57,395 nt of DNA from a virus. A model generated the notes under the pieces. The model saw only the letters and a program-made list of their open reading frames with translations, did not search any database and was not told the origin of the DNA. Positions 1 through 57,395 of the stretch are shown here, one piece after another. The translations under genes were made by a program, and so were the position numbers. The number at the start of each line of letters is the position of its first letter. Positions within the stretch are counted from its first letter, which is position 1. Location: the IMG/VR virus record IMGVR_UViG_3300036791_001261, positions 1-57,395 of that record; one strand, given 5' to 3'.

Positions 1-127
1 ATGAGGTCGCTCATCGGTTTTTGATCCACTGCTGTAACTGCGCCACTGCGGGCCACTCCTTCAAGACCCGCGCCTCCAGCCGGGGATCCGCCCGCCGGAT
101 GCGCATCTGGCTATCGAATACCAGGAC
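1..127. repeat. Terminal direct repeat, left copy (circular closure)
   Basis: These 127 bases are identical to 57269-57395. A gene chain with ATGA overlaps runs straight across the join, so the repeat reads as the overlap of a circular genome rather than a packaged terminal repeat. The length of 127 matches a common assembler k-mer, which points to an assembly overlap. Non-redundant length is 57,268 bp. Confidence 0.93.
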
Positions 128-322
128 GCCGGCACAGTGCCAGCAGAGGGTCACGGATCCGGGCTCGGGCACCGGCCGTGGCGGCAGGTCTTCTCCGCCC
201 GCGAAGCTGGCTCCCGTAACCGCGTCGAGCCGAGCGCCGCAATGCGGGCAGGCGCACTTGGGCAGGCCGTCGGTAGTGGCGATGACGGCGTTTCTCGCGC
301 GTTTAGCGTGCCGCTGGCTCAT
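11..322 (-). CDS. Small zinc-ribbon protein
   Basis: A 103-aa protein with two CxxC pairs (CPHC near residue 26 and CWHC near residue 61), spaced as in a zinc ribbon. The ATG at 322 is preceded by AAGGGGAG and overlaps the stop of the upstream gene as ATGA (319-322). An in-frame extension further upstream lacks these signals. Its own stop overlaps the start of the next gene across the circular join. Function unknown; a DNA- or RNA-binding accessory protein of the early block is possible. Confidence 0.75.
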   Translation of the reverse strand: MSQRHAKRARNAVIATTDGLPKCACPHCGARLDAVTGASFAGGEDLPPRPVPEPGSVTLCWHCAGVLVFDSQMRIRRADPRLEARVLKEWPAVAQLQQWIKNR

Positions 323-660
323 GGCTCCCCTTCGGGCATGACCCAGTCTCCCGGCCGGCCGGTGGGGCCGTGCCGCTTGCCGGTGATCTCGGCCCGGTAC
401 CTGCGAAAATCGGTGAGCAGTCCGGCAGCCTGTTCTCGGCCGGAACCGACGTGCTCGATCACCCACTGGAAGAGGAAGGCGTCGGTCTCGGCCGCCTCGG
501 CGGCTTCGAGTACGCCATAGCCATGAGCGCGGGCTTCCGCCGCCGTCAACTGGCCCAGGATCTTGCCGTTCAGGAGCAGTTGCACGAAGGGCTCGCCTTT
601 GGTGTTTACTCCACTCTGATACCCGAGCACGACATCGGGAAGTTTTTCAGATGCGCTCAT
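319..660 (-). CDS. Hypothetical early protein
   Basis: A 113-aa protein that is not recognised. The N-terminal half looks like a small beta-rich fold (VLGYQSG, FVQLLLNGK) followed by an Ala/Glu-rich helix and a basic C-terminus. It is coupled by ATGA to the zinc-ribbon gene downstream. A GAGGGGG stretch lies about 9 bases before the ATG. No catalytic motif is visible. Confidence 0.7.
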   Translation of the reverse strand: MSASEKLPDVVLGYQSGVNTKGEPFVQLLLNGKILGQLTAAEARAHGYGVLEAAEAAETDAFLFQWVIEHVGSGREQAAGLLTDFRRYRAEITGKRHGPTGRPGDWVMPEGEP

Positions 661-693
661 TTCTCGAACCCCCTCTGCGGCGCCACCGCCGCA

Positions 694-921
694 TTAGGGC
701 TTGACCTCCTTTTGCAAATCGCGGCAGTCGCCGCAGAAGCACTTCGCCCCGACACGCGGCGGATTACCGCCCAGGAACAGCGGCTCGTGGCCGCATTCGA
801 GTCTCGCTTCGTGTACATTCTCGACTATCGGAATCGGACGCCAGAGGGCCTCCACGCGCCGCTGAAATCGCGGATCGTGGAAATCAGGATCGTCGCTCTT
901 GACCAGGCCCGGCCAGTCCAC
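694..921 (-). CDS. Hypothetical small Cys-containing protein
   Basis: A 75-aa protein with a C-terminal CFCGDC cluster and an internal Cys-Gly-His, suggesting metal binding. The start is taken as GTG at 921; AAGGAG lies 12 bases upstream, a little far, so the start is uncertain. It lies in the leftward run of small genes, 18 bases from the gene at 940-1218. Confidence 0.6.
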   Translation of the reverse strand: MDWPGLVKSDDPDFHDPRFQRRVEALWRPIPIVENVHEARLECGHEPLFLGGNPPRVGAKCFCGDCRDLQKEVKP

Positions 922-939
922 CTTATTCGAATGCTCCTT

Positions 940-1218
940 TCACCCGGCCATGTGCTTGAGGAAGTGAATCGCCCCCACCAGCTGCGCGACCTCGTCCATC
1001 CAGGCCTGGTCGGCTACCAGCTCGTCCATCTCGGCTTCGGTCATGCCGCGCAGCTTGAGATTCTCGTCGAGCTTCATGACCGCGCCGCAGCGGAGACAGA
1101 CCGCGATGTCCCCAGGTGCGGGCTTGGCCTCGGCGCCGTCGGGGGTTCCGAGGGCGTCCATGGGCCGGCCGCAGCTCAGGCAGCGGCATTCGGGAATCTG
1201 GACGTGGTCCTTACCCAT
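940..1218 (-). CDS. Zinc-ribbon protein
   Basis: A 92-aa protein with two CxxC knuckles, CLSC (near residue 13) and CLRC (near residue 41), then a helical acidic region. GAGGGGAAAG precedes the ATG. It overlaps the upstream gene by 8 bases, typical of the tight packing here. A competing frame at 923-1189 is Arg/Gly-rich with no recognisable features and was treated as a shadow. Function unknown. Confidence 0.72.
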   Translation of the reverse strand: MGKDHVQIPECRCLSCGRPMDALGTPDGAEAKPAPGDIAVCLRCGAVMKLDENLKLRGMTEAEMDELVADQAWMDEVAQLVGAIHFLKHMAG

Positions 1219-1477
1219 GACTTAGCTTTCCCCTCCCCCGCGCCAGCACGTCCGTCTTGAATGACAAGATTTCGTCCCGTAGCGCCCGCATCTGCGCCAG
1301 ATCCGCCTCCGTCGGCTCGCTCTCGGACGTGAGTGTCTCGATGACGGAGTCGAAAAGCGAGATGGCGCCGGCATAGAACGTCAGCCGGACCGACTCCACC
1401 TGCAGGCGCGAGGCGTCCGCCGGAAGCGATTCGCGCCGGAAGCGATTCCATTGTTCGAGAATCAGTCGCCGCGTCAT
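1211..1477 (-). CDS. Hypothetical early protein
   Basis: An 88-aa, mostly helical protein that is not recognised. It is linked on both sides: ATGA overlap with the upstream gene at 1474-1477 and an 8-base overlap with the downstream gene. This coupling is the main support for coding. Confidence 0.68.
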   Translation of the reverse strand: MTRRLILEQWNRFRRESLPADASRLQVESVRLTFYAGAISLFDSVIETLTSESEPTEADLAQMRALRDEILSFKTDVLARGRGKLSHG

Positions 1478-1701
1478 TCCGCCTCCGGTTTTCGGTCCCT
1501 CGAGACTTCGTAGAAAGCAGCGGGCAGTTTAGGCCCGGCATATCGATTCATTGCGGCTTCGACTTCTTCGCGGTGGGCATCTGTGTACGCGCCGCATTCT
1601 TCGGCTGTTTTGCAGTTTGCTCCGGTGATGGTGTTATAAAAGCGCACAACGTCGCTTTCCCAAAAATGCGGTTCTCTCGATTGTCGATGCCGTTGCCTCA
1701 T
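1474..1701 (-). CDS. Hypothetical early protein
   Basis: A 75-aa protein with an Arg/His/Gln-rich N-terminus and a helical middle containing two Cys residues. Its stop is fused to the start of the next gene as ATGA. No known domain is recognised. Confidence 0.65.
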   Translation of the reverse strand: MRQRHRQSREPHFWESDVVRFYNTITGANCKTAEECGAYTDAHREEVEAAMNRYAGPKLPAAFYEVSRDRKPEAE

Positions 1702-1725
1702 GCTCCCTCCGTCATCCTCACGGAA

Positions 1726-1938
1726 TTACTGGGGCTCCGCCCAGGTCACGGTGACTAGGACCATGTCGTTGCCCTTTTCGGGTGAGGCTTCGACGGTAAC
1801 CATTACGCCGTGTCTTCGCACGCCCGGACGGGCAGTGTCGTAACTGGCGAATGCCCCTGGTTGAAACGGGATTACGGTATGGCCGTCTTCGTCTATCTCT
1901 AGGGCCGATGTCAGAAAGGTGTCGCGGTAGCGATTCAT
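1726..1938 (-). CDS. Hypothetical early protein
   Basis: A 70-aa protein, predicted beta-rich in its second half (VMVTVEAS, VLVTVTW). A purine-rich GGGGAGGGGG stretch lies close before the ATG at 1938. It is the first gene of the 11-1938 run, behind a 211-base noncoding stretch that carries the CTGAT-ATCAG dyad. Function unknown. Confidence 0.66.
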   Translation of the reverse strand: MNRYRDTFLTSALEIDEDGHTVIPFQPGAFASYDTARPGVRRHGVMVTVEASPEKGNDMVLVTVTWAEPQ

Positions 1939-2149
1939 CTGCGCCCCCTCCCCAGCGGGCGTGTCCCGCCGGACGCCCGGAGCCGCGCACCCTGGGGAGT
2001 AGACGCGGGCCCGGTGTCCGGATTAGATGTGGAACTCGATAACGGTAACCCGACTCTCGACCCCGGCGCAAGAGATTCCCGCAAGTCACCGGAGGGCCAA
2101 TGTAGCGGGTTTCACATTTTGCGCTGATTTTATCAGCCGGTTCTCGAGA
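1939..2149. promoter_or_regulatory. Noncoding stretch with repeated dyad CTGATTTTATCAG
   Basis: No convincing gene in 211 bases. It holds the 13-base dyad CTGATTTTATCAG at 2124-2136, inside a 16-base block (GCGCTGATTTTATCAG) that recurs at 55647-55662 in the other large noncoding stretch. Both copies lie upstream of leftward genes, so a shared regulator-binding site is plausible. No clear -35/-10 pair was found here. Confidence 0.45.
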
Positions 2150-2377
2150 CTAGCGGCGCCTCTTCCGGCCCAGCCCGCGCGGCGCGGCGCGCAACCGCTC
2201 GGCCCGGGACTTCGCCGTGCGCGAGCGCTCGAGCGTGGCGGGGTCGCCGGGGACGCGCGCGGGCGGCTCCGGATCGCCGGCCAGATAATTCCCCGTGCCG
2301 GGCATGCCGAAGATCTCGCCCTTCACCCGCTTGCGGCGGGTCTGGACAAAGGCCTCGGCTTGCTCGCGGCGGGCCAT
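2150..2377 (-). CDS. Small basic hypothetical protein
   Basis: A 75-aa Arg-rich protein ending in RGLGRKRRR. The internal ATG at 2377 is chosen over an upstream start at 2545 because the extension is poorly coding. A TATAAT lies about 9 bases before the ATG without a good -35 or ribosome site, so either start is possible. Nucleic-acid binding would fit the charge; nothing more can be said. Confidence 0.45.
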   Translation of the reverse strand: MARREQAEAFVQTRRKRVKGEIFGMPGTGNYLAGDPEPPARVPGDPATLERSRTAKSRAERLRAAPRGLGRKRRR

Positions 2378-2585
2378 GGCCTGGATTATAGCGCCGGGGC
2401 CGTTAGACCGATCTGTTGAGGGCCGGACCCCGGCATGCATCAGCTCAATAGAGTTGTGAACGATTGTAGCGCGAGGGCCGTGGCGAAGGGGTTTACTTCG
2501 GGTTTCGCCATATTGTCCTCCGAAACTCGAATATCGTTGGAACACTAAAGGCTAATGTAACGCGCGCGCGAAGATCATAAAACCG

Positions 2586-2733
2586 GTGAGAGAGTTGAGA
2601 GAGTGAGAGAGTAAGAATACCAGAATACCGCGATACCGGTACCCCCCCCCTACCGGGTCTATCACTAAAACGCACTCTCTCAACTCTCTCAATAAATCTT
2701 TAACTCTCTCAACCCTCTCAACTCTCTCACTCG
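2586..2733. repeat. Iteron-like GTTGAGAGA repeats with long inverted repeat; candidate replication origin
   Basis: Directly behind the primase-helicase stop there is an array of about nine-base units (GTTGAGAGA and variants). A 17-base block at 2588-2604 is the exact inverse of 2674-2690. Between the arms lie GATACCGGTACC and a run of nine C residues, and AT-rich patches follow. Direct repeats continue at 2702-2729. Iterons, a dyad and a replication gene side by side are typical of a plasmid- or phage-type origin. Function is inferred. Confidence 0.55.
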
Positions 2734-4541
2734 TAGGCTTCCGGGGGTTCGTCTTCTCCCGGTAAGTTATAGTTGCCGTAGCCGGTACGGAGCACCAGCC
2801 CCAGTTCACACAGGGCCGCGAGCTGGCGGTTGATGCTCGAAATCGGCTTATGTAGCTCCTTGGCGATGGCTGAGGGACTCAAGCCTGGGGAGGTTTTGAC
2901 TTTGCCGGTTTTGCGGTCCCGGGCGGGCCGGCACTTGTCGCGCAGCAGCTGCAGGATGTCCTGGCGCGCGTCCGACTGGGTGACCTCGTCGCCTTCGCCG
3001 GTGATGGTCCAGGCGGCCGACGACTGGGCCCGCACCAGGCCGAACACGTTGTTGGGCACCTCGCGGCCGGTGACCGAGAGCGTGGCCTTGCCGTCGGGGG
3101 TGCGCTGCAGGACCCACACCGCGTCGGCGGCGGCGGTGGTGCCGCTGGTGCCCTGGATCAGGTCCAGGAAATCGCCCGAGGCCTTGCGCGTGTGGGCGAT
3201 CAGCACGAGCGCGATCGAGTGCTTGACCGCCAGCTCGCGCAGCGCGCGGACGAGGTTGTAGTCGTTCTGCATAAGGTCCATGTTTTTGCGGCCCGCCTGC
3301 TGTGCCGCCGCGAGCAGCGAGTCGACGATGAGCAGGTCCACCGGCTCGCGCGTGAGCGACTGGTCCAGTTGCTCCGCCCCGCCCGCCAGCAGCGGCGCCA
3401 GTTCGTATTGCAGGTCCAGGCCGTGCAGGTAGCTCGCATCCGGCACCAGGTGGCGCAGGCGCTTTTTGAGCTGCGGCTTGCGGTCCTCGAGCGAGACGTA
3501 CAGGCAGCGGTATTTTTTGGGGACCGCCAGATAGCCGCCCACCTTGAGCTGGTTCACCAGCGCGATCGCCAGCTGCAGCGCGAACCAGCTCTTGCCCATC
3601 TTGGGGCGTCCCCCCAGGATCGTCAGGCCGGGGTAGAGAATCGGCTCGATGAGCGGCGTCGGCTCCGGGCAGTCCGCGTCGTAGGAGGCCACCGCGTGCT
3701 CGCGCACCGGCGGCGCCAGCACGGCGGGCACGTCGATGACGGGCGCGGGCTGGTGCGCCGGCCCCGGCGTGTAGTTGCACACCGAGCGCGCGTACTGCTC
3801 GATGTGCTCGCGCGGCCCCGGCTTCTCGCAGCGCTTCTGGTTGACCTCCCACAGCGCCTCCACAATCTCCTGGTAGCCCATCCAGGCGGCCCGCATCTTG
3901 CCCGCGAGCGAGACCAGATATTTGTGTTGCTCGCCGTAGGGGATTTTTTCTGGTAGATGGAATTGGCGCCGCCCGCCGTTGGGCGCCGCGCCGTTCGCGG
4001 CTTGGGTCACCCATTCGATGAGCCACGGATCGGCCGGCTGCGGCGGCTCTTCGAGAATGCTCTGGCGGACCGTGTCCCAGGTGTACCGGTTGCCCGACGG
4101 ATGAATGGACGGTTCGACCACCACGTAGTTGTTTTCGCCGCGCGCGTCGATGCCCGGATAGTCGTCGTAAAGCGGCGCCTTGCCCACGATCACGGCCTGC
4201 TCCGGCTGCAGATAGAAACGCTGCGAGCCGCCTCCGCCGGTCTTCTGCATCAGGGTGTCGCGCAGCGCGCCGTGGGCCGCCACCAGGCGCATCAGCGATT
4301 GGTCGCCGCCGTGGGCCGGGTCGACGTCCAGTACCCAAAAGAAAACCCCGGTGCGGAGCGCCACGTTGGCCGTGGGCCACTTCTTCCACCAGGCCCGGAT
4401 CTGGGCTTCGTCCGTGGTGGCATCGAGCGATCCGTGCTGGGTCAGCGGCTGCTTGGCGCGCGGCTTGGCTGGTAACACCGGCCAGTGGAGGCGTTGGGCG
4501 TAAAACAGGGCGGCGCGTAACAGCGGATTCTTCTCCGGCAC
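2727..4541 (-). CDS. Primase-helicase (Prim-Pol N-terminus plus RepA-like AAA ATPase)
   Basis: A 604-aa replication protein. Residues about 1-200 match the bifunctional primase/polymerase (Prim-Pol, PF09250) fold, with the metal-binding LDVDP motif (D72, D74) and a GGGGS loop. Residues about 290-500 form a RecA-type helicase like RepA/AAA_25: Walker A GRPKMGKS (311-318) and Walker B LLIVDS (D407). The C-terminus (about 545-595) looks like a winged helix. In many Prim-Pol proteins the glycine loop carries a His; here the loop reads SQR, a possible deviation. It likely primes and unwinds phage DNA for a host polymerase, as no phage polymerase is present. Iterons follow its stop. Confidence 0.9.
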   Translation of the reverse strand: MPEKNPLLRAALFYAQRLHWPVLPAKPRAKQPLTQHGSLDATTDEAQIRAWWKKWPTANVALRTGVFFWVLDVDPAHGGDQSLMRLVAAHGALRDTLMQKTGGGGSQRFYLQPEQAVIVGKAPLYDDYPGIDARGENNYVVVEPSIHPSGNRYTWDTVRQSILEEPPQPADPWLIEWVTQAANGAAPNGGRRQFHLPEKIPYGEQHKYLVSLAGKMRAAWMGYQEIVEALWEVNQKRCEKPGPREHIEQYARSVCNYTPGPAHQPAPVIDVPAVLAPPVREHAVASYDADCPEPTPLIEPILYPGLTILGGRPKMGKSWFALQLAIALVNQLKVGGYLAVPKKYRCLYVSLEDRKPQLKKRLRHLVPDASYLHGLDLQYELAPLLAGGAEQLDQSLTREPVDLLIVDSLLAAAQQAGRKNMDLMQNDYNLVRALRELAVKHSIALVLIAHTRKASGDFLDLIQGTSGTTAAADAVWVLQRTPDGKATLSVTGREVPNNVFGLVRAQSSAAWTITGEGDEVTQSDARQDILQLLRDKCRPARDRKTGKVKTSPGLSPSAIAKELHKPISSINRQLAALCELGLVLRTGYGNYNLPGEDEPPEAYE

Positions 4542-4543
4542 GG

Positions 4544-5191
4544 TTATTTCCTCAAGGTAGATAGATTGCAGCGCCGGCAGACGCAGCGCAAACGGGCGTG
4601 GATCGCGTGGTATTCGATCCAGCTCTGGGCGAGCGCGGGATCTTCCAGGTAGGAATTCTGCTCGTATTCCTTCCGGCGCACGATGGCGATGTCGTCAGGG
4701 GTCAGGTGTTCCGACTGCAGCCAGCCTTTGATCAACTGCTCGAAGGTGGCGGGATGGGCGTGATCGACATGGCAGTGCTCGGCCGCGAGACTGGCCCCGC
4801 AGGTTTCGCAGGCGCCGCGATAATGCTCTTCCTTGAAGCGGCGCTTCTCCTCCGCGATCAGATGGCGCAGAACGCCTGCCAGCTTGCGCGCGGCCGATTT
4901 CGGGGAGAGCGAATTGCGCCAGGAAAAATCCCGCCTGCTTCCGTCCGTTCTGAGCACCAGAAAACGCCGCTGGTCGGCTTCGTGAAACGGCACCGGCTGC
5001 ACGTGGATCGAGCGGATGCCGCAATCCACGATGACGGCGCGCGAGGGGTGCATCTCGATCAGCGCGAGCGCGAACTCCAGATCCTCGCCGGTCAGCGCGC
5101 CCATGGGCGGGTATCTCCAGAACATCTCGCGGATATGGCACTCCGCCGCCGCCTTCGTGGTGAAGGCCTTCGGGCCGATGTGGAGAGACAT
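4544..5191 (-). CDS. DUF3223 (DCL-type) protein with C-terminal zinc-finger/HNH-like region
   Basis: A 215-aa protein. Residues about 10-90 match DUF3223, the bacterial relative of the plant DCL family: a helical start, then a HPS motif, and RTDGSRRDFSW near the end of the domain. The second half has CETCG, then HCHVDHAHP, then CRRCN near the C-terminus, an arrangement like a zinc-bound HNH nuclease. It sits 2 bases upstream of the primase-helicase and is probably co-translated. A role in DNA or rRNA metabolism is inferred from the family only. Confidence 0.72.
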   Translation of the reverse strand: MSLHIGPKAFTTKAAAECHIREMFWRYPPMGALTGEDLEFALALIEMHPSRAVIVDCGIRSIHVQPVPFHEADQRRFLVLRTDGSRRDFSWRNSLSPKSAARKLAGVLRHLIAEEKRRFKEEHYRGACETCGASLAAEHCHVDHAHPATFEQLIKGWLQSEHLTPDDIAIVRRKEYEQNSYLEDPALAQSWIEYHAIHARLRCVCRRCNLSTLRK

Positions 5192-5215
5192 CGTCTTGGC
5201 TCCCGTGTGGCATGG

Positions 5216-5602
5216 TCAAGGCCTGGGGTTGCGGGCGAGCCATTCGGCCAGCTCGTCCGGGTCGGCAATCACCAGCGTTTCGGTGTGCCAGTGGTCGCGC
5301 AGTTCGGCGATCTTCGCTTCCTGTGCCTCGCGGAGCTTCCCGCCGGGACGCTTGAATTCGAAAAAGAGATGCGGAAGTGCGTAATCCGGTGTGCCGGCCT
5401 CGTTCCCCTCCGTCCAGCGGACGGGAACCCGCACCCGGCGGCAGGCTTCCACTACCGCCCGGTCCGGCAAAATGAATCGGCCACATTGCAGGCGCAGCGG
5501 ATAGTAGTGGTGCCAGCGCAATAGTTCGAGCGACGTGCGCACCACGTCCCTCTCGGCGAGCTTGAGCTCCGGCGGGCGTAGGCGGAATTCCTCGTCGCTC
5601 AC
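5216..5602 (-). CDS. VRR-NUC domain nuclease
   Basis: A 128-aa protein with the VRR-NUC (PF08774) PD-(D/E)xK core: TPDY (D73), FFEFKRPGG (E82, K84) and the downstream Gln of REAQ (Q94). Stand-alone VRR-NUC proteins are structure-specific DNA nucleases, often next to phage replication genes, as here. The GTG at 5602 is chosen because GGAGGAG lies just upstream and GTGA overlaps the previous stop. A much longer in-frame extension to 6061 would bury two real genes and was discarded. Confidence 0.85.
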   Translation of the reverse strand: MSDEEFRLRPPELKLAERDVVRTSLELLRWHHYYPLRLQCGRFILPDRAVVEACRRVRVPVRWTEGNEAGTPDYALPHLFFEFKRPGGKLREAQEAKIAELRDHWHTETLVIADPDELAEWLARNPRP

Positions 5603-5856
5603 AGCTCCTCCCAGAGACGGGTTTGCTGGGGCGCGCGGCCCTCTTGGCGGCGGATCTTGGCGCGCTTCTTGGCTTCTGCTGGCGAGCACAGGTGGTGCGG
5701 ATCGTCCTCCGGCAGCGCCTCGAAAAACTCCCGCTCCGGCGGCTCTTCCCCGCCCGCGCGATTCTTGCCGTGGAACTGGCCCCCGCAGCGGCAGCGGCAG
5801 GCCTTGTTCTTGGCCGTCTCGCAGCGCCCGGCCTGGCGATTCGAGAGGGCCCGCAT
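5599..5856 (-). CDS. Small Cys-rich phage protein
   Basis: An 85-aa protein with CETAKNKACRCRCGG followed by FHG. This C-x6-7-C-x-C-x-C-G-G pattern with a following HG recurs in small phage proteins of unknown role and probably binds metal. The stop of the upstream gene overlaps its ATG as TGATG, and its own stop overlaps the nuclease GTG. A nuclease cofactor role is possible from context only. Confidence 0.72.
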   Translation of the reverse strand: MRALSNRQAGRCETAKNKACRCRCGGQFHGKNRAGGEEPPEREFFEALPEDDPHHLCSPAEAKKRAKIRRQEGRAPQQTRLWEEL

Positions 5857-6191
5857 CAGGCCACCTCCGTCGCCAATCCCTCAAACGCCCGGCGGCAGGA
5901 ATCGCACACGGGCGTCCGGGGTTCCCGCTCAATCTGGAGCCACGTGAGGCGCTTCTTTTTCCAGCGGCTGTTGAGGGTGACGCCGCACCACGCCTGCGCA
6001 TAGTCGGCGAGGCCCAGATGCCACCCGGTCTCGCCTGCCGGCTTGGCGAGGCGGAATGCATACTCGCCTTTCTGGATCCGGGTGATGAAGTGTTTCTGTA
6101 GATCGAGGACGGCCTGGTAGGATTTGGCCTGCGTGCAGCCCGGGCAGTCCAGCAGGTCGTCGATCTCGCGGAAGCAGCTGCGGCAGATCAT
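5856..6191 (-). CDS. Zinc-ribbon protein
   Basis: A 111-aa protein with an N-terminal CRSC...CPGC pair and a C-terminal CDSC pair, around a helical middle (DLQKHFITRIQKGEY). The Cys pairs at both ends could form one zinc site. ATGA overlap with the upstream gene supports the start. Function unknown. Confidence 0.72.
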   Translation of the reverse strand: MICRSCFREIDDLLDCPGCTQAKSYQAVLDLQKHFITRIQKGEYAFRLAKPAGETGWHLGLADYAQAWCGVTLNSRWKKKRLTWLQIEREPRTPVCDSCRRAFEGLATEVA

Positions 6192-6685
6192 GACTTATCC
6201 CCCCGCCGGGCTTTTGCGACCATTAGCTCTGAAACAGGTTTTAGGTGGTCCTCTGGTACAAACCAGGCCCACCCATGCCCACCGGGATTTATCCAGAATT
6301 CTGGCTGCTTGGCGTCTTTCCCCCGAATCCATCCGATGATTTCGTAGCGTGGCAGATCCCCCCGCACCAGGACGAAGAAGCGGTCATTGTGATCCTTCTC
6401 GCGAACGATGAGATCGCGCTCCCGTCGCCAACGCACCTCGATGCGTTCTCCTACGTCGGCCACCCCGTTGGCGAACGTGTTGATGGAGGCGTTCCAGTTT
6501 AGGTTTAGTTGTTTGGCGACGGCTTTCTCGGCGCCGCCCGATTGGATGTGGTTCAGGATGCTGGGTTGTTCGGAGTGGGGCGGCGCTTCGATATTTTGGC
6601 GTATCGCCTCGGCCTCGCGGCGGGCTCCGACGAAGATCGCCTGCTCGCATTCATACCATTCGAGAGTGACCCACTGTGAGTTCAC
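6188..6685 (-). CDS. Conserved phage protein, possible PD-(D/E)xK-like fold
   Basis: A 165-aa protein. The middle has a helix with AEKAVAKQL, then a strand motif ERIEVRW and LIVREKD, then GWIRGKDAKQPE and a C-terminal WFVPEDHL. I recall this order of motifs in phage proteins of unknown function; the E...EVR pattern is reminiscent of restriction-like nucleases but no complete active site is certain. GTG start at 6685 behind AAGGGGG. It is the gene nearest attP on the left. Confidence 0.62.
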   Translation of the reverse strand: MNSQWVTLEWYECEQAIFVGARREAEAIRQNIEAPPHSEQPSILNHIQSGGAEKAVAKQLNLNWNASINTFANGVADVGERIEVRWRRERDLIVREKDHNDRFFVLVRGDLPRYEIIGWIRGKDAKQPEFWINPGGHGWAWFVPEDHLKPVSELMVAKARRGDKS

Positions 6686-6719
6686 TATGGCCCCCTTGTT
6701 GTAGAGGGCCGGCGGTCAG

Positions 6720-6899
6720 ATTGGGAAAATTGGAAAACACTTGAGACTCACAAGAGTCACGAGTCACTCGAGAATTCGAGTTACTAAGTAACTTACGTGT
6801 CTTGAGTAAGTGACCAGGGTTCGAATCCCTCTCTCTCCGCCAGCCTGTTTTCAATAACTTAGGGGAATTACCCCCCAAAAATTGGGAAAATTGGAAAAC
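6720..6899. other. attP region with 19-bp arm repeats
   Basis: The 19-mer ATTGGGAAAATTGGAAAAC occurs at 6720-6738 and again at 6881-6899 in the same orientation, bracketing a tRNA 3'-end fragment (6815-6842). Between them are dyads: ACTCGA/TCGAGT (6766-6781), GTTACT/AGTAAC (6780-6792) and ACTTAC/GTAAGT (6791-6811), plus repeated GAGTCAC. This is the layout of a tyrosine-integrase attP: a core flanked by arm sites, next to the integrase gene at 6921. Confidence 0.88.
6815..6842 (+). other. tRNA-Ser 3'-end fragment (attP core)
   Basis: A T-arm (GGG-TTCGAAT-CCC, 6817-6829), a seven-base acceptor 3' strand TCTCTCC, discriminator G and CCA can be read. The matching 5' acceptor strand would be GGAGAGA, and with discriminator G this fits tRNA-Ser. 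No GGAGAGA or anticodon arm is present upstream, so this is a fragment. It would restore the 3' end of the host gene after integration. Confidence 0.87.
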
Positions 6900-6920
6900 G
6901 CATAGTAGAATAATCTCTCT

Positions 6921-8237
6921 ATGCAGATTTACCTCATGCGCCGCCACGGCCCCCATTGCCCCGCCGGGCACCCCCAGGATTCCGCTACCGGCGAACTCGA
7001 GGAGCGCCGCAGGAACGCCAAGAAATGCTCCTGCCGCATCTACGCCTGGGGCACCCTCGCCGGGGTCTTCCACAAGCTCGCTACCAAGCAGCGCGACTGG
7101 GAACGCGCCAAGGAAATCATCGCTCCCTACGTCGCGGCGGGGCGCTGGGATGATGTCGTCCCAGTCCCCCCGCCGCCTTCCACTGATCCGGCCCCCCCGG
7201 CAGGGGATCCCTTGTGCGCGGCTCCGGAGGCCGGCTTCAGGAACGCGGACGCAGTGAAAGCTTTTTTGAAGAGTCACCAGACTTCCCAGTCGGCCCCCAA
7301 TACCATCAAGAAGTATCGCGAGGTCCTCGGCCAGTTCGAACGCTTCGGCGCCGACCTGGGACTGCGCTATGTCGAGGAGTGGACGCGGGCGCATGTGCGC
7401 CAGCTCGTCCTCCACTGGGGAGAAACCAACGGCCCCCTCACCGTGCAGAAAAAACTCGGCGCGCTCAAGGCCTTCTTCGAGCCGTTTTTCGAGGATCGCA
7501 TCCTCGCCGAGAATCCGGCGCGCATCAAGACCCGGCAGAACCGCGCCTTTCGCCTGCGCGCCGGTACCAACTCGAAACAGAAGAACCCGTTCACGGACGC
7601 CGAACTCAAACAGATGCTCGAAGGCTGCCGCTCGCTCGGCCGCACCGAGATCCGCGAGTGGCCCAAGAAGTCCGGGGGACGCCAGGTCGTGGCCATTACC
7701 CAATACCGCGACTACCACCGCAAGTGGACCGGCGAAGACCTGGCCGACTTCATCTCGCTTTCCTACTTCACCGGCCTGCGCATCTCCGACGTGGCCACTT
7801 TCGAAGCCTCCCGCCTCACGCCCGAGGGCGAGGTGCGGCTGCGCGCCACCAAGAACGGGACGTGGGTCTCGGTATGGATCCCGGAATGGCTGCGCCAGCG
7901 CATCCGCCTGCGCGCCGCGCGCTTCGGGGAGTCGATCTTCGGCACGCACACGTCGACCGACATGAACGTCATCACCGACGTCTGGCGCCGCAAGCTCAAC
8001 GTGCTCTGGGAGTCGAACGGGCCGTGGAAGGAAAAGCCTACCCACCATCGCTTCCGCCACACCTTCGTGCGCATCCTGCTCGAGCGCCACGTGCCGGTCG
8101 CGCTCGTGGCCGAGCTGGCGGGCGATACCGAGCAGATGATCCGCCGCCATTATTCCGCCTGGATGCCGGAACGGCAACAGTCGGCTTCGCGCGTCTTGGC
8201 GGAGGCCTTCCGCGATGTGCCCCGCTTTCATGTTTAG
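6921..8237 (+). CDS. int: Tyrosine integrase
   Basis: A 438-aa tyrosine recombinase. An N-terminal Cys/His region (HCPAGH, KKCSC, YAWG; residues 9-43) may bind zinc. Residues about 108-200 are the SAM-like core-binding domain; the catalytic domain has R287 (TGLRISD), K311, H376-x-x-R379 and Tyr411 (RRHYSAW). The usual second His is replaced in AGDTEQ. It is the only rightward gene inside the leftward block and lies 22 bases after an arm repeat of attP, so it should catalyse integration into tRNA-Ser. Its end overlaps the convergent excisionase-like gene by 4 bases. Confidence 0.95.
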   Translation: MQIYLMRRHGPHCPAGHPQDSATGELEERRRNAKKCSCRIYAWGTLAGVFHKLATKQRDWERAKEIIAPYVAAGRWDDVVPVPPPPSTDPAPPAGDPLCAAPEAGFRNADAVKAFLKSHQTSQSAPNTIKKYREVLGQFERFGADLGLRYVEEWTRAHVRQLVLHWGETNGPLTVQKKLGALKAFFEPFFEDRILAENPARIKTRQNRAFRLRAGTNSKQKNPFTDAELKQMLEGCRSLGRTEIREWPKKSGGRQVVAITQYRDYHRKWTGEDLADFISLSYFTGLRISDVATFEASRLTPEGEVRLRATKNGTWVSVWIPEWLRQRIRLRAARFGESIFGTHTSTDMNVITDVWRRKLNVLWESNGPWKEKPTHHRFRHTFVRILLERHVPVALVAELAGDTEQMIRRHYSAWMPERQQSASRVLAEAFRDVPRFHV

Positions 8238-8491
8238 CGCCGGTTGGTGTTCCTCGCGAGCACGCGCTCGTAGACCGCGCGCGGCACGCGGATGATGGGC
8301 CGTTTGGAGCCGGGGGTGCGGATCACCTCCACTCCCGGCTCGTTGCGGAAGATGCGCCGCGCCGTGGGGCGTGAGACTCTCATCTCGCGCGCGCAATCGT
8401 CGAGCGTCATGAAGTCCGGATCCCAGCGCTCCTCGTTCGACTGTTTGAGCGCCTGCTGGCGCTCGGCCCTCTGCTCTATCGTGCGTAGCAT
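8234..8491 (-). CDS. Excisionase-like HTH protein
   Basis: An 85-aa protein with a helix-turn-helix (MTLDDCAREMRVSRPTARR, residues about 28-46) followed by a beta-wing (IIRVPRAVYERVL), as in MerR/Xis-type HTH_17 proteins. The ATG at 8491 has GGAGAAGATC in front. It converges on the integrase with a 4-base overlap. Size and position fit a recombination directionality factor; a small transcription regulator is the alternative. Confidence 0.72.
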   Translation of the reverse strand: MLRTIEQRAERQQALKQSNEERWDPDFMTLDDCAREMRVSRPTARRIFRNEPGVEVIRTPGSKRPIIRVPRAVYERVLARNTNRR

Positions 8492-8492
8492 G

Positions 8493-8906
8493 ATCTTCTC
8501 CGTGGGTGTGTGGGTTCCCTCGATCCGGCGCGGTCCCCGGGACGCAGGCAACGGCGCACCGGACCCTCGCGCCCTCGCTCGCCCAGCTCGCCCTCACCAC
8601 CGGCCCGCCGCAACGTTCGCAGGTGCGTCCCGGAACCCACCGGATCCGCACCTGATCGCGGTAGTGCCAGCGCTTGGAGGGGCCGATACGCTCCACATCC
8701 ATCCGGCGGACCATGGTCTTGAAGTAGAGCCACCGCGCATGGTCGATGTTCCCCAGAGCGTCCGGCCCGCTGAGCCGTATCGCGAAGCGCGTGGCATGGT
8801 GCAACGGAATATCCCGCCACACCCGCTCGAACAGACTGCCGAGGTCCACCCAGCGTTCGCCCGGCGCCTGGCGCAACCGCGTATAGACCTCGGCCTGCCA
8901 GCTCAT
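8493..8906 (-). CDS. Probable winged-helix/zinc-ribbon protein, 3' end unresolved
   Basis: The start at 8906 is firm: ATGA overlap with the upstream gene. The first 110 residues look real, with a likely winged-helix region and CERCGGPVV, then a possible second pair VRCAVAC. No in-frame stop follows: the frame stays open antisense through the excisionase and integrase to 6651, which is surely not coding. A +/-1 shift near 8500-8590 would end at 8476, just inside the excisionase start. The end given marks only where coding character fades. Confidence 0.45.
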
Positions 8907-9931
8907 AGGGACGCCTGCGGGGGAGCGTTACTCGCACGATCCGCCCGCACCACCGGGTTACGTGTCATGCGGTTGACGCGCTCGATTTCCGCGAGGAGGC
9001 GCTTCAGGTTTTCCATCAACCCCTCGATCATGAGCATGGCGCGCGGCCGGTCTTCGAGCGCCGCGACATGCATCTGGTCGTAGGGCTTTTCGATCTGGTT
9101 GTTGAGCCGCTTGCAATCGCTGATGATGCGGTTGATCGCGCCCGGCGTGATGCGGCCATGCTTGGCCTTGGCGCGCGCCATGCGCCCTTCGGCCGCTTCG
9201 CGGAATCGCTCGACCACCGCCAGTTGCGTTTTCTCATCGCGCGCCTGCCGGATCTCTTGCGCCATGTCCTTGATCTCCCCGGACTGCACGCAGCTCAGGG
9301 TAGTGGCTAATTCCGCCGCTTTTTGAAAAACCACGTCACTGTGGATGGAGCCCAGCGCGAGCGTCGACTTCTGCGGCAGCCGGGTAAAGTCGAAGTTGAA
9401 GTTGCGCGCACGGATATGCGCGCGGCGCTCGGAGTAGGCGTTCGCCAGCATAGGTTCCCGGAGGCTCCATTCCTTGGCCAGGTCTTTGATCGACTTCCCC
9501 GGATACTGATCCTTCAGCACCAAAACCTGCGCAATCACCTCCTGGACGGTCATGCCGCGCCCTTCGATGGCATTGATCTGGCGGGATAATACCTGGCGCC
9601 GGTATTCGTCCGGCTCGATGACGACGTAAGCGTCGAACCAGGAGCGATCGATCGTCTCGGCCCCCCGGATGCGGTGCATGCCGGTGGCGACAATATATTT
9701 GTAGCTGCCGTACGGGGCGGCCAGATTCAACAGCACCAGGGCCGGGAACTCGCAGCCGTTCGCCATGTCATAGCCGTATTGCCAGGCGCGATCGTCGTCC
9801 AGCCGGCGGTTGAGCCGCGCCGGGTTCTCGTCCGAGGCCCGCAGGTCGATTTCTCGAAACTCGACGCGCGGCAGGTAAGTGAAGCTCCAATTACCCCGGT
9901 TGAGGTAATTTTCGGTTTTGGAATCCCGCAT
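8903..9931 (-). CDS. ParB-like protein
   Basis: A 342-aa protein. Residues about 80-125 contain the ParB/Srx-type motif ATGMHRIRG followed by a strand pair (WFDAYVVI), and residues about 140-190 resemble a KorB/ParB helix-turn-helix (SIKDLAKEWSLRE). The C-terminal half is helical and basic. The ATG at 9931 with AAGGAG at good spacing is preferred to a TTG at 9964. No ParA partner is present, so regulation, nicking or DNA bridging is as likely as partition. Confidence 0.75.
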   Translation of the reverse strand: MRDSKTENYLNRGNWSFTYLPRVEFREIDLRASDENPARLNRRLDDDRAWQYGYDMANGCEFPALVLLNLAAPYGSYKYIVATGMHRIRGAETIDRSWFDAYVVIEPDEYRRQVLSRQINAIEGRGMTVQEVIAQVLVLKDQYPGKSIKDLAKEWSLREPMLANAYSERRAHIRARNFNFDFTRLPQKSTLALGSIHSDVVFQKAAELATTLSCVQSGEIKDMAQEIRQARDEKTQLAVVERFREAAEGRMARAKAKHGRITPGAINRIISDCKRLNNQIEKPYDQMHVAALEDRPRAMLMIEGLMENLKRLLAEIERVNRMTRNPVVRADRASNAPPQASL

Positions 9932-9950
9932 GGGGGTGCTCCTTTCCGGG

Positions 9951-10094
9951 TTAAGATCTTCCAACCAATTGCGCCAGCACCCACAGGAACAGGCCGGCAG
10001 CGACTAAATTGCCACGCGGTGCAGAGATCCCCACGGCCGCGAACAGGAACGACAGCAAGGCCAAGATGACCAGAACCAGATACAGGATATTCAT
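9951..10094 (-). CDS. Small membrane protein (47 aa)
   Basis: A 47-aa protein with two hydrophobic segments (residues about 3-22 and 29-44) split by SAPRGN. GGAGAAATAAAGTC precedes the ATG. It ends 19 bases before the ATG of the ParB-like gene. Proteins of this size and topology are common in phage early operons; function unknown. Confidence 0.7.
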   Translation of the reverse strand: MNILYLVLVILALLSFLFAAVGISAPRGNLVAAGLFLWVLAQLVGRS

Positions 10095-10107
10095 GACTTT
10101 ATTTCTC

Positions 10108-10338
10108 CTATTGCACGGCCGTGGGGCCGTCCTGGCTGATGGGGCCGAGCTTGTCGGCGAGCACGCGGCCCATGCACTCGTCGATCGTGGCCGCCATCTC
10201 CGCCCAGGAGTGATGGACCACGGGCAGGTCTTTCACGTAGCGGTCGTAGGCGTAGCCCAGGCCGATCCCCATGCGGTGGGCAAGGGTGGCCGCCAGCAGG
10301 TAGCGCCCGAAGGTTTCGTAGATCTCGGCTTTCTCCAT
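10108..10338 (-). CDS. Hypothetical early protein
   Basis: A 76-aa helical protein that is not recognised. GTG at 10341 and ATG at 10338 both overlap the upstream stop; AAGGGGGAAGC precedes them. It lies directly downstream of the candidate recombinase gene. Confidence 0.65.
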   Translation of the reverse strand: MEKAEIYETFGRYLLAATLAHRMGIGLGYAYDRYVKDLPVVHHSWAEMAATIDECMGRVLADKLGPISQDGPTAVQ

Positions 10339-11243
10339 CACGCTTCCCCCTTCTCCCCGGACTCCGCCGCCCGTTCCGCCTGGCGCGCCGCGCGCCGCGC
10401 CACCAGCTTTTCGCGCAGGTTGTGTTTGCGGGTAGACGGCGTCTCTTCCTCCTCTTCGGGGGCGATGGCAAAGGCCTCCTCGATCGAGATCTCCTTGTCC
10501 TTAATGGCCGTGCCCAGGCCCACCAGCAGGCTCAGGTCCTCGAGGTCCACCGACTCGATCGACTCCTTCCCCAGGACGCGCAGGATGCGCTCCTTGTCGA
10601 CCCCCATCGAGTAGAACCGCTTGAACAGCTTGTCCCGCTTCACCTGCAGGGTGGAAACGTCGCCCGTCACCACGCGCTTGATTTCTTCATACACGGGCTT
10701 AATCAGCCCGAAGGGCACCACCGCGAAAACGGCGTTGCGCTTGGCGATGGCGCAGGCCGCCTGCGCGGTCACAATTTGCATGTCCTCGGAGTACGGCCTG
10801 CCGTCCTTGTGGGTGATCTTGCGCGAGACCTCGGCCGACATCATGACGTTGTTTTCGAGGTCCATGCACACCCCCTGGGCTGTCACTTTGCGGCCGTCGT
10901 TATCGATCACGCGTGCGCCGGCCCGGATGTTTTGGTAGCCCGCCACCACGAACTCGGCCAGGCGGATCGAAGGGCCCTGGATCAACACGGTTTTCTTCTC
11001 TTCCGCGTTCCAGCGCTTCAGGGTGTAAATGCAGGACGCTGCCGTGTCCTCGTCGACCGTGGCGCAGCTCAGTACGTGCTGCCGGAATTTCTGGATCTCC
11101 TTGCGCGGGTGGTCGATCGCGAACTGCATCATCGATTCGAGCTGGGTGCGCTCCATGACTTCGAGCGCACCCGGCGTGAGCGGTATGACGGTAGTCTCGG
11201 TGAGCTCTTCGGGCTCGGGCGGCGGCGGCGGCTTAGCTGGCAT
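10338..11243 (-). CDS. Candidate single-strand annealing/recombination protein
   Basis: A 301-aa protein with a Pro-rich start, a central core (QGPSIRLAEFVVAGYQN, GARVIDNDGRKV, SEDMQIVTAQAACAIAKRN) and an acidic then basic tail. I recall this GPSIRLAE core in phage proteins encoded beside YqaJ exonucleases, a place normally held by annealing proteins such as RecT. Here the exonuclease is 237 bases upstream in the same operon. The annealing role is inferred from context; I cannot assign it to Redbeta, RecT or Rad52 families. Confidence 0.65.
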   Translation of the reverse strand: MPAKPPPPPEPEELTETTVIPLTPGALEVMERTQLESMMQFAIDHPRKEIQKFRQHVLSCATVDEDTAASCIYTLKRWNAEEKKTVLIQGPSIRLAEFVVAGYQNIRAGARVIDNDGRKVTAQGVCMDLENNVMMSAEVSRKITHKDGRPYSEDMQIVTAQAACAIAKRNAVFAVVPFGLIKPVYEEIKRVVTGDVSTLQVKRDKLFKRFYSMGVDKERILRVLGKESIESVDLEDLSLLVGLGTAIKDKEISIEEAFAIAPEEEEETPSTRKHNLREKLVARRAARQAERAAESGEKGEA

Positions 11244-11484
11244 GTTTGGCCTCCTCGTGTCTGGTGAATTCGGTGAGCTTCAAGGTCACGTACTCGAGCG
11301 TGATCGCGAAGCTGGAATCGTCCGCGCCCACGGCCCAGCCGAGGGCCTGGAACATGGCCCAGGCGCGCATGGCCTCCTCGCGCGCCTGGCCCCAGATAAA
11401 GGTCCGTGCCGGACCGATGAAGCTGGCGCCCAGGATGGCGATCGCCCCCCGCAGTTCTTCCGCGCTGCGGATTTCGTCGCTCAT
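11233..11484 (-). CDS. Hypothetical protein between exonuclease and annealing-type gene
   Basis: An 83-aa, mostly helical protein that is not recognised. It overlaps YqaJ by ATGA (11481-11484) and the next gene by 11 bases, so the three genes are likely co-translated. A part in the recombination module is possible. Confidence 0.65.
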   Translation of the reverse strand: MSDEIRSAEELRGAIAILGASFIGPARTFIWGQAREEAMRAWAMFQALGWAVGADDSSFAITLEYVTLKLTEFTRHEEAKHAS

Positions 11485-12443
11485 CGGACGGCCTCCTCGC
11501 GGAAGTTAATGCGCCGCGAGCCGGCGACCACGTGCGTGTGCTGCTGGATGAGCCCTTCCTGCTCGTCGGGGGCGAAGCCGACCAGCTGCTCTTTAGCCAG
11601 CTCCTCCCAATTGGTCTTGGCGCTGTCCCGGGCCTTTTTCCAGGTCATTTTTCCGCGCTCCCAGGCCAGGCCCTCGTGGTCCCCGATGGCGCGCGTCAGC
11701 TGATTTTCAAGCACCCCTTTGCGCTCCTCGAGCAGCGCCAGCTGGCTGCGCACGCTGGCGTACTCCGCCAGCATTTCGGTCTCGGCCACCGTGGCCGGCC
11801 GCAGCTTCTCCCGCTCGCGCGGGTAACGCTTGCGCAGATAATCGCGCGCCTGGCGCGATCCCGAGAGCGGCGGCTCGACGCCCGGGAGCAGGTACTGGCG
11901 CCAGAAGGTTTCGCCCTCCTCGATGAGGATCTCTTCGAGCACCGGGTCGCGCGCGATCTTGTACACACGGAAATCGTTGCCGCCGATCAGTACCGCAATG
12001 TAGGCCAGGTCCAGCTCGCATACGCTCATCTGCCAGGCCACCTGCGCGACGTAATACTCGGGCACCCCGTCTTCGTTCCCGGCTTCCCGGTCCCATTCGC
12101 CCGCCCGGTACTGGCCGGCCGTTTTGATTTCGAGGATCTGGCGCTTGGGTTCGGTCAGGATAAAGGCGTCGGGGGACGCGTATTGCCAGGGACGCGTCGG
12201 CGAGTAGACGCGTTTATCGTGCCACGCTATGGGCAGATCCATACGCGCCGAGAAGACGCCCGCGATCACCGGCTCGAAGGTTTTCCCCCAAAACATCTCC
12301 TCCGTCTGCTCCGGCCCATCGATGAGTTCCTTCTTGCGCGCGTAGACTTCCCACGGTCCTTCCCAATCGGAAATCCCCGCCACGGCGGCGATCTCGCTCG
12401 CGCCGATCCCGGTTGTCTGGACGATGTCTTTCACGCTGGTCAT
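11481..12443 (-). CDS. YqaJ-family viral exonuclease
   Basis: A 320-aa protein of the YqaJ viral recombinase family (PF09588), relatives of lambda exonuclease. It shows GIGASEIAAVAG near the start, GKTFEPVIAGVF, SPDAF, the PD-(D/E)xK core ILEIKTA, and YYVAQVAWQM after it. A coiled-coil stretch follows (MLAEYASVRSQLALLEER). It should digest double-stranded DNA 5' to 3' to give tails for annealing. Second gene of the leftward operon. Confidence 0.92.
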   Translation of the reverse strand: MTSVKDIVQTTGIGASEIAAVAGISDWEGPWEVYARKKELIDGPEQTEEMFWGKTFEPVIAGVFSARMDLPIAWHDKRVYSPTRPWQYASPDAFILTEPKRQILEIKTAGQYRAGEWDREAGNEDGVPEYYVAQVAWQMSVCELDLAYIAVLIGGNDFRVYKIARDPVLEEILIEEGETFWRQYLLPGVEPPLSGSRQARDYLRKRYPREREKLRPATVAETEMLAEYASVRSQLALLEERKGVLENQLTRAIGDHEGLAWERGKMTWKKARDSAKTNWEELAKEQLVGFAPDEQEGLIQQHTHVVAGSRRINFREEAVR

Positions 12444-12676
12444 GCGGAAACTCCCAGCAGGCGGCGGCGCGTGGAGGGGTATGTCCCTCCCTTTTCCTGC
12501 CGTTCGGCCTCGAGTCCGCGCATGAAAAAGTAGGCCACGATCTCGCCCTGGGACCAGTGCATGAATTCATTTTTTTGAAAGCGCTGCTCAATTTCTTTGA
12601 GGGCCTTTTGGGCGGTCTCCGGCCAGCGGACGGAGAGTTTGGTATAGGGTTCTTTAGGGGAGGTTCTGCGCGCCAT
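12440..12676 (-). CDS. RHH-like small DNA-binding protein
   Basis: A 78-aa protein. A short strand (YTKLSVRWP) followed by two helices (AQKALKEIEQRF, SQGEIVAYFFMRGLE) fits a ribbon-helix-helix fold, though the match is by eye. GGAGTACCCTGA precedes the ATG. It is the first gene of the leftward early operon, a usual place for a Cro-like or early regulator. ATGA overlap with YqaJ. Confidence 0.62.
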   Translation of the reverse strand: MARRTSPKEPYTKLSVRWPETAQKALKEIEQRFQKNEFMHWSQGEIVAYFFMRGLEAERQEKGGTYPSTRRRLLGVSA

Positions 12677-12775
12677 TCAGGGTACTCCTTCAACGACACA
12701 CGACCAGCGCGGTAGGCCAGGTTTCACGTCCGCCCGGCCTCTTCAAGCCGCTTCAGACTGGTGCGGGTTGAGGGA

Positions 12776-12804
12776 ATGTTACCCCTCGCCGAAGTCCGCG
12801 TCAA
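12776..12804 (-). promoter_or_regulatory. Leftward early promoter
   Basis: On the minus strand: -35 TTGACG (12804-12799), 17-base spacer, -10 TAACAT (12781-12776). Transcription would start near 12769 and enter the RHH-like gene about 93 bases later. This is the best sigma70-type match between the early operon and the regulator gene. Confidence 0.68.
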
Positions 12805-12819
12805 CCCTTATTTACTCCT

Positions 12820-12843
12820 TTACTGCCAGCACTTTGCCAGTAA
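12820..12843. promoter_or_regulatory. Dyad operator candidate
   Basis: TTACTGCCA and TGCCAGTAA form inverted arms (8 of 9 positions match) around six bases. The dyad lies 16 bases upstream of the leftward -35. A TTACTG half-site recurs at 12898-12903. It is a reasonable binding site for the neighbouring XRE-PAS protein; no binding evidence exists. Confidence 0.45.
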
Positions 12844-13103
12844 GTTGTCTAACAAATGCCAGCATGTCTCCTGGACTATCGGCTACGGGTAATCCCCTTA
12901 CTGATGTGTACTAAATATCGGCGGGTCTTATACTTGAAAAACGGCTCTGAGGATCGCTGTCAGGACGGCAATTCTCAGCGTTTTTGTCGCTAGGTTGCAG
13001 ACAGATTGCCCCGCAAGTTTTTTACCCTAGGGCCAGGACGGTGCGTTTTGGGACAGGTTCACCCTGCGTTCATGCTGATAGGTGCGCGCTGCCGACATAG
13101 CCG
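12844..13103. promoter_or_regulatory. Noncoding switch region
   Basis: No gene supported. The stretch holds a further TGCCAGCA copy, a TTACTG half-site (12898) and a TATACT hexamer near 12932 without a good -35. A rightward promoter for the regulator is expected here or at 13142-13164 (TTTCGA, 16 bases, TACACT); the latter would give a nearly leaderless start at TTG 13173. Confidence 0.4.
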
Positions 13104-13868
13104 ATGTTACGGTACTTTGTGGCCCGAAATAGGCCTTTTCGAAAGCGCCGGAAAACGCTACACTTTGGGCACTTGGGTGCCCCTTCTTCCCCCGCCCTGA
13201 AGCGGGCTTTCGGTTTGGCTCTGCGTGCTTTGCGCCAGCAGAGGGGCCTGACTCAGGAAGCCCTGGCCCAAAAAATGAACATGCATCCGGGTTACGTCGG
13301 CGAGCTGGAGCGCGGCGAGCGGGACGCCAGCCTCACGACGCTGTACCGCGTCGCCTCGGCGTTGCAATTTAAGCCCGCCAAGCTGCATCGCGAAATGGAG
13401 AGCCATCTGCGGAAAGAGACCAGGGGGTCGCGGGTCCCGTCCCTGTCGCGCGAGATGAAAGACCTGCGCGCGCATATGGACGCCTCGCCGCTCATGATGT
13501 GGTTGGCCGGTCCCGGCCAGAAAAATATGTATACCAACCGGCCGCTGCTCGACTTCCTCGGCCTCCCGCTCGAGGAGGTGACGGGCGATAAATGGAGAGC
13601 TGTGATGCATCCCGAGGACCTGGCCGCGCGCGACCAGGTCACGCGCACGGCGTTCGCCACCCGCCGGCCCTACACCTACCACTACCGTATCCGCGACAAG
13701 AGCCAGGCATTTGTCTGGATCGTGCAGCAGGCCCTGCCCATTTTCATCAAGGGGAAATATCTGGGCCACCTGGGAACCATGATCCCGGACGCCATTTTCG
13801 AGGGTAAGACCGGCCCTGTCGTCTTCGAGGTCAAGGCCGGCCCCAAGCCGCGCCAGCGCAAATCCTAG
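13104..13868 (+). CDS. XRE-family regulator fused to a PAS domain
   Basis: A 254-aa protein, or about 231 aa if it starts at TTG 13173. Residues about 33-94 are an XRE/Cro-CI helix-turn-helix (LTQEALAQKMNMHPGYVG, then ELERGERDASLTTLYRVA). Residues about 119-231 are a PAS domain: MDASPLMMWL, NRPLLDFLGLPLEEVTG, W-x3-MHPEDL, YHYRIRDKSQAFVWI, HLGTMIPDA. A basic tail follows. CI-like repressors usually carry a peptidase or oligomerisation domain instead, so a PAS sensor is unusual. Position beside the leftward promoter suggests the lysogeny repressor. No Shine-Dalgarno precedes either start; the first 24 residues overlap promoter-like DNA. Confidence 0.85.
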   Translation: MLRYFVARNRPFRKRRKTLHFGHLGAPSSPALKRAFGLALRALRQQRGLTQEALAQKMNMHPGYVGELERGERDASLTTLYRVASALQFKPAKLHREMESHLRKETRGSRVPSLSREMKDLRAHMDASPLMMWLAGPGQKNMYTNRPLLDFLGLPLEEVTGDKWRAVMHPEDLAARDQVTRTAFATRRPYTYHYRIRDKSQAFVWIVQQALPIFIKGKYLGHLGTMIPDAIFEGKTGPVVFEVKAGPKPRQRKS

Positions 13869-13874
13869 CCTGTC

Positions 13875-14861
13875 CTAGTGGCGGCCCGCTATCGTCTGGG
13901 CGGCGGCGCCGAAGACCTGCCCATCGAGGAGGTCGGCTACTCCCTGGCGATGCTCATCGACCAGCAGCCAATGCATTTTGAGCCTGTTCCATTTCACGAC
14001 GCCGTTGCGCGCGAGACGGATGAGTTCGCGGTGCGAACCGTGGCCGGTGCGGCGCAGGTCGTCTTCGAGCGCGATCTTCTTCTCGAGGGTCTGCGACATG
14101 GCCGGGCCCTCGAGCAGTAGCCGCAGCGCCTTGGTGATCCAGGGCGGGATCGAGTCGTGCGCCACGCGCGCGATCGCCGCCATGTCGCTGGGGTCGGTTT
14201 CCACGCGTCCAAACAAATAGGCGTGCCGCACCGCCAGCAGGCCGAAGGCCTTGACGATCGAGTGCCAGTCGAGATACCAGGGCGCCAGGCGCTGCACCAG
14301 CTCGCAATGGTAGAGGAAATTGGGAGGCTCGAGGAAGCGCGGCGGATCGGGCGGACGCGCTGCCACGCGGTCTTCGAGCACATAGCGGGTGGCGGCTGCG
14401 AGCTCGTCGGCGCGCCGGTCCTGGTTGTATTTGTCGAGCGCCTTCAGGGGATCGGCGGCGCGGTGCGATTTGGTTCTCACGCGCAGGGCCCGCTGGAGAA
14501 AATACTGCGCCTGGGTGAGCCGGTGGAAGCGCGGAAATTTCTCCCAATCGCACTCGATGAACAGGCGCTCCTCCGACGGGGAATCGAGCATCTCCCGCAT
14601 CTCGGATTCGATGTCGCGCCAGGGCGAGCGCGCCCGCAGCCGGGCGAGCGAGCAGGGCAGCCACATGCCGCCGAACGAGAACCAGCCGTCCTCGCAGTCG
14701 CGCGAGTACCAGTTGGTTTCGAGGATCAGCCAGACCGAGGGGGTGCGCGGGCAGGGGATCAGCCCGGAGAGCAGGACCTCGACCGCCACCCGGTCCTCCA
14801 CGTTGTATTCCCGGGCCAGCAGGCTCGCCAGCTCGTCGACGCGCGAAGCCCAATCGATCAT
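13875..14861 (-). CDS. Unrecognised solitary protein, candidate lysogeny-expressed gene
   Basis: A 328-aa protein with no domain I can name. The N-terminal half is rich in Trp and Cys (SVWLILETNWYS, FSFGGMWLPC); the last 100 residues look helical with a possible winged helix (LEDDLRRTGHGSHRELI, VVKWNRLKMHWLLV). It is the only leftward gene between the regulator and the late genes, convergent with the regulator, with its own promoter-like site. Such isolated genes are often expressed from the prophage (morons). Function unknown. Confidence 0.72.
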   Translation of the reverse strand: MIDWASRVDELASLLAREYNVEDRVAVEVLLSGLIPCPRTPSVWLILETNWYSRDCEDGWFSFGGMWLPCSLARLRARSPWRDIESEMREMLDSPSEERLFIECDWEKFPRFHRLTQAQYFLQRALRVRTKSHRAADPLKALDKYNQDRRADELAAATRYVLEDRVAARPPDPPRFLEPPNFLYHCELVQRLAPWYLDWHSIVKAFGLLAVRHAYLFGRVETDPSDMAAIARVAHDSIPPWITKALRLLLEGPAMSQTLEKKIALEDDLRRTGHGSHRELIRLARNGVVKWNRLKMHWLLVDEHRQGVADLLDGQVFGAAAQTIAGRH

Positions 14862-14868
14862 CGCCCTA

Positions 14869-14898
14869 GAGATAACGGGCAGGGTGTTGTAAAGTCAA
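14869..14898 (-). promoter_or_regulatory. Promoter for the solitary leftward gene
   Basis: On the minus strand: TTGACT (14898-14893), 18-base spacer, TATCTC (14874-14869). The transcript would start at or just before the ATG at 14861, giving a near-leaderless mRNA. It lies in the 41-base gap to the divergent tail-fibre gene. Confidence 0.52.
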
Positions 14899-14902
14899 CT
14901 CA

Positions 14903-17900
14903 ATGTTAGGCGGTGGAGGATTTTCTCCCGGCGGCATCGCGGTGCCCGGTCCTGTCGGTCCTCAGGGACCGCAGGGAACGCGCGGCCCGGTCGGGCCTCC
15001 GGGTGAACCAGGACAACAGGGACCGCGTGGCTTTAACGGTTCTAGTGGCCCCGCTGGCCCGCCCGGTCCTGCTGGCCCGGACGGACCCCAGGGACCTCAG
15101 GGCGATCCCCTGATCGCGATTAATATCGTGGGCGTGGTCGCGACCAGCGCCGATCTGCCGGCGACGGGCAATACCACCGGCGACGCCTGGGTCACTAGTT
15201 CCGACGGACACGTCTGGTTCTGGAACGGCACCGCCTGGGTCGATGGCGGCCCCATGCGCGGACCCACCGGTCCCGCAGGTGAGCAAGGCATCCAAGGCCA
15301 ACAAGGCGTCCAGGGCAGCGATGGCTCCCAGGGGCCGCAGGGGCCGGCGGGAGGCCAGGGATCGCAGGGAACTCCCGGCCCGCAGGGTCCGCGTGGCGGC
15401 TGTGGTCCTCCCGGTGTCGGCGTCTTTCTGAAGGGCACCGTTCCCACCGCTGCCGACCTGCCCGTGGTCTGCAATCAGGTGGGCGATGCTTTTATCGCCG
15501 CCGATACCGGCGACCTGTGGTTCTGGGACGGCTGCAAGTGGGTGGATCTCGGTCAGGTCCGAGGCCCGCAAGGCCCGCAAGGGGATCAAGGTGTGCCGGG
15601 GCCGGAAGGCCCCATGGGAAACCAAGGTCCGGTAGGCCCTCAGGGCGTCCAAGGCGTGCAGGGTCTGACCGGTCTCGAAGGGGAGATGGGTCCTCCCGGC
15701 ACCAGCGTGGCGTTTCAAGGATCGGTGCCCAACTCCGGCTCCCTGCCGCCCAGCGGCAATCAGCCGGGTGACGGATATCTGGATGAATCGAACGGCCACC
15801 TTTGGGTCTGGGACGGCACGCAGTGGATCGACGAAGGGCCGATTCAAGGCCCCCAGGGGCCGCAAGGCCCGGAAGGCAGTGTAGGTCCGCCCGGCATCCA
15901 AGGCGTCTCCGGCGTGCAAGGCCCAGAAGGCGTGCGCGGCCCCGAGGGCATTCCGGGGCCGGAAGGGCCGCTTGGTCCGCCGGGGCCAGCCGGTACCGGA
16001 GTCTGCTGTAAAGGCGTGGTCGACACTGCGGCGGATCTGCCCACCGATACCGCCTGCCTGCGTTGCTGCGATGCCTTTATCGCGGCGGACACGGGGCACA
16101 TGTGGGTCTGGGACTGCGTGAACAAGGTGTGGGTGGACGCCGGTCAAATCCAGGGTCCTACCGGCCCGGAGGGTCCGGTGGGCCCGGAGGGTCCGCGCGG
16201 CCCGCAGGGCAATGACGGTCCGCCTGGCCCGCAAGGCTCCCAAGGCCCGCGCGGACCCGAAGGCCCTCTCGGCCCCGCAGGTCCTGCCGGGGCACAGGGC
16301 GTTGCCGGGATTGGGATCAACCTCAAGGGTAATGTCCCCACCTTCGCTGACCTGCCGCCCGGCCCGCACACGCAAGGGGACGCCTGGGTGGTGGAGGACA
16401 CGGGCCATTTGTGGGTGTGGGACGCGACCAACTCAACCTGGATCGACGCGGGGAAAATTGTCGGCCCGCAGGGTCCGGCCGGCCCGCAGGGTCCGCAAGG
16501 CATCCAAGGCCCGCAAGGCTCGCAAGGTAACACTGGGCCGCAGGGCGCGCAAGGCCCGCAAGGCGTGCCGGGTCCCACGGGTCCCACGGGGCCTGCGGGA
16601 CCTCCGGGAGCAACTGGGGCAACCGGCCCGCAGGGTCCCCAGGGCGCTCCCAGCCCAGCCGGGGATTTGATCGCCGGTCCGGGGATCGGCCTGGTAACCA
16701 ATCCAGGCCCGCCGGTCGAGACCACCATCAGTGTCGTGCCCGCGTGCTTCATACAATCCCCCTGGCTCTGTGATCACGATGCGGCCGGATTCAGGCTCTT
16801 CACGCAAGCCGCCTCCAATCTGCCGCTCCTGTTCGCGCCAAATAATAGTGAGGCTGTGCGCATCACGGGGGCGGGCAATGTGGGCATCGGAACGGCGACA
16901 CCCGCTGCTCTGCTCGACGTCAACGGAGTGATCCGCTCGATTAGCGCTAACAGTATTCCGGCCAGCGGGGTCGGTGTGGAAATTTACTACGACCCCTCGT
17001 TGACGAGCGGAGTAGTGCAGGCTTATGACCGCACCGTTAGTCCCAACAGTCCCGATACTTTGCTCTTGAACCCCTACACGCGGGCGGATGCGACAGATCC
17101 AGTCGCTGGAGTAGGAATCGGAACTACACGGGTTCCGACATACGGCATCAGCGGAGACGCCACGTATTTGAGCATCGTGGGACCAATCGAGCACACGCAA
17201 GCTGATCCAGGTTCTGGCGCTGCCGGAATAGAGCTAGCCTCCAATGGCCCGGATGTTACAAGAACCATCGGCATAATCAATTTCACCGACCTGCAGAACA
17301 CGACAACGGTGAAGGACGCGGCGCACATCTCCGTCGAAATTACAGGCAGCGTATTAGGCAACCGTGGCAGTGACATGTTATTCGCAACCAGGCCGGATAA
17401 CTATAACCCTACGCCTGGACCGTTTGTGCTTTCTCCGGAACGCATGCGGATCACGCAGGATGGCCTGGTGGGCATCGGGACGGCGGTTCCCCAGGCCTTA
17501 TTGGAAGTCAACGGAGTGATGCGCTCGACTAGCAATACCCCTATCCCGACTAGCGGGGTCGGTGTCGAGATTTATTACGACCCCTCGTTAACCAGTGGCG
17601 TGGTCCAGGCGTATGACCGCACTGCTGCGACTCCTGTTGATCTGCTCTTGAATCCCTACACGCGAGCCAATGCGGCAGATCCAGTCGCCGGAGTGGGAAT
17701 CGGAACTACGCAAGTTCCGACATATGGAATTTCCGGAGAGGCAACATATCTCAGCATCGTCGGGCCACCAGAGAGCACGCTGGCCCCGGGTGATCCCGGT
17801 GCGGGCGCTGGTGGTCTAGAGCTAGCCTCTAACGGTCCTGATCAGGCACGGACTGTCGGCATCATCAACTTTACTGATCTGAAGAACAGCACACCGTCCA

Positions 17901-19219
17901 AAGATGTGGCACACATCAGCGGAGTAATCACAGGCAGCGTTGCCAACAACCGGGGGGGTGCACTGGTATTCGGCGTCAGGCCGGATTCGTATTCAGGGTC
18001 CCCCACTCTCACTGCTCCGGAACGCATGCGCATCGATGGCATCACCGGCAACGTGGGCGTTGGGAACACGGGTCCGACCTACCGGCTCGATATCAGCACT
18101 AGCGCAGTTAGCGTCCTTAGGGCCGTAAGCTCATCGGCAGTTAACGCCGTATTCGCGTTAGGTGCCAATAGTACGCAATGGTCGTGGATGGCAAACGGTA
18201 CATCTCCCAGCGCTGGCGCGGCGGGTGATTTTTGGCTCAATAGAGTCGGATTTGGTTCGGTGCTGCTCGTGCAGAGCGCCACCAACTACGTGGGCATCGG
18301 GACGACGGCACCTTTCTATCCCCTCGATGTGCAGGCTCTCGGAGTGGATATAGGTTCAGGTGGTACGCCAACAGCTTTCAACAACGTCGTCTCTGAATTC
18401 GTGAGCAACGACGGAAATTTTAGCGGAGTCGCGCTGGGATATGACACCAGGGCACCTCACATAGGCACTGTCGCCGCGCAAGGCGCGGCAGCGCCTACTC
18501 AACTGGCCTTTTGGACTTCCATTGCCACTGCCCCAGCGGGTTGGTATGAGCGCATGCGCATCACGGGGGAGGGCAACGTAGGCATCGGGACGACGACTCC
18601 GCAATGCTCATTAGATGTCGCGGGCCTGATTCGGTCTACAGCAGATACTCCGGGGCCTACCTCCGGAAAATGCATAGAAATGTACTTTCATCAGGCCACA
18701 AGTACGGGTCAAGTTGACTGCTATGATTACACCGGAGGTGCGTTTACACGGCTGTCGCTTGTTGGGAACCCGCTGATATTGAATCCTGATGCTACACTCC
18801 ACGTCGGCATTGGGGCCTTCGCTGGAAGTCCGCCTCACCTCTTCGAACTATCCATAGACGATGCCGCTAAGCCATCCACAAACACGTGGACGATTGCATC
18901 GGATACGCGACTAAAGCGCAACATAAAGGATCTTACCGGGGGACTAGACATTATCACTCGCTTACACCCAATCGAGTGTGAATATAACGGGTTACATGGC
19001 ACGCCAGAGGGACAACGCATAACTGGTTTTCTGGCTGATGAGATTCGAGAAATTCTGCCGGGTACAGTGAAATCTCATCGTGGCAAACTCCGCGAGACTG
19101 ACCAGCAGGAAACCGATATCCTAGATTTCAATCTTCATGAGGTGCTAATCCATCTCGTCTTAGCAGTGAAGCAACTCGCGGCCGCGCAAGTCGAGACTGC
19201 CGGATCGAAAATGAAATGA
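14903..19219 (+). CDS. Collagen-like tail fibre with S74 intramolecular chaperone
   Basis: A 1438-aa fibre. Residues about 10-600 are Gly-X-Y collagen repeats interrupted by five roughly 45-aa modules of the type TAADLP...GDAF...GHLWVWDG...WVDAG. From about 650 to 1300 come NVGIGT-containing modules, including a tandem duplication. The last 105 residues are a peptidase S74 chaperone: SDTRLKRN with the candidate Ser1333-Lys1338 dyad, [17 protein letters not shown]74 domains trimerise the fibre and cut themselves off. Third-position base use becomes more A/T-rich after about 16.9 kb, suggesting module exchange. No clear ribosome site precedes the ATG. Confidence 0.9.
16872..18050 (+). repeat. 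Tandem duplication inside the tail fibre (two units of about 590 bp)
   Basis: Residues about 656-851 and 852-1049 share [71 protein letters not shown] and PERMRI in the same order. The unit boundary is near 17459. At DNA level the copies have diverged, so the duplication is not recent. Confidence 0.85.
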
Positions 19220-19575
19220 CACTTACCCTAGATCATAACCAACGGCTCAATCTTGTTTTCGTCTTAGGGAGCCACGACGTGCGTGGCCGCGAGCTACACG
19301 CCGTCTGGCATCTCCAAGACACCCTGGACTTGAGCGAAGATGAAAAACAAGCCATCGATTTGCGCGAAACGCTAGTCAACGGTCAAAAGGCGACGTACTG
19401 GGACAGTGCGAAGGCCCTTCAGCCGCGATCCTTTGATTTCGTTGAGGCTGATATCGAGCGCATCCGCAAGGCGATGGACGAGTTCCCCAACATGAAAGCG
19501 TCACGCGATCGCCTCTGGGCGGAACCGATCTACGCCCAACTGCCCGAGACCAACGGCGCAAAGGCTAGCCGCTGA
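19216..19575 (+). CDS. Hypothetical protein after the fibre
   Basis: A 119-aa acidic, helical protein that starts at an ATGA overlap with the fibre stop. Not recognised. Tight coupling suggests a fibre-assembly or virion role. Confidence 0.72.
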
Positions 19576-19584
19576 GTATTGGCG

Positions 19585-19989
19585 ATGCCAGAAAGTGAGT
19601 CAGCGATGTCGGTTAAAACCAGCGACGGGACGGCTCGCGCGGCCGAGAGTGTCACGGTTACGACTTACAACACCGTCACGCTTTCGAACGGCGATGTTTT
19701 TACGCTGGTCACCCCCTATTGTGGTCCGTACTACTACGACATCCTGAATCTCGGCCCCTGCACGGTGTACATCCGCGCCGACGCCGATCCGGCCGTCAAC
19801 GATCCGCAATCGGAAACCCTGCCGCCTTACTGCGCCGACAATCTGGTGGTGCTTCCCGAGGGCACGGTTGGCCTGCGCTTCCTCGCAGGCCCCCCCTGTG
19901 TGGCCGGCAACGGCCTGGGGCCGCCCCCCTGCGCGACCGGCGCCAAGGGCTGCGTGGCGACCATCACCGTGCGACTGGTGAGAGGATAG
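19585..19989 (+). CDS. Hypothetical virion-type protein
   Basis: A 134-aa, beta-rich protein (VTVTTYNTVTL, YYYDILNLGPCTVYIRAD, VATITVRLV) with several Cys-Pro and Gly-rich turns. The fold resembles small capsid or fibre accessory proteins, but no family is recognised. ATG at 19585 or 19606 may be the true start; neither has a strong ribosome site. Confidence 0.68.
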   Translation: MPESESAMSVKTSDGTARAAESVTVTTYNTVTLSNGDVFTLVTPYCGPYYYDILNLGPCTVYIRADADPAVNDPQSETLPPYCADNLVVLPEGTVGLRFLAGPPCVAGNGLGPPPCATGAKGCVATITVRLVRG

Positions 19990-19993
19990 GCGT

Positions 19994-20575
19994 ATGCCCT
20001 TGCCGTCGATGCTGACGTTTAACGAGCTGGACGGGTCGGAAGTCGCGCACGTTTTGGAAAATCGCTTCGGGCAAATCCTCCAGGCCGTGCCCTACTTCAA
20101 GAAGCACATCACGCTGCCGCGCGTGCGCATGACGCTCAATGTGAGGCTTGAAATCTGGGCCGACCAACCGTCACCCGAAACGCTCAATATCGGCGATCGC
20201 CTGACCATCGTGTTCGACGAGCCCCAACTGACGGACACCATCACTGCCGAATCCGTGGACTGCGCCGCTCCCGTGGCCGGGGGCCACCCGCCCGATCAGA
20301 TTCGGGAAATGCACGGCCTGCCCATTTCGCAGCCGGCGCGGGGCCCCCGCGAACTGGGCGGGCAGGTCTCGATCAGCGACCAGCAGGTGCCGCTCGAGGG
20401 CCGCGAGGTGTCCGACATGCCCGGACTCAAGGTGAGCCGCACGGGCACCGGCTTCATCGACGGCCTGCCGACGAGCGGCAACGCCACGGTGGCCAAGATC
20501 GACCAGGGGCCGGCGGGCCTGCGCAGCGGACAGATGAACCGCGACGCCTGGCATTTTGGAGGAGGTAAGAAGTAA
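19994..20575 (+). CDS. Hypothetical virion-region protein
   Basis: A 193-aa protein that is not recognised. The first half looks globular (VAHVLENRFGQILQAVPYF, MTLNVRLEIW), the second is Pro/Gly-rich and probably extended. GAGAGGATAGGCGT precedes the ATG. Adjacent, without a gap, to the next gene. Confidence 0.68.
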   Translation: MPLPSMLTFNELDGSEVAHVLENRFGQILQAVPYFKKHITLPRVRMTLNVRLEIWADQPSPETLNIGDRLTIVFDEPQLTDTITAESVDCAAPVAGGHPPDQIREMHGLPISQPARGPRELGGQVSISDQQVPLEGREVSDMPGLKVSRTGTGFIDGLPTSGNATVAKIDQGPAGLRSGQMNRDAWHFGGGKK

Positions 20576-20920
20576 ATGGCGGGAGCGATTGCCGCGCAGC
20601 AGATTGAGATCGGCGCCATCGTGCGCATCACGGCCCCCGGGTCGCGGGAAACCGAGGGCGAGGCGCGCACCATCCCGGCGGTGGTCATGCACCAGTGGCC
20701 GGACGGAAGGCTGCAGCTTTACTGCTTTCACTTCCAGGGATCGGCGCTGCTCACGAATGCCGCACGCCCCGAGGACGTGGAGATGGTCCTGAGCCGCACC
20801 GAGATCGACGCCATTTTCGACGGCATCAACCGCCGTCTCACGGAACTCGAAAATCAGATGGTCTCGCTCGGCGGCCGCAAATACCGCGAGCCCATCAAGA
20901 TGGCCGATGACGCTACTTGA
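20576..20920 (+). CDS. Hypothetical virion-region protein
   Basis: A 114-aa protein with a beta-rich first half (GAIVRITAPG, AVVMHQWPDGRLQLYCFHF) and a helical second half (IDAIFDGINRRLTELE). GGAGGTAAGAAGTAA lies just before the ATG. Overlaps the next gene by 14 bases. Function unknown. Confidence 0.68.
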   Translation: MAGAIAAQQIEIGAIVRITAPGSRETEGEARTIPAVVMHQWPDGRLQLYCFHFQGSALLTNAARPEDVEMVLSRTEIDAIFDGINRRLTELENQMVSLGGRKYREPIKMADDAT

Positions 20921-21302
20921 ACTGCATGTCGACGTGGCGCGCGTGGCGGACGCGCTCGAGCGGATCGCCTTTCTGCTCGAAAGGCTCGTGTTTCCTCCTT
21001 CGCCCGCCGACGTCAAGGTCCACCAGGCCACGCTCGACGATCTGCACACCGTCACGCCGGAAGACATCGCGCGCATGGGGGCCGAGCAGATGGAATTCGC
21101 GGAGCGCTTTCGCGTGGTGCCGGGATCGCCGGCCATGATGCAGGCGCTCCAGGATTGGGAAGCTGAGCAGAGGAGCCTTTATGGCAAAGACTGGCAAGCC
21201 CCGGAAGACTGGCGGACGATCCTCGCCGCCGCGCGCGGAAGCGTTCGAGAATTTGCCGGCGAAGCAGCTGCCGCCCCCGCCGATCCACGTAGCCAAGGGT
21301 AA
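20907..21302 (+). CDS. Hypothetical protein overlapping the putative small terminase
   Basis: A 131-aa protein. The N-terminus (DVARVADALERIAFLLERL) is a likely coiled coil. Its last 40 residues are encoded in the same DNA as the start of the next gene (122-base overlap). Both frames keep plausible composition, so I keep both. Function unknown. Confidence 0.6.
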   Translation: MTLLELHVDVARVADALERIAFLLERLVFPPSPADVKVHQATLDDLHTVTPEDIARMGAEQMEFAERFRVVPGSPAMMQALQDWEAEQRSLYGKDWQAPEDWRTILAAARGSVREFAGEAAAAPADPRSQG

Positions 21303-21879
21303 GCAGCGCAAGCTGGGGTTGGCCAGCCGCAGCCCGCTCTCGGTGGCCTTTCGCCACATCAAGCCCGACTGGCGGCGCTATATCCAGTACGTCGACCTCG
21401 CTGCGCGCAAGGGCGACATTGCCATGGCCCGCTTCCGCGACTGCTACGAGTCCCTCGATAGGTTCGACAAGGTCAATGTTTGGCCCGAGCAGCTCTGCGT
21501 GATGGCCAACATCACGCCCGGCGAGCTGGTGGGCACGGTATGCCGCCACATCTGGGAATCGAAGGCGGCCGAAAGCTCCATGGTCAGCTCCATCGCCCAT
21601 CCCGAGCTACTGCTGGACACGATCAAGTTTGCCCGTAGCGAAGAGAACTACCGCGACCGGGAGCTGTTCTTCCGCCTGACCGGGTCGCTGCCGGATCGCA
21701 AGGGCGCGTCGATTAATATCTTCAACGCCGCCGCCGGCCAGGTGAACGAGACGCTGCCTGAAATCCGGCAAGGCCCGAGCCGGCTGCGGACGTTTGATGA
21801 CGAGGTGATCGACATGAGCCGCGATCTGGAGAACGACCCGCCGTTTTTAGTGAAGGACGACCCGGATGTTTCACCATAG
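21181..21879 (+). CDS. Putative terminase small subunit
   Basis: A 232-aa protein placed directly before the large terminase, overlapping it by 14 bases. The N-terminus is basic and Pro-rich; the centre (MARFRDCYESLDRFDKVNV, ITPGELVGTVCRHIW) could hold a helix-turn-helix. AGGAGCCTTT precedes the ATG. The call rests on position and general features, not on a recognised small-terminase signature. Confidence 0.58.
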   Translation: MAKTGKPRKTGGRSSPPRAEAFENLPAKQLPPPPIHVAKGKQRKLGLASRSPLSVAFRHIKPDWRRYIQYVDLAARKGDIAMARFRDCYESLDRFDKVNVWPEQLCVMANITPGELVGTVCRHIWESKAAESSMVSSIAHPELLLDTIKFARSEENYRDRELFFRLTGSLPDRKGASINIFNAAAGQVNETLPEIRQGPSRLRTFDDEVIDMSRDLENDPPFLVKDDPDVSP

Positions 21880-24037
21880 GATCATCGAAGCCACACTGCG
21901 CCGCTGGGCCGCGAAACCGGCGAACTTCGAGCCGGAGTATCACTCGGCGCTCGAGGCCGAGCGCATCACCGCCCACTTCAACTCGCTGATAGAGCCCGAT
22001 GAAAACGGCACGCTGCGCAGCGTCCGCCACCCCGATAAAGACTGGCGCGAAACGCTGGAGCCGGACGAGATCCGCCTCATCCGCAACGAAATGATTCTGT
22101 GCCGCGCCGATTTCAACTATTTCGTGAGCCGCTACGCCTGGATCAAATCCGACGAGGACCGCGTGGTGCGCCTCGATCCGTGGATCTCGCAGCAGATCTT
22201 CCTGTCGATCCTGGCCGAGATGCAGGAGCAGGATATCTCGCTCATGCTGATCATTCTCAAGGCGCGTCAGCTGGGCTTGTCGCGCATCATCTCGCTCATC
22301 GTGCTGCACAGCGTGCTGTATTTTCCCCACACCAACGCCTTCTTGGCATCGAGCACGGAGGACAAGACCGGCTTGCTGTTCGACATGCTCGACTTCGTGC
22401 TCTACCGCCTGCCGTTTTGGATGCGGCCGGCGGAAAAGTACCGGCGCGAGAATAAATTCCTCGAGCTGCTCAACGGCAGCGCGCTCACGCTGCAGCACGG
22501 GCAGCAGACCACCGGCATCGCGCGCGGCACCACGCCCACCAAGGCGCACATTTCGGAGCTGAGCGAGTTCGATGAGTTCAAGGTCAGCGATCTGATCGAC
22601 AGCGCCTTGCTGCGCGCCATGCACGATTCGCCGCAAACGTTCCTGGCCTTGGAGAGTACCGCCAAAGGCCAGAACAACTGGTGGCATCACAAGTGGGTTT
22701 CGGCCAAGGCCGGGTGGCCGGAGCGCCGCTCGCGATTGCGGCCGCTCTTCCTGCCCTGGTTCGTCGGCGGCCTGTACCCCAAGGAGCACTGGCTGCGGGC
22801 CCACCCGGTGCCGCCCGATTACTCGAGCCGCATGCTCGATTGGGCCGCCGCGCACGCCGAGGGCGCGGAAGAATACGTGCGCAAAACCGAGTACCTCTAC
22901 GCGCGCCTGGGGCGCGACTGGCAGATGCCGCTCGAACAAATCTGGTATTACGAGTGTGAGCGCGACGCCGCGATCCGCGAGAAGCGGCTGAACAAGTTCC
23001 TCCAGGAGATGCCTTCGAATGACGACGAGGCCTTCCAGTCGACGGCCCTCTCGGTCTTCCCCACGGAGACCATCACGTTCTACCGCGACAACGCGCACCG
23101 GCAGGAGTTGCTCGGTACTTACGGCCTGGTCGGCGCGCCGGAAATCGTGAACCCGCGCCTGCAGCCGCCCTCCCTGCTGCGCAACCCCAATCAGCCCTCG
23201 ATCATCGTCCGCTGCGAGCGCACGACCAGCTATCCGATGCAGTTCGAGCTGGTGCCGCTGCGCTTTGACGGCTGGTCGCTCGAGTCGGGCGTCGACAAGA
23301 TTTACATCTGGGAGATGCCGATCGCAGGCGAGACCTACGGCATCGGCATGGACACTTCCGACGGCATCGAAAAAGACCGCACCGTGCTGGAGGGCCTGCG
23401 CAAGGGTTCGATCAACGGGCCCACCAAGCAGGTTTTCGAGTACGCCTCGGGTAAGATGAACGCCCTTGACAGCTGGCCCTTCGCGCTCGCGCTGGGAACG
23501 CTTTACTCGGTGCCCGACCAGACCGGTATGGTACAGCAGCCGCGCATGGCGATCGAGTGCAAGGGCCACGGCGATATGGCCCAAAATTTAATCCGCCAGA
23601 TGGGCTGGACGAATTTCCATCCCTGGAACGACAAGCAGCTCGACAACCGCACGCCCAGGCTTTCCCAGTTCCACAAGATCGGCGTGTACACCACCAGCTG
23701 GTTCAGGGACGGGATGATCGAGATGCTCGTGAAAATGCTGCGCGACGGCGATATCGAGATTGCGAGCCCGTTCTTCGTGCAGGAGATGGCCTCGCTGCAG
23801 GGCGACCAGTTCGTGCAGTCGCTCAAGGCCGGCTATGGCGGCTTCGACGATCGCATCATGGCTTTCGGTTTCATCCTCGTCTCGCTCTACAAGTGGGACG
23901 CGGACTATTTCCGCAGCGCCAAGATCGCCGCCTACAGCGGGCGCAGCCCCGTGGGCCGCGAGCAGCCCAAACGGCAGTATGCCCAGTGGGTATATTCCTA
24001 TCAGGAGCGCAACGATGTCGGTATCTATGAATCTTGA
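21866..24037 (+). CDS. terL: Terminase large subunit
   Basis: A 723-aa packaging motor. The ATPase has a Walker A variant KARQLGLS (132-139), a Walker B-like ISELSEFDE (229-237) and the coupling motif LESTAKG (262-268). The RNase H-type nuclease shows GMDTSDG (D496), AIECKGHGD (E564) and FDDRIMAFG (D661/D662). It is longer than many TerL proteins, mainly through the linker and an N-terminal extension. Overlap with the upstream gene supports coupled expression. Confidence 0.93.
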   Translation: MFHHRIIEATLRRWAAKPANFEPEYHSALEAERITAHFNSLIEPDENGTLRSVRHPDKDWRETLEPDEIRLIRNEMILCRADFNYFVSRYAWIKSDEDRVVRLDPWISQQIFLSILAEMQEQDISLMLIILKARQLGLSRIISLIVLHSVLYFPHTNAFLASSTEDKTGLLFDMLDFVLYRLPFWMRPAEKYRRENKFLELLNGSALTLQHGQQTTGIARGTTPTKAHISELSEFDEFKVSDLIDSALLRAMHDSPQTFLALESTAKGQNNWWHHKWVSAKAGWPERRSRLRPLFLPWFVGGLYPKEHWLRAHPVPPDYSSRMLDWAAAHAEGAEEYVRKTEYLYARLGRDWQMPLEQIWYYECERDAAIREKRLNKFLQEMPSNDDEAFQSTALSVFPTETITFYRDNAHRQELLGTYGLVGAPEIVNPRLQPPSLLRNPNQPSIIVRCERTTSYPMQFELVPLRFDGWSLESGVDKIYIWEMPIAGETYGIGMDTSDGIEKDRTVLEGLRKGSINGPTKQVFEYASGKMNALDSWPFALALGTLYSVPDQTGMVQQPRMAIECKGHGDMAQNLIRQMGWTNFHPWNDKQLDNRTPRLSQFHKIGVYTTSWFRDGMIEMLVKMLRDGDIEIASPFFVQEMASLQGDQFVQSLKAGYGGFDDRIMAFGFILVSLYKWDADYFRSAKIAAYSGRSPVGREQPKRQYAQWVYSYQERNDVGIYES

Positions 24038-24045
24038 GGAGAGGT

Positions 24046-24270
24046 ATGGCCGTCGCACAGTCTAGTCATCTGCAGGAGCATCACTACGATCCCAACACCG
24101 AGACCCTGACCATCCAGTTTCAAAACGGCGCGATCTATCAGTACGCGGGTGTGCCCAAAACCATCTACGACACTTTCCACCAGAACGGCGGCGCCGGGAC
24201 GTACTTCTGGACTAAAATTCGCGGCCGGTATGCCACGACCAAAATCTTCGATCCCAAGGATGCGCGATGA
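24046..24270 (+). CDS. KTSC domain protein
   Basis: A 74-aa protein matching the KTSC domain (PF13619): YDPNTETLTIQFQNGAIYQY, GVPKTIYDTF, and FWTKIRGRY near the end. The family is named for lysyl-tRNA synthetase fusions and its role in phages is unknown. GAGGAGAGGT precedes the ATG; ATGA overlap with the next gene. Confidence 0.85.
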   Translation: MAVAQSSHLQEHHYDPNTETLTIQFQNGAIYQYAGVPKTIYDTFHQNGGAGTYFWTKIRGRYATTKIFDPKDAR

Positions 24271-24791
24271 ACTGCTCCGAGTGTGGCCGCGAAATCGAAA
24301 TTGGCGACTGGCCGTATTGCCCCCACGGCGCGCTCCATGAAGTGCACGCGCAGCGCTTCGATCCCATCGTGGTGTGGGCCAGCAACTCCGACCCCGATAA
24401 GTTCAGTTTCCCTGGCCAGGCAAACGAGCGCTGCCCGCCGGAATACCACCGCGTGGAGATCACCAACCTGCGCGAGGCGGATCGCTTCGTGTCCCGCATG
24501 AACGCCATCGAGCGCGCAAAGGCAGAGGCCTCCCGCGACCTCAACTACCAGGCCCTCGACGAGCAGACTAAGCGTCGGCGCGAAGACACCATGGCGCGCA
24601 TTCGCGGCAACCCGAAAGCTGAGGCTCTGTTCCGCGCCGCGCGCGAGTGGGCCGACCGCCGCCGCGAGGAGAAGCGAGCCCGGCACCGGAACCTCGATCC
24701 GCACTTCCACATCAACGTGCTGAGCTTCGACAGCGGCAACCGGAACTCGTACAGTGGGCCCGAAACCGGCTGGCGGGAGCGGAAAAGCTGA
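24267..24791 (+). CDS. Zinc-ribbon protein with coiled coil
   Basis: A 174-aa protein with an N-terminal CSECG...CPHG knuckle, a middle section (PPEYHRVEITNLREADRFV) and a long charged helix (about residues 90-145). The order resembles small zinc-ribbon proteins seen between terminase and portal in other phages. Function unknown. Confidence 0.72.
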   Translation: MNCSECGREIEIGDWPYCPHGALHEVHAQRFDPIVVWASNSDPDKFSFPGQANERCPPEYHRVEITNLREADRFVSRMNAIERAKAEASRDLNYQALDEQTKRRREDTMARIRGNPKAEALFRAAREWADRRREEKRARHRNLDPHFHINVLSFDSGNRNSYSGPETGWRERKS

Positions 24792-24880
24792 TGAATTATT
24801 TCGCTCTGGGCTACCTGTATGGGCGCCCTGTGGTGTTGACCTGCGTGTCGGGCAGATTTAAGATCACGTTTCTTGACTAG
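24791..24880 (+). CDS. Possible 29-aa peptide
   Basis: A 29-aa frame starting at a TGATG overlap with the previous stop, with GGAAAAGC in front. It is hydrophobic (FALGYLYG, VVLTCVSG). Spacing favours translation, but the length makes this uncertain. Confidence 0.35.
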   Translation: MNYFALGYLYGRPVVLTCVSGRFKITFLD

Positions 24881-24914
24881 CGCGAACTGGCGCGGCTAGT
24901 AGAGAATCACAGGT

Positions 24915-27098
24915 ATGCCAGGCGTTGATTCGGCGTACCTCTGTCCCGCGCCGTTCGAGAACCCGGCGGATAGCCGCGACTTCGCGACCGCTGATTCGCT
25001 GCTGGCCTGGGCGCGGGACATCGTTTCCGATGGCCGCAGCTATCTGCGGCTGCAGCCCGCTTATCCGTTTATCCAGGACGGGGTCGACCTAGTCAACGGG
25101 GAGGCCGTCACTACACCCATCGGCCTGCTTTCGAGGATGCGCACCGACCAGACCGTGCGCAACGCCAAGGAGCTGATCGCCGCCCAGACCAACATCCGCA
25201 TCATCCCCGCGTTCAAGTCGAACATGGAAGAGTTCAAGCGCCAGGAGAGTATTCTCAACAAATCCTTTCTCGCCTGGCAGGGGATGACGTTTGCGGACCG
25301 GCGGTTGCGTAAGGCCTGGCAGTACGCCTGCATCGCTGGAACCGGATACATCGGCACGCGCTATGACCCTCACTTCTGGTACAGGGGCAGGGGCGACATC
25401 GTGTGGGATGCCTACGGGCCGCTCGACGTGCTGCCGGTCGGCATGGGCCGCCAGCATGATATCCAGAAGGCCTACGCCGTGGCGCTGCGTGTCGAGACGC
25501 CGGTGCACGAGGCCTGGCGGCTGTTCCCGCTCTATGTCGACGAGATCAAGCCGGCCCGCGACGCCCGCGCCGGCCACGGCGTGGTCATCAGCCAGGCTGT
25601 CAAATTCGCAACGGCGGTGCTGCGGCGCTTTGGCCAGGGCGTGCGGTTCGAGCGCGAGGCCGCGCCGTGGGCCATGGTCGACGTGTTCTACATCTACGTC
25701 GACGACGACTCGGTGAACGATACCGGCGAGGTGGTCAAGATGCGCGGCCCGGACGGCATCTACGGCACCAGCTGGAGCTATGACGTTCCCTATGTCGGCC
25801 AGGAGGTTCCCATCGGCGACGGAAAATTCCGCAAGGCTACGCGCGAAGACTGCCTGCTCTATCCCAACCGCCGACTGGTAATCGCGGTGGGCACCGACCT
25901 GTTGGGCGTGGTCGTCAATCCCGATCCGACGTGCCAGGCCTCGCCCAATTGGCACGCCAAGGTGCCGGTCGCGCAACTGCGGGCGGACGACTGGGCCTGG
26001 AACTTTCTGGGCTTTCCGATCACGCGCTACGGGCAGTCGCTCGAGAAGGCCTCGATCGAGATGTGGCGCGGCATGATCGACGCCATGAACGCGCGCCTGT
26101 CGCCGCCGCGCGGTTTTGATCGCAACAGCCAGGCCGCCGCCCTCGCCCAAACGATCAACACCCGAATTCCCAACCAGGTCGTCGGCCTCGATCTGTCGCT
26201 CGTGCCGCTCGCGCAGCAGATGGGCCCGCTGCTGCCATTTCAGTGGTATGAGTATCCCGCCCACTATTTGCAGGCGCAGCAGATGCTGCAGGCGATGATC
26301 AAAGACCAGATGGGCGTAGCGGATGCTTCCGCCATGGCGCGTGCGCGGCAGCTTCCCTCCGGCGACTCGGTCGAGAAGATCATGGAGCAGCTCGGCCCGC
26401 TGATCAAAGACCAGTCGCGCAACATGGAGGAATCCATCCGCTCGCTGGGCGAGCAGTGGAAATCAAGCTTTTTCCAGTTCTACACCGCCGCCCGGAGAAT
26501 GCAGATGCTCGGCCCCGAAGGCCTGGCCGACGAGGACTTCGACTACCGCCCCGGCACGCTGATTCCCTACGCCAATGACGAGGACTGGAAGTCCACCGGC
26601 GCGCCGGATCTCAAAAGCGTCGAGATGCGCCGCAAGTTCGGGGCCCCGGAAGAATGGGAGGCCTACTTTGCGCGCGGCGAAATCGTTCCGCAATTCGAGC
26701 GGGCCCGCTGGCACAAGGACAACTTCAACTTCACTGTTACGCCGTATTCGTTGCACGAATTCAATTCCGTTTCGCGCAAGCTGTTCTACATCCAGTTGCA
26801 GTCGCGCGGGTTCCCCATCGATCCTTGGACCCTCGCCGAGCTGTTCGACATCCGCAATTTCGGCGAGGTGCCCATGATTCCCGATCCCAACACGGGCGAG
26901 CTGCGCAGGGCGCAAACCATCATCGAGCGGTGGCTGGCCTGGATGCAGATGCAGGCCCGCATTCAGCAGTCGATCGGCGGCGGACAGGGTGGTGGCGGAG
27001 GGAAAGGAAAACCGGGACGGCCGCCCACGGCGCAGCAGCCGCCCACCATGGAGAACAAAGGAGGAGTGCGTCCGATTGTCCGGGAAAGCAAACGTTAG
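24915..27098 (+). CDS. Portal protein
   Basis: A 727-aa protein, close in length to the P22-type portal. It follows the large terminase, has the expected mixed alpha/beta body and a C-terminal helical region (QAQQMLQAMIKDQMG, MEESIRSLGEQWKS) and ends in a Gly/Pro-rich basic tail. The call is from length, composition and order (terminase, portal, scaffold, capsid). It forms the dodecameric DNA gate. Confidence 0.82.
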   Translation: MPGVDSAYLCPAPFENPADSRDFATADSLLAWARDIVSDGRSYLRLQPAYPFIQDGVDLVNGEAVTTPIGLLSRMRTDQTVRNAKELIAAQTNIRIIPAFKSNMEEFKRQESILNKSFLAWQGMTFADRRLRKAWQYACIAGTGYIGTRYDPHFWYRGRGDIVWDAYGPLDVLPVGMGRQHDIQKAYAVALRVETPVHEAWRLFPLYVDEIKPARDARAGHGVVISQAVKFATAVLRRFGQGVRFEREAAPWAMVDVFYIYVDDDSVNDTGEVVKMRGPDGIYGTSWSYDVPYVGQEVPIGDGKFRKATREDCLLYPNRRLVIAVGTDLLGVVVNPDPTCQASPNWHAKVPVAQLRADDWAWNFLGFPITRYGQSLEKASIEMWRGMIDAMNARLSPPRGFDRNSQAAALAQTINTRIPNQVVGLDLSLVPLAQQMGPLLPFQWYEYPAHYLQAQQMLQAMIKDQMGVADASAMARARQLPSGDSVEKIMEQLGPLIKDQSRNMEESIRSLGEQWKSSFFQFYTAARRMQMLGPEGLADEDFDYRPGTLIPYANDEDWKSTGAPDLKSVEMRRKFGAPEEWEAYFARGEIVPQFERARWHKDNFNFTVTPYSLHEFNSVSRKLFYIQLQSRGFPIDPWTLAELFDIRNFGEVPMIPDPNTGELRRAQTIIERWLAWMQMQARIQQSIGGGQGGGGGKGKPGRPPTAQQPPTMENKGGVRPIVRESKR

Positions 27099-27107
27099 GA
27101 GGAAGCG

Positions 27108-27269
27108 ATGCCATCCGAGACCGTTATGCACGAATTCAAGCATGGCCGCCTTCGGTCAGGGTCGAAGCGCGGGCCCAAGGTCAAGTCGCGCAAGCAGGCG
27201 ATCGCGATCATGCTCTCCGAACGCCGCAAAGAGGGCAAGCGCGGTGCGAAGTCGAAGCGTCGATCTTAA
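27108..27269 (+). CDS. DUF6496-type small basic protein
   Basis: A 53-aa protein: VMHEFKHGRLRSGSKRG then VKSRKQAIAIMLSE and a Lys/Arg tail, the signature of the DUF6496 family common in phage head-gene regions and in bacteria. GGAGGAAGCG precedes the ATG. Probably binds nucleic acid; role unknown. The next reading frame overlaps its end. Confidence 0.85.
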   Translation: MPSETVMHEFKHGRLRSGSKRGPKVKSRKQAIAIMLSERRKEGKRGAKSKRRS

Positions 27270-27471
27270 CGGTTTGCTTCAATCACTCGCGGGCATGCCG
27301 GGCGCGCACACCGAAACTCACGAGAGCGTGCGCTTCGAGGCGGCCGGCCTCAAAGAAGCCGTGGAATCCATCAAGCGGCTGCAGGGCACGGGCGCCCTCA
27401 CGATTCACTTCAGTGAAGGCAGGCCCAACGGCATGGCGGAGTGGAAGACCTCCCAGCGCGCCAAGCCTTGA
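27244..27471 (+). CDS. Hypothetical small protein
   Basis: A 75-aa protein if it starts at GTG 27244 (AGAGGGCAAG upstream), or 58 aa from ATG 27295. The core is VRFEAAGLKEAVESIKRLQG followed by LTIHFSEGRPNGM. A strong promoter (27468-27497) overlaps its stop. Function unknown. Confidence 0.6.
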   Translation: MRSRSVDLNGLLQSLAGMPGAHTETHESVRFEAAGLKEAVESIKRLQGTGALTIHFSEGRPNGMAEWKTSQRAKP

Positions 27472-27497
27472 CAACTCCCGTGTTCCATACGTATAGT
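27468..27497 (+). promoter_or_regulatory. Strong sigma70-type promoter before the head genes
   Basis: TTGACA at 27468-27473, an 18-base spacer and TATAGT at 27492-27497. The -35 is a perfect consensus and the -10 matches five of six bases. Transcription should begin near 27504, only about 105 bases before a strong terminator. Confidence 0.75.
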
Positions 27498-27503
27498 CCT
27501 CCC

Positions 27504-27609
27504 TAGGAACGGTAAACCAGCCCCGAAAGTTTTTTCGGTTAGCCCAGGCCCGTTGCCTCCCGGTTTTTTACCATCATTCACCGGGACGGCAGCGGGCCTT
27601 TTGCTTTTT
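27504..27609 (+). ncRNA. Candidate small RNA or attenuated leader
   Basis: Bounded by a near-consensus promoter and a strong intrinsic terminator, about 105 nt long, with no open frame worth noting. It folds into a 5' hairpin (CCGAAA/TTTCGG, 27523-27538) and the 3' terminator stem. Either it is a discrete phage small RNA or the terminator is a control point for the capsid genes. No family is recognised. Confidence 0.55.
27547..27609 (+). terminator. Intrinsic terminator
   Basis: An 11-bp stem (27547-27557 with 27588-27598, one wobble pair) continues into a 7-bp inner stem (27558-27564 with 27580-27586), with one bulged C, and is followed by TTTTGCTTTTT. This is the strongest terminator seen in the late block. 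It lies within the head operon, so full capsid expression needs read-through, antitermination or a promoter beyond it. Confidence 0.82.
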
Positions 27610-27676
27610 GGGGTGGTTTATCTACTCGCGAGTACCGATAGCCGCGCCGAGCGGCGGTCGGAGAAAGGAGTGATGC

Positions 27677-27748
27677 ATGCTGGGCACCTTCGAGGTTGCA
27701 AATCGCGGCGGCCGCCGTGGCCGACACCGTGGCCGCAAGCGGCGCTAG
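27677..27748 (+). CDS. Tiny Arg/Gly-rich peptide (23 aa)
   Basis: A 23-aa frame ending in GRRGRHRGRKRR, behind GAAAGGAGTGATGC. One of at least three tiny, very basic frames with good ribosome sites among the head genes. Protamine-like DNA or RNA binding fits the charge. Expression is not proven. Confidence 0.42.
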   Translation: MLGTFEVANRGGRRGRHRGRKRR

Positions 27749-27832
27749 CGCGGCTCCCAGGGGCCGGGCTTCGGCGCGGCCTCTTGACTTTAACTTTGGC
27801 CCGTAACTAAACGGCAAGGAGAGATTGCCCGC

Positions 27833-28201
27833 ATGGCTCCTTCTGGACTGCGGTCTCCCGACGACACGCCCAGGCCTCCTGGCGGAACCGCACCTGGTCC
27901 CGCCTCCCTGGCGGGGATGACCGGCGGAGAAGGAGGCGGCTCCCCGGAAAACCCCGCGACCCCGGAAGGCGGCGGTCCCGGTGGTGGGATGAGCGGCATG
28001 CTCGGGCAAGGCTTGCAGCAGGTCATGCAGACCGAAATGATGCTCGGCCAGTTGGCCAGCCAATTCCCGGCGACGGCTCCCGCTTTAAGGCGGGCCCGAA
28101 CCGGACTGCAGGACGCTGGTGAAGCCCTCCGCGCCGCGTTGCGGCAAATCATGACAAACCCCGGTCAGCCTGAGCCTCCCTCCCCCGCCATTGGCGGATA
28201 A
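27833..28201 (+). CDS. Hypothetical head-region protein
   Basis: A 122-aa protein. The first 55 residues are Pro/Gly-rich and disordered; the rest is helical (LQQVMQTEMMLGQLASQF, LQDAGEALRAALRQIM). AAGGAG lies about 12 bases before the ATG. Its place before the scaffold suggests a capsid-assembly or virion role. Confidence 0.68.
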   Translation: MAPSGLRSPDDTPRPPGGTAPGPASLAGMTGGEGGGSPENPATPEGGGPGGGMSGMLGQGLQQVMQTEMMLGQLASQFPATAPALRRARTGLQDAGEALRAALRQIMTNPGQPEPPSPAIGG

Positions 28202-28275
28202 AGGCGGGAACAAGCCGGGCGTCCGTGGTGGGTCCGAGTCAGCAGCCGGGAAACCGACTGACAGAGGAACAGGCA

Positions 28276-29313
28276 ATGCCGGTGGATAAAGAAGCGTTGA
28301 AGGATGCGATCCGGGAAGCGGCGGGGGAAGACGGGGAGCTGTACGCGTTCCTCGAGCAGAAGATGCTGGCCAACGACAAGATCGCCACGCAGTTCCTGGG
28401 CGGCTTCATGCGCAACAAAGACTACACCCAAAAAAATCAGGCCCTGGCGACCGACCGGCAGACCATAGAGGCCGACCGCAAAACGATGGAAGACAAGATG
28501 GAACAGTTCCGCCAGCTGCTCGAAGCCGCCGAGGTGGAGAAAGCCAAGGTGCTCAAGGACCTGGCCCAGCACAAGATCGACGTCGCCACGTCCCAGGCGC
28601 GGCTCAAGCACATCAAGCAGACCTACCAGCTCAGCGACGACGACATTCCCAACATTCCCGATCAGATCGAAACCTTTCAGACGAGGAGGCCCGTGGATAC
28701 TTCGACCGATATCGACACCAAGCTCGCGGACTTCAAGAAAGACTTTAAGGACGACATCACCAAGTACCTCGCCGAGAAGCTGGTGCCCGAGCTGGGCGGC
28801 ATGGCGCAGCTCGATATCATCTGGGCGGACATCCGCGACCAGCACCGGGAATTGACCGGCAAGCGCATGAGCGCGAAAGAGGCCCAGGAGCTGTTCAACG
28901 AGGCCGACCGGCGCGGGCGCGCCGGAAAGCCGATTTCGCTGGCGTCTCTCTGGGAAGAGAAGTACGACGTCCCCGCGCTGCGCCAGAAGCATCATGACGA
29001 GGATCTCAGCAAGAAGCTGCGCGCGGACTGGGACGCGGAACAGGCGGCCAAGCTCTCGGAAGCGGCCCTGGCCGGCGTGCGGCCCGGCGCGATGGAGCAG
29101 GGCCTGCGCACATCGCATGTTTTCGACCACAAATTCAAGGTGCACGAAGAGACGCAACCGCAGGCTGCGCCCAAGCTGCGCGAGGCGCCCAGCGCGGCCG
29201 ACCGGCAGGCGCTCTCCGGGGCGGAGCGCGCGAGCAGGAGATATATCGAGCGGCGCGCGAACGGAATTCCCATGGGCGCTCCCGACGAGCGCAAGCCGAC
29301 GAAGGTGGCATAA
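28276..29313 (+). CDS. Scaffolding-type protein
   Basis: A 345-aa, highly charged helical protein with a long coiled coil (about residues 60-130), placed between portal and major capsid as scaffolds are. The C-terminus is basic. The ATG at 28276 with GAGGAACAGGCA in front is preferred over one at 28225. No protease motif was seen, so release of the scaffold may not need cleavage. Confidence 0.75.
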   Translation: MPVDKEALKDAIREAAGEDGELYAFLEQKMLANDKIATQFLGGFMRNKDYTQKNQALATDRQTIEADRKTMEDKMEQFRQLLEAAEVEKAKVLKDLAQHKIDVATSQARLKHIKQTYQLSDDDIPNIPDQIETFQTRRPVDTSTDIDTKLADFKKDFKDDITKYLAEKLVPELGGMAQLDIIWADIRDQHRELTGKRMSAKEAQELFNEADRRGRAGKPISLASLWEEKYDVPALRQKHHDEDLSKKLRADWDAEQAAKLSEAALAGVRPGAMEQGLRTSHVFDHKFKVHEETQPQAAPKLREAPSAADRQALSGAERASRRYIERRANGIPMGAPDERKPTKVA

Positions 29314-29316
29314 CGT

Positions 29317-30471
29317 ATGGCGGACCCCTTACTAGATGAGATAAACACGACCACATTGCCCGAAATCAACGACGCGGCCATCGAAGACAATTTTTTTCTG
29401 GCCAGCGTCCTGCAGGCGCACCTCCGCGCGAAGTGCCTCGTTCCCTTCACCGGCGGCGCGTTCACGCGCAACGTCTTCCTCTACAACCCGCTCAACGGCG
29501 GCGCGTACGCGAAAGGCATCGGCGGCTTTAACTTGACGAAGCCGCAGACCCTCGGCTCGACGGTCTTCGACCCCAGGTATTACGTGGTCATGATCATCGA
29601 GTATTTAGAGGACATCAGCGTCTTAAACACCGGAGACCTGGCCGTCTTCAGCCTGCTCGAGACCGACATGGCCAACGCCTACCAGACGATCTCGGCGATC
29701 ATGGCGCTCGACATCCAGCAGAACGGCCAGATCGCGCCGCGCACGATCAACATCAACGGGTGGGTAGAGGCGATCAACGACGGCTTCGTACCATCGTGGG
29801 ATGGAAATGTCTACACGACGTATGGCACTGCGCTGCGCAATGGCAATGTTCGCAAGGCCCTTAATGGCAACGTCTACTGGGCCGGAAAAGCCGATGGAAC
29901 CGCAGGAACTATTACTTATCCGGTTTTTAACGCCGCCTACAACCTGGCCAAAAGAGGCACAGACGAACCGGATCTTTTTTGCGCTAACAAGCCGTTCGTC
30001 TCCTTTGTCGAAAACCGCATCCAGCCTCAGCAGCGCTTCGGGCAGGATACCGCCAGTGTTAAAGATCCCTATTTCGGCGCGGTTGGCTTCCGCTTTAAGA
30101 ACTCTGTCGTCATGATGGACGACTACTTCCCGTCCGCGCTGGGGTTCCCCTATTCCGATCCCTCGAACGGGGGCCTGGGAAACAACCAGACCGGCATCGT
30201 CCCGTACACGGCGCCGGCCCCGCCCACGCCGCCTGCGAATAACTTTCCGCCGGCCGCCATCACCACGTTGCAGGTCGGCGAAGTCGGCGTGTTCTTCAAC
30301 ACGAGCCGCTGGAAATTCAGGGTCTCGAACGATCAGGAGTTCGGATTCAACCCGACCGACTTCATCAGGGCACCGGACAACACGCGCGTGGCGAGCCAGC
30401 TCAAGGCGGCGGTCAACTTGGAATGCACGGCGCCGTGGTCGAACACGCAGATCTACGGAGTGAGCAGCTAG
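29317..30471 (+). CDS. Major capsid protein
   Basis: A 384-aa protein right after the scaffold. It has an N-terminal helix, capsid-like alternating strands (VFLYNPLNGGAYAKG, YYVVMIIEYLED), a long helix (AYQTISAIMALDIQQ) and a C-terminal strand region (FNTSRWKFRVSNDQEFGFN). An HK97-type fold is expected but was not tested. A Pro-rich insert lies near residues 290-310. Confidence 0.82.
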   Translation: MADPLLDEINTTTLPEINDAAIEDNFFLASVLQAHLRAKCLVPFTGGAFTRNVFLYNPLNGGAYAKGIGGFNLTKPQTLGSTVFDPRYYVVMIIEYLEDISVLNTGDLAVFSLLETDMANAYQTISAIMALDIQQNGQIAPRTININGWVEAINDGFVPSWDGNVYTTYGTALRNGNVRKALNGNVYWAGKADGTAGTITYPVFNAAYNLAKRGTDEPDLFCANKPFVSFVENRIQPQQRFGQDTASVKDPYFGAVGFRFKNSVVMMDDYFPSALGFPYSDPSNGGLGNNQTGIVPYTAPAPPTPPANNFPPAAITTLQVGEVGVFFNTSRWKFRVSNDQEFGFNPTDFIRAPDNTRVASQLKAAVNLECTAPWSNTQIYGVSS

Positions 30472-30480
30472 GAGGAAATT

Positions 30481-31110
30481 ATGCCCATCGGTGGCACTGC
30501 GTTTTTCGGACAGAATCAATCGCCGCGTATCACCACGAACTATCTCAATCAGCTGAACCGCCACGGTGATCCTGCGCCTGGCGTACCGGTCTCAACCGCC
30601 CAGGTCTCCGGGTCGATCGTGCAGCCCTACAGCGGCTTCGAAGGCGGCAAGCTGACCATCACCAATCCGTGGGCCGTGCAGTTCGCCGATCCGCAGGTGG
30701 GTCCGCTTTACGGTGGCGTCTACATGTACGTGCAGCTCGATCCCCTGGCCACCGTCCCGCTCGAGCGTGGCGCGCCGGTATTTTGGCTGAACGAGCTGCA
30801 ATATGTCGTTACGGCGGCAGGCACTACAGGCGGCACCCCGAACAAAATCGCGGGCATCGCGTTGAACAGCACGTCTCCCGGCTACTGGGACTTCATCCAG
30901 ATCATGGGGATTGCAATGGTGATGTTCACTGGCACTGGCTCGGGTGTAATCGGCAATCTGGTGGAGGTCGATGGGTCGGTGACTCCACCTTCGGTGCAGC
31001 CGGGTACGACCCTCAGCGAAAATACGATTGGAACGGCGGTGCTTGCCGCACCAGCGGCGGGCGCCATCAGCCCAGTGGAGCTGAACCTTCAGGCTGGTTA
31101 CAACTTCTAA
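30481..31110 (+). CDS. Putative capsid decoration protein
   Basis: A 209-aa, strand-rich protein directly after the major capsid gene. The pattern of short strands with GAPVFW, NKIAGIALN and MGIAMVMFTGTGSG recalls DUF2190-type decoration proteins. GGAGGAAATT precedes the ATG. Call based on position and strand pattern. Confidence 0.6.
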   Translation: MPIGGTAFFGQNQSPRITTNYLNQLNRHGDPAPGVPVSTAQVSGSIVQPYSGFEGGKLTITNPWAVQFADPQVGPLYGGVYMYVQLDPLATVPLERGAPVFWLNELQYVVTAAGTTGGTPNKIAGIALNSTSPGYWDFIQIMGIAMVMFTGTGSGVIGNLVEVDGSVTPPSVQPGTTLSENTIGTAVLAAPAAGAISPVELNLQAGYNF

Positions 31111-31120
31111 GGAGGAAAAT

Positions 31121-31222
31121 ATGGCACGGCAAAGAGCGCGTCGGGCAATGGGTCGTGGAGCTCGGCGGGGAATGGCGCGCGGCATCCGCATCGGCCGGCG
31201 CAAGCAAGCGATGGGGCGTTAA
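31121..31222 (+). CDS. Tiny Arg-rich protein (33 aa)
   Basis: A 33-aa frame with 14 Arg/Lys residues (starts MARQRARRAMGRG). AAGGAGGAAAAT gives an excellent ribosome site, and the next gene begins at the base after its stop. Probably real; nucleic-acid or capsid-interior binding is a guess from charge. Confidence 0.6.
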   Translation: MARQRARRAMGRGARRGMARGIRIGRRKQAMGR

Positions 31223-31576
31223 ATGTCCGCTACCGTAATGTCGCGGTTCTCTTATCCCAAGGTGCCGGGAGACTCCCTTTGGTCAGTCGCCGATGTCACT
31301 GGTCCGAACCCATACTCCCCCATTGTCGTCGGCACGCCGCCCAGCGGAGGTCAGGTACTGAACGCATCGGATTTCGGCCTGCAGTCGATTGATTGGGTTC
31401 AGTCGATGGCAAGCAATAACGGACACTACGGTATCGTCTGCGTTCCGGGGGCGTTCAGCCCCGGTAATCCCATGGCGTCGGTCCGGCTGATGTGGGTCGT
31501 CGCTGCCACGGGAGCGGAGGTCGGTGCGATTAATTTGTCGGCGTTCACTGTGCGGCTGATGGCCATCGGACGGTGA
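31223..31576 (+). CDS. Hypothetical virion protein
   Basis: A 117-aa protein, strand-rich with Gly/Pro turns (SIDWVQSMASNNGHYGIVCV, SVRLMWVVAATGAEVG). Not recognised. It sits between two tiny basic genes after the capsid cluster. Confidence 0.68.
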   Translation: MSATVMSRFSYPKVPGDSLWSVADVTGPNPYSPIVVGTPPSGGQVLNASDFGLQSIDWVQSMASNNGHYGIVCVPGAFSPGNPMASVRLMWVVAATGAEVGAINLSAFTVRLMAIGR

Positions 31577-31577
31577 T

Positions 31578-31682
31578 ATGGCAAGGAAGACCGTGAGAAA
31601 AACGCCGCAGCTGCAGACGGCGGCGCATCAGTTGGTGCTTTCCGCCAATCGTCGCGGTGGGCGGAAGCGCAAGAGGAAATAA
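31578..31682 (+). CDS. Tiny Arg/Lys-rich protein (34 aa)
   Basis: A 34-aa frame (starts MARKTVRKTP, ends GGRKRKRK). The only purine stretch near its ATG is weak, but the stop overlaps the next ATG as TAATG. It resembles the peptide at 31121 in start and charge. Confidence 0.5.
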   Translation: MARKTVRKTPQLQTAAHQLVLSANRRGGRKRKRK

Positions 31683-32731
31683 TGGCATTCACGGACATGA
31701 CGGCGGAGCTCGTCGGGACAGTCCCGCGCATGTCCGCGCTACACGCGCAGCAGGTCATTCAGAGGGCCTGGAGCCGCGTACGCGATGGACGGCTGTGGAG
31801 CTTTAATTTTGTAAGCGACGCGCAGCTGTTCTGCCCAGACGCCATCGTGGGCGGATCGGTGTCGGCCACTTTCGGGTCGAAGGAGGTCATCGCGGATGCC
31901 GCAGCCGCAGCGGCGTTCGACGCCGTGGCGCTGGCCAATCCTCCGTTAGCGTCACCAATTCTCGGCGTTGGACGTCAGCTGCGGGTCGGCTCCATCAACG
32001 GCATCTCGGCCCCCACGGGCCCGAACTACAGCATCGTGGCATGGGACGGCATCGACACCATCACCATCGACCGGCCTTACGGCGAGGCCACGACCACGCG
32101 ATCGCCCTATCAGGTCTTCAAGTGCTATTATGCTCCGCCGGCCCCGCCGCCCTTCGCCAATCTCCAGCCCGACCTGCGCTTCGTGCGTTACATGGTGATC
32201 GCCAACCGCTACTCGGGTTACGCCATCTTCGGCCCGAACCTGTACTGGAACCAGGCGCAGCTCAACGCCATCGACCCGCAGCGCGGCGGGCAAGGTGATG
32301 CCTACATCGTGGCGCAGTACATGACCAATCAGAGGGGCGAGCCGGTCGTTGAGCTATATCCCAACCCGGTGCGCTTCACGACTTACTACGCGACCTACTG
32401 GACGAGGTGGCCGGATCTATCGGCGAACCAGGACTTGCCGATGGTCTCTTACGAGCTGCCGGACCTGGTTATGTTCCAAAGCAAGTGCCTGGCGAGTGAC
32501 TGGGCGCTGGCCAACGTCAACACCTTCCCCGAGCTGGCGCAAACCAACTGGGTGGCGTACCGGCAAACGCAAATGGCGGAATACAGGGAGAGCCGCATCG
32601 AGTGCTACAAGCAGGACGATGAGCAGTTCCCGCTACTGCCGTTCCGGCAGGGCCAGGGCTTTATGTTCCCCTTGGGTGGCCAATTCCTGCAGAGCCACGA
32701 TGTGACCTCGATCCTCCCCAGGGGCTACTAG
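31682..32731 (+). CDS. Putative head-tail adaptor or virion protein
   Basis: A 349-aa protein, with strand-rich middle and a helical C-terminal part (LASDWALANVNTFPELAQ, MAEYRESRIECYK). It shares the latter style with the protein at 33636-35000. Position after the capsid suggests a connector or head-completion protein. No family is recognised. Confidence 0.66.
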   Translation: MAFTDMTAELVGTVPRMSALHAQQVIQRAWSRVRDGRLWSFNFVSDAQLFCPDAIVGGSVSATFGSKEVIADAAAAAAFDAVALANPPLASPILGVGRQLRVGSINGISAPTGPNYSIVAWDGIDTITIDRPYGEATTTRSPYQVFKCYYAPPAPPPFANLQPDLRFVRYMVIANRYSGYAIFGPNLYWNQAQLNAIDPQRGGQGDAYIVAQYMTNQRGEPVVELYPNPVRFTTYYATYWTRWPDLSANQDLPMVSYELPDLVMFQSKCLASDWALANVNTFPELAQTNWVAYRQTQMAEYRESRIECYKQDDEQFPLLPFRQGQGFMFPLGGQFLQSHDVTSILPRGY

Positions 32732-32744
32732 AGAAGGAGCTGAT

Positions 32745-32963
32745 ATGGACCCGAATCTTCAGGCAGTCTTACTGTGGCAGAACCACCAGACCACCACGCC
32801 TTTTATGCCGAGCCTGGGCGGGGCAGGCACGCGAGCCGCCGCCGATCCGGCCAAGAAGGAGGAACTGCCCGACCAGGAGCTCGAGGAGGTCGAGGAGAAC
32901 GGCGACGAAGAGGAAAAAGACGAAAGTAACGAGGAGGAAAAGCAAGGTGGCGAAAAACATTAA
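32745..32963 (+). CDS. Small acidic protein
   Basis: A 72-aa protein whose last 35 residues are almost all Glu/Asp (EEVEENGDEEEKDESNEEEK). GAAGGAGCTGAT precedes the ATG. The acidic tail could balance the nearby very basic peptides. It overlaps the next frame by 17 bases. Confidence 0.62.
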   Translation: MDPNLQAVLLWQNHQTTTPFMPSLGGAGTRAAADPAKKEELPDQELEEVEENGDEEEKDESNEEEKQGGEKH

Positions 32964-33156
32964 TTCATCCCTGGGTGCGAAGACATCCGGCCACATCGGC
33001 CCGATGCGCAGCCCCATGTGCAACAACCTCGCAGTCGGCGAAAACAAACTGAAGCTCAATCCCAGCGTTGCCGCCAACACGACCAGGCCCGGCATCGCCA
33101 AGTCATCCGCGCCCATTCGCAGCCCCATGAACGGGGGCAGCATAGTCAAGTACTAG
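32947..33156 (+). CDS. Hypothetical small protein
   Basis: A 69-aa protein with two similar segments, GPMRSPMCNN and APIRSPMNGG. GTG start with GAGGAGGAAAAG upstream, which lies within the acidic tail of the previous gene. Function unknown. Confidence 0.58.
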   Translation: MAKNINSSLGAKTSGHIGPMRSPMCNNLAVGENKLKLNPSVAANTTRPGIAKSSAPIRSPMNGGSIVKY

Positions 33157-33223
33157 TGCGCCCACGAGGCGCACAGTGAAATGGAGCTGAAACAGAACTA
33201 GAGAGTTTAAAAAGGAGAACCTC
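33157..33223. promoter_or_regulatory. Short gap with hairpin
   Basis: GTGCGCC and GGCGCAC pair around five bases just after the previous stop. No T-run follows. An AAAAAGGAG ribosome site for the next gene lies at the right edge. Confidence 0.4.
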
Positions 33224-33631
33224 ATGCTTTGCGACGTCACGCCCGTTGGAAGAGACGACAATCCGGTTGACCCGGACTTTGGAGTTCCTACACGTCCTCC
33301 CCATGTCAGCGGAGGACCGATTATTCCTCCGCTTCTGCCAGGAGTAAGCCCGCCTCCAGGGGTTGCAGTGCCGCCGATCCATCTTCCTGGTGGACCTATC
33401 GCCATGCCACCGATCTATGTTCCTATAGAGCCTCCTCCAGTAATAGGTGGTGGGCCAATTCTACCCCCAATACTATGGCCTCCTGTACCACCTGATGTTG
33501 GACTTCCACCTGGAAAAGCTGGGGTTCTTGTTTTAGTGTATTACAACGATAAGTGGCATCCCCACTGGTATGTAGTAGATACCAAGCCTCCTGATGGCGG
33601 AAAGCCGCCGGAAGCTGGACCGAAAAGATAA
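33224..33631 (+). CDS. Proline-rich protein with atypical codon use
   Basis: A 135-aa protein with more than 30 prolines (repeats such as GGPIIPPLLPG, GGPILPPILWPP) and a short C-terminal segment VLVYYNDKWHPHWYVV. Third positions are clearly richer in A/T (CCT, CCA, GGA, GTT) than in neighbours, suggesting recent gain. AAAAAGGAGAACCTC precedes the ATG. A spike or linker part of the virion is possible; function unknown. Confidence 0.66.
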   Translation: MLCDVTPVGRDDNPVDPDFGVPTRPPHVSGGPIIPPLLPGVSPPPGVAVPPIHLPGGPIAMPPIYVPIEPPPVIGGGPILPPILWPPVPPDVGLPPGKAGVLVLVYYNDKWHPHWYVVDTKPPDGGKPPEAGPKR

Positions 33632-33635
33632 CTAG

Positions 33636-35000
33636 TTGGCTCAACCTGGCTACACTTACCTCACACTCGGAGGCGCGCGTACGGAACTCGCCGCGCGCCT
33701 CGAAGACAACGGAAGGCCCGGACAGTCGCCGCTCGTCTTCTGGACGGCTGCGGAGCTGAACGATCTCATCGCGGAGGCCGTCCGCACCTGGCAGGCGCTG
33801 ACCGGCACGTACAAGCAGCGCGCCACATTCCAAATTGAGCCCAGCGGCGGCGTGGGCGGTAGCGCGTTCTACGATCTGCGCAGCATGCCTTCGGGCATTC
33901 TGAGCTTCTACGTCACGGATCTGCAGATCGTCAACATGGTGCTGGCCTGCCTGCTGGAGCCGCCGCTCACGCCCACCTGGACCGGCACCGGCCAATACTT
34001 CTTCGACCAGATCGTCAACACGTTGCAGAACCGCATCAATCGCTGGCTGACGGACACCGGTGCGAACGTGACACGGCAGATCCAGAATGTCGGCACAGGA
34101 CCATCGGCGGCGCGCACGTTCCTGCCCGAGGCCGTACTCGACGTGCGGCGCGCGGCGTGGGTCAACACCGTCGGCAAATACAGCACGCTATGGCGCGACG
34201 ATGAATACGCCATGCAGGCGTTTCTCAACTCCGGCTCGCTGGCGCCGGTCGACCCGCCGCTCGTCTGGGGCAAGTTCACTCTCCCGCCGGTCGGCGTCGA
34301 GGTCTACCCGCCGCCGCTCAATCCCGGCGAGCTGGAGACGCTGGTCGTAACCAGCGGCCCGCAGATCGGCACCACGCCGGCCACCGTCTACGACACGCCC
34401 ACGGTGCTGAACATTCCGGAGGATTTCGTATGGGGGATGATCTTCGGCGCGCTGAGCGATCTGTTCTCGGCGGACGGGCCGGCGCGTGATCCCGACCGAG
34501 CCGTATACGCCGAGACCCGTTACCAGGAGTCCGCCGAGCTGTACCGCCTGAACCCTACGTTACTCCAGACGCAGATCGACGGCGTGCCGATCTGGTCGGG
34601 CTCTGTGTTCGAGATGGACTCGTTCCTGGCCACCTGGCAATCGAACCCGGGCGTGCCGCAGTTCGCGGGTATGTGTGATCGCAACCTGGTCGCCTTCGGG
34701 CCGACGCCGGACAGCACCTACAGCGTCACCATGGACGTGGTCGGCAATATCCCCGTACCGGGCGGCGATGCCGACTACCTGCAGGTGGATCGCGGTGTGA
34801 TCAATCCGTTGATTGACTACGCCTTTCACTTGGCCAGTTTCAAGATGGCGGGCCCCGAGTTTCACAACACCGACAAGCTGCGCCAGAACTTCTACAAGGC
34901 CGCCGCGCTCGAGAATAGCCGCCTCACCAAGGCCAACTTCTACCGCACGGCGCTGCAGTTGCCCGCTATGCGGCAACAGGCGGAGGTGCCAAGGATCTGA
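33636..35000 (+). CDS. Putative head-tail connector/adaptor protein
   Basis: A 454-aa protein. It begins with an amphipathic helix region ([20 protein letters not shown]), as in many adaptor proteins, and ends with [23 protein letters not shown] start at 33636 is used because no ATG fits; the ribosome site is weak. Position fits a head-tail joining role. Confidence 0.66.
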
Positions 35001-35092
35001 TGACGCCCATGGATCTCATCTTGGCGCTTCTGATAGTCGCCCTTATAGTCGCCGCTTACCTCGCCGGGAAATCTCATGGGAGGAGGCGCTGA
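35000..35092 (+). CDS. Tiny single-span membrane protein (30 aa)
   Basis: A 30-aa protein with one transmembrane segment ([19 protein letters not shown]) and a basic end (KSHGRRR). TGATG overlaps link it to both neighbours. Could be a small holin-like or virion membrane peptide; the overlap pattern is the main support. Confidence 0.58.
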
Positions 35093-36174
35093 TGCAGCGG
35101 GCGCAGGGATTCGCGCAGCAGGGCAACCGGCTGGTGTGGACGGCGGGGCTGTCGTCGTCCAATCTCGTCCAGGAGAGTTGGCCCTTCGCTACCATTGCGG
35201 TCTACCTCACTGGCACCGCGACGCTGGCCGAGATTTACGCCGACAACCTGCTCCCGCCCACGCCGCGCCCCAACCCTTTCACCGCCAACCAGGACGGCTA
35301 TTGGTGGTTCTATGCGGCCAACGGCCGCTATGACGTGATGATGACGTCGGGGAACCTCTCCTGGACTATTAGCGATCTGCCTCTCGTTGATACCGGCATC
35401 AATTTCCGGGGCATTGTCACCGACACCTCGCAGTTGCCGCTGACCGGCAACGGAGTGGGCGATGCCTTTTGGAACTCGACCACCGGCGTTCTGTGGGTGT
35501 GGGACGGCACGCAATGGACAAACTCCGGCTCATTCATGGGCCCTCAGGGCGCAACGGGACCGCAAGGCGCAGCAGGCACTCCTGGGGCGACCGGCCCGCA
35601 GGGACCGATGGGCCCGCCCGGCCACAGCACGACCATCCAGGGGAGCGTACCGGACTCCAGCCAGTTGCCGCCCTCGGCGAACGAGGGGGACGCCTACATC
35701 GACGACTCGACCGGCGATCTCTGGTCATGGACGGGTACCGCCTGGATAAACGTGGGCAAGATCATGGGGCCGCAAGGTCCCGTCGGTCCGGTCGGTCCCG
35801 GTGGTCCGCAGGGGCCGCAAGGACCGCAAGGAATTCAGGGACCGCAGGGGATTTCGGGGGTGCCGGGGGCGCAGGGCCCACCGGGGCCGAGTGGCAGCGG
35901 TATCGGCGCGGGCGGCCCCGTTACCGCGCAGCGCGCGTTCAATGTCAGCTACGTCAACAACACCGGCAGCGCGATGATGGTTACGGTCAGCGCGGAGCTT
36001 GCCTCGTCCGCCACGGTAGCCGCTACCGTCAATGGCACGCTGGTCGCGGAAATCTGGAACACACCTACCGAATACAACATCTGTGCCCTGTCATTCTGGG
36101 TGCTCCCAGGGCAGAGCTACGAATGTCAGGGAGCCGGGGGTCCTATTTTGCAAGTCTGGAGCGAATGGTGGTGA
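35092..36174 (+). CDS. Second collagen-like fibre protein
   Basis: A 360-aa protein. Residues about 1-100 are a virion-attachment-type domain; two modules of the DTSQLP...GDAF...VLWVWDG...W type follow, separated by Gly-X-Y repeats, then a beta-rich C-terminal domain (about 280-360). The modules are the same kind as the five in the large fibre at 14903. GGAGGAGGCGCTG precedes the ATG. No S74 domain. Probably a head or tail fibre. Confidence 0.8.
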
Positions 36175-36177
36175 TGC

Positions 36178-39100
36178 ATGGCCGAATTCCAGCGCAAGCC
36201 GATTCCGTTTCTGCACAATGGCATGAACTGGAACAGCCCCGTGGAGAAACTAGCCGACGGCCAGGTACCGTGGGTCAAGAATGCGCGCGTGCTCGAACGC
36301 GGCACGGTCTCTAGCGCCCACGGCTTCAGCGACGCCTTCCCCGGCCATCACCTAGCCGACGCCTACCTGCACTCACTCTCGCGGCTGAACGTCCTGAACC
36401 TGGAGTACGACCCAAACCTGCGTCGCACTTATGTCATGGGCGGCGATCAGGAGCTGTTCGTGTTCCAGGATGGCCCCATCCTGACGAACTCTACGCTCAA
36501 TCCCGTATCGACTCCGCTGGGCCAGTTCGGCGGCTTCTCCGGCAACCCGCTCTCCATCGTCGACGCGCAGCCGGCCGGCGCGGCGGTGGCGTGGAAGTAC
36601 ATCGCCGACTCGAAGCAGATGGTCACGGCGGGCTACTATCCGTCCGACGTCGCCGGCGAAACGATGGGGCGGTGTCTGACCGTGGGCCTGACGCCGCCGG
36701 TAAACCAGGCCATCCCGTCGGTGTATGGGGCCGGCAATCTCCTCGGCGACTATCAGTGGTCCTTCGCTTACCGGCGTGTGCCCACCGGTGCGCGGTCCAA
36801 TCCGAGCGCGGCGACCAGGCAATGCGTAGGCCCGGCCTCGACCACCTGCAAACCGGCTCTGACGCTCACTAGCCAATCGGCCACCATGATATTGCCGACG
36901 CCCCCCAACGACCCGCAGACGGGGAATCCCGACCCCAACGTCGTGATCGACATTTACCGCTTCGGCGGCGCGGTGCTGCGCTGGGCGCTAGTTGGTTCCG
37001 GCGCTGGAGGCACGCAGTTCATCGACAACACGTTGGATCTCGACTTACTCGCCGCGCCGTCGCCTCCGCAGGTGACGGACGCCAGCACCGGCCAAACTCG
37101 ATTCAATCTGTTCCGGCCGTTTGTGACGGGGGATATCGACCGGGCGGGCACAGCCAGTATTGATGCTATCCCGCTAGGAAACCATGCCTGGGTGCTCAAT
37201 TTTACGGCTGGCACCGACGGCAAGACGACAGAGTTCAACACGAACTGGCTGCCGGGGTCGACCATCACCGTGTTTGGCCACGCCTTCACCATCTACCAGG
37301 TCATCTCCCCAACCAAGCTGGAGCTGATGGACGATGCGACCGGTATTCTGGTTCGGGGCGACAGTTACCCCTGGAGCATCGCCGCTGGCACGCTCAAGGC
37401 GGGGACGCCCCTCGCGCACCTGTGGGGACCGTATGGCGTCGGCCAGTCTGGATCGTATCTGTTCGCCTGCGGCGACCAGAACTCCACGGGCACGCTGTAC
37501 TGGACCAACGGCAACGATCCCGACTCGACGGACATCGTCAATAACATCGTCGTGACCAGCCCTTCGGAAAAACTGGTTACGGGCTGCATCTACAACGGCC
37601 AGCCATGGTGCTGGTCGACCGAGCGCCAGTTTCAGGTCAACCCCTCGCTTACGGTTTTCGGCCAATTCACCACGCAGGAGATGGCTGGCGCCCGGGGATG
37701 CTGGCTCGAATGGTCGCTCTCCGTGCAGTCCAATGGCTTCGCGGATCAGAGTGTCACATGGCGCGGCAAGGACGGACTCTATGATTGGTCCGCCAATGGA
37801 GGCCTGCAGAGGCTGACGGATCCGCTCTATGCGTTTTTCCCGCACGATGGGCATCCCGGCATTGCGCCCGAGACCATCATGCCGTTCATCGGACCCAACT
37901 CCGAACAGCCGGAACATGTCGGCAACCTAGCGGACGGCAGCGTGGCCGACGGCTCGCCGGCCACCAAGTATCACCGGACGTGCTGGTTTCAGGGGCTACT
38001 GTTCTATGACTTCGTGGCCTTGACGGAAGACACCTCGGGCGCGAGTGTGAACACTTTCTCGACGCTCGTCTGGGATACGGTCAACATCCAGGGTGGCGGC
38101 TGGGTGTCACTCGATCAGCCGTTCGCCGACACCACCAAGCCCGTAGCCCGTTTCGTGGAAGTCGGAGCGAACGATTCCACGGTCGACAGTCAGATCCCCG
38201 AGAGTGGCATTGGCCTGGGGCCGGCACAACGCGGCGGCAATCTCAAAGTGACCTGGGGAGGAACCATCTACGACTACCTGGGCTTCACGCGCGGTTTCGA
38301 GACTCGCATCATCACTCGCGCCGAAGACATGGGAGACTCGCGGGCTCCCAAGCTATGGGGCGACTACTGGCTGGATTGCTCGCCCGTGAGTCAGATCACT
38401 GTCGTCCCCCTGGTCAATTTCAACCTGTCCAACATCACGCCCAACACGATCCCGCCGCCCGCAGGCTTTCCGCCGCCGCCTACCCTGCCGCCTCCGCCCT
38501 CGCTGCAGATCGTCGAGCGCACGCAATACGTACTCGATTTCTTCGACATGTTGATCGCGGGCGGCAAGGGTCTGCTCAACAACACGCTCGGCCTGGACGT
38601 GCGCTGGATCGCGCCGGACGGCCAGTATCTCACGACCATCAATCAGTGGCAGCCGTCGTTCATCATCAAGCCCGAAGTGCTGCAGTTCCGCGCGCAGGAT
38701 CGCGACGATCAAGGCGCAATCCAGGCGAAATACCTGATGGGCATGAACATGGAGGCCAACACCAACGTGTTCGACGAAACGCCCGTCCCGAGCTTCGTGC
38801 TGAATGTAATCGTCGACGGCCAGGTCGTCGCGCAGCCGCTCGTCCAGCATGACGGCCAGACCATCAAGCCCTACGGCTGGGAGCCCGTCGCGGGCTACGA
38901 GTTCCAGGTGCAGATGAGCTATCCGGAGGCCGTCAATTGGCAGCTGTTCAAGGTCAATTGGCTCTTCGAGCCGTGGCCCGACGCCGTGGTGCGCAAGTAC
39001 CCCTTCACTAGCCTGGGAGAGACGGGCGACAAGTTCATCCAGGGCATCGTGCTGCCCATGGAGACCAACGGTGAACCGGCCACGGTGGGAGTCTGGTTCG

Positions 39101-39636
39101 ACGACACAAACCAAACCGAGACCTGGACCAAGACGACCCTGCCGCTAAAGAAAACCGGCGTGGTGCTGGATATGCCGGAGCCGATCATCGCGCACTTTAT
39201 CCAGTTTGAGACCCTCACGCCGCATCGTATCTGGCCCGCCGAAGCCAAGGTCGTCTGGGAGCCGGTCCCCGAGCTGACCAGCACCTGGCAGACACAGGAG
39301 ACCGATCATGACTTGGGCACCTGGCACCACCTGCGCGACTGCTTCATCGCCTACATGGGCGGCACCGGCTCGCCGATCTTTACCGTCACCGACGAATACG
39401 AATCGGTGCAATATGTGCTCGACCCGGTGAGTCCCGGCCAGTTCATCCGCTGCTATCGCGTGCTGAAGCCCATGAAGGCGAAGTGGCACAGGTACCGCGT
39501 CGACGGTGGTGTTCCGGGCATTCGCCTCTACGTCAGGGACACCATCGTGCGCGTCAAGGAATGGGGCTCGATCGCCCCCTACGTCAGTGCACAACCGTTC
39601 GGCGATCTGAGCCGCGCTGCCGGAGCGAGAATATGA
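36178..39636 (+). CDS. Large tail protein (tail hub or stabilisation type)
   Basis: An 1152-aa protein, strand-rich throughout, starting with FQRKPIPFLHNGMNWNSPVE. This kind of start and length recurs in podovirus-like phages for tail hub or tube proteins. A Pro-rich loop near residues 755-775 splits it into two halves. It follows the second fibre and precedes the ejection proteins. Confidence 0.66.
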   Translation: MAEFQRKPIPFLHNGMNWNSPVEKLADGQVPWVKNARVLERGTVSSAHGFSDAFPGHHLADAYLHSLSRLNVLNLEYDPNLRRTYVMGGDQELFVFQDGPILTNSTLNPVSTPLGQFGGFSGNPLSIVDAQPAGAAVAWKYIADSKQMVTAGYYPSDVAGETMGRCLTVGLTPPVNQAIPSVYGAGNLLGDYQWSFAYRRVPTGARSNPSAATRQCVGPASTTCKPALTLTSQSATMILPTPPNDPQTGNPDPNVVIDIYRFGGAVLRWALVGSGAGGTQFIDNTLDLDLLAAPSPPQVTDASTGQTRFNLFRPFVTGDIDRAGTASIDAIPLGNHAWVLNFTAGTDGKTTEFNTNWLPGSTITVFGHAFTIYQVISPTKLELMDDATGILVRGDSYPWSIAAGTLKAGTPLAHLWGPYGVGQSGSYLFACGDQNSTGTLYWTNGNDPDSTDIVNNIVVTSPSEKLVTGCIYNGQPWCWSTERQFQVNPSLTVFGQFTTQEMAGARGCWLEWSLSVQSNGFADQSVTWRGKDGLYDWSANGGLQRLTDPLYAFFPHDGHPGIAPETIMPFIGPNSEQPEHVGNLADGSVADGSPATKYHRTCWFQGLLFYDFVALTEDTSGASVNTFSTLVWDTVNIQGGGWVSLDQPFADTTKPVARFVEVGANDSTVDSQIPESGIGLGPAQRGGNLKVTWGGTIYDYLGFTRGFETRIITRAEDMGDSRAPKLWGDYWLDCSPVSQITVVPLVNFNLSNITPNTIPPPAGFPPPPTLPPPPSLQIVERTQYVLDFFDMLIAGGKGLLNNTLGLDVRWIAPDGQYLTTINQWQPSFIIKPEVLQFRAQDRDDQGAIQAKYLMGMNMEANTNVFDETPVPSFVLNVIVDGQVVAQPLVQHDGQTIKPYGWEPVAGYEFQVQMSYPEAVNWQLFKVNWLFEPWPDAVVRKYPFTSLGETGDKFIQGIVLPMETNGEPATVGVWFDDTNQTETWTKTTLPLKKTGVVLDMPEPIIAHFIQFETLTPHRIWPAEAKVVWEPVPELTSTWQTQETDHDLGTWHHLRDCFIAYMGGTGSPIFTVTDEYESVQYVLDPVSPGQFIRCYRVLKPMKAKWHRYRVDGGVPGIRLYVRDTIVRVKEWGSIAPYVSAQPFGDLSRAAGARI

Positions 39637-40061
39637 GCCAACGCAATCAGACCGCCGGCTGGCTTCCCAATCTCACCAACCTGGGCCTGCCCCGGCAGCT
39701 CACCGACGGGATCACGCAGAATTTCACGCTGCTCTACTCGCTGCGTGACACAGCCTCGCAGACCGCGACCGACGTCAGCCGCATGAACCAGTACGGCGCG
39801 CACACCAAGCGCGTGCAGCAGATCGCGGCGGCCAGCTCCCCCAACGGCGGGCTCTACTTCGAAACCGATCGGGCTACGGCGTTTTATCAGTCGCGCCTGG
39901 CGCAGGCCGGGGGGACGCCCCGCTGGTTCTATGCGGGCGGCATCTACTACGACGTCCTGGCCAATCAGCCCACCGACCTGGGCACCGACGACACCGGCTT
40001 CCTGTTCCTGGCGGGGACGCAGCTGTATCGCTGGAACGGCGCCAGTTGGGATACGGTATAG
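39633..40061 (+). CDS. Hypothetical tail-region protein
   Basis: A 142-aa protein with a helical first half (LTDGITQNFTLLYSLRDTAS) and a second half containing YDVLANQPTDLGTDDTGFLF and LYRWNGASWDTV, similar in style to the fibre modules. Starts by ATGA overlap with the large tail protein. Confidence 0.7.
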   Translation: MSQRNQTAGWLPNLTNLGLPRQLTDGITQNFTLLYSLRDTASQTATDVSRMNQYGAHTKRVQQIAAASSPNGGLYFETDRATAFYQSRLAQAGGTPRWFYAGGIYYDVLANQPTDLGTDDTGFLFLAGTQLYRWNGASWDTV

Positions 40062-40063
40062 GC

Positions 40064-40867
40064 ATGGCGACCACCATCGTCAATCCGTCGGGTGGCAGCG
40101 TTCCGGGCATGGACCAGATCGACCAGGCCTTCGGCCGGATCTACAACATGTTCGGCAACCCGGGCCAGAGCAATACCAGCACGGGCGGCACCGGCCCCGG
40201 CGGTATTACGCCGCAGCCGATCTCGGGCTCGGACAACTCGCTCACCGCGTTCTGGCGCGGCCTCTCGAACCTGGCGGGATCGACGGTGCCGAGCTTCCTG
40301 CAGTCAGGCGGCAACCTGCTGGGCACGGGCATGGGCGTGACGCAGGGCGGGCTCGACATGTCGGGGACCGGCTTCGGCACCACAACGCAGGGCCTTCAGA
40401 CCCTGCAGCCGTCGATTGATTTCTACAACAAGATCTTGTCCGGCGACCCCACGGCCACCGCGCAAGCGCTCGCCCCCACGGCGGCGAATATCTCGCAGAT
40501 CACGTCAGGTGCGACCAACCAGGCAACCCAGGGACTGCCTGGGGGTGGCTACCGGGCCGCCACCCTGGCCGGTCTGCCGTATGCGCAGGCCGCGCAGGTG
40601 GGCAACGCGGCGCTCCAGCTGCAGCCGGCGGCGGCTACGGCTCTCGGGCAGCTCGGCGGCGAACAGGCGCAGATCGGCGCCACGCAGGCGGGTATTGGCC
40701 AGGGCGTTTCGCAGACCGGCCTGGGCGTCGGCCAGTTGGGAACCGTGCTCACCGGCCAGGGCCTGCAGACATTGCAAAACACGATCGCTGACGTGCTCAG
40801 CAAGATGGGGATCAACATTCAGGGCGGAACTGCGAATCTGTTCAGCCAGATCGTGGGGTCGCTATAA
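40064..40867 (+). CDS. Putative ejection/internal virion protein
   Basis: A 267-aa, Gly/Ala/Gln-rich protein with long amphipathic stretches (AAQVGNAALQLQPAAATALG, LQTLQNTIADVLSKMG) and few charges, like proteins that leave the podovirus head to build the entry channel. First of the ejection-type series. Confidence 0.6.
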   Translation: MATTIVNPSGGSVPGMDQIDQAFGRIYNMFGNPGQSNTSTGGTGPGGITPQPISGSDNSLTAFWRGLSNLAGSTVPSFLQSGGNLLGTGMGVTQGGLDMSGTGFGTTTQGLQTLQPSIDFYNKILSGDPTATAQALAPTAANISQITSGATNQATQGLPGGGYRAATLAGLPYAQAAQVGNAALQLQPAAATALGQLGGEQAQIGATQAGIGQGVSQTGLGVGQLGTVLTGQGLQTLQNTIADVLSKMGINIQGGTANLFSQIVGSL

Positions 40868-40877
40868 GGGAGGATTT

Positions 40878-41126
40878 ATGGGATTAATTCGCGATGCAGC
40901 TTTGGGAGCCATCACCGGCGGGATGGGTGGCGGCGGGGCTATGGGCGCTTTACAAGGGGCGGCAAAAGGAGCTGCGGGCATGCCTGCCCGTAAGAAACGC
41001 CCTGGCAGCACCGATGTTTCAGGCGCGGGGGAGATTCCAGGGCAGGAGGAATACTCTGACGAAGGCTCAGGAGAGGGTGCCAAGCGCCCCAACGGTAAGC
41101 GCAGCAACGGGAAAAGCAGGCTATAA
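40878..41126 (+). CDS. Small Gly-rich protein with MGLIRD N-terminus
   Basis: An 82-aa protein. The N-terminal MGLIRDAALGAIT resembles the starts of the proteins at 42502 and 42915. A Gly/Ala segment follows (about residues 14-35), then a polar charged tail. GGGAGGATTT precedes the ATG. Membrane insertion or ejection cargo is possible. Confidence 0.65.
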   Translation: MGLIRDAALGAITGGMGGGGAMGALQGAAKGAAGMPARKKRPGSTDVSGAGEIPGQEEYSDEGSGEGAKRPNGKRSNGKSRL

Positions 41127-41129
41127 ACC

Positions 41130-42143
41130 ATGGATCTGAATCTGCTCTTGGGAACGACAAGCGTGTTGGGCATGGGGGCCGGAGTCTGGGCCCTCGTGCT
41201 GCATCGCAAAAACGGCAACGGCCACGCGCTTCCGCAGCCGGTCGAGCCCTGGCAGACGGCACAGCTGGCCGAGACGCTGCAGCCGCTCGCGATGCTGCCT
41301 CACCAGCTAGAGGCCAGCTTCGCGCACTTCCTCGAAGCGTTGGCGCCGGCTGAGCCCGAACCCGAACCCGAGCCCGCGTTTTGGCCGGGTCGCATAACTG
41401 ACCGGCTGGAGGAGATCCGCAACCTCCTGGCCGTCGAGCCACTCTGGCCCGACGAGCTGCGCAAGACGATCGAGCGCCTCGGTGCGGTGCTCGAGGAGCG
41501 CGCTACGGTCCCGGCCCCCGACATCGAGCGTACCCTCGAGCTGCTTGCCCGGGTGCAACCGCCTCCGCCGCCGCAGCGCCCCGACCCCACGGCGGGCCTG
41601 GTGCGTGCGCTCGAGGAGCTTCCCGCGCGCCTGGTGGATATGCTGGCGGCGGAGCGCAATCGCAGGCTGACTTCCGGCAACGTCAACACCACGTCCGGCC
41701 CCGCCGGGGGAGGAGAGGCCGGGGGCGGGAGCGGCGGGAGCCCACCCTCCCGCCGCGTAGCACCCGCGCTACCCAGGCTGCCGCCCACGACGCTGCCGCC
41801 CTCACCCTCGATCCCGGCCGCGTATGTCGCGGGATCCGTTTGGGTCCCGGCCCAGGTGGCGAACCTGCTGGAGCTGATCCAGCAACAGCTCGCCCCCAAC
41901 TGTCCCGGCACCGCCGTGGAGTTCGTCATCGCCGCCGACGAGGGGAACGCTGATCCCGTCCTGGTGGGAGCCGCCTCCTCGCTGGGAGGCCCGCTCACCC
42001 AGGACAACTACGCCTTCAAGCTCACGGCCTCGAGCCCGCCGCGCATTTACCGTTCGACCTATCCGGGGACCTCGACTCCCATCGGCGAGTTGCAGGTGCT
42101 CGCGGCCTCGTCGAGCGTCCTGCATGTGGAGGTGCAATCGTGA
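41130..42143 (+). CDS. Membrane-anchored protein with duplicated C-terminal domain
   Basis: A 337-aa protein. An N-terminal transmembrane segment (SVLGMGAGVWALVL), a charged helical part, a Pro/Gly linker (about 185-230) and a C-terminal domain of about 110 residues (AAYVAGSVWV, LLELIQQQL, GTAVEFVIAAD, YPGTSTPIGELQV). The latter is a paralogue of the whole next gene. Its stop overlaps that gene as ATGA or GTGA-type overlap (42140-42143). Confidence 0.7.
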   Translation: MDLNLLLGTTSVLGMGAGVWALVLHRKNGNGHALPQPVEPWQTAQLAETLQPLAMLPHQLEASFAHFLEALAPAEPEPEPEPAFWPGRITDRLEEIRNLLAVEPLWPDELRKTIERLGAVLEERATVPAPDIERTLELLARVQPPPPPQRPDPTAGLVRALEELPARLVDMLAAERNRRLTSGNVNTTSGPAGGGEAGGGSGGSPPSRRVAPALPRLPPTTLPPSPSIPAAYVAGSVWVPAQVANLLELIQQQLAPNCPGTAVEFVIAADEGNADPVLVGAASSLGGPLTQDNYAFKLTASSPPRIYRSTYPGTSTPIGELQVLAASSSVLHVEVQS

Positions 42144-42502
42144 GCGCGTTCCCGCCGCGATCTTCGGTTCCGGCTCCGTATGTCGCGGGGACGATCACCG
42201 TGGCTGCGGGTAAGACGTACGGCCTCCTGGAGTTGATTCACCAGCAGCTCTTCCTGGATGTCCCCGGCACCTCTGTAGAGTTCCGCATTGAGGCGGATGC
42301 CACTAACGCGGCTCCGATCTTCGTAGGCGCGACATCGCCGGGAGGCGGCCCGATCAGTTGCGACAACTACGCGTATGCGCTGACGCCCATGGGGCCGTCG
42401 CGCAAGTATCGTGCGTCTTACCCCGGCACCGGCACGCCGCAGGGGGTGCTGCAGGTTTTTGCGCCGGCCGGGGGGAAGTTGCACGTGGAGGTGAACGAAT
42501 AA
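42140..42502 (+). CDS. Paralogue of the preceding C-terminal domain
   Basis: A 120-aa protein: APYVAGTITV, LLELIHQQL, GTSVEFRIEAD, DNYAYAL and YPGTGTPQGVLQVF line up in order with the end of the previous protein. Beta-rich, likely a virion or carbohydrate-binding type module. It overlaps the next gene by one base (TAATG). Confidence 0.74.
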   Translation: MSAFPPRSSVPAPYVAGTITVAAGKTYGLLELIHQQLFLDVPGTSVEFRIEADATNAAPIFVGATSPGGGPISCDNYAYALTPMGPSRKYRASYPGTGTPQGVLQVFAPAGGKLHVEVNE

Positions 42503-42714
42503 TGGGTTTGTTTCGCGACATCGTATCCGGCGTCACCGGCGTCCCGCTTGGTGGCAGCAAGAAGCGCTCGTCGAGCAACAGCAGCGACGGCTCGAATTCC
42601 AATCCGGACGACACCGGGGCATCTTCCGATTACGGCGAGAAGTACGGCACGAGCGTGCTGCGGGCCGTAAAGCGCTCCGCGCGGCGTATCACCGACAAGG
42701 GGGACGACCGATGA
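42502..42714 (+). CDS. Small protein with MGLFRD N-terminus
   Basis: A 70-aa protein. MGLFRDIVSGVTG is followed by a Ser/Asn-rich linker and a basic helix (TSVLRAVKRSARRITDKG). Shares its start with the proteins at 40878 and 42915. Coupled to both neighbours by short overlaps. Confidence 0.66.
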   Translation: MGLFRDIVSGVTGVPLGGSKKRSSSNSSDGSNSNPDDTGASSDYGEKYGTSVLRAVKRSARRITDKGDDR

Positions 42715-42911
42715 TCACCAATGGCGTGCGAGATAGCGCGACGCCGGTGCACAGCACCCTGCGCGAGAAGTTCGACTACGCCGGAGCGGTCCACGATCAC
42801 CAGCGCGCGGCGCAGGCTGGTGGGCCTCGCCAGATCGCGCGCGACTTCGGACGGCCGCGCGGATCGGATCGCTTTCCGGCGAAGCGCCGCAGCAGACGAT
42901 CCAAGCGATGA
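42711..42911 (+). CDS. Small basic protein
   Basis: A 66-aa protein with an Arg/Lys-rich end (RFPAKRRSRRSKR). ATGA overlap with the previous gene. Not recognised; the charge suggests nucleic-acid contact. Confidence 0.58.
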   Translation: MITNGVRDSATPVHSTLREKFDYAGAVHDHQRAAQAGGPRQIARDFGRPRGSDRFPAKRRSRRSKR

Positions 42912-42914
42912 ACT

Positions 42915-45119
42915 ATGGGCATCTTTCGGGATCTGATTTCAAACGTCGCCAACGCCCGCATGATGGAGGAGCAGCAGAAGCTCCAACGCAATCTGAATCT
43001 GGGCCAAGTATTGACCACGCTGATCCAGAACCCGTATACCGATCCCGCCACTCTGACCAGGGCGTCCTCTCTTTACAAGGGCCTGCTGCGCCAGCATGGC
43101 GGCAAGCAAGGCAGGGACATTCAGGACCAGATCGACCAACTTCTCGGGGGCCTGATAGGCCACCGGACCCAGCAATGGGCACAGCAGGATCAGGGCGGAG
43201 GGCAGCAAGGCGGGCAGCAGGCCCCGCCTGTCCAGCCCACGCCTCCCGGCGGCACGCAGGCGCAGCAAGGAGAGCCGACCGTGGCCGACACTGGGCCGCC
43301 GGTTATGCGCCGAGGCGTGCCCAGCGGTATGCCTCCCCAGCAGCCGGTGCCCCCAGGTCAAACAGCGGGCCAGCCCGGAGGCGTGAATTACGGCTGGCAA
43401 GCAGCGGGAGCCCCCGCCACGCCGGTCACCCTGGCGGGCGGCGCGGCTCCTCCCGGCCCGCAGCAGCAACCGGCGGCAGCGCAGCGCAGCGGCGGCTTCC
43501 GCTCGGTGCTGCGCGCTCTCGCTGGCGCGGGGGGCGAGATGCTGGGCATCCCCAGGGGCGGAGCCGACGATTTGCTGATGTACGACCCCAAGCTGTTCGG
43601 GCCAACGCCCGGGCAGGCGGCGCAAGAGGCGGGCACTCTCGCGGGCGTGCAGAGGGGGGCGGAAACGACCGCCTCGATCAAGGCGACCATGGCCGCCTTC
43701 GCCGATCCGAAGTTCCGCCAGCAGATGAAGGATCAGGGCCTCACTGATGCGCAGATCGGGGACGCTGAGCTGCGGGCCCTGGGCGTACCCTCGGCGCAGC
43801 TGACGCGCACGCCGATGGTGGTCTTCGATCCGGAAGGCACCAGGCATAACTGGTGGGTGGACAGGGGTGGCCAGTACTACGACGAGATGGGCGCGCCGGT
43901 CAATCTCGGTGCTGGCTGGAGCCAATACAAGATCGGCACCGAGAAGGCGGGCGGCAGCGATCAGATGGCCACGCAGTTGAGGCCGGGCTACCAGGCCTCC
44001 AAGATCCTCCTGACACGCCAGCACCGGAAGGACGGCACATGGGAACAGGGCTGGGATCAGAAGCGCGTCGACGACGAATCCCTAGTGCAGTCAGCGATCC
44101 AGTACGAGCGAGCGTCGGGGTCGACGGTGGTCGGCAGAGAAGAGAAGAATGCCCGCGACAACGCGCTGGGCAAGCTCAGCGGTGTGACTCCGCCGCCGGA
44201 ATGGATGTCGGAGGGGGCATCCTTCGACGCCCAGGTCGGCGCCGCCATGGGCCGGACGCCGCCTTCGGCCTACGAGCAGCCCGTTCCGGCAAAAGGTCAG
44301 CCGATCACCGATCCGGCAGCGGCGGCGGCGTTCGACGAGTTCGCCCTGCGGGCCTCAAAGGTCCTGCCAATGGGCAGGCAGGACGAATGGGCGCAGGTCC
44401 GCTACAACTACGGCCTCAAGATCGCCATGGCGCAAATGGGCACTACCAATCCCTTCGAGCTGAGCTCGGTGTTTGAGCTGAAGAAGGACCAGGCCAAGGC
44501 TCTCTCAATGACCGTGCAGCGTGCGGCCGGCGTGGAGACCCTGAACCAGCAGCTGCACGCTTTCGGCGACCTGCTTCAGGAGGCACGCAGCAGGGTAGAC
44601 AACACCGGCATCCCGCTGATCGATCGTTATGTCCAGCGGGGCACGCGCGGTCTGGGCGATCTAACCGGAGACCAGGCGAACTTCGTCGGCCAGCTGGATG
44701 TTGCGCTCAATGCTGTCTCGCGGATCTACGGGCAGCTGATTTCGAATAACGCCTACGTCTCGGTGGCGATGCCGCACGTGCAGACGGAAGCTCAGGCTCG
44801 CGAGGCCCTCCAGGGCTATATGTCGGATAAAACCATCGGTGGTGTTCTAGACCGGATGTACACCGAGGCCGACGCCGACCGGCAGAAATATAAGCAGCGC
44901 GAGGCGGAGCAGTTCAACGAACTCAGCCTCTCTCTACCGGAAGCTGCCGCGCAGGCTAGGGGCGCGACTCCCACCCCGAGCCCGGTTCCAACTCGCCTCA
45001 CCCCCACTCCGACTCCTGGGCGGCAGGGCACCAACGGGCGCGGCGGAACTACGACACCCCCCACGAGACCGATGCCGAAGACCGGCGATGAGTTCTGGAA
45101 GAACCGAGGGCTTCAGTAG
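42915..45119 (+). CDS. Large internal virion/ejection protein
   Basis: A 734-aa protein. It starts MGIFRDLISNVAN, has a Gln/Gly/Pro-rich disordered region (about 90-190, including GVNYGWQAAG), a helical body and a Thr/Pro-rich tail (about 680-720). Such organisation with a helical body fits podovirus ejection proteins. The NYGW segment has a counterpart in the next protein. Confidence 0.66.
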   Translation: MGIFRDLISNVANARMMEEQQKLQRNLNLGQVLTTLIQNPYTDPATLTRASSLYKGLLRQHGGKQGRDIQDQIDQLLGGLIGHRTQQWAQQDQGGGQQGGQQAPPVQPTPPGGTQAQQGEPTVADTGPPVMRRGVPSGMPPQQPVPPGQTAGQPGGVNYGWQAAGAPATPVTLAGGAAPPGPQQQPAAAQRSGGFRSVLRALAGAGGEMLGIPRGGADDLLMYDPKLFGPTPGQAAQEAGTLAGVQRGAETTASIKATMAAFADPKFRQQMKDQGLTDAQIGDAELRALGVPSAQLTRTPMVVFDPEGTRHNWWVDRGGQYYDEMGAPVNLGAGWSQYKIGTEKAGGSDQMATQLRPGYQASKILLTRQHRKDGTWEQGWDQKRVDDESLVQSAIQYERASGSTVVGREEKNARDNALGKLSGVTPPPEWMSEGASFDAQVGAAMGRTPPSAYEQPVPAKGQPITDPAAAAAFDEFALRASKVLPMGRQDEWAQVRYNYGLKIAMAQMGTTNPFELSSVFELKKDQAKALSMTVQRAAGVETLNQQLHAFGDLLQEARSRVDNTGIPLIDRYVQRGTRGLGDLTGDQANFVGQLDVALNAVSRIYGQLISNNAYVSVAMPHVQTEAQAREALQGYMSDKTIGGVLDRMYTEADADRQKYKQREAEQFNELSLSLPEAAAQARGATPTPSPVPTRLTPTPTPGRQGTNGRGGTTTPPTRPMPKTGDEFWKNRGLQ

Positions 45120-45122
45120 GCC

Positions 45123-47900
45123 ATGGCCGACAATCTTCCCGATATCCGCACGATCTTCGCTGATCCCGAATTCCGGCAGTTATCGGGCCCGGAGAAAATC
45201 AATGCGCTGAACCGGTATCCAGACTTCGCGCAGCTGCCGCTCAAGGAGAAAGCCAGCGCCATCCAGAGTGGCCTGCAGAAGATCCCCATGACCGCGCGAC
45301 AGGCGCCGGGCTTTTGGAGAACCATCGGCGGCGAGCTGAGCGGCATGGCCGGTGCGTTAACGCAAGGGATACGGCATCCCATCGAAAGCGCCAAACATAT
45401 GCCGGAGCAGGCGCTCGCTGCGGGACTCGAGCAGGCGGAGCAGTTCTTCAAGGCGGGCCGCGAGTTCAGGGCGGGTCAGCCGATCCGTGGGGCGGGCTAT
45501 GTCGGCGCGGGCCTATTGCCAGTCGCCGGCCCTGCAGCGGCCCAGGCGGGCGAAGAATTTCAGCGCGGCGAGTACGGCGCGGGGGCGGCCCATACCGCGA
45601 TGCTCCTGGGCCCGGATGTCGCGAGCGCCGGATTGGGCCTCACCGAAAGTCTCGCTGGAAAAGCCTCGCGAGCGGCCCTGCGCAGCCGTTTGACGCCCGT
45701 GCAGGCGGCGCGCTTCGCGGAAGCGGAAGCACGTGCGGCGAAGGCGGGCTTTAAGGGCCCGGTGACCACGCGGGGAGAAGCGGCGGGTGTGCCGTGGGTC
45801 CGAAAAGTCGAGCGCACGATGCAGCACACACCCGGCGCCGCTGGCCGCGCGGAGGACTTCTACACCACGCGCGCCGGGGAGCTGGAGCGGCAGGCGCGCC
45901 AGTCGGTGGAGGCCGTGGCACCCACGATGCATCCGGGATCCACTCCGGTCGATGTAGCCATGAACGTGTACGGCGAGGCGGGGCAGACCATCCGGTCAAC
46001 CGAACGGCAGGCAACCACGATCTACAATGAGGTTCGCGCACGGGCAGCCACGGACACGCAGAACCTCCGCATCGGAACCAAGGTGGAGGTGGCGGCCGAC
46101 GGAACGAAAACATACAAGCCGATCTACGGCACGTATGAAGCGCCGGTACCGCTGAAGCCGTTGCGCACGAGCCTCAGGCCTCTGTATAACGAATTCCGCA
46201 CCGTATTCAAGGACCTGGATGAAAGCCAGAAGATGGCCAATCCAGGCTACGCGTCCCTCCACCGGATTATGACCGACATCGATCCGCTCACCGATAGGCC
46301 CCGGATGTACATGGGCGCCATGGACCTGGAGAAAGAATTGAGTTCGATCAAGGGGCAGCTGCGCGACCGCCGGTTTTCCAACTTTCTGTTCAGCCCGTCC
46401 GGCAGAGTGCAACTCCGCATCATCAACGAAGGGGAAGCGGCCATTGGCAAGGCCTTGAATAAGGCCCAGCCCGGCACGTATGCGATTCTTCAGCAGGGGC
46501 GGCAATTAGTGCGTTCGTACAAAAACGCCGACGCGCTGCTGACTCAACTGATCGGCAAAGACCCGCAGAAGCTGAACCCGATGGGGATCTTCGAGGCCAT
46601 GACGCCGGCCGCCGATAAGAAGCTCTACGCCGTGACGCGGCTCGCCCAGATGGCCCCCAAGACCTCGAAGGCCGTGGCGCGCATGTATCTCGAAGGGCTG
46701 ATCGAGACCGCCACAAAAAACGCGGGCCGCCTGGAAGAAGGGGTAGGTAAGGGCCTGGTGGACGGCTTCGACCGGCTCGGAGCGAAGACCAAGCAGGTCT
46801 GGTTCGGGCCCAAGCTGACCGAGGAACTGAACACCGTCTTCCACAACATCAAGGATCTGATGCCGAAAGAGGGATCGCCCACCGCGTGGCGATATCCTGC
46901 GATGATGCTCACCGGCGCGGCACTCGAGGCGTTCCAGGCGCTGTTTATGGGACACCCATTCACGGCTGCGGGAGTCGCAGTCAAGACGGGGGCGACTATG
47001 ACGGGCGCGAATATCATGGCGCGCGTTATGTTCAGCCGTGGCGGCGGCGCAACAGTGTCCCGGTTGCTGCGTGCCGCGAAGATTGGTGGCGTAGTGCTGC
47101 GCGAGGCTACTCGCGCTTTCGAGGCGCGCGTGGCCGTCGCCCAGCAGGAGCAGCGCGAAGAGCAGGAGCGCGCGACGGCGGCCCCGGCGGAAGCTCCCGC
47201 TCAGGCGGCCGACACGCCCTCAACCCCGTCGCCGGCCGTCGGCGTGCCGGAAGCCGTTGCGCCTACCGCTGTTCCGTCACCGCTTCCCTCCAGACTGGAA
47301 CAGCCCGGGGCGACGATCAACTACGGCTGGCCCACCGCTGGCGGTGCCGTTCAGTCAGCCGCCGTCTCCCGACCAAGGGCGGCAGCGCGCCGCAACACGC
47401 CACAATCGCCCGCCGGGCCGACGTGGGTGCGCCAGGAAACGCCGAAGGCTGCTTCCCCTCGGGCAGGCGGCGGATACCCGACATGGGATCGGACGAAGAA
47501 CTTCCTCGCGGACTTCCAGAACGTTGGGTCGAGCACCGGCGTGCCTCCCGGTCTGTTGCGCGCGGTCGCGTTCATGGAGTCGAGCGGCAATCCGAACGCG
47601 AGAGGCAAAGACGGCGAGATCGGCCTCATGCAGCTCATGCCCGCAACAGCGCAGACCCTGAAGGTCGATCCGCGCGATCCGCAGCAATCGATTCGCGGCG
47701 CGGCGACGCTCCTGCGGCGTCTGATGAGCAAGTACCGGGGGGACATTGGGAAGGTGCTGGCGGCATACAACGAGGGGGAGACGGCTTTCGACCGGCATCA
47801 GCGGCGCGGCGAGGCGCTGCCCGACATCACCCAGCAGTATGTGCGCAATGGGCTTCGACTGCTGAGGGGTGCCGGGCAGGCTCAACTGGCGGCGCGCTAG
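45123..47900 (+). CDS. Internal virion protein with C-terminal lytic transglycosylase
   Basis: A 925-aa ejection-type protein. The first 200 residues include hydrophobic Gly/Ala stretches (GAGYVGAGLLPVAGPAAA); a helical body follows, then a membrane-like segment near 605-630, a Pro/Ala linker with INYGWPTAGG (about 725-735), and from residue 807 an SLT domain (PF01464): AFMESSGNP with catalytic Glu819, GEIGLMQLMPATAQ, VLAAYNEGE. It probably cuts peptidoglycan during DNA entry. In T7 gp16 the same activity is N-terminal. Its stop overlaps the convergent small membrane gene. Confidence 0.86.
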   Translation: MADNLPDIRTIFADPEFRQLSGPEKINALNRYPDFAQLPLKEKASAIQSGLQKIPMTARQAPGFWRTIGGELSGMAGALTQGIRHPIESAKHMPEQALAAGLEQAEQFFKAGREFRAGQPIRGAGYVGAGLLPVAGPAAAQAGEEFQRGEYGAGAAHTAMLLGPDVASAGLGLTESLAGKASRAALRSRLTPVQAARFAEAEARAAKAGFKGPVTTRGEAAGVPWVRKVERTMQHTPGAAGRAEDFYTTRAGELERQARQSVEAVAPTMHPGSTPVDVAMNVYGEAGQTIRSTERQATTIYNEVRARAATDTQNLRIGTKVEVAADGTKTYKPIYGTYEAPVPLKPLRTSLRPLYNEFRTVFKDLDESQKMANPGYASLHRIMTDIDPLTDRPRMYMGAMDLEKELSSIKGQLRDRRFSNFLFSPSGRVQLRIINEGEAAIGKALNKAQPGTYAILQQGRQLVRSYKNADALLTQLIGKDPQKLNPMGIFEAMTPAADKKLYAVTRLAQMAPKTSKAVARMYLEGLIETATKNAGRLEEGVGKGLVDGFDRLGAKTKQVWFGPKLTEELNTVFHNIKDLMPKEGSPTAWRYPAMMLTGAALEAFQALFMGHPFTAAGVAVKTGATMTGANIMARVMFSRGGGATVSRLLRAAKIGGVVLREATRAFEARVAVAQQEQREEQERATAAPAEAPAQAADTPSTPSPAVGVPEAVAPTAVPSPLPSRLEQPGATINYGWPTAGGAVQSAAVSRPRAAARRNTPQSPAGPTWVRQETPKAASPRAGGGYPTWDRTKNFLADFQNVGSSTGVPPGLLRAVAFMESSGNPNARGKDGEIGLMQLMPATAQTLKVDPRDPQQSIRGAATLLRRLMSKYRGDIGKVLAAYNEGETAFDRHQRRGEALPDITQQYVRNGLRLLRGAGQAQLAAR

Positions 47901-48046
47901 CGCTTGCCGGAAGTTGAGTCGATGTGGTTCACGCACACAGCAACAAACAAGATCACCAGTAGCAAGGCGATCATGAGGGCCGCATCGAACCAACGCCCGG
48001 ATACAACACAGACTGCGAGCAGCGCGGCGAATAACAGCCACATCAT
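47897..48046 (-). CDS. Small two-span membrane protein (49 aa)
   Basis: A 49-aa protein with two hydrophobic segments (residues about 2-17 and 21-38) and a polar C-terminus. GGGGAGGAACC precedes the ATG, which overlaps the recombinase stop as ATGA. The size fits a small holin, but position in the early-strand operon argues for another role. Confidence 0.66.
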   Translation of the reverse strand: MMWLLFAALLAVCVVSGRWFDAALMIALLLVILFVAVCVNHIDSTSGKR

Positions 48047-48966
48047 TGGTTCCTCCCCAGGCCCAACCGGTCGTTGGGCGCATTCACCAGATCCTGCGTA
48101 GTGCCCAGGTAGCGCTCGGTCGTCTGGATCGACTCATGACCAAGCATCAGCTGGATCTGCTCGAGCGCGCTGCCTGCCGAGCGGCATAACTTCGCGCAGG
48201 TGCGACGAAGGTCGTGCGCCTTGAGCGCCACGCCAATCGTACGGCCGTAGTGCGTGGTGAGGTCCAGGATCGCGGTGCCGCTGATCGAGTCGCCGCCGAT
48301 GTGTCCCCACTGGTCGATGCTGCGGAGAATGGGCCCCGTCTGGAGTTGTGCCGCTTCCGCCCACTGGTCGATCGCGGCCTTCACCCAGGCGGGCACCGCG
48401 ATGGTGCGGATCCGGCCCCGCTTGCCCCGGATGTCGACGATGGCCCAGCGCTCCTCGCGCTGCTGGATGTGCTCGAAGGTGAGTTGTGCCGCTTCCGACC
48501 GCCGCAGGGCGCAGCCCACGAGCAGCGCCAGCACGGCATAGTCGCGCTTCCCCTTGAGCGTCGTCAAGTCGGGGGCGCGGAGCAGCTTCTGGGCTTCGGC
48601 CAGCGTCAGCCAGTTGCCGGCGCGATTGCCCGACTGCCGCGCGTTGGATACCTGCCGGACGGCGGCGGCGGTTTCGGCGTCGAGATAGCCGTTCAGCGCG
48701 GCCTCGGCGGCCAGCTTGCGGATAGCCGCCAGGCACTTGTTGATGGTCGGCGGCTGGAGGCCTCGCCCGACAAGTTCCGTGCGCCAGGCCTGCACGCTGG
48801 CGCGGTTGAACGGAAGCGCGCGCTCGGACTGCCAGGCGAGGAACTCGGCCAGGGCGTGGCCGTACTGCCGCTTGGTTTCGGGATTCGAGACGGCGCCGAG
48901 CACCAGGCCCAGCACCGCCTCGAGCGCGGAGGACTGCGGGATGACGGCAAGCGCTGTGGTCGCCAC
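48043..48966 (-). CDS. Second tyrosine recombinase (Xer-like)
   Basis: A 307-aa protein with XerC/D proportions: SAM-like N-terminal domain (about 25-105) and catalytic domain with R155 (GCALRRSE), K182, H251-x-x-R254 (HDLRRT), H277 (LGHESIQTT) and Tyr286 (RYLG). All catalytic residues are present. It has no tRNA-like att site beside it. Roles could be genome-dimer resolution, a second att system, or an acquired gene. It shares little with the 438-aa integrase outside the catalytic motifs. Confidence 0.92.
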   Translation of the reverse strand: MATTALAVIPQSSALEAVLGLVLGAVSNPETKRQYGHALAEFLAWQSERALPFNRASVQAWRTELVGRGLQPPTINKCLAAIRKLAAEAALNGYLDAETAAAVRQVSNARQSGNRAGNWLTLAEAQKLLRAPDLTTLKGKRDYAVLALLVGCALRRSEAAQLTFEHIQQREERWAIVDIRGKRGRIRTIAVPAWVKAAIDQWAEAAQLQTGPILRSIDQWGHIGGDSISGTAILDLTTHYGRTIGVALKAHDLRRTCAKLCRSAGSALEQIQLMLGHESIQTTERYLGTTQDLVNAPNDRLGLGRNQ

Positions 48967-49193
48967 TAGAGGTCCTCCTTTGCCGGAGCGGGCTCGCAGT
49001 GATGACAGCGGATGCGAGCGAGCTTCAGCGTCATGAGGCCGCAGGGACAGCGCCGCTTCTTCGAGCGCGGTCGGCCCGGACCGGCAGCGTAGGTCATTCG
49101 CAGCGAGGCCAGCTCGCGTGCCCGCTTGGTGCCGATGGGCTTGCCGGGGATACCCGGGGGCCTGCCCTTCTTCTTAGTTTTCGTCTTCGTCAT
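48966..49193 (-). CDS. Basic protein with zinc-ribbon end
   Basis: A 75-aa protein. The first half is Lys/Arg/Gly/Pro-rich with AT-hook-like KKKGRPPG and GPGRPRSKK; the second has CPCG...CHHC. DNA binding is likely. One-base overlap with the recombinase start suggests a linked role, for example accessory factor. Confidence 0.68.
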   Translation of the reverse strand: MTKTKTKKKGRPPGIPGKPIGTKRARELASLRMTYAAGPGRPRSKKRRCPCGLMTLKLARIRCHHCEPAPAKEDL

Positions 49194-49482
49194 GTGCCAA
49201 TGCCTCCAGGATCTCTTTCGCCCGCGCCACCGAGTTCGCCAGTTCGATCCGGGCGAAGTGCTTGGTGGACTCGTAGTGCGCGAACGGCGGCATGCGCTCG
49301 AGGCCCCCCTCCAGGGCCTCGAGATCTGCGAGCAGTTGCTTGTAGCTCAAATCATTTCTCCTTCGGATTTCGAAACAGCCAGCGTCTTCGTCTTCCCCGT
49401 CCTCTTCTTGGTCGTCCTCCACTTCATCCGGTTGGTCGAAAAAGGACGGTTCCTGGAAATAGCGGTCTTCCTGTTCGCTCAT
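49174..49482 (-). CDS. Hypothetical acidic protein
   Basis: A 102-aa protein with a strongly acidic middle (DEVEDDQEEDGEDEDAG) and a helical C-terminal half (LSYKQLLADLEALEGGLERM). ATG at 49482 overlaps the upstream stop as ATGA. Not recognised. Confidence 0.66.
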   Translation of the reverse strand: MSEQEDRYFQEPSFFDQPDEVEDDQEEDGEDEDAGCFEIRRRNDLSYKQLLADLEALEGGLERMPPFAHYESTKHFARIELANSVARAKEILEALAHDEDEN

Positions 49483-49748
49483 CCTATGAACCTCCGCTCT
49501 TCCAGGCGGGTGATGCGATCGCCGTGCTCGGCGACTTTGTCCGAGATGCGCTGGCTTAAGCGCGATTCCATCTCCGTCATCTGGAGCTTCAGCCGCGCTT
49601 CCGAAGTGCCGATTTCCGCCTTGCAAGTGCCGATTTCCGCCTTGATCGTGCGCAGCAGCGGAATTGTGACTATGCCGTAGAGGCCCGCGATCAGTGCAGC
49701 GATAGCGCCGATGGTCGCTGCTATCGGTTGCCAGTATTGTGGATTCAT
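49479..49748 (-). CDS. Membrane protein with coiled coil
   Basis: An 89-aa protein with an N-terminal transmembrane span (IAATIGAIAALIAGLYGIVTI) and a coiled-coil remainder including a repeated KAEIGT. Preceded by the shared leader CGAAAGGACAAGGACAA. The layout is reminiscent of small phage membrane proteins such as holin accessories; function unknown. Confidence 0.68.
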   Translation of the reverse strand: MNPQYWQPIAATIGAIAALIAGLYGIVTIPLLRTIKAEIGTCKAEIGTSEARLKLQMTEMESRLSQRISDKVAEHGDRITRLEERRFIG

Positions 49749-49780
49749 TTGTCCTTGTCCTTTCGCTTGTCTTCAGTCTC

Positions 49781-49792
49781 GCGCTTTCGCGC
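49781..49792 (-). promoter_or_regulatory. Short GAAA-loop hairpin before a leader
   Basis: On the minus strand GCGC-GAAA-GCGC. It lies 14 bases upstream of the CGAAAGGACA leader of the gene starting at 49748. The same order (stem-loop, leader, ATG) is seen elsewhere in this arm. Confidence 0.42.
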
Positions 49793-49836
49793 TGTTATCG
49801 TCAAACGGAGCGTTCGTTCGTGCTATGATTGTGCTG

Positions 49837-49887
49837 TCTATTGTCCTTTCGTTTGCGGGCGGCGTCTTAATGTCCTCGCCGCCCGCA
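49837..49887 (-). promoter_or_regulatory. Stem-loop and leader without a gene (empty cassette)
   Basis: An 11-bp stem (49854-49864 with 49877-49887) begins 8 bases after the stop of the gene at 49895-50356. It is followed on the minus strand by CGAAAGGACAATAGAC, the shared leader, but no ATG or open frame follows. On the plus strand the same stem is followed by GCGTTTTT and may terminate late transcription. Confidence 0.55.
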
Positions 49888-49894
49888 GCGTTTT

Positions 49895-50356
49895 TCAGTC
49901 CTCCACCTCATCCCAGATCCAGCAACCTGTGCCGATGGGATAGGCGTGGACCTTCTCGCCCTCCACGACGATGTCCTCTCCCGGCCAGTCCTCGGGGTCC
50001 TGATCGTCGTACTGAGTGGTCACGATGTCCGCCGCTTCGTCCACGTTCACCCGGTAGCCTTCCGCTTGCGCTTTCTGCCAGGCCACGTACGCGGGTAGCT
50101 GTTCCCGAGTGAAGTAGGGCATCACCCAGCCGTTCCAGTCCTCGCCGACCACGATGTAGGCGGGGAGCGCGGTCCCGCCGTCAATCGTGACCTTCGTCAG
50201 CCGGTAGCGCCGTTGTGCGTCATGGCAGACGCCGCACAGATGCTCCGCCACCTGCCGCGCGATACGCGCCACGCCGTCATAGTCCACTGAGCCGAATTCG
50301 GTCGTGACCTCGTGGCCGCAGGCGGCTTTCAGGATAATCTTGCCTTCAATTCTCAT
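49895..50356 (-). CDS. Hypothetical protein with Cys/His sites
   Basis: A 153-aa protein with ACGHEV and CGVCHD, a likely zinc pair, then a mixed domain (TALPAYIVVGEDWNGWVMPY) and acidic tail. The leader GGAAGGACAGAAC precedes the ATG. Function unknown. Confidence 0.68.
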   Translation of the reverse strand: MRIEGKIILKAACGHEVTTEFGSVDYDGVARIARQVAEHLCGVCHDAQRRYRLTKVTIDGGTALPAYIVVGEDWNGWVMPYFTREQLPAYVAWQKAQAEGYRVNVDEAADIVTTQYDDQDPEDWPGEDIVVEGEKVHAYPIGTGCWIWDEVED

Positions 50357-50655
50357 GTTCTGTCCTTCCAGCCGACGGCGAAGTCGAGCTGCGTGCCCAC
50401 ACCGTCGGTCTCAGCGCTGTAGTGCTCATGGCTCTGTCGGCAGAGGTCGTAAAGGTCTAGCCCGCGCCGGTCGCAGAGGTGGGCCAGATCGGCAATCAGA
50501 TCGTAGATGGCCGTGTCCAGTCCATCGCCTTCTTCCGTGAGGCCGGTGCGCTTCATGAAGCATTGCACGGCATCAAGCGCCCACTCTGCCCGGTCGTCGT
50601 TCTGCTCCTCCGGGTCGGGCGGCAAGGGCTTCGTTTCGTCTTGCTTTTTCGTCAT
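50353..50655 (-). CDS. Hypothetical phage protein
   Basis: A 100-aa helical protein containing LIADLAHLCDRRGLDLYDLC followed by RQSHEHYSAE, a pattern I recall from phage early genes of unknown role. ACGAAAGGACAAGACA leads its ATG; ATGA overlap with the next gene. Confidence 0.7.
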   Translation of the reverse strand: MTKKQDETKPLPPDPEEQNDDRAEWALDAVQCFMKRTGLTEEGDGLDTAIYDLIADLAHLCDRRGLDLYDLCRQSHEHYSAETDGVGTQLDFAVGWKDRT

Positions 50656-50682
50656 TGTCTTGTCCTTTCGTTTGTGCTGATG

Positions 50683-50925
50683 CTATTCGCACTTCCTGCA
50701 ATAGAGGCTGCCGGGGACCTGCAGGCGCTCCAGGCATTCGACGCAGTAGCGCGGATGCTCGGGGTCAATGCCGGTAAGCTCCCGGGCCTCGGCAATCAGC
50801 CGACTGACGGTCTCAACGGCGTCATCCCCGTCCATTCCGCCTTCGATTTCGTATTCGCTCGTCATGCGGGCGATCTGCTCCACAAAGGCCGAAGGGCTGC
50901 GCCATCGGTTCTTAGTTGTGCTCAT
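50683..50925 (-). CDS. Small zinc-ribbon protein
   Basis: An 80-aa protein with a C-terminal CVEC...CRKC ribbon and a helical acidic middle. It starts MSTTKNR, the same seven residues as the upstream gene, with nearly the same DNA. ATGA overlap upstream. Confidence 0.68.
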   Translation of the reverse strand: MSTTKNRWRSPSAFVEQIARMTSEYEIEGGMDGDDAVETVSRLIAEARELTGIDPEHPRYCVECLERLQVPGSLYCRKCE

Positions 50926-51212
50926 TTCTTCACCTCGCTAATCGAGACACGGAACTTGCGCCCGTTGTGCTCGACGACATCGCCGTTCGAGATCACGTAG
51001 TCATCGTTGACGTAGATCACATGATCAAAGTCCTCCTGGCTTTCCGGGTCCTCGTTGTGCTCCCAGTCGTAGTTCTCGTCTACCTGCTTCTGGATCTCCG
51101 CGTGCGCCGTGGTGGCGTCGTTGCGGCCATACGCGGCGAAATAGCAGTAGTTCTCGTCATCGCCATGCGAACGCCAGTTGACGATCTGGATGCGGTTCTT
51201 GGTTGTGCTCAT
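50922..51212 (-). CDS. Hypothetical protein
   Basis: A 96-aa acidic, strand-rich protein (VIYVNDDYVISNGDVVEHNG). It begins MSTTKNR. Leader GGAGGACAAGCA. Not recognised. Confidence 0.66.
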   Translation of the reverse strand: MSTTKNRIQIVNWRSHGDDENYCYFAAYGRNDATTAHAEIQKQVDENYDWEHNEDPESQEDFDHVIYVNDDYVISNGDVVEHNGRKFRVSISEVKK

Positions 51213-51457
51213 TGCTTGTCCTCCTCTCCTTGTCCTTGCACCTCCAGCCCGACAATGTCGAAGCTCTCGTCTTCATTGCAGTCGAAATACTGCTCCGAGC
51301 GCTCATCGGGATCATCCGGCATGGGCGCTTCGTCCATTTCCTTCTCCCACCAGTCCTGGACATAGGCGTCCAGTTGCGCGCAAGCGGCTTCTTCGGTGGT
51401 GAACACCCAGTAGTCCCGACCATGCCTGTGGTCGATGACGAGCAAATGGATAATCAT
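51209..51457 (-). CDS. Hypothetical acidic protein
   Basis: An 82-aa protein; IIHLLVIDHRHGRDYWVF at the start suggests a small alpha/beta fold, and the rest is acidic. ATGA overlaps on both sides place it in a coupled run from 52155 to 50683. Confidence 0.65.
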   Translation of the reverse strand: MIIHLLVIDHRHGRDYWVFTTEEAACAQLDAYVQDWWEKEMDEAPMPDDPDERSEQYFDCNEDESFDIVGLEVQGQGEEDKQ

Positions 51458-52155
51458 GCCGCCCTCTCAATCTGCACGAACCCGCCCGCCGGGAGGTGCT
51501 GGATGATGTGCCCTTTCTCCCGCAGCCCCACAATCACGCCTTTCGGATCGAGGAATCTTAAATCGTGCCGGTCGCCGTCGATGACCCGCACGCCATGCCA
51601 GGTCCGGGGCTTCGCCCCACGGAACACCACCGCCACGTTGATGTTGTGCTCCAAAGCCTTCATGCAGTGCTTTAGGTTTGTGCCGCTAAAGCTATACGTC
51701 AGGTGGTAGTTCTCCATGGTCCGCTCCCACGGCCGCTGGAGTTTCGTGTAATCGTAGAACGGCACCTCGGGATAGCGCCGCGCCATGGCCCGGGCAAGCT
51801 TGGGCTGATCGCTTGTGCCGTTCAGCCGCTCGGCCGGTTTCAGCCCCCGGCTCTCGCACTCCACCAGGAATTTATCCGTGTCCCGCTCCAGGCGAGCGCA
51901 GAACGCCCCGAAGTCCGCGAGATAATCCAGGGTCTTCGCGATCCGGGCCTGCTGGATCGTGGGGTAAACCTCGGCCAGGCCCGAGCAGTTCAGGCAGGCC
52001 AGGGTGCATTCCGGGCTACGTCCGCCGCACAGGTCGTGCACGCCGTCGGCCTCCCTGGCCGGGGCGAGATAGAGCAGCGCCGTGAGCCATCCGTAGGCCT
52101 TGCCCTTTTTGCTCTTGGCGTCGCGGTCGACGCTCAGTAAATCGTATTTTGCCAT
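51454..52155 (-). CDS. GP88/DUF7227-like phage protein
   Basis: A 233-aa protein. It has an N-terminal Cys cluster (CGG...CTLACLNC), then LKPAERLNGTSD, FYDYTKLQRP, NYHLTYSFSG and VAVVFRG in order. This matches a phage family I know as gene product 88-like: unknown function, Cys cluster possibly metal-binding. It follows a promoter-operator candidate (52191-52240) and heads a coupled gene run. Confidence 0.75.
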   Translation of the reverse strand: MAKYDLLSVDRDAKSKKGKAYGWLTALLYLAPAREADGVHDLCGGRSPECTLACLNCSGLAEVYPTIQQARIAKTLDYLADFGAFCARLERDTDKFLVECESRGLKPAERLNGTSDQPKLARAMARRYPEVPFYDYTKLQRPWERTMENYHLTYSFSGTNLKHCMKALEHNINVAVVFRGAKPRTWHGVRVIDGDRHDLRFLDPKGVIVGLREKGHIIQHLPAGGFVQIERAA

Positions 52156-52190
52156 GTCTATGCCCTTTCTGTCATAAGTCCTTGCGTTTC

Positions 52191-52240
52191 AGCGCGATGT
52201 GCGCTGTTTCGAATTTCGCACATCGCGCTGTTTCAGTCAA
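52191..52240 (-). promoter_or_regulatory. Promoter overlapping a 13-bp inverted repeat
   Basis: AGCGCGATGTGCG (52191-52203) and its exact inverse (52217-52229) flank 13 bases. On the minus strand TTGACT (52240-52235) and a weak GAAATT (52217-52212) are 17 bases apart and overlap the repeat. GAAACAGCGC also repeats directly. It could be a repressed promoter or, read as RNA, another stem-loop before a leader. Confidence 0.5.
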
Positions 52241-52268
52241 GAAATTTCAAATTTTTTTTGTGCGCCCG

Positions 52269-52571
52269 CTAATCCAGGTCCTCCTTGCCTGCGGCGGTCT
52301 TGTCGATGTCCACGACGATGCGGCTGAAGGCCTCGCGGAATTCCTCCACGGCCTCCTTCGTGGTCATGCATTGGGCTGCGATATTGAGCGGCGCCAGGAA
52401 CCGCTGGACGGCCCGCAGGGCTTGTGCCTGCAGGTCGAACGGCAGGCAGTCGAACAGGCTTAGTGCGTCGGACTGGTTAAGGGCCTCGCGCAGCATGGTG
52501 CGGAAGATGTGATCGTAGGCCGGGGTCAGTACGATCTCCCGGGCGTCGGCGTCGTTCGATGGGTTGTGCAT
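52269..52571 (-). CDS. Hypothetical protein
   Basis: A 100-aa helical protein (DHIFRTMLREALNQSDALSL, EAVEEFREAFSRIVVDID). Its start lies one base from the stop of the upstream gene. Not recognised. An AT-rich gap with A/T runs follows its stop. Confidence 0.67.
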   Translation of the reverse strand: MHNPSNDADAREIVLTPAYDHIFRTMLREALNQSDALSLFDCLPFDLQAQALRAVQRFLAPLNIAAQCMTTKEAVEEFREAFSRIVVDIDKTAAGKEDLD

Positions 52572-52572
52572 T

Positions 52573-52773
52573 TCAGTCGTCCTCCTCGTCTCGAAATGTC
52601 TCTTTCCAGCATTCGCCGCAGATCCCGCTCAGGAGCAGTTCCCGTTCAGCGGCGGGCACGTCGGGCATTGCCTGCTGGGCTAGTGCTCCGTTCTTCCAGT
52701 CCTGGAATTGCTCTTCAGTGCAGTGGATGGGGCGCGGTTTGCCGCAGACCACGCAGGTTCGTGCGATAGCCAT
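52573..52773 (-). CDS. Small zinc-binding phage protein
   Basis: A 66-aa protein: CVVCGKPRPIHCTEEQ at the start and LLSGICGECW near the end, the usual pattern of a small four-Cys phage protein family of unknown function. Confidence 0.75.
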   Translation of the reverse strand: MAIARTCVVCGKPRPIHCTEEQFQDWKNGALAQQAMPDVPAAERELLLSGICGECWKETFRDEEDD

Positions 52774-52777
52774 AGTG

Positions 52778-53086
52778 TTAGTCCTCCTCCTCTTCGTCTT
52801 CGCCCGATTCTGCCGGCGTGGCGATGACCACGTCGCCGACGATGTAATCGCTCCAGGCCATGCCGGAGTGTTGTGCCGCGATCAGATCCGCGACCGGGTT
52901 GTAGGGCAGATCGTTGAGCTTGCCCTCCTCGGCGAGCCACATGACCGTGCCATCGTTGAGCGGCAGGGCTTCGATCACCCCTCCGACCATGTGTTGAAGC
53001 TCTTCGAGCGTGAACGCCTTGCCATTGCGCGGCGTGATGCTGGTGCTCGATACGGTTTCGCCTTCGACTCTAATCCAGAGCGCCAT
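52778..53086 (-). CDS. DUF3846 domain protein
   Basis: A 102-aa protein matching DUF3846 (PF12957): GKAFTLEELQHMVGGVIEAL, then MWLAEEGKLNDLPYNPVAD and IVGDVVIAT. These proteins are common in mobile elements and phages; function unknown. Leader CTGAAAGGACAAGAAC precedes the ATG inside the upstream gene. Confidence 0.88.
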   Translation of the reverse strand: MALWIRVEGETVSSTSITPRNGKAFTLEELQHMVGGVIEALPLNDGTVMWLAEEGKLNDLPYNPVADLIAAQHSGMAWSDYIVGDVVIATPAESGEDEEEED

Positions 53087-53270
53087 GTTCTTGTCCTTTC
53101 AGTTTGTTGATGGCATGCGCTATCGCTTTTTGTGCCGCGTACGAGTCATAGTCCGCGATGTAAGTGTGCAGTCCGGGCAAATCCGGATGGGTATATTCGT
53201 GGTGCGTGGTGCCGATCAGCTTGTGCTCGAATCCTTGCGCCACGAGATAGACGTGCAGCGGGTGTTTCAT
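53070..53270 (-). CDS. Hypothetical small protein
   Basis: A 66-aa alpha/beta protein (LHVYLVAQGFEHKLIG, THHEYTHPDL, AAQKAIAHAINKLK). Some resemblance in size to HicA-type folds, but no antitoxin partner or catalytic His pattern is clear. Leader CGAAAGGACAAAGAC; its end overlaps the next gene by 17 bases. Confidence 0.64.
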   Translation of the reverse strand: MKHPLHVYLVAQGFEHKLIGTTHHEYTHPDLPGLHTYIADYDSYAAQKAIAHAINKLKGQEHGALD

Positions 53271-53295
53271 ACGTCTTTGTCCTTTCGTTGTGCCA

Positions 53296-53315
53296 GGGGA
53301 GGCTTACGCCTCCCC
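53296..53315 (-). promoter_or_regulatory. Intercistronic stem-loop
   Basis: GGGGAGGC and GCCTCCCC pair (8 bp) around four bases. It begins 5 bases after the stop of the gene at 53321-53758 and ends about 8 bases before the CGAAAGGACA leader of the gene starting at 53270. No T-run follows. Confidence 0.6.
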
Positions 53316-53320
53316 ATGGG

Positions 53321-53758
53321 TTACCCGTTGCGTCCTTCCCTGATCATGCGATCGAGTGCGGCGACGCCCTCCGCCACGGTAATGTCCTTCAAGCTGCGGT
53401 AGTGCAGTTCGTCCGTGCCGTAGTTGTGATCCAGCCTCCAGGCGTCCTCGGCCATGTAGCCTCCCCGGTTGAAGAACAGGCGTTCGGCCTGGTGCAGGTC
53501 GAGCCCCAGTAGTGCAGCGGCGTTATCGCCGGTGATCTGGTCTCCGTCTTCGCCGAACAGCAGGCAAGTCCATCCGGCCAGACAGCCGGACGTGCCGCAG
53601 CTCTCCGTTGTGCCGAGGAATTTCCTGGCGTCGTCCACGTAGTTCAGCCCCATGGCCTCGATGAACGTGCCCATGTTGAAGTGCAGCTTGCCGTTGAATG
53701 CCTGGCCCTCGGCCAGGGCGTTGCGTAGTGCCGTCATCCGTTCGATGTTCATGTTCAT
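53321..53758 (-). CDS. Conserved phage protein with C-x4-C-x-AGW motif
   Basis: A 145-aa protein. The centre reads ESCGTSGCLAGWTCLLFG, a motif that recurs in phage and bacterial proteins of unknown role, with LHFNMGTF before it and LGLDLHQAERLFF after. Starts MNMNIER; the doubled GAACAT at the start lengthens the shared leader CGAAAGGACATGAAC. Confidence 0.76.
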   Translation of the reverse strand: MNMNIERMTALRNALAEGQAFNGKLHFNMGTFIEAMGLNYVDDARKFLGTTESCGTSGCLAGWTCLLFGEDGDQITGDNAAALLGLDLHQAERLFFNRGGYMAEDAWRLDHNYGTDELHYRSLKDITVAEGVAALDRMIREGRNG

Positions 53759-53776
53759 GTCCTTTCGTCTTGCTGA

Positions 53777-53799
53777 AGGGGAGAGTTGTGCTCTCCCCT
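53777..53799 (-). promoter_or_regulatory. Intercistronic stem-loop
   Basis: AGGGGAGAG and CTCTCCCCT pair (9 bp) around five bases, starting 8 bases after the stop of the gene at 53807 and a few bases before the leader of the gene at 53758. Confidence 0.6.
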
Positions 53800-53806
53800 A
53801 GATTGT

Positions 53807-54001
53807 TTAGGTGTGGATGTAACCGTCATACTCGATGCCGATGTACATCCCCCATCGCTCGAAGAAGTAGTGATCGTAGTTGTGCCGGATGAGCGGGAGT
53901 ATCTCTGCCGCCTGATCGGGCCATGCCTTGGTCACGGCGTTGACCACCGCCACGGGCAGGACTTCGTCCGGCAATAGTGCCAATTGCCTAGTGCTGCTCA
54001 T
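53807..54001 (-). CDS. Hypothetical small protein
   Basis: A 64-aa protein (EVLPVAVVNAVTKAWPDQAA, HYFFERWGMYIGIEYDG). Overlaps the upstream gene by 14 bases. Not recognised. Confidence 0.64.
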   Translation of the reverse strand: MSSTRQLALLPDEVLPVAVVNAVTKAWPDQAAEILPLIRHNYDHYFFERWGMYIGIEYDGYIHT

Positions 54002-54239
54002 CGGCTGTCTCCAGCTTTACCAAGCCCATGACCAGCAGCTCCTCCAGGCCATAGACCTTGGCTGCGCCACAGGCCTCGCATTCGTATCGTCTGGCGTCCG
54101 GCTCTACGCCTGTGGTCTCCGCTCCGCAGGCCAGGCAAAAGCCTGCGCTGTCGCCATCAGCCTGGATATACTCCCGTTCGCTCATGACAGGGCGATACTG
54201 TTTCGCCCCGTGCCTTGTCGTGTACGTCTCTACGGTCAT
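53988..54239 (-). CDS. Conserved zinc-ribbon protein
   Basis: An 83-aa protein: FCLACGAETTGVEP, then YECEACGAAKVYGLEELL. This four-Cys motif order is well conserved in a phage/bacterial family of unknown function, probably a zinc ribbon. Leader CGAAAGGACATAGAC right before the ATG. Confidence 0.78.
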   Translation of the reverse strand: MTVETYTTRHGAKQYRPVMSEREYIQADGDSAGFCLACGAETTGVEPDARRYECEACGAAKVYGLEELLVMGLVKLETADEQH

Positions 54240-54273
54240 GTCTATGTCCTTTCGTCTTAGCCTGTCTCATCAG

Positions 54274-54317
54274 CATGGGTAGGCTATCTCCCATGGACCA
54301 GGGACGATGTCCCTGGT
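54274..54317 (-). promoter_or_regulatory. Two intercistronic stem-loops
   Basis: ACCAGGGAC (54297-54305) pairs with GTCCCTGGT (54309-54317), 9 bp with a three-base loop, starting 5 bases after the stop of the gene at 54323. A second, weaker CATGGG/CCCATG stem (54274-54295) lies between it and the leader of the gene at 54239. Confidence 0.58.
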
Positions 54318-54322
54318 TTCGA

Positions 54323-54580
54323 CTATCCCCGCAGGTCCTGCCGTATGGCGTTGACTGCAGACCATTCGTCAAAGGCGTCATTCCGTTTCTCGTCCTCCGG
54401 TGTCTGGTAGCCTTTGCCTTGGCATCGATAACACTCACCGCCTGGACCCGTAGGCTTGCCATTGACCACCATGGTCACGAACTGTCCAGTCCCCGCGCAT
54501 CGTCCGCAGAACACGCCCACGACCTTGGTCCCGTCGTGGATTTCGCCCGTAGACTTTCTCCGATATAGCTTCATGTCCAT
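54323..54580 (-). CDS. DnaJ-type zinc-finger protein
   Basis: An 85-aa protein with two CxxCxGxG-like knuckles: CGRCAGTGQF and CYRCQGKGYQ, as in the DnaJ Cys-rich region. Such small stand-alone proteins occur in phages; a chaperone or nucleic-acid role is not established. Leader GGAGGACATGGAC. Confidence 0.74.
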   Translation of the reverse strand: MDMKLYRRKSTGEIHDGTKVVGVFCGRCAGTGQFVTMVVNGKPTGPGGECYRCQGKGYQTPEDEKRNDAFDEWSAVNAIRQDLRG

Positions 54581-54593
54581 GTCCTCCAGGGTT

Positions 54594-54617
54594 AGGGGAG
54601 AGCCGAAGCCCTCCCCT
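54594..54617 (-). promoter_or_regulatory. Intercistronic stem-loop
   Basis: AGGGGAG and CTCCCCT pair (7 bp, extendable by GC past one mismatch). It begins 9 bases after the stop of the gene at 54627 and precedes the leader of the gene at 54580. Confidence 0.55.
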
Positions 54618-54626
54618 CGTCTTCCC

Positions 54627-54962
54627 TTACTCCTGCCCCTTTCTCTTCAGCCGCGAGTCGTTCGCCTTCATGAAGGCTTCGATATCGCCCTTAGCCTGGA
54701 ACAGCCGTTGCCATTGCTCCACGTACAGCGTGAAGGGGAATCGTCCCATCCCGTAGACCGAGAGCGCGCCCTTCTCCGAGATCCTCAGGCTTAGCCCGGT
54801 CTGAGGCTTACTCCTCAAGGCTTCGTTCTCAGCCTTCAGCTTGTCTATCTCCAGCTCCAGGAGTAGCTGAGCCTCAGTCTTAACCGGGATGATCGGCGTG
54901 CTTAGAACAGCCTCATTGCTGATCATCGCCCCATTCACTGGCCTATTCGTCGTCTTACCCAT
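54627..54962 (-). CDS. Conserved phage protein with coiled coil
   Basis: A 111-aa protein: coiled coil (LLLELEIDKLKAENEALRS), then LSLRISEKGALSVYGMGRFP and LYVEQWQRLF. The second part is a phage motif I recall with unknown function. Leader CGAAAGGACATAGAC; first gene of this run behind the 767-base noncoding stretch. Confidence 0.75.
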   Translation of the reverse strand: MGKTTNRPVNGAMISNEAVLSTPIIPVKTEAQLLLELEIDKLKAENEALRSKPQTGLSLRISEKGALSVYGMGRFPFTLYVEQWQRLFQAKGDIEAFMKANDSRLKRKGQE

Positions 54963-55729
54963 GGTCTATGTCCTTTCGTGCGGCGCAATTGCCGCACCTC
55001 GATCGTTGCACGCAAACAGCGCAAATGCAAGCGAATTCGCAGGGCGCCTGCAAAAAAAACTGAACGCGCAAACGCGGTCGGCAGCGGTCGGCAGAATGCC
55101 GCGCAACCGAGCGGAAACGGCCCCAGGATCGCTTGCAGCGCGTCGGGCGGTATGCTGGCATCAAACGCGGCGGCGATCGCGCTACGGGCAGCTAAACGCG
55201 ATTTGCGGCGATTTCCGCATGGGTTAGGCTGATAGTGGGTGGGGGCGGCGTCGGTTTAAAAGTGGGCTGGAACGGGTATAACTTGCGGGATATGAAGAGC
55301 ATAGGGCAAGTCAAACCCTGGCGCAAGGGGAAAATTGCGCAAGGGTAATGCGTGATGTGATACAGGCTACAGCGCTGCAAGTGCCGAGTGCTATGCCATG
55401 GGGATACCAAGGCGCGTTGCCGCATCGCGTGTGGGAATTCGGATTCCCGCAAGCGATCGGACACCTTGGCACGGCGTACCCGTAGCCTAGACTAAGTCCT
55501 GTCCTTGCTACGACATAGACGTGGGCAAAGGGTACTACCATAGGGCTAGGGCTAGAGCTGGACGTTGTCCAGGGGGTGGGGGCCCTGCTGCGCCTGTTAG
55601 CTTCATCCCCGCATAGAATTTTTCGCTGCTGATTTTTTTGCTTTGCGCGCTGATTTTATCAGTGGATTTTGCAAAAAGCCGGGAATTTCCGCGCGCGCGG
55701 AAGTTGCGCGGAAGTTTTCTGCGCGGAAA
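54963..55729. other. Large noncoding region with dyads and repeats
   Basis: No gene supported in 767 bases; open frames have unlikely composition. It contains a GTGCGGC/GCCGCAC stem (54978-54997) before the first leader, repeated GCGCAAGGG near 55321 and 55337, a GGGAATTCGGATTCCC dyad near 55434, TGGAC/GTCCA near 55559, the CTGATTTTATCAG dyad (55650-55662), and GCGCGGAA three times near 55690-55735. A second regulatory or replication region is possible. Confidence 0.45.
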
Positions 55730-55996
55730 TTATTTCTCGTTTGTTTTAAATAGGTTAGAGGATTTACGCTGTAACCTCGGGGAAAATCCCCCGTCCCCTA
55801 CGGACGATAAGATCCGTTCCAGTTCCCGCTCCTGCTCGCGGATTTCACGCAGGCTGCGGAGCGCCCAGAGGGATACGCCCAGCCCGATTGCGCCCGTGAG
55901 GATCACGCCCACCCAGCCCAGGTAGCTGTTGCAGAGATACCCCCAGGCCGCGCCGATGGCTGCGCCAAGTGTCGCGCGCGCGAGGAGGCGTCTCAT
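55730..55996 (-). CDS. Small membrane protein
   Basis: An 88-aa protein with two hydrophobic spans (residues about 5-23 and 27-47), then a helical charged segment (LRSLREIREQERELERIL). ATGA overlap with the upstream gene fixes the start at 55996. Last gene of the leftward run that crosses from base 1. Function unknown. Confidence 0.7.
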   Translation of the reverse strand: MRRLLARATLGAAIGAAWGYLCNSYLGWVGVILTGAIGLGVSLWALRSLREIREQERELERILSSVGDGGFSPRLQRKSSNLFKTNEK

Positions 55997-56529
55997 GGTT
56001 CCTTGGGCAGTGCGCGCTGCGGCGCCCAGGCTTGCTCCTGATCCCGTACCAGGCGATGCGGCTGGCCGATCTTGAGCTGTTTCACGCCCGGGAAGCACCA
56101 GAGGGTGTAGTAGTTGCTGGGATCGAGCAGGCGCGATTCCGCCGGATAGAGTTCGAAGGCTTCGCATTCCGGCCCGGCCAGCTGGTTCTTGATGGCTTGA
56201 AATTCCCGCCAGTCGTGGCGGGCGGTGCCGTCGAGCGAGCAGATGCCCAGCTGCATCATGCCGCCATGCGCGCCGAATACCGGATCCTTGTCGTGACGCC
56301 TCAAAGTGACGTTGTAGGTATCGTTGAACCAGATCTCGTCGGGCTCCAGCACGTCCGACTTCGACCACTCCAGGCGCATCAAGGGCTTGTTGACCGCGCT
56401 CGTCTCTTGGGCCGCCTGGGGAAAATGTTCCCGCCACTTGGCAACGAGCTTGGCCTGCACGCCTTCGTCCTCCTCCCGCATGTAATCCGCCAGGCGCTTG
56501 CGCATTTCGGTCCGTTGGCTAATGTTCAT
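55993..56529 (-). CDS. DUF7694-like phage protein
   Basis: A 178-aa protein. Its second half has HDWREFQAIKNQLAGPE, CEAFELYPAESRLLDPSN and YYTLWCF in order, which I associate with DUF7694-type phage proteins (function unknown). The first half is helical and charged. ATG at 56529 overlaps the upstream gene as ATGA. Confidence 0.74.
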   Translation of the reverse strand: MNISQRTEMRKRLADYMREEDEGVQAKLVAKWREHFPQAAQETSAVNKPLMRLEWSKSDVLEPDEIWFNDTYNVTLRRHDKDPVFGAHGGMMQLGICSLDGTARHDWREFQAIKNQLAGPECEAFELYPAESRLLDPSNYYTLWCFPGVKQLKIGQPHRLVRDQEQAWAPQRALPKEP

Positions 56530-56840
56530 AGGCGCACTCTCTTCCGGTAAGCCTCTACCGCCCGCGCGTGCTGGGCTTCCGCCTCGAGCCAGGTGGAGCA
56601 GCGCTCCACGATATCTTCCGCCTCGCCATCGGTGAAGATCATGGTTTCGAACACGAGCGGCGGGCCGTCGCCGAAATGCCGGTGGTCGAGCCCGAGGAAT
56701 ACGGTGGAGATCAGGCTGGCCCCGATCCGGTCCTGAGCGACCACGCGATCGGCGGTTTCCATCCAGTAGGCCCACCTGAGGAGGTCCGATTCCGGAACGG
56801 GCGTCTGGCCGGCCAGCGTATACATCAGGCCCCGGATCAT
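56526..56840 (-). CDS. Conserved phage protein
   Basis: A 104-aa protein with SLISTVFLGLDHRHFGDGPP followed by VFETMIF. This VSTVFLGLDH...G.P..FETM motif is common in phages of many hosts; function unknown. ATG at 56840 chosen by ATGA overlap. Confidence 0.78.
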   Translation of the reverse strand: MIRGLMYTLAGQTPVPESDLLRWAYWMETADRVVAQDRIGASLISTVFLGLDHRHFGDGPPLVFETMIFTDGEAEDIVERCSTWLEAEAQHARAVEAYRKRVRL

Positions 56841-57049
56841 GACACTCTCGCCGGCCGGTAATCCGGGGGCGCGCTGGTCCGCCATTCGTCCCATAAGATC
56901 ATGGCCCGGCTGCGTCTGAGCGCAAGGCGCGGATGCTGGCGGATCGACCAGGCGTACTTTCTGAGCCACAACGGAGACGAGGGAGTCACACGCGTTACGA
57001 TCCGCCGGTCGATATCGATCAGCAGCGGCGTGCCCATGCGCCAGTTCAT
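56837..57049 (-). CDS. Hypothetical small protein
   Basis: A 70-aa basic protein with many Arg and Trp (WLRKYAWSIRQHPRLALRRS). Linked by ATGA overlaps to both neighbours. Not recognised. Confidence 0.66.
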   Translation of the reverse strand: MNWRMGTPLLIDIDRRIVTRVTPSSPLWLRKYAWSIRQHPRLALRRSRAMILWDEWRTSAPPDYRPARVS

Positions 57050-57282
57050 GGCTTCGGTTCCGGCTGGCGGTACTTCTCCGGGATTTCGTACGGCCGGAAA
57101 TGCGGGTTGGTGCGGTTGAGGCGGTTCACGAAGTCCAGGAAGAGATAGAAGAGCTCCTGGCTTTCGTCCCACTCATCCGCGATCGCAGAGCCCAGCATGA
57201 ACAACAGCCGCTCCCAGTCCGCGTGGCTCATCTCGATGGTCACCCGGCCGTCGGTTTCGGTGTAGGTGATGAGGTCGCTCAT
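57046..57282 (-). CDS. Hypothetical protein spanning the repeat boundary
   Basis: A 78-aa acidic protein (VTIEMSHADWERLLFMLGSA, ELFYLFLDFVNRLN). Its first bases lie in the 127-base repeat, and its ATG overlaps the stop of the gene at 11-322 once the circle is closed. Not recognised. Confidence 0.68.
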   Translation of the reverse strand: MSDLITYTETDGRVTIEMSHADWERLLFMLGSAIADEWDESQELFYLFLDFVNRLNRTNPHFRPYEIPEKYRQPEPKP

Positions 57283-57395
57283 CGGTTTTTGATCCACTGC
57301 TGTAACTGCGCCACTGCGGGCCACTCCTTCAAGACCCGCGCCTCCAGCCGGGGATCCGCCCGCCGGATGCGCATCTGGCTATCGAATACCAGGAC
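57269..57395. repeat. Terminal direct repeat, right copy
   Basis: Identical to bases 1-127. Removing one copy joins the gene chain without a break. Confidence 0.93.

Follow-up and report, generated by a model that had tools for sequence, protein, structure and literature searches.

The right arm of the viral record IMGVR_UViG_3300036791_001261 (57,395 nt; this whole stretch is referred to hereafter as the window) carries small minus-strand genes preceded by a similar leader and, in several gaps, by a stem-loop that follows the stop codon of the gene before. A preliminary description took these as repeated cassettes and treated all the stems as one kind of element, which raises the question of what the stems are and what they may do in the mRNA. 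The leader and the stems proved largely as described; the stems did not prove to be of one kind. No cultured near relatives of the phage could be found by DNA comparison, and the best terminase match was to Tunturiibacter phages (32%).

A uniform leader before right-arm genes

Scanning of both strands identified eight copies of GAAAGGACA, all on the minus strand and all within 49764–54977, and none on the plus strand. The sequence CGAAAGGACANNNAC occurred exactly at five sites and with one mismatch at a sixth, again all on the minus strand. The consensus of the leader is (A/C)GAAAGGACA, and its copies sit directly before the starts of non-structural right-arm genes, in a single orientation. 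About ten starts had been listed as carrying it; this holds for seven of them (54962, 54239, 53758, 53270, 53086, 50655 and 49748), whereas starts 52155 (GAAAGGGCATAGAC) and 50356 (GGAAGGACAGAAC) have variants and starts 51212 and 54580 only the GGAGGACA part. At 54580 and 53758 the spacing favours an in-frame ATG located 6 nt downstream (54574 and 53752, respectively). The leaders are positioned as follows:

54964–54978, minus strand: leader before ATG 54962
54240–54254, minus strand: leader CGAAAGGACATAGAC before ATG 54239
53753–53767, minus strand: leader CGAAAGGACATGAAC, spacing favouring ATG 53752
53273–53287, minus strand: leader before ATG 53270
53087–53101, minus strand: leader TGAAAGGACAAGAAC before ATG 53086
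50658–50670, minus strand: leader CGAAAGGACAAGA before ATG 50655
49751–49765, minus strand: leader CGAAAGGACAAGGAC before ATG 49748
49836–49851, minus strand: 'empty' leader CGAAAGGACAATAGAC, not followed by a start codon

The leader is common to the window and one close relative, L007, which also has an empty copy (GAAAGGACAATAGAC, near position 9075, likewise without a start codon). Its information content is high across ACGAAAGGACA, making it longer and more uniform than a plain Shine-Dalgarno sequence, with the copies for this profile chosen by AAAGGAC so that only the positions beyond that core are informative. The pattern GAAAGGACANNNACATG was rejected as a specific marker, as it gave many single, chance-like matches across all viral contigs.

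AAAGGA is complementary to the usual 3′ end of the 16S rRNA (UCCUUU), and its presence within the leader would fit a mere chance set of similar Shine-Dalgarno sites. We regard such a coincidence as highly improbable, given that the eight copies of GAAAGGACA lie on one strand within 5 kb and that none occurs elsewhere. Moreover, AAAGGACA was observed 8 times in the window's arm against 0.1 expected, and L007 presents the same picture (10 observed against 0.1 expected in its arm). The motif scan shows a leader far commoner than chance, on one strand of one arm only. In itself the leader is a strong ribosome-binding site of the ordinary type (AAAGGA, spaced by 7 nt), homogenised across the arm.

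The hammerhead at 54259–54323 and its recurrence

All five stem-loops of the preliminary description exist, but they belong to at least two kinds, one hammerhead and several plain hairpins. The stem at 54297–54317, earlier read as a simple stem-loop, is part of a larger fold that had gone unrecognised: judged from its sequence, the minus strand from 54323 to 54259 is a complete type II hammerhead ribozyme, predicted to be self-cleaving. It lies between geneB (start 54580), which itself follows geneA (start 54962), and the gene starting at 54239, and is composed of the following elements:

54323–54325, minus strand: TAG that ends the upstream gene; stem II (GUC) begins with its G
54259–54323, minus strand: type II hammerhead, core and pseudoknot tail (GUC-GAAA...CUGAUGA-GAC-AGGCU), found by pattern, descriptor and covariance model
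54297–54317, minus strand: stem III hairpin, with 8 bp and a closing pair A15.1-U16.1; this is the stem described earlier (p=0.002; covariance model alignment)
54295–54296, minus strand: predicted cleavage site, inferred from the core, between C54296 (C17 of GUC) and C54295
54274–54295, minus strand: stem I (CAUGGG/CCCAUG) with loop AGAUAGCCUA (covariance model alignment; helix 3 covariation)
54281–54285, minus strand: loop I strand of the pseudoknot, AGCCU, pairing with 54259–54263
54259–54263, minus strand: tail strand of the pseudoknot, AGGCU, 3′ of stem II (helix 4 covariation)

The core is intact (GAAA at 54320–54317, UC at 54297–54296 and CUGAUGA at 54273–54267). Stems I (6 bp) and III are closed by loops and stem II (3 bp, GUC/GAC) is open; the pseudoknot, which is common but not universal in the class, is present as AGCCU/AGGCU. 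An exact hammerhead pattern matched the window copy, with 0 matches expected from shuffles, and a descriptor search detected it with 0 hits in the reversed control. A covariance model (R1), for which 27 hammerheads of other viral contigs served as training set and the window and L007 were left out, scored it at 65.4 bits (E 1.2e-16) and the L007 copies at 58–63 bits. The Rfam model RF02276 (Hammerhead_II) reported 16 sister-locus copies and did not report the window copy, whether at its gathering score or with E values as high as 10 allowed; Rfam searches at the gathering score and at E≤1 and 10 returned no hammerhead in the window or L007. Weak Rfam matches to naRNA4, proV and miRNA families were far under the cut-off, and a second weak covariance model match at 54633–54683 (14.9 bits) lies within the geneA coding sequence, has broken pairs and was dismissed as chance. 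With a single hammerhead copy in the window, no more than one cut is predicted there. When pseudoknots are left out of the calculation, the fold of lowest energy (-30.5 kcal/mol, the hammerhead fold having -23.8 kcal/mol) has other pairings in place of stem II and the tail helix, which implies that hammerhead folding would rely on the pseudoknot or on the order of co-transcriptional folding.

Three hammerhead copies with compensatory changes were found in L007; in the one at 5400 the pseudoknot reads GACCU/AGGUC, a compensatory change relative to AGCCU/AGGCU in the window. The more distant relatives G006, G008 and G009 yielded no hammerheads. Many viral contigs, from unrelated phages, contain the unit of stop codon, hammerhead, Shine-Dalgarno leader and ATG, a single phage having as many as 13, with one-strand arrays of 13 (G017), 8 (G015) and 8 (G016) copies, and in ten further viral contigs the hammerhead is followed by AAAGGACA. 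The stop of the upstream ORF lies 2–9 nt before GAAA in 105 of 136 hammerheads (77%, against 3.7% at random), and a Shine-Dalgarno-bearing start follows within 90 nt in 125 of 155 (random 20%). Among 141 pattern matches picked without any requirement for stem III or stem I, 130 have both stems (9 of 7050 shuffled interiors do), and a loop I-tail pseudoknot of at least 4 bp is present in 55%, compared with 15% when tails are permuted. UC occupies the predicted cleavage position in 124 of the 130 relatives. Among the hammerheads on which the covariance model was trained, 94% of cells are paired and two-sided changes number 124 against 34 in shuffles, pseudoknot included; for the pseudoknot helix (helix 4), 88% of cells are paired and four of the five pairs show two-sided changes. 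The earlier suggestion of selection on structure thus finds support in the one of the five stems that belongs to the predicted ribozyme, through strong covariation. A search of the open-access literature found no stop-docked phage hammerheads.

Plain hairpins and junction exchange

Every true intergenic gap of the leader array contains a hairpin. The following were found in addition to the hammerhead, the last two having been overlooked in the preliminary description:

54594–54617, minus strand: plain hairpin between geneA and geneB
53777–53799, minus strand: 9-bp plain hairpin, 7 nt past the stop codon
53296–53315, minus strand: 8-bp plain hairpin, 5 nt past the stop codon
49854–49887, minus strand: 11-bp plain hairpin, 7 nt past the stop codon and ahead of the empty leader
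52190–52230, minus strand: 14-bp hairpin with a 13-nt loop, before the 52155 gene
54978–54997: 7-bp stem before the first gene

When perfect Watson-Crick stems of 7–11 bp were compared with shuffles, four of the five stems described earlier gave p≤0.002; the stem at 54594–54617 gave p=0.08 and is longer with G-U pairs counted. The stems vary in length and sequence from gap to gap and pair well. Their conservation in relatives is one of position and not of sequence, and only inside this phage group. Behind the L007 ortholog of the gene upstream of 53777–53799 there is also a plain hairpin, but a different one. At the orthologous junction between geneA and geneB, a plain hairpin is present in the window and a hammerhead in L007. 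The hammerhead 3′ of geneB is kept in both, and the genes after geneB differ. The orthologs of genes 53086, 52773 and 52571 are in a different order in the window than in L007 and L265. Searches among viral contigs found no relatives of geneB or of the 54239 gene.

A reading of the plain hairpins as degenerate hammerheads was rejected, since the descriptor search found no GAAA/CUGANGA remnants in them. Nor are they a general trait of hammerhead-array phages, as the hammerhead-free gaps of G015–G018 mostly lack them. They could be ordinary terminators or RNase III sites unconnected with the hammerhead, a reading limited to the plain stems that leaves the ribozyme at 54259–54323 unaffected. Their high GC content and their place right behind stop codons would agree with this, as would the one real terminator of L007, which has its T-run (near 9022–9055). 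However, no T-run follows any of the window's minus-strand stems, the sole terminator-like site on that strand being elsewhere, which argues against intrinsic terminators; moreover, plain hairpin and hammerhead are swapped between orthologs at the geneA/geneB junction. We hold this reading to be possible but somewhat doubtful. The plain hairpins would probably provide the same end-capping or processing without self-cleavage.

A probable role in processing of early mRNA

The most likely function of the hammerhead is to cut the early polycistronic mRNA co-transcriptionally into gene-sized, hairpin-capped pieces. That is, during transcription of the right-arm minus-strand message the ribozyme would fold just past the UAG of the upstream gene and cut after GGUC (54296/54295). 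The upstream mRNA would be left with the stem III hairpin at its end, and the downstream mRNA would begin with a 5′-OH and the stem I hairpin (plus the pseudoknot), about 40 nt before the AAAGGA Shine-Dalgarno site. As both new ends would be capped by hairpins, the products are likely to be separate, more stable and separately translated gene-sized mRNAs. We consider it likely that the stop-docked hammerhead and uniform Shine-Dalgarno leader of the 54240–54323 junction, with the ATG that follows, act in this manner, in line with the earlier proposal that the cassette could control mRNA processing, for which the predicted self-cleaving ribozyme here and the three in L007 speak.

A truly self-cutting RNA could instead lower expression or couple it to translation, with cutting destabilising one of the products. 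In most copies stem II starts at, or a few bases from, the stop codon, such that stem II and part of stem III would lie under any ribosome terminating there; a ribosome at the UAG would cover the stem II strand, and cutting would then depend on the translation frequency of the upstream gene. Stop docking may, however, merely reflect the compactness of phage genomes, and we find such a role, as damper or coupler of expression, unlikely. Less probable still is that the stems, hammerhead included, are DNA or RNA units of gene gain, serving as recombination spots between cassettes with self-cleavage incidental. The preliminary suggestion to this effect does gain some support from the retention of the geneB 3′ hammerhead despite a different next gene and from the altered gene order relative to relatives, as well as from the same leader preceding unrelated genes and the empty leader in both the window and L007. 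Yet the stems are unlike in sequence between gaps and would offer little homology for recombination, and preservation of the hammerhead core and pseudoknot by compensatory change argues for a function in RNA.

In the literature, type II hammerheads that have this pseudoknot and lie beside prophage genes go back to 2011; prophage arrays were shown to cut in vitro, and one also did so in E. coli (Perreault et al. 2011, PMC3088659). The window hammerhead adds a copy to this class (RF02276), which it resembles in the core, the permutation (stem II open), the short stem II, the loop I-3′ tail pseudoknot and the clustering around prophage genes; cutting into gene-sized mRNAs was already suggested for the prophage clusters (PMC3088659). 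Three features set the present system apart: the docking on stop codons (77% of 136 copies), which is absent from the main text of that study, the phage-wide uniform Shine-Dalgarno leader, and the swap between hammerhead and plain hairpin at one orthologous junction. The early region of haloviruses HF1/HF2 likewise has a hammerhead just ahead of a gene, 13 nt upstream of the helicase start codon, but it is another variant, at a single site and in another host domain (PMC3088659). The comparison with the SAS/ESAS of cluster K mycobacteriophages (PMC3203893), drawn in the preliminary description, fits in layout, with a repeated Shine-Dalgarno-containing leader before right-arm genes in one orientation and an inverted repeat upstream of about half. 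It does not extend to sequence, the 13-bp SAS repeat being GGGATAGGAGCCC and the leader here (A/C)GAAAGGACA. Furthermore, the 17-bp ESAS inverted repeats share a consensus per subcluster and probably do not pair as RNA, their authors having found little support for pairing (PMC3203893), whereas the stems here vary in length and sequence, do pair, and in one case belong to a ribozyme.

As late as 2017, a review (PMC6155905) described the purpose of prokaryotic hammerheads as an open question. Their docking on stop codons, one-strand arrays and place before a Shine-Dalgarno leader make the mRNA-processing idea directly testable, and 'stem-loop plus leader' cassettes of phages can conceal ribozymes undetected by Rfam. 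A broader generalisation, which we regard as rather unlikely, is that in many phage lineages stop-fused hammerheads with a Shine-Dalgarno leader are gated in their folding by translation termination, plain hairpins being interchangeable with them in this group. If such gating were true, early messages would be cut into single-gene mRNAs in step with their translation.

Shared leader and other repeated words in the right arm

A comparison of the window (57,395 bases, a viral record) with 50,697 phage records brought up nothing close at the DNA level, and the best cultured-phage match of the window's terminase was to the Tunturiibacter phages Tunturi_1/2 (32% identity). The right arm, at 48043-54962 on the minus strand, consists of a run of small genes, the last of which encodes a tyrosine integrase. 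A close relative, IMGVR_UViG_3300032261_000044 (hereafter L007), shares 80% identity in the protein encoded by 51454-52155. The preliminary description's proposal that a leader is common before the right-arm genes was largely borne out: GAAAGGACA occurs eight times on the minus strand, always within 49764-54977, and never on the plus strand, and the base and dinucleotide composition of the arm predicts 0.1 copies of AAAGGACA; the L007 arm carries ten. Among the listed gene starts, 54580 and 53758 are better placed 6 nt downstream. Alignment of the leader copies revealed a preserved ACGAAAGGACA followed by a loose ATAGAC spacer. AAAGGA is complementary to UCCUUU, the usual 3' end of 16S rRNA, and the leader is therefore read as a strong Shine-Dalgarno (SD) sequence in a standardised surround. 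Since it was not seen in relatives G006 and G008, it is lineage-specific. An 'empty' leader, GAAAGGACAATAGAC, with no start codon after it, is found in both phages (window 49836-49851; L007 9075-9089), preceded in each by a hairpin; the L007 hairpin has a T-run and is an intrinsic terminator. The empty leader may have been left behind by a gene since lost, or may hint that the leader has a role other than in translation.

Of all hexamers, GCACAA(C) is the most over-represented in the arm (22 copies versus 2.8 expected), and it lies ahead of several leaders. Its sites, and the diverged repeat arrays described below, were located as follows, L265-L267 being further loci:

48351-53885, minus strand: GCACAA(C) sites, window
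4949-11377: GCACAA(C) sites, L007
7100-7570, minus strand: GCACAA(C) sites, L266
Minus strand: GCACAA(C) sites, L267
8926-8975: GCACAA(C) sites, L265
2959-3990: diverged repeat array, L265
11000-11500: diverged repeat array, L266

In the window arm it occurs on the coding strand only, evenly over the reading frames (6/5/6), with 17 copies within genes versus a mean of 4.4 and a maximum of 10 in 300 synonymous-codon shuffles. It clusters near the integrase in G001, G006, G008 and G009, all carriers of a related integrase, with no such clustering in the more distant G010-G013. In L265 copies recur every 11 bp immediately before a TTGACA-like box, and GCACAA(C) is perhaps a stoperator-like or operator site. 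The long diverged arrays of G006 and G008, with a period of about 36 bp (CGGTTCACTC...) or made of CGGCTCGCTC/CGGTTCTCTC, may be iterons that serve replication or regulation; the window showed no counterpart.

A type II hammerhead among the gap hairpins

Every gap of at least 28 nt in the window's true gene string contains a hairpin. The stems noted previously leave out a long one at 52190-52230 and another ahead of the first gene. One apparently hairpin-free gap was a gene-calling artefact, as it is occupied by the 51209-51457 gene. The plain hairpins are unproven candidates for end caps, RNase III sites or insulators. At 52190-52241 a 14-bp hairpin adjoins TTGACT and direct repeats GAAACAGCGC, and the region looks like a promoter or operator within the arm. 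A 10-bp stem within a coding region (49297-49323; CTCGAGGCCCTGGAGGGGGGCCTCGAG) is nearly unchanged in L007 near 10378-10411, the neighbouring stretch being otherwise only about 71% identical. The hairpin of the gap that precedes 54239 extends into a longer structure:

54259-54323, minus strand: type II hammerhead, 5' to 3' from 54323, GUC-GAAA-CCAGGGAC-AUC-GUCCCUGG-U-C/CAUGGG-AGAUAGCCUA-CCCAUG-CUGAUGA-GAC-AGGCU
54296/54295, minus strand: predicted cut, after GGUC

All core bases of type II are present, and AGCCU of loop I pairs with AGGCU 3' of stem II in a pseudoknot. L007 has three copies (at 4484, 4821 and 5400), in all of which stem III differs in sequence from that of the window with pairing kept, and one of which has GACCU/AGGUC as the strands of its pseudoknot.

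The Rfam search did not report the copies of the window and L007, and an independent test was therefore made. The pattern GTCGAAAC-N25-50-CTGANGAGAC, requiring neither stem III nor stem I, was run on all IMG/VR contigs and matched at least 120 stretches. Among the matches listed, both stems were present around UH in 130 of the 141 distinct ones, versus 9 of 7050 shuffled interiors, and a pseudoknot of at least 4 bp in 55%, versus 15% when tails were permuted. A looser descriptor gave 168 matches in the fetched loci and none in reversed sequence. In an alignment of 27 copies from other contigs, selected for presence of the pseudoknot, 94% of cells were paired and two-sided changes numbered 124, versus 34 expected from shuffles. 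A covariance model built on these 27 copies, with the window and L007 both left out, scored the window at 65.4 bits (E 1.2e-16) and L007 at 58-63 bits. In sister loci 16 copies were recognised by the Rfam model RF02276 (Hammerhead_II) itself, and this links the set with the known family.

Position at gene junctions

The first base of stem II in the window is the G of the upstream gene's TAG stop. In 105 of 136 related copies the upstream frame's stop ends 2-9 nt before GAAA, versus 3.7% at random positions and only 7 of 73 other GTCGAAA sites, and a start with an SD lies within 90 nt downstream of 125 of 155 copies (20% at random). Ten further viral contigs, including two near-identical pairs, share the window's layout of a hammerhead, then AAAGGACA immediately before ATG. 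Single phages carry one-strand arrays of 8-13 hammerheads.

The genes starting at 54962 and 54580 have orthologs in L007 (at 4155, 63% identity, and 4561, 71%), and the junction between them holds a plain hairpin in the window and a hammerhead in L007. On the 3' side of the second gene both phages have a hammerhead, followed by different genes, and the plain hairpins that the two phages have 3' of the 53807-54001 gene are unrelated in sequence. Therefore, to the extent that one or two junctions are informative, the structures keep their position while one part can be exchanged for another.

Proposed role

A 2011 study (PMC3088659) described type II hammerheads together with their pseudoknot and their clusters around prophage genes, and the role of prokaryotic hammerheads was still called open in 2017 (PMC6155905). 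Since published prophage arrays cut polycistronic RNA in vitro and, in the case of the Agrobacterium set, in E. coli as well (PMC3088659), the window hammerhead very probably cuts as well. Cutting would leave an upstream RNA with the stem III hairpin at its end and a downstream RNA with the stem I hairpin at its start, and processing into stable gene-sized mRNAs, the most economical function, is in our judgement probable. Docking on the stop suggests that the putative cutting may be coupled to translation termination. In its main text the 2011 study (PMC3088659) makes no mention of stop codons; relative to the open-access literature, outside which later work may exist, the window hammerhead extends the known type II set, and stop-codon docking is the most useful new detail. 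The dense arrays of one contig (L291 3165-8610, about a dozen hammerheads in about 5.5 kb) and of G017 (L281, 13 hammerheads) are good test cases for the mRNA-processing idea.
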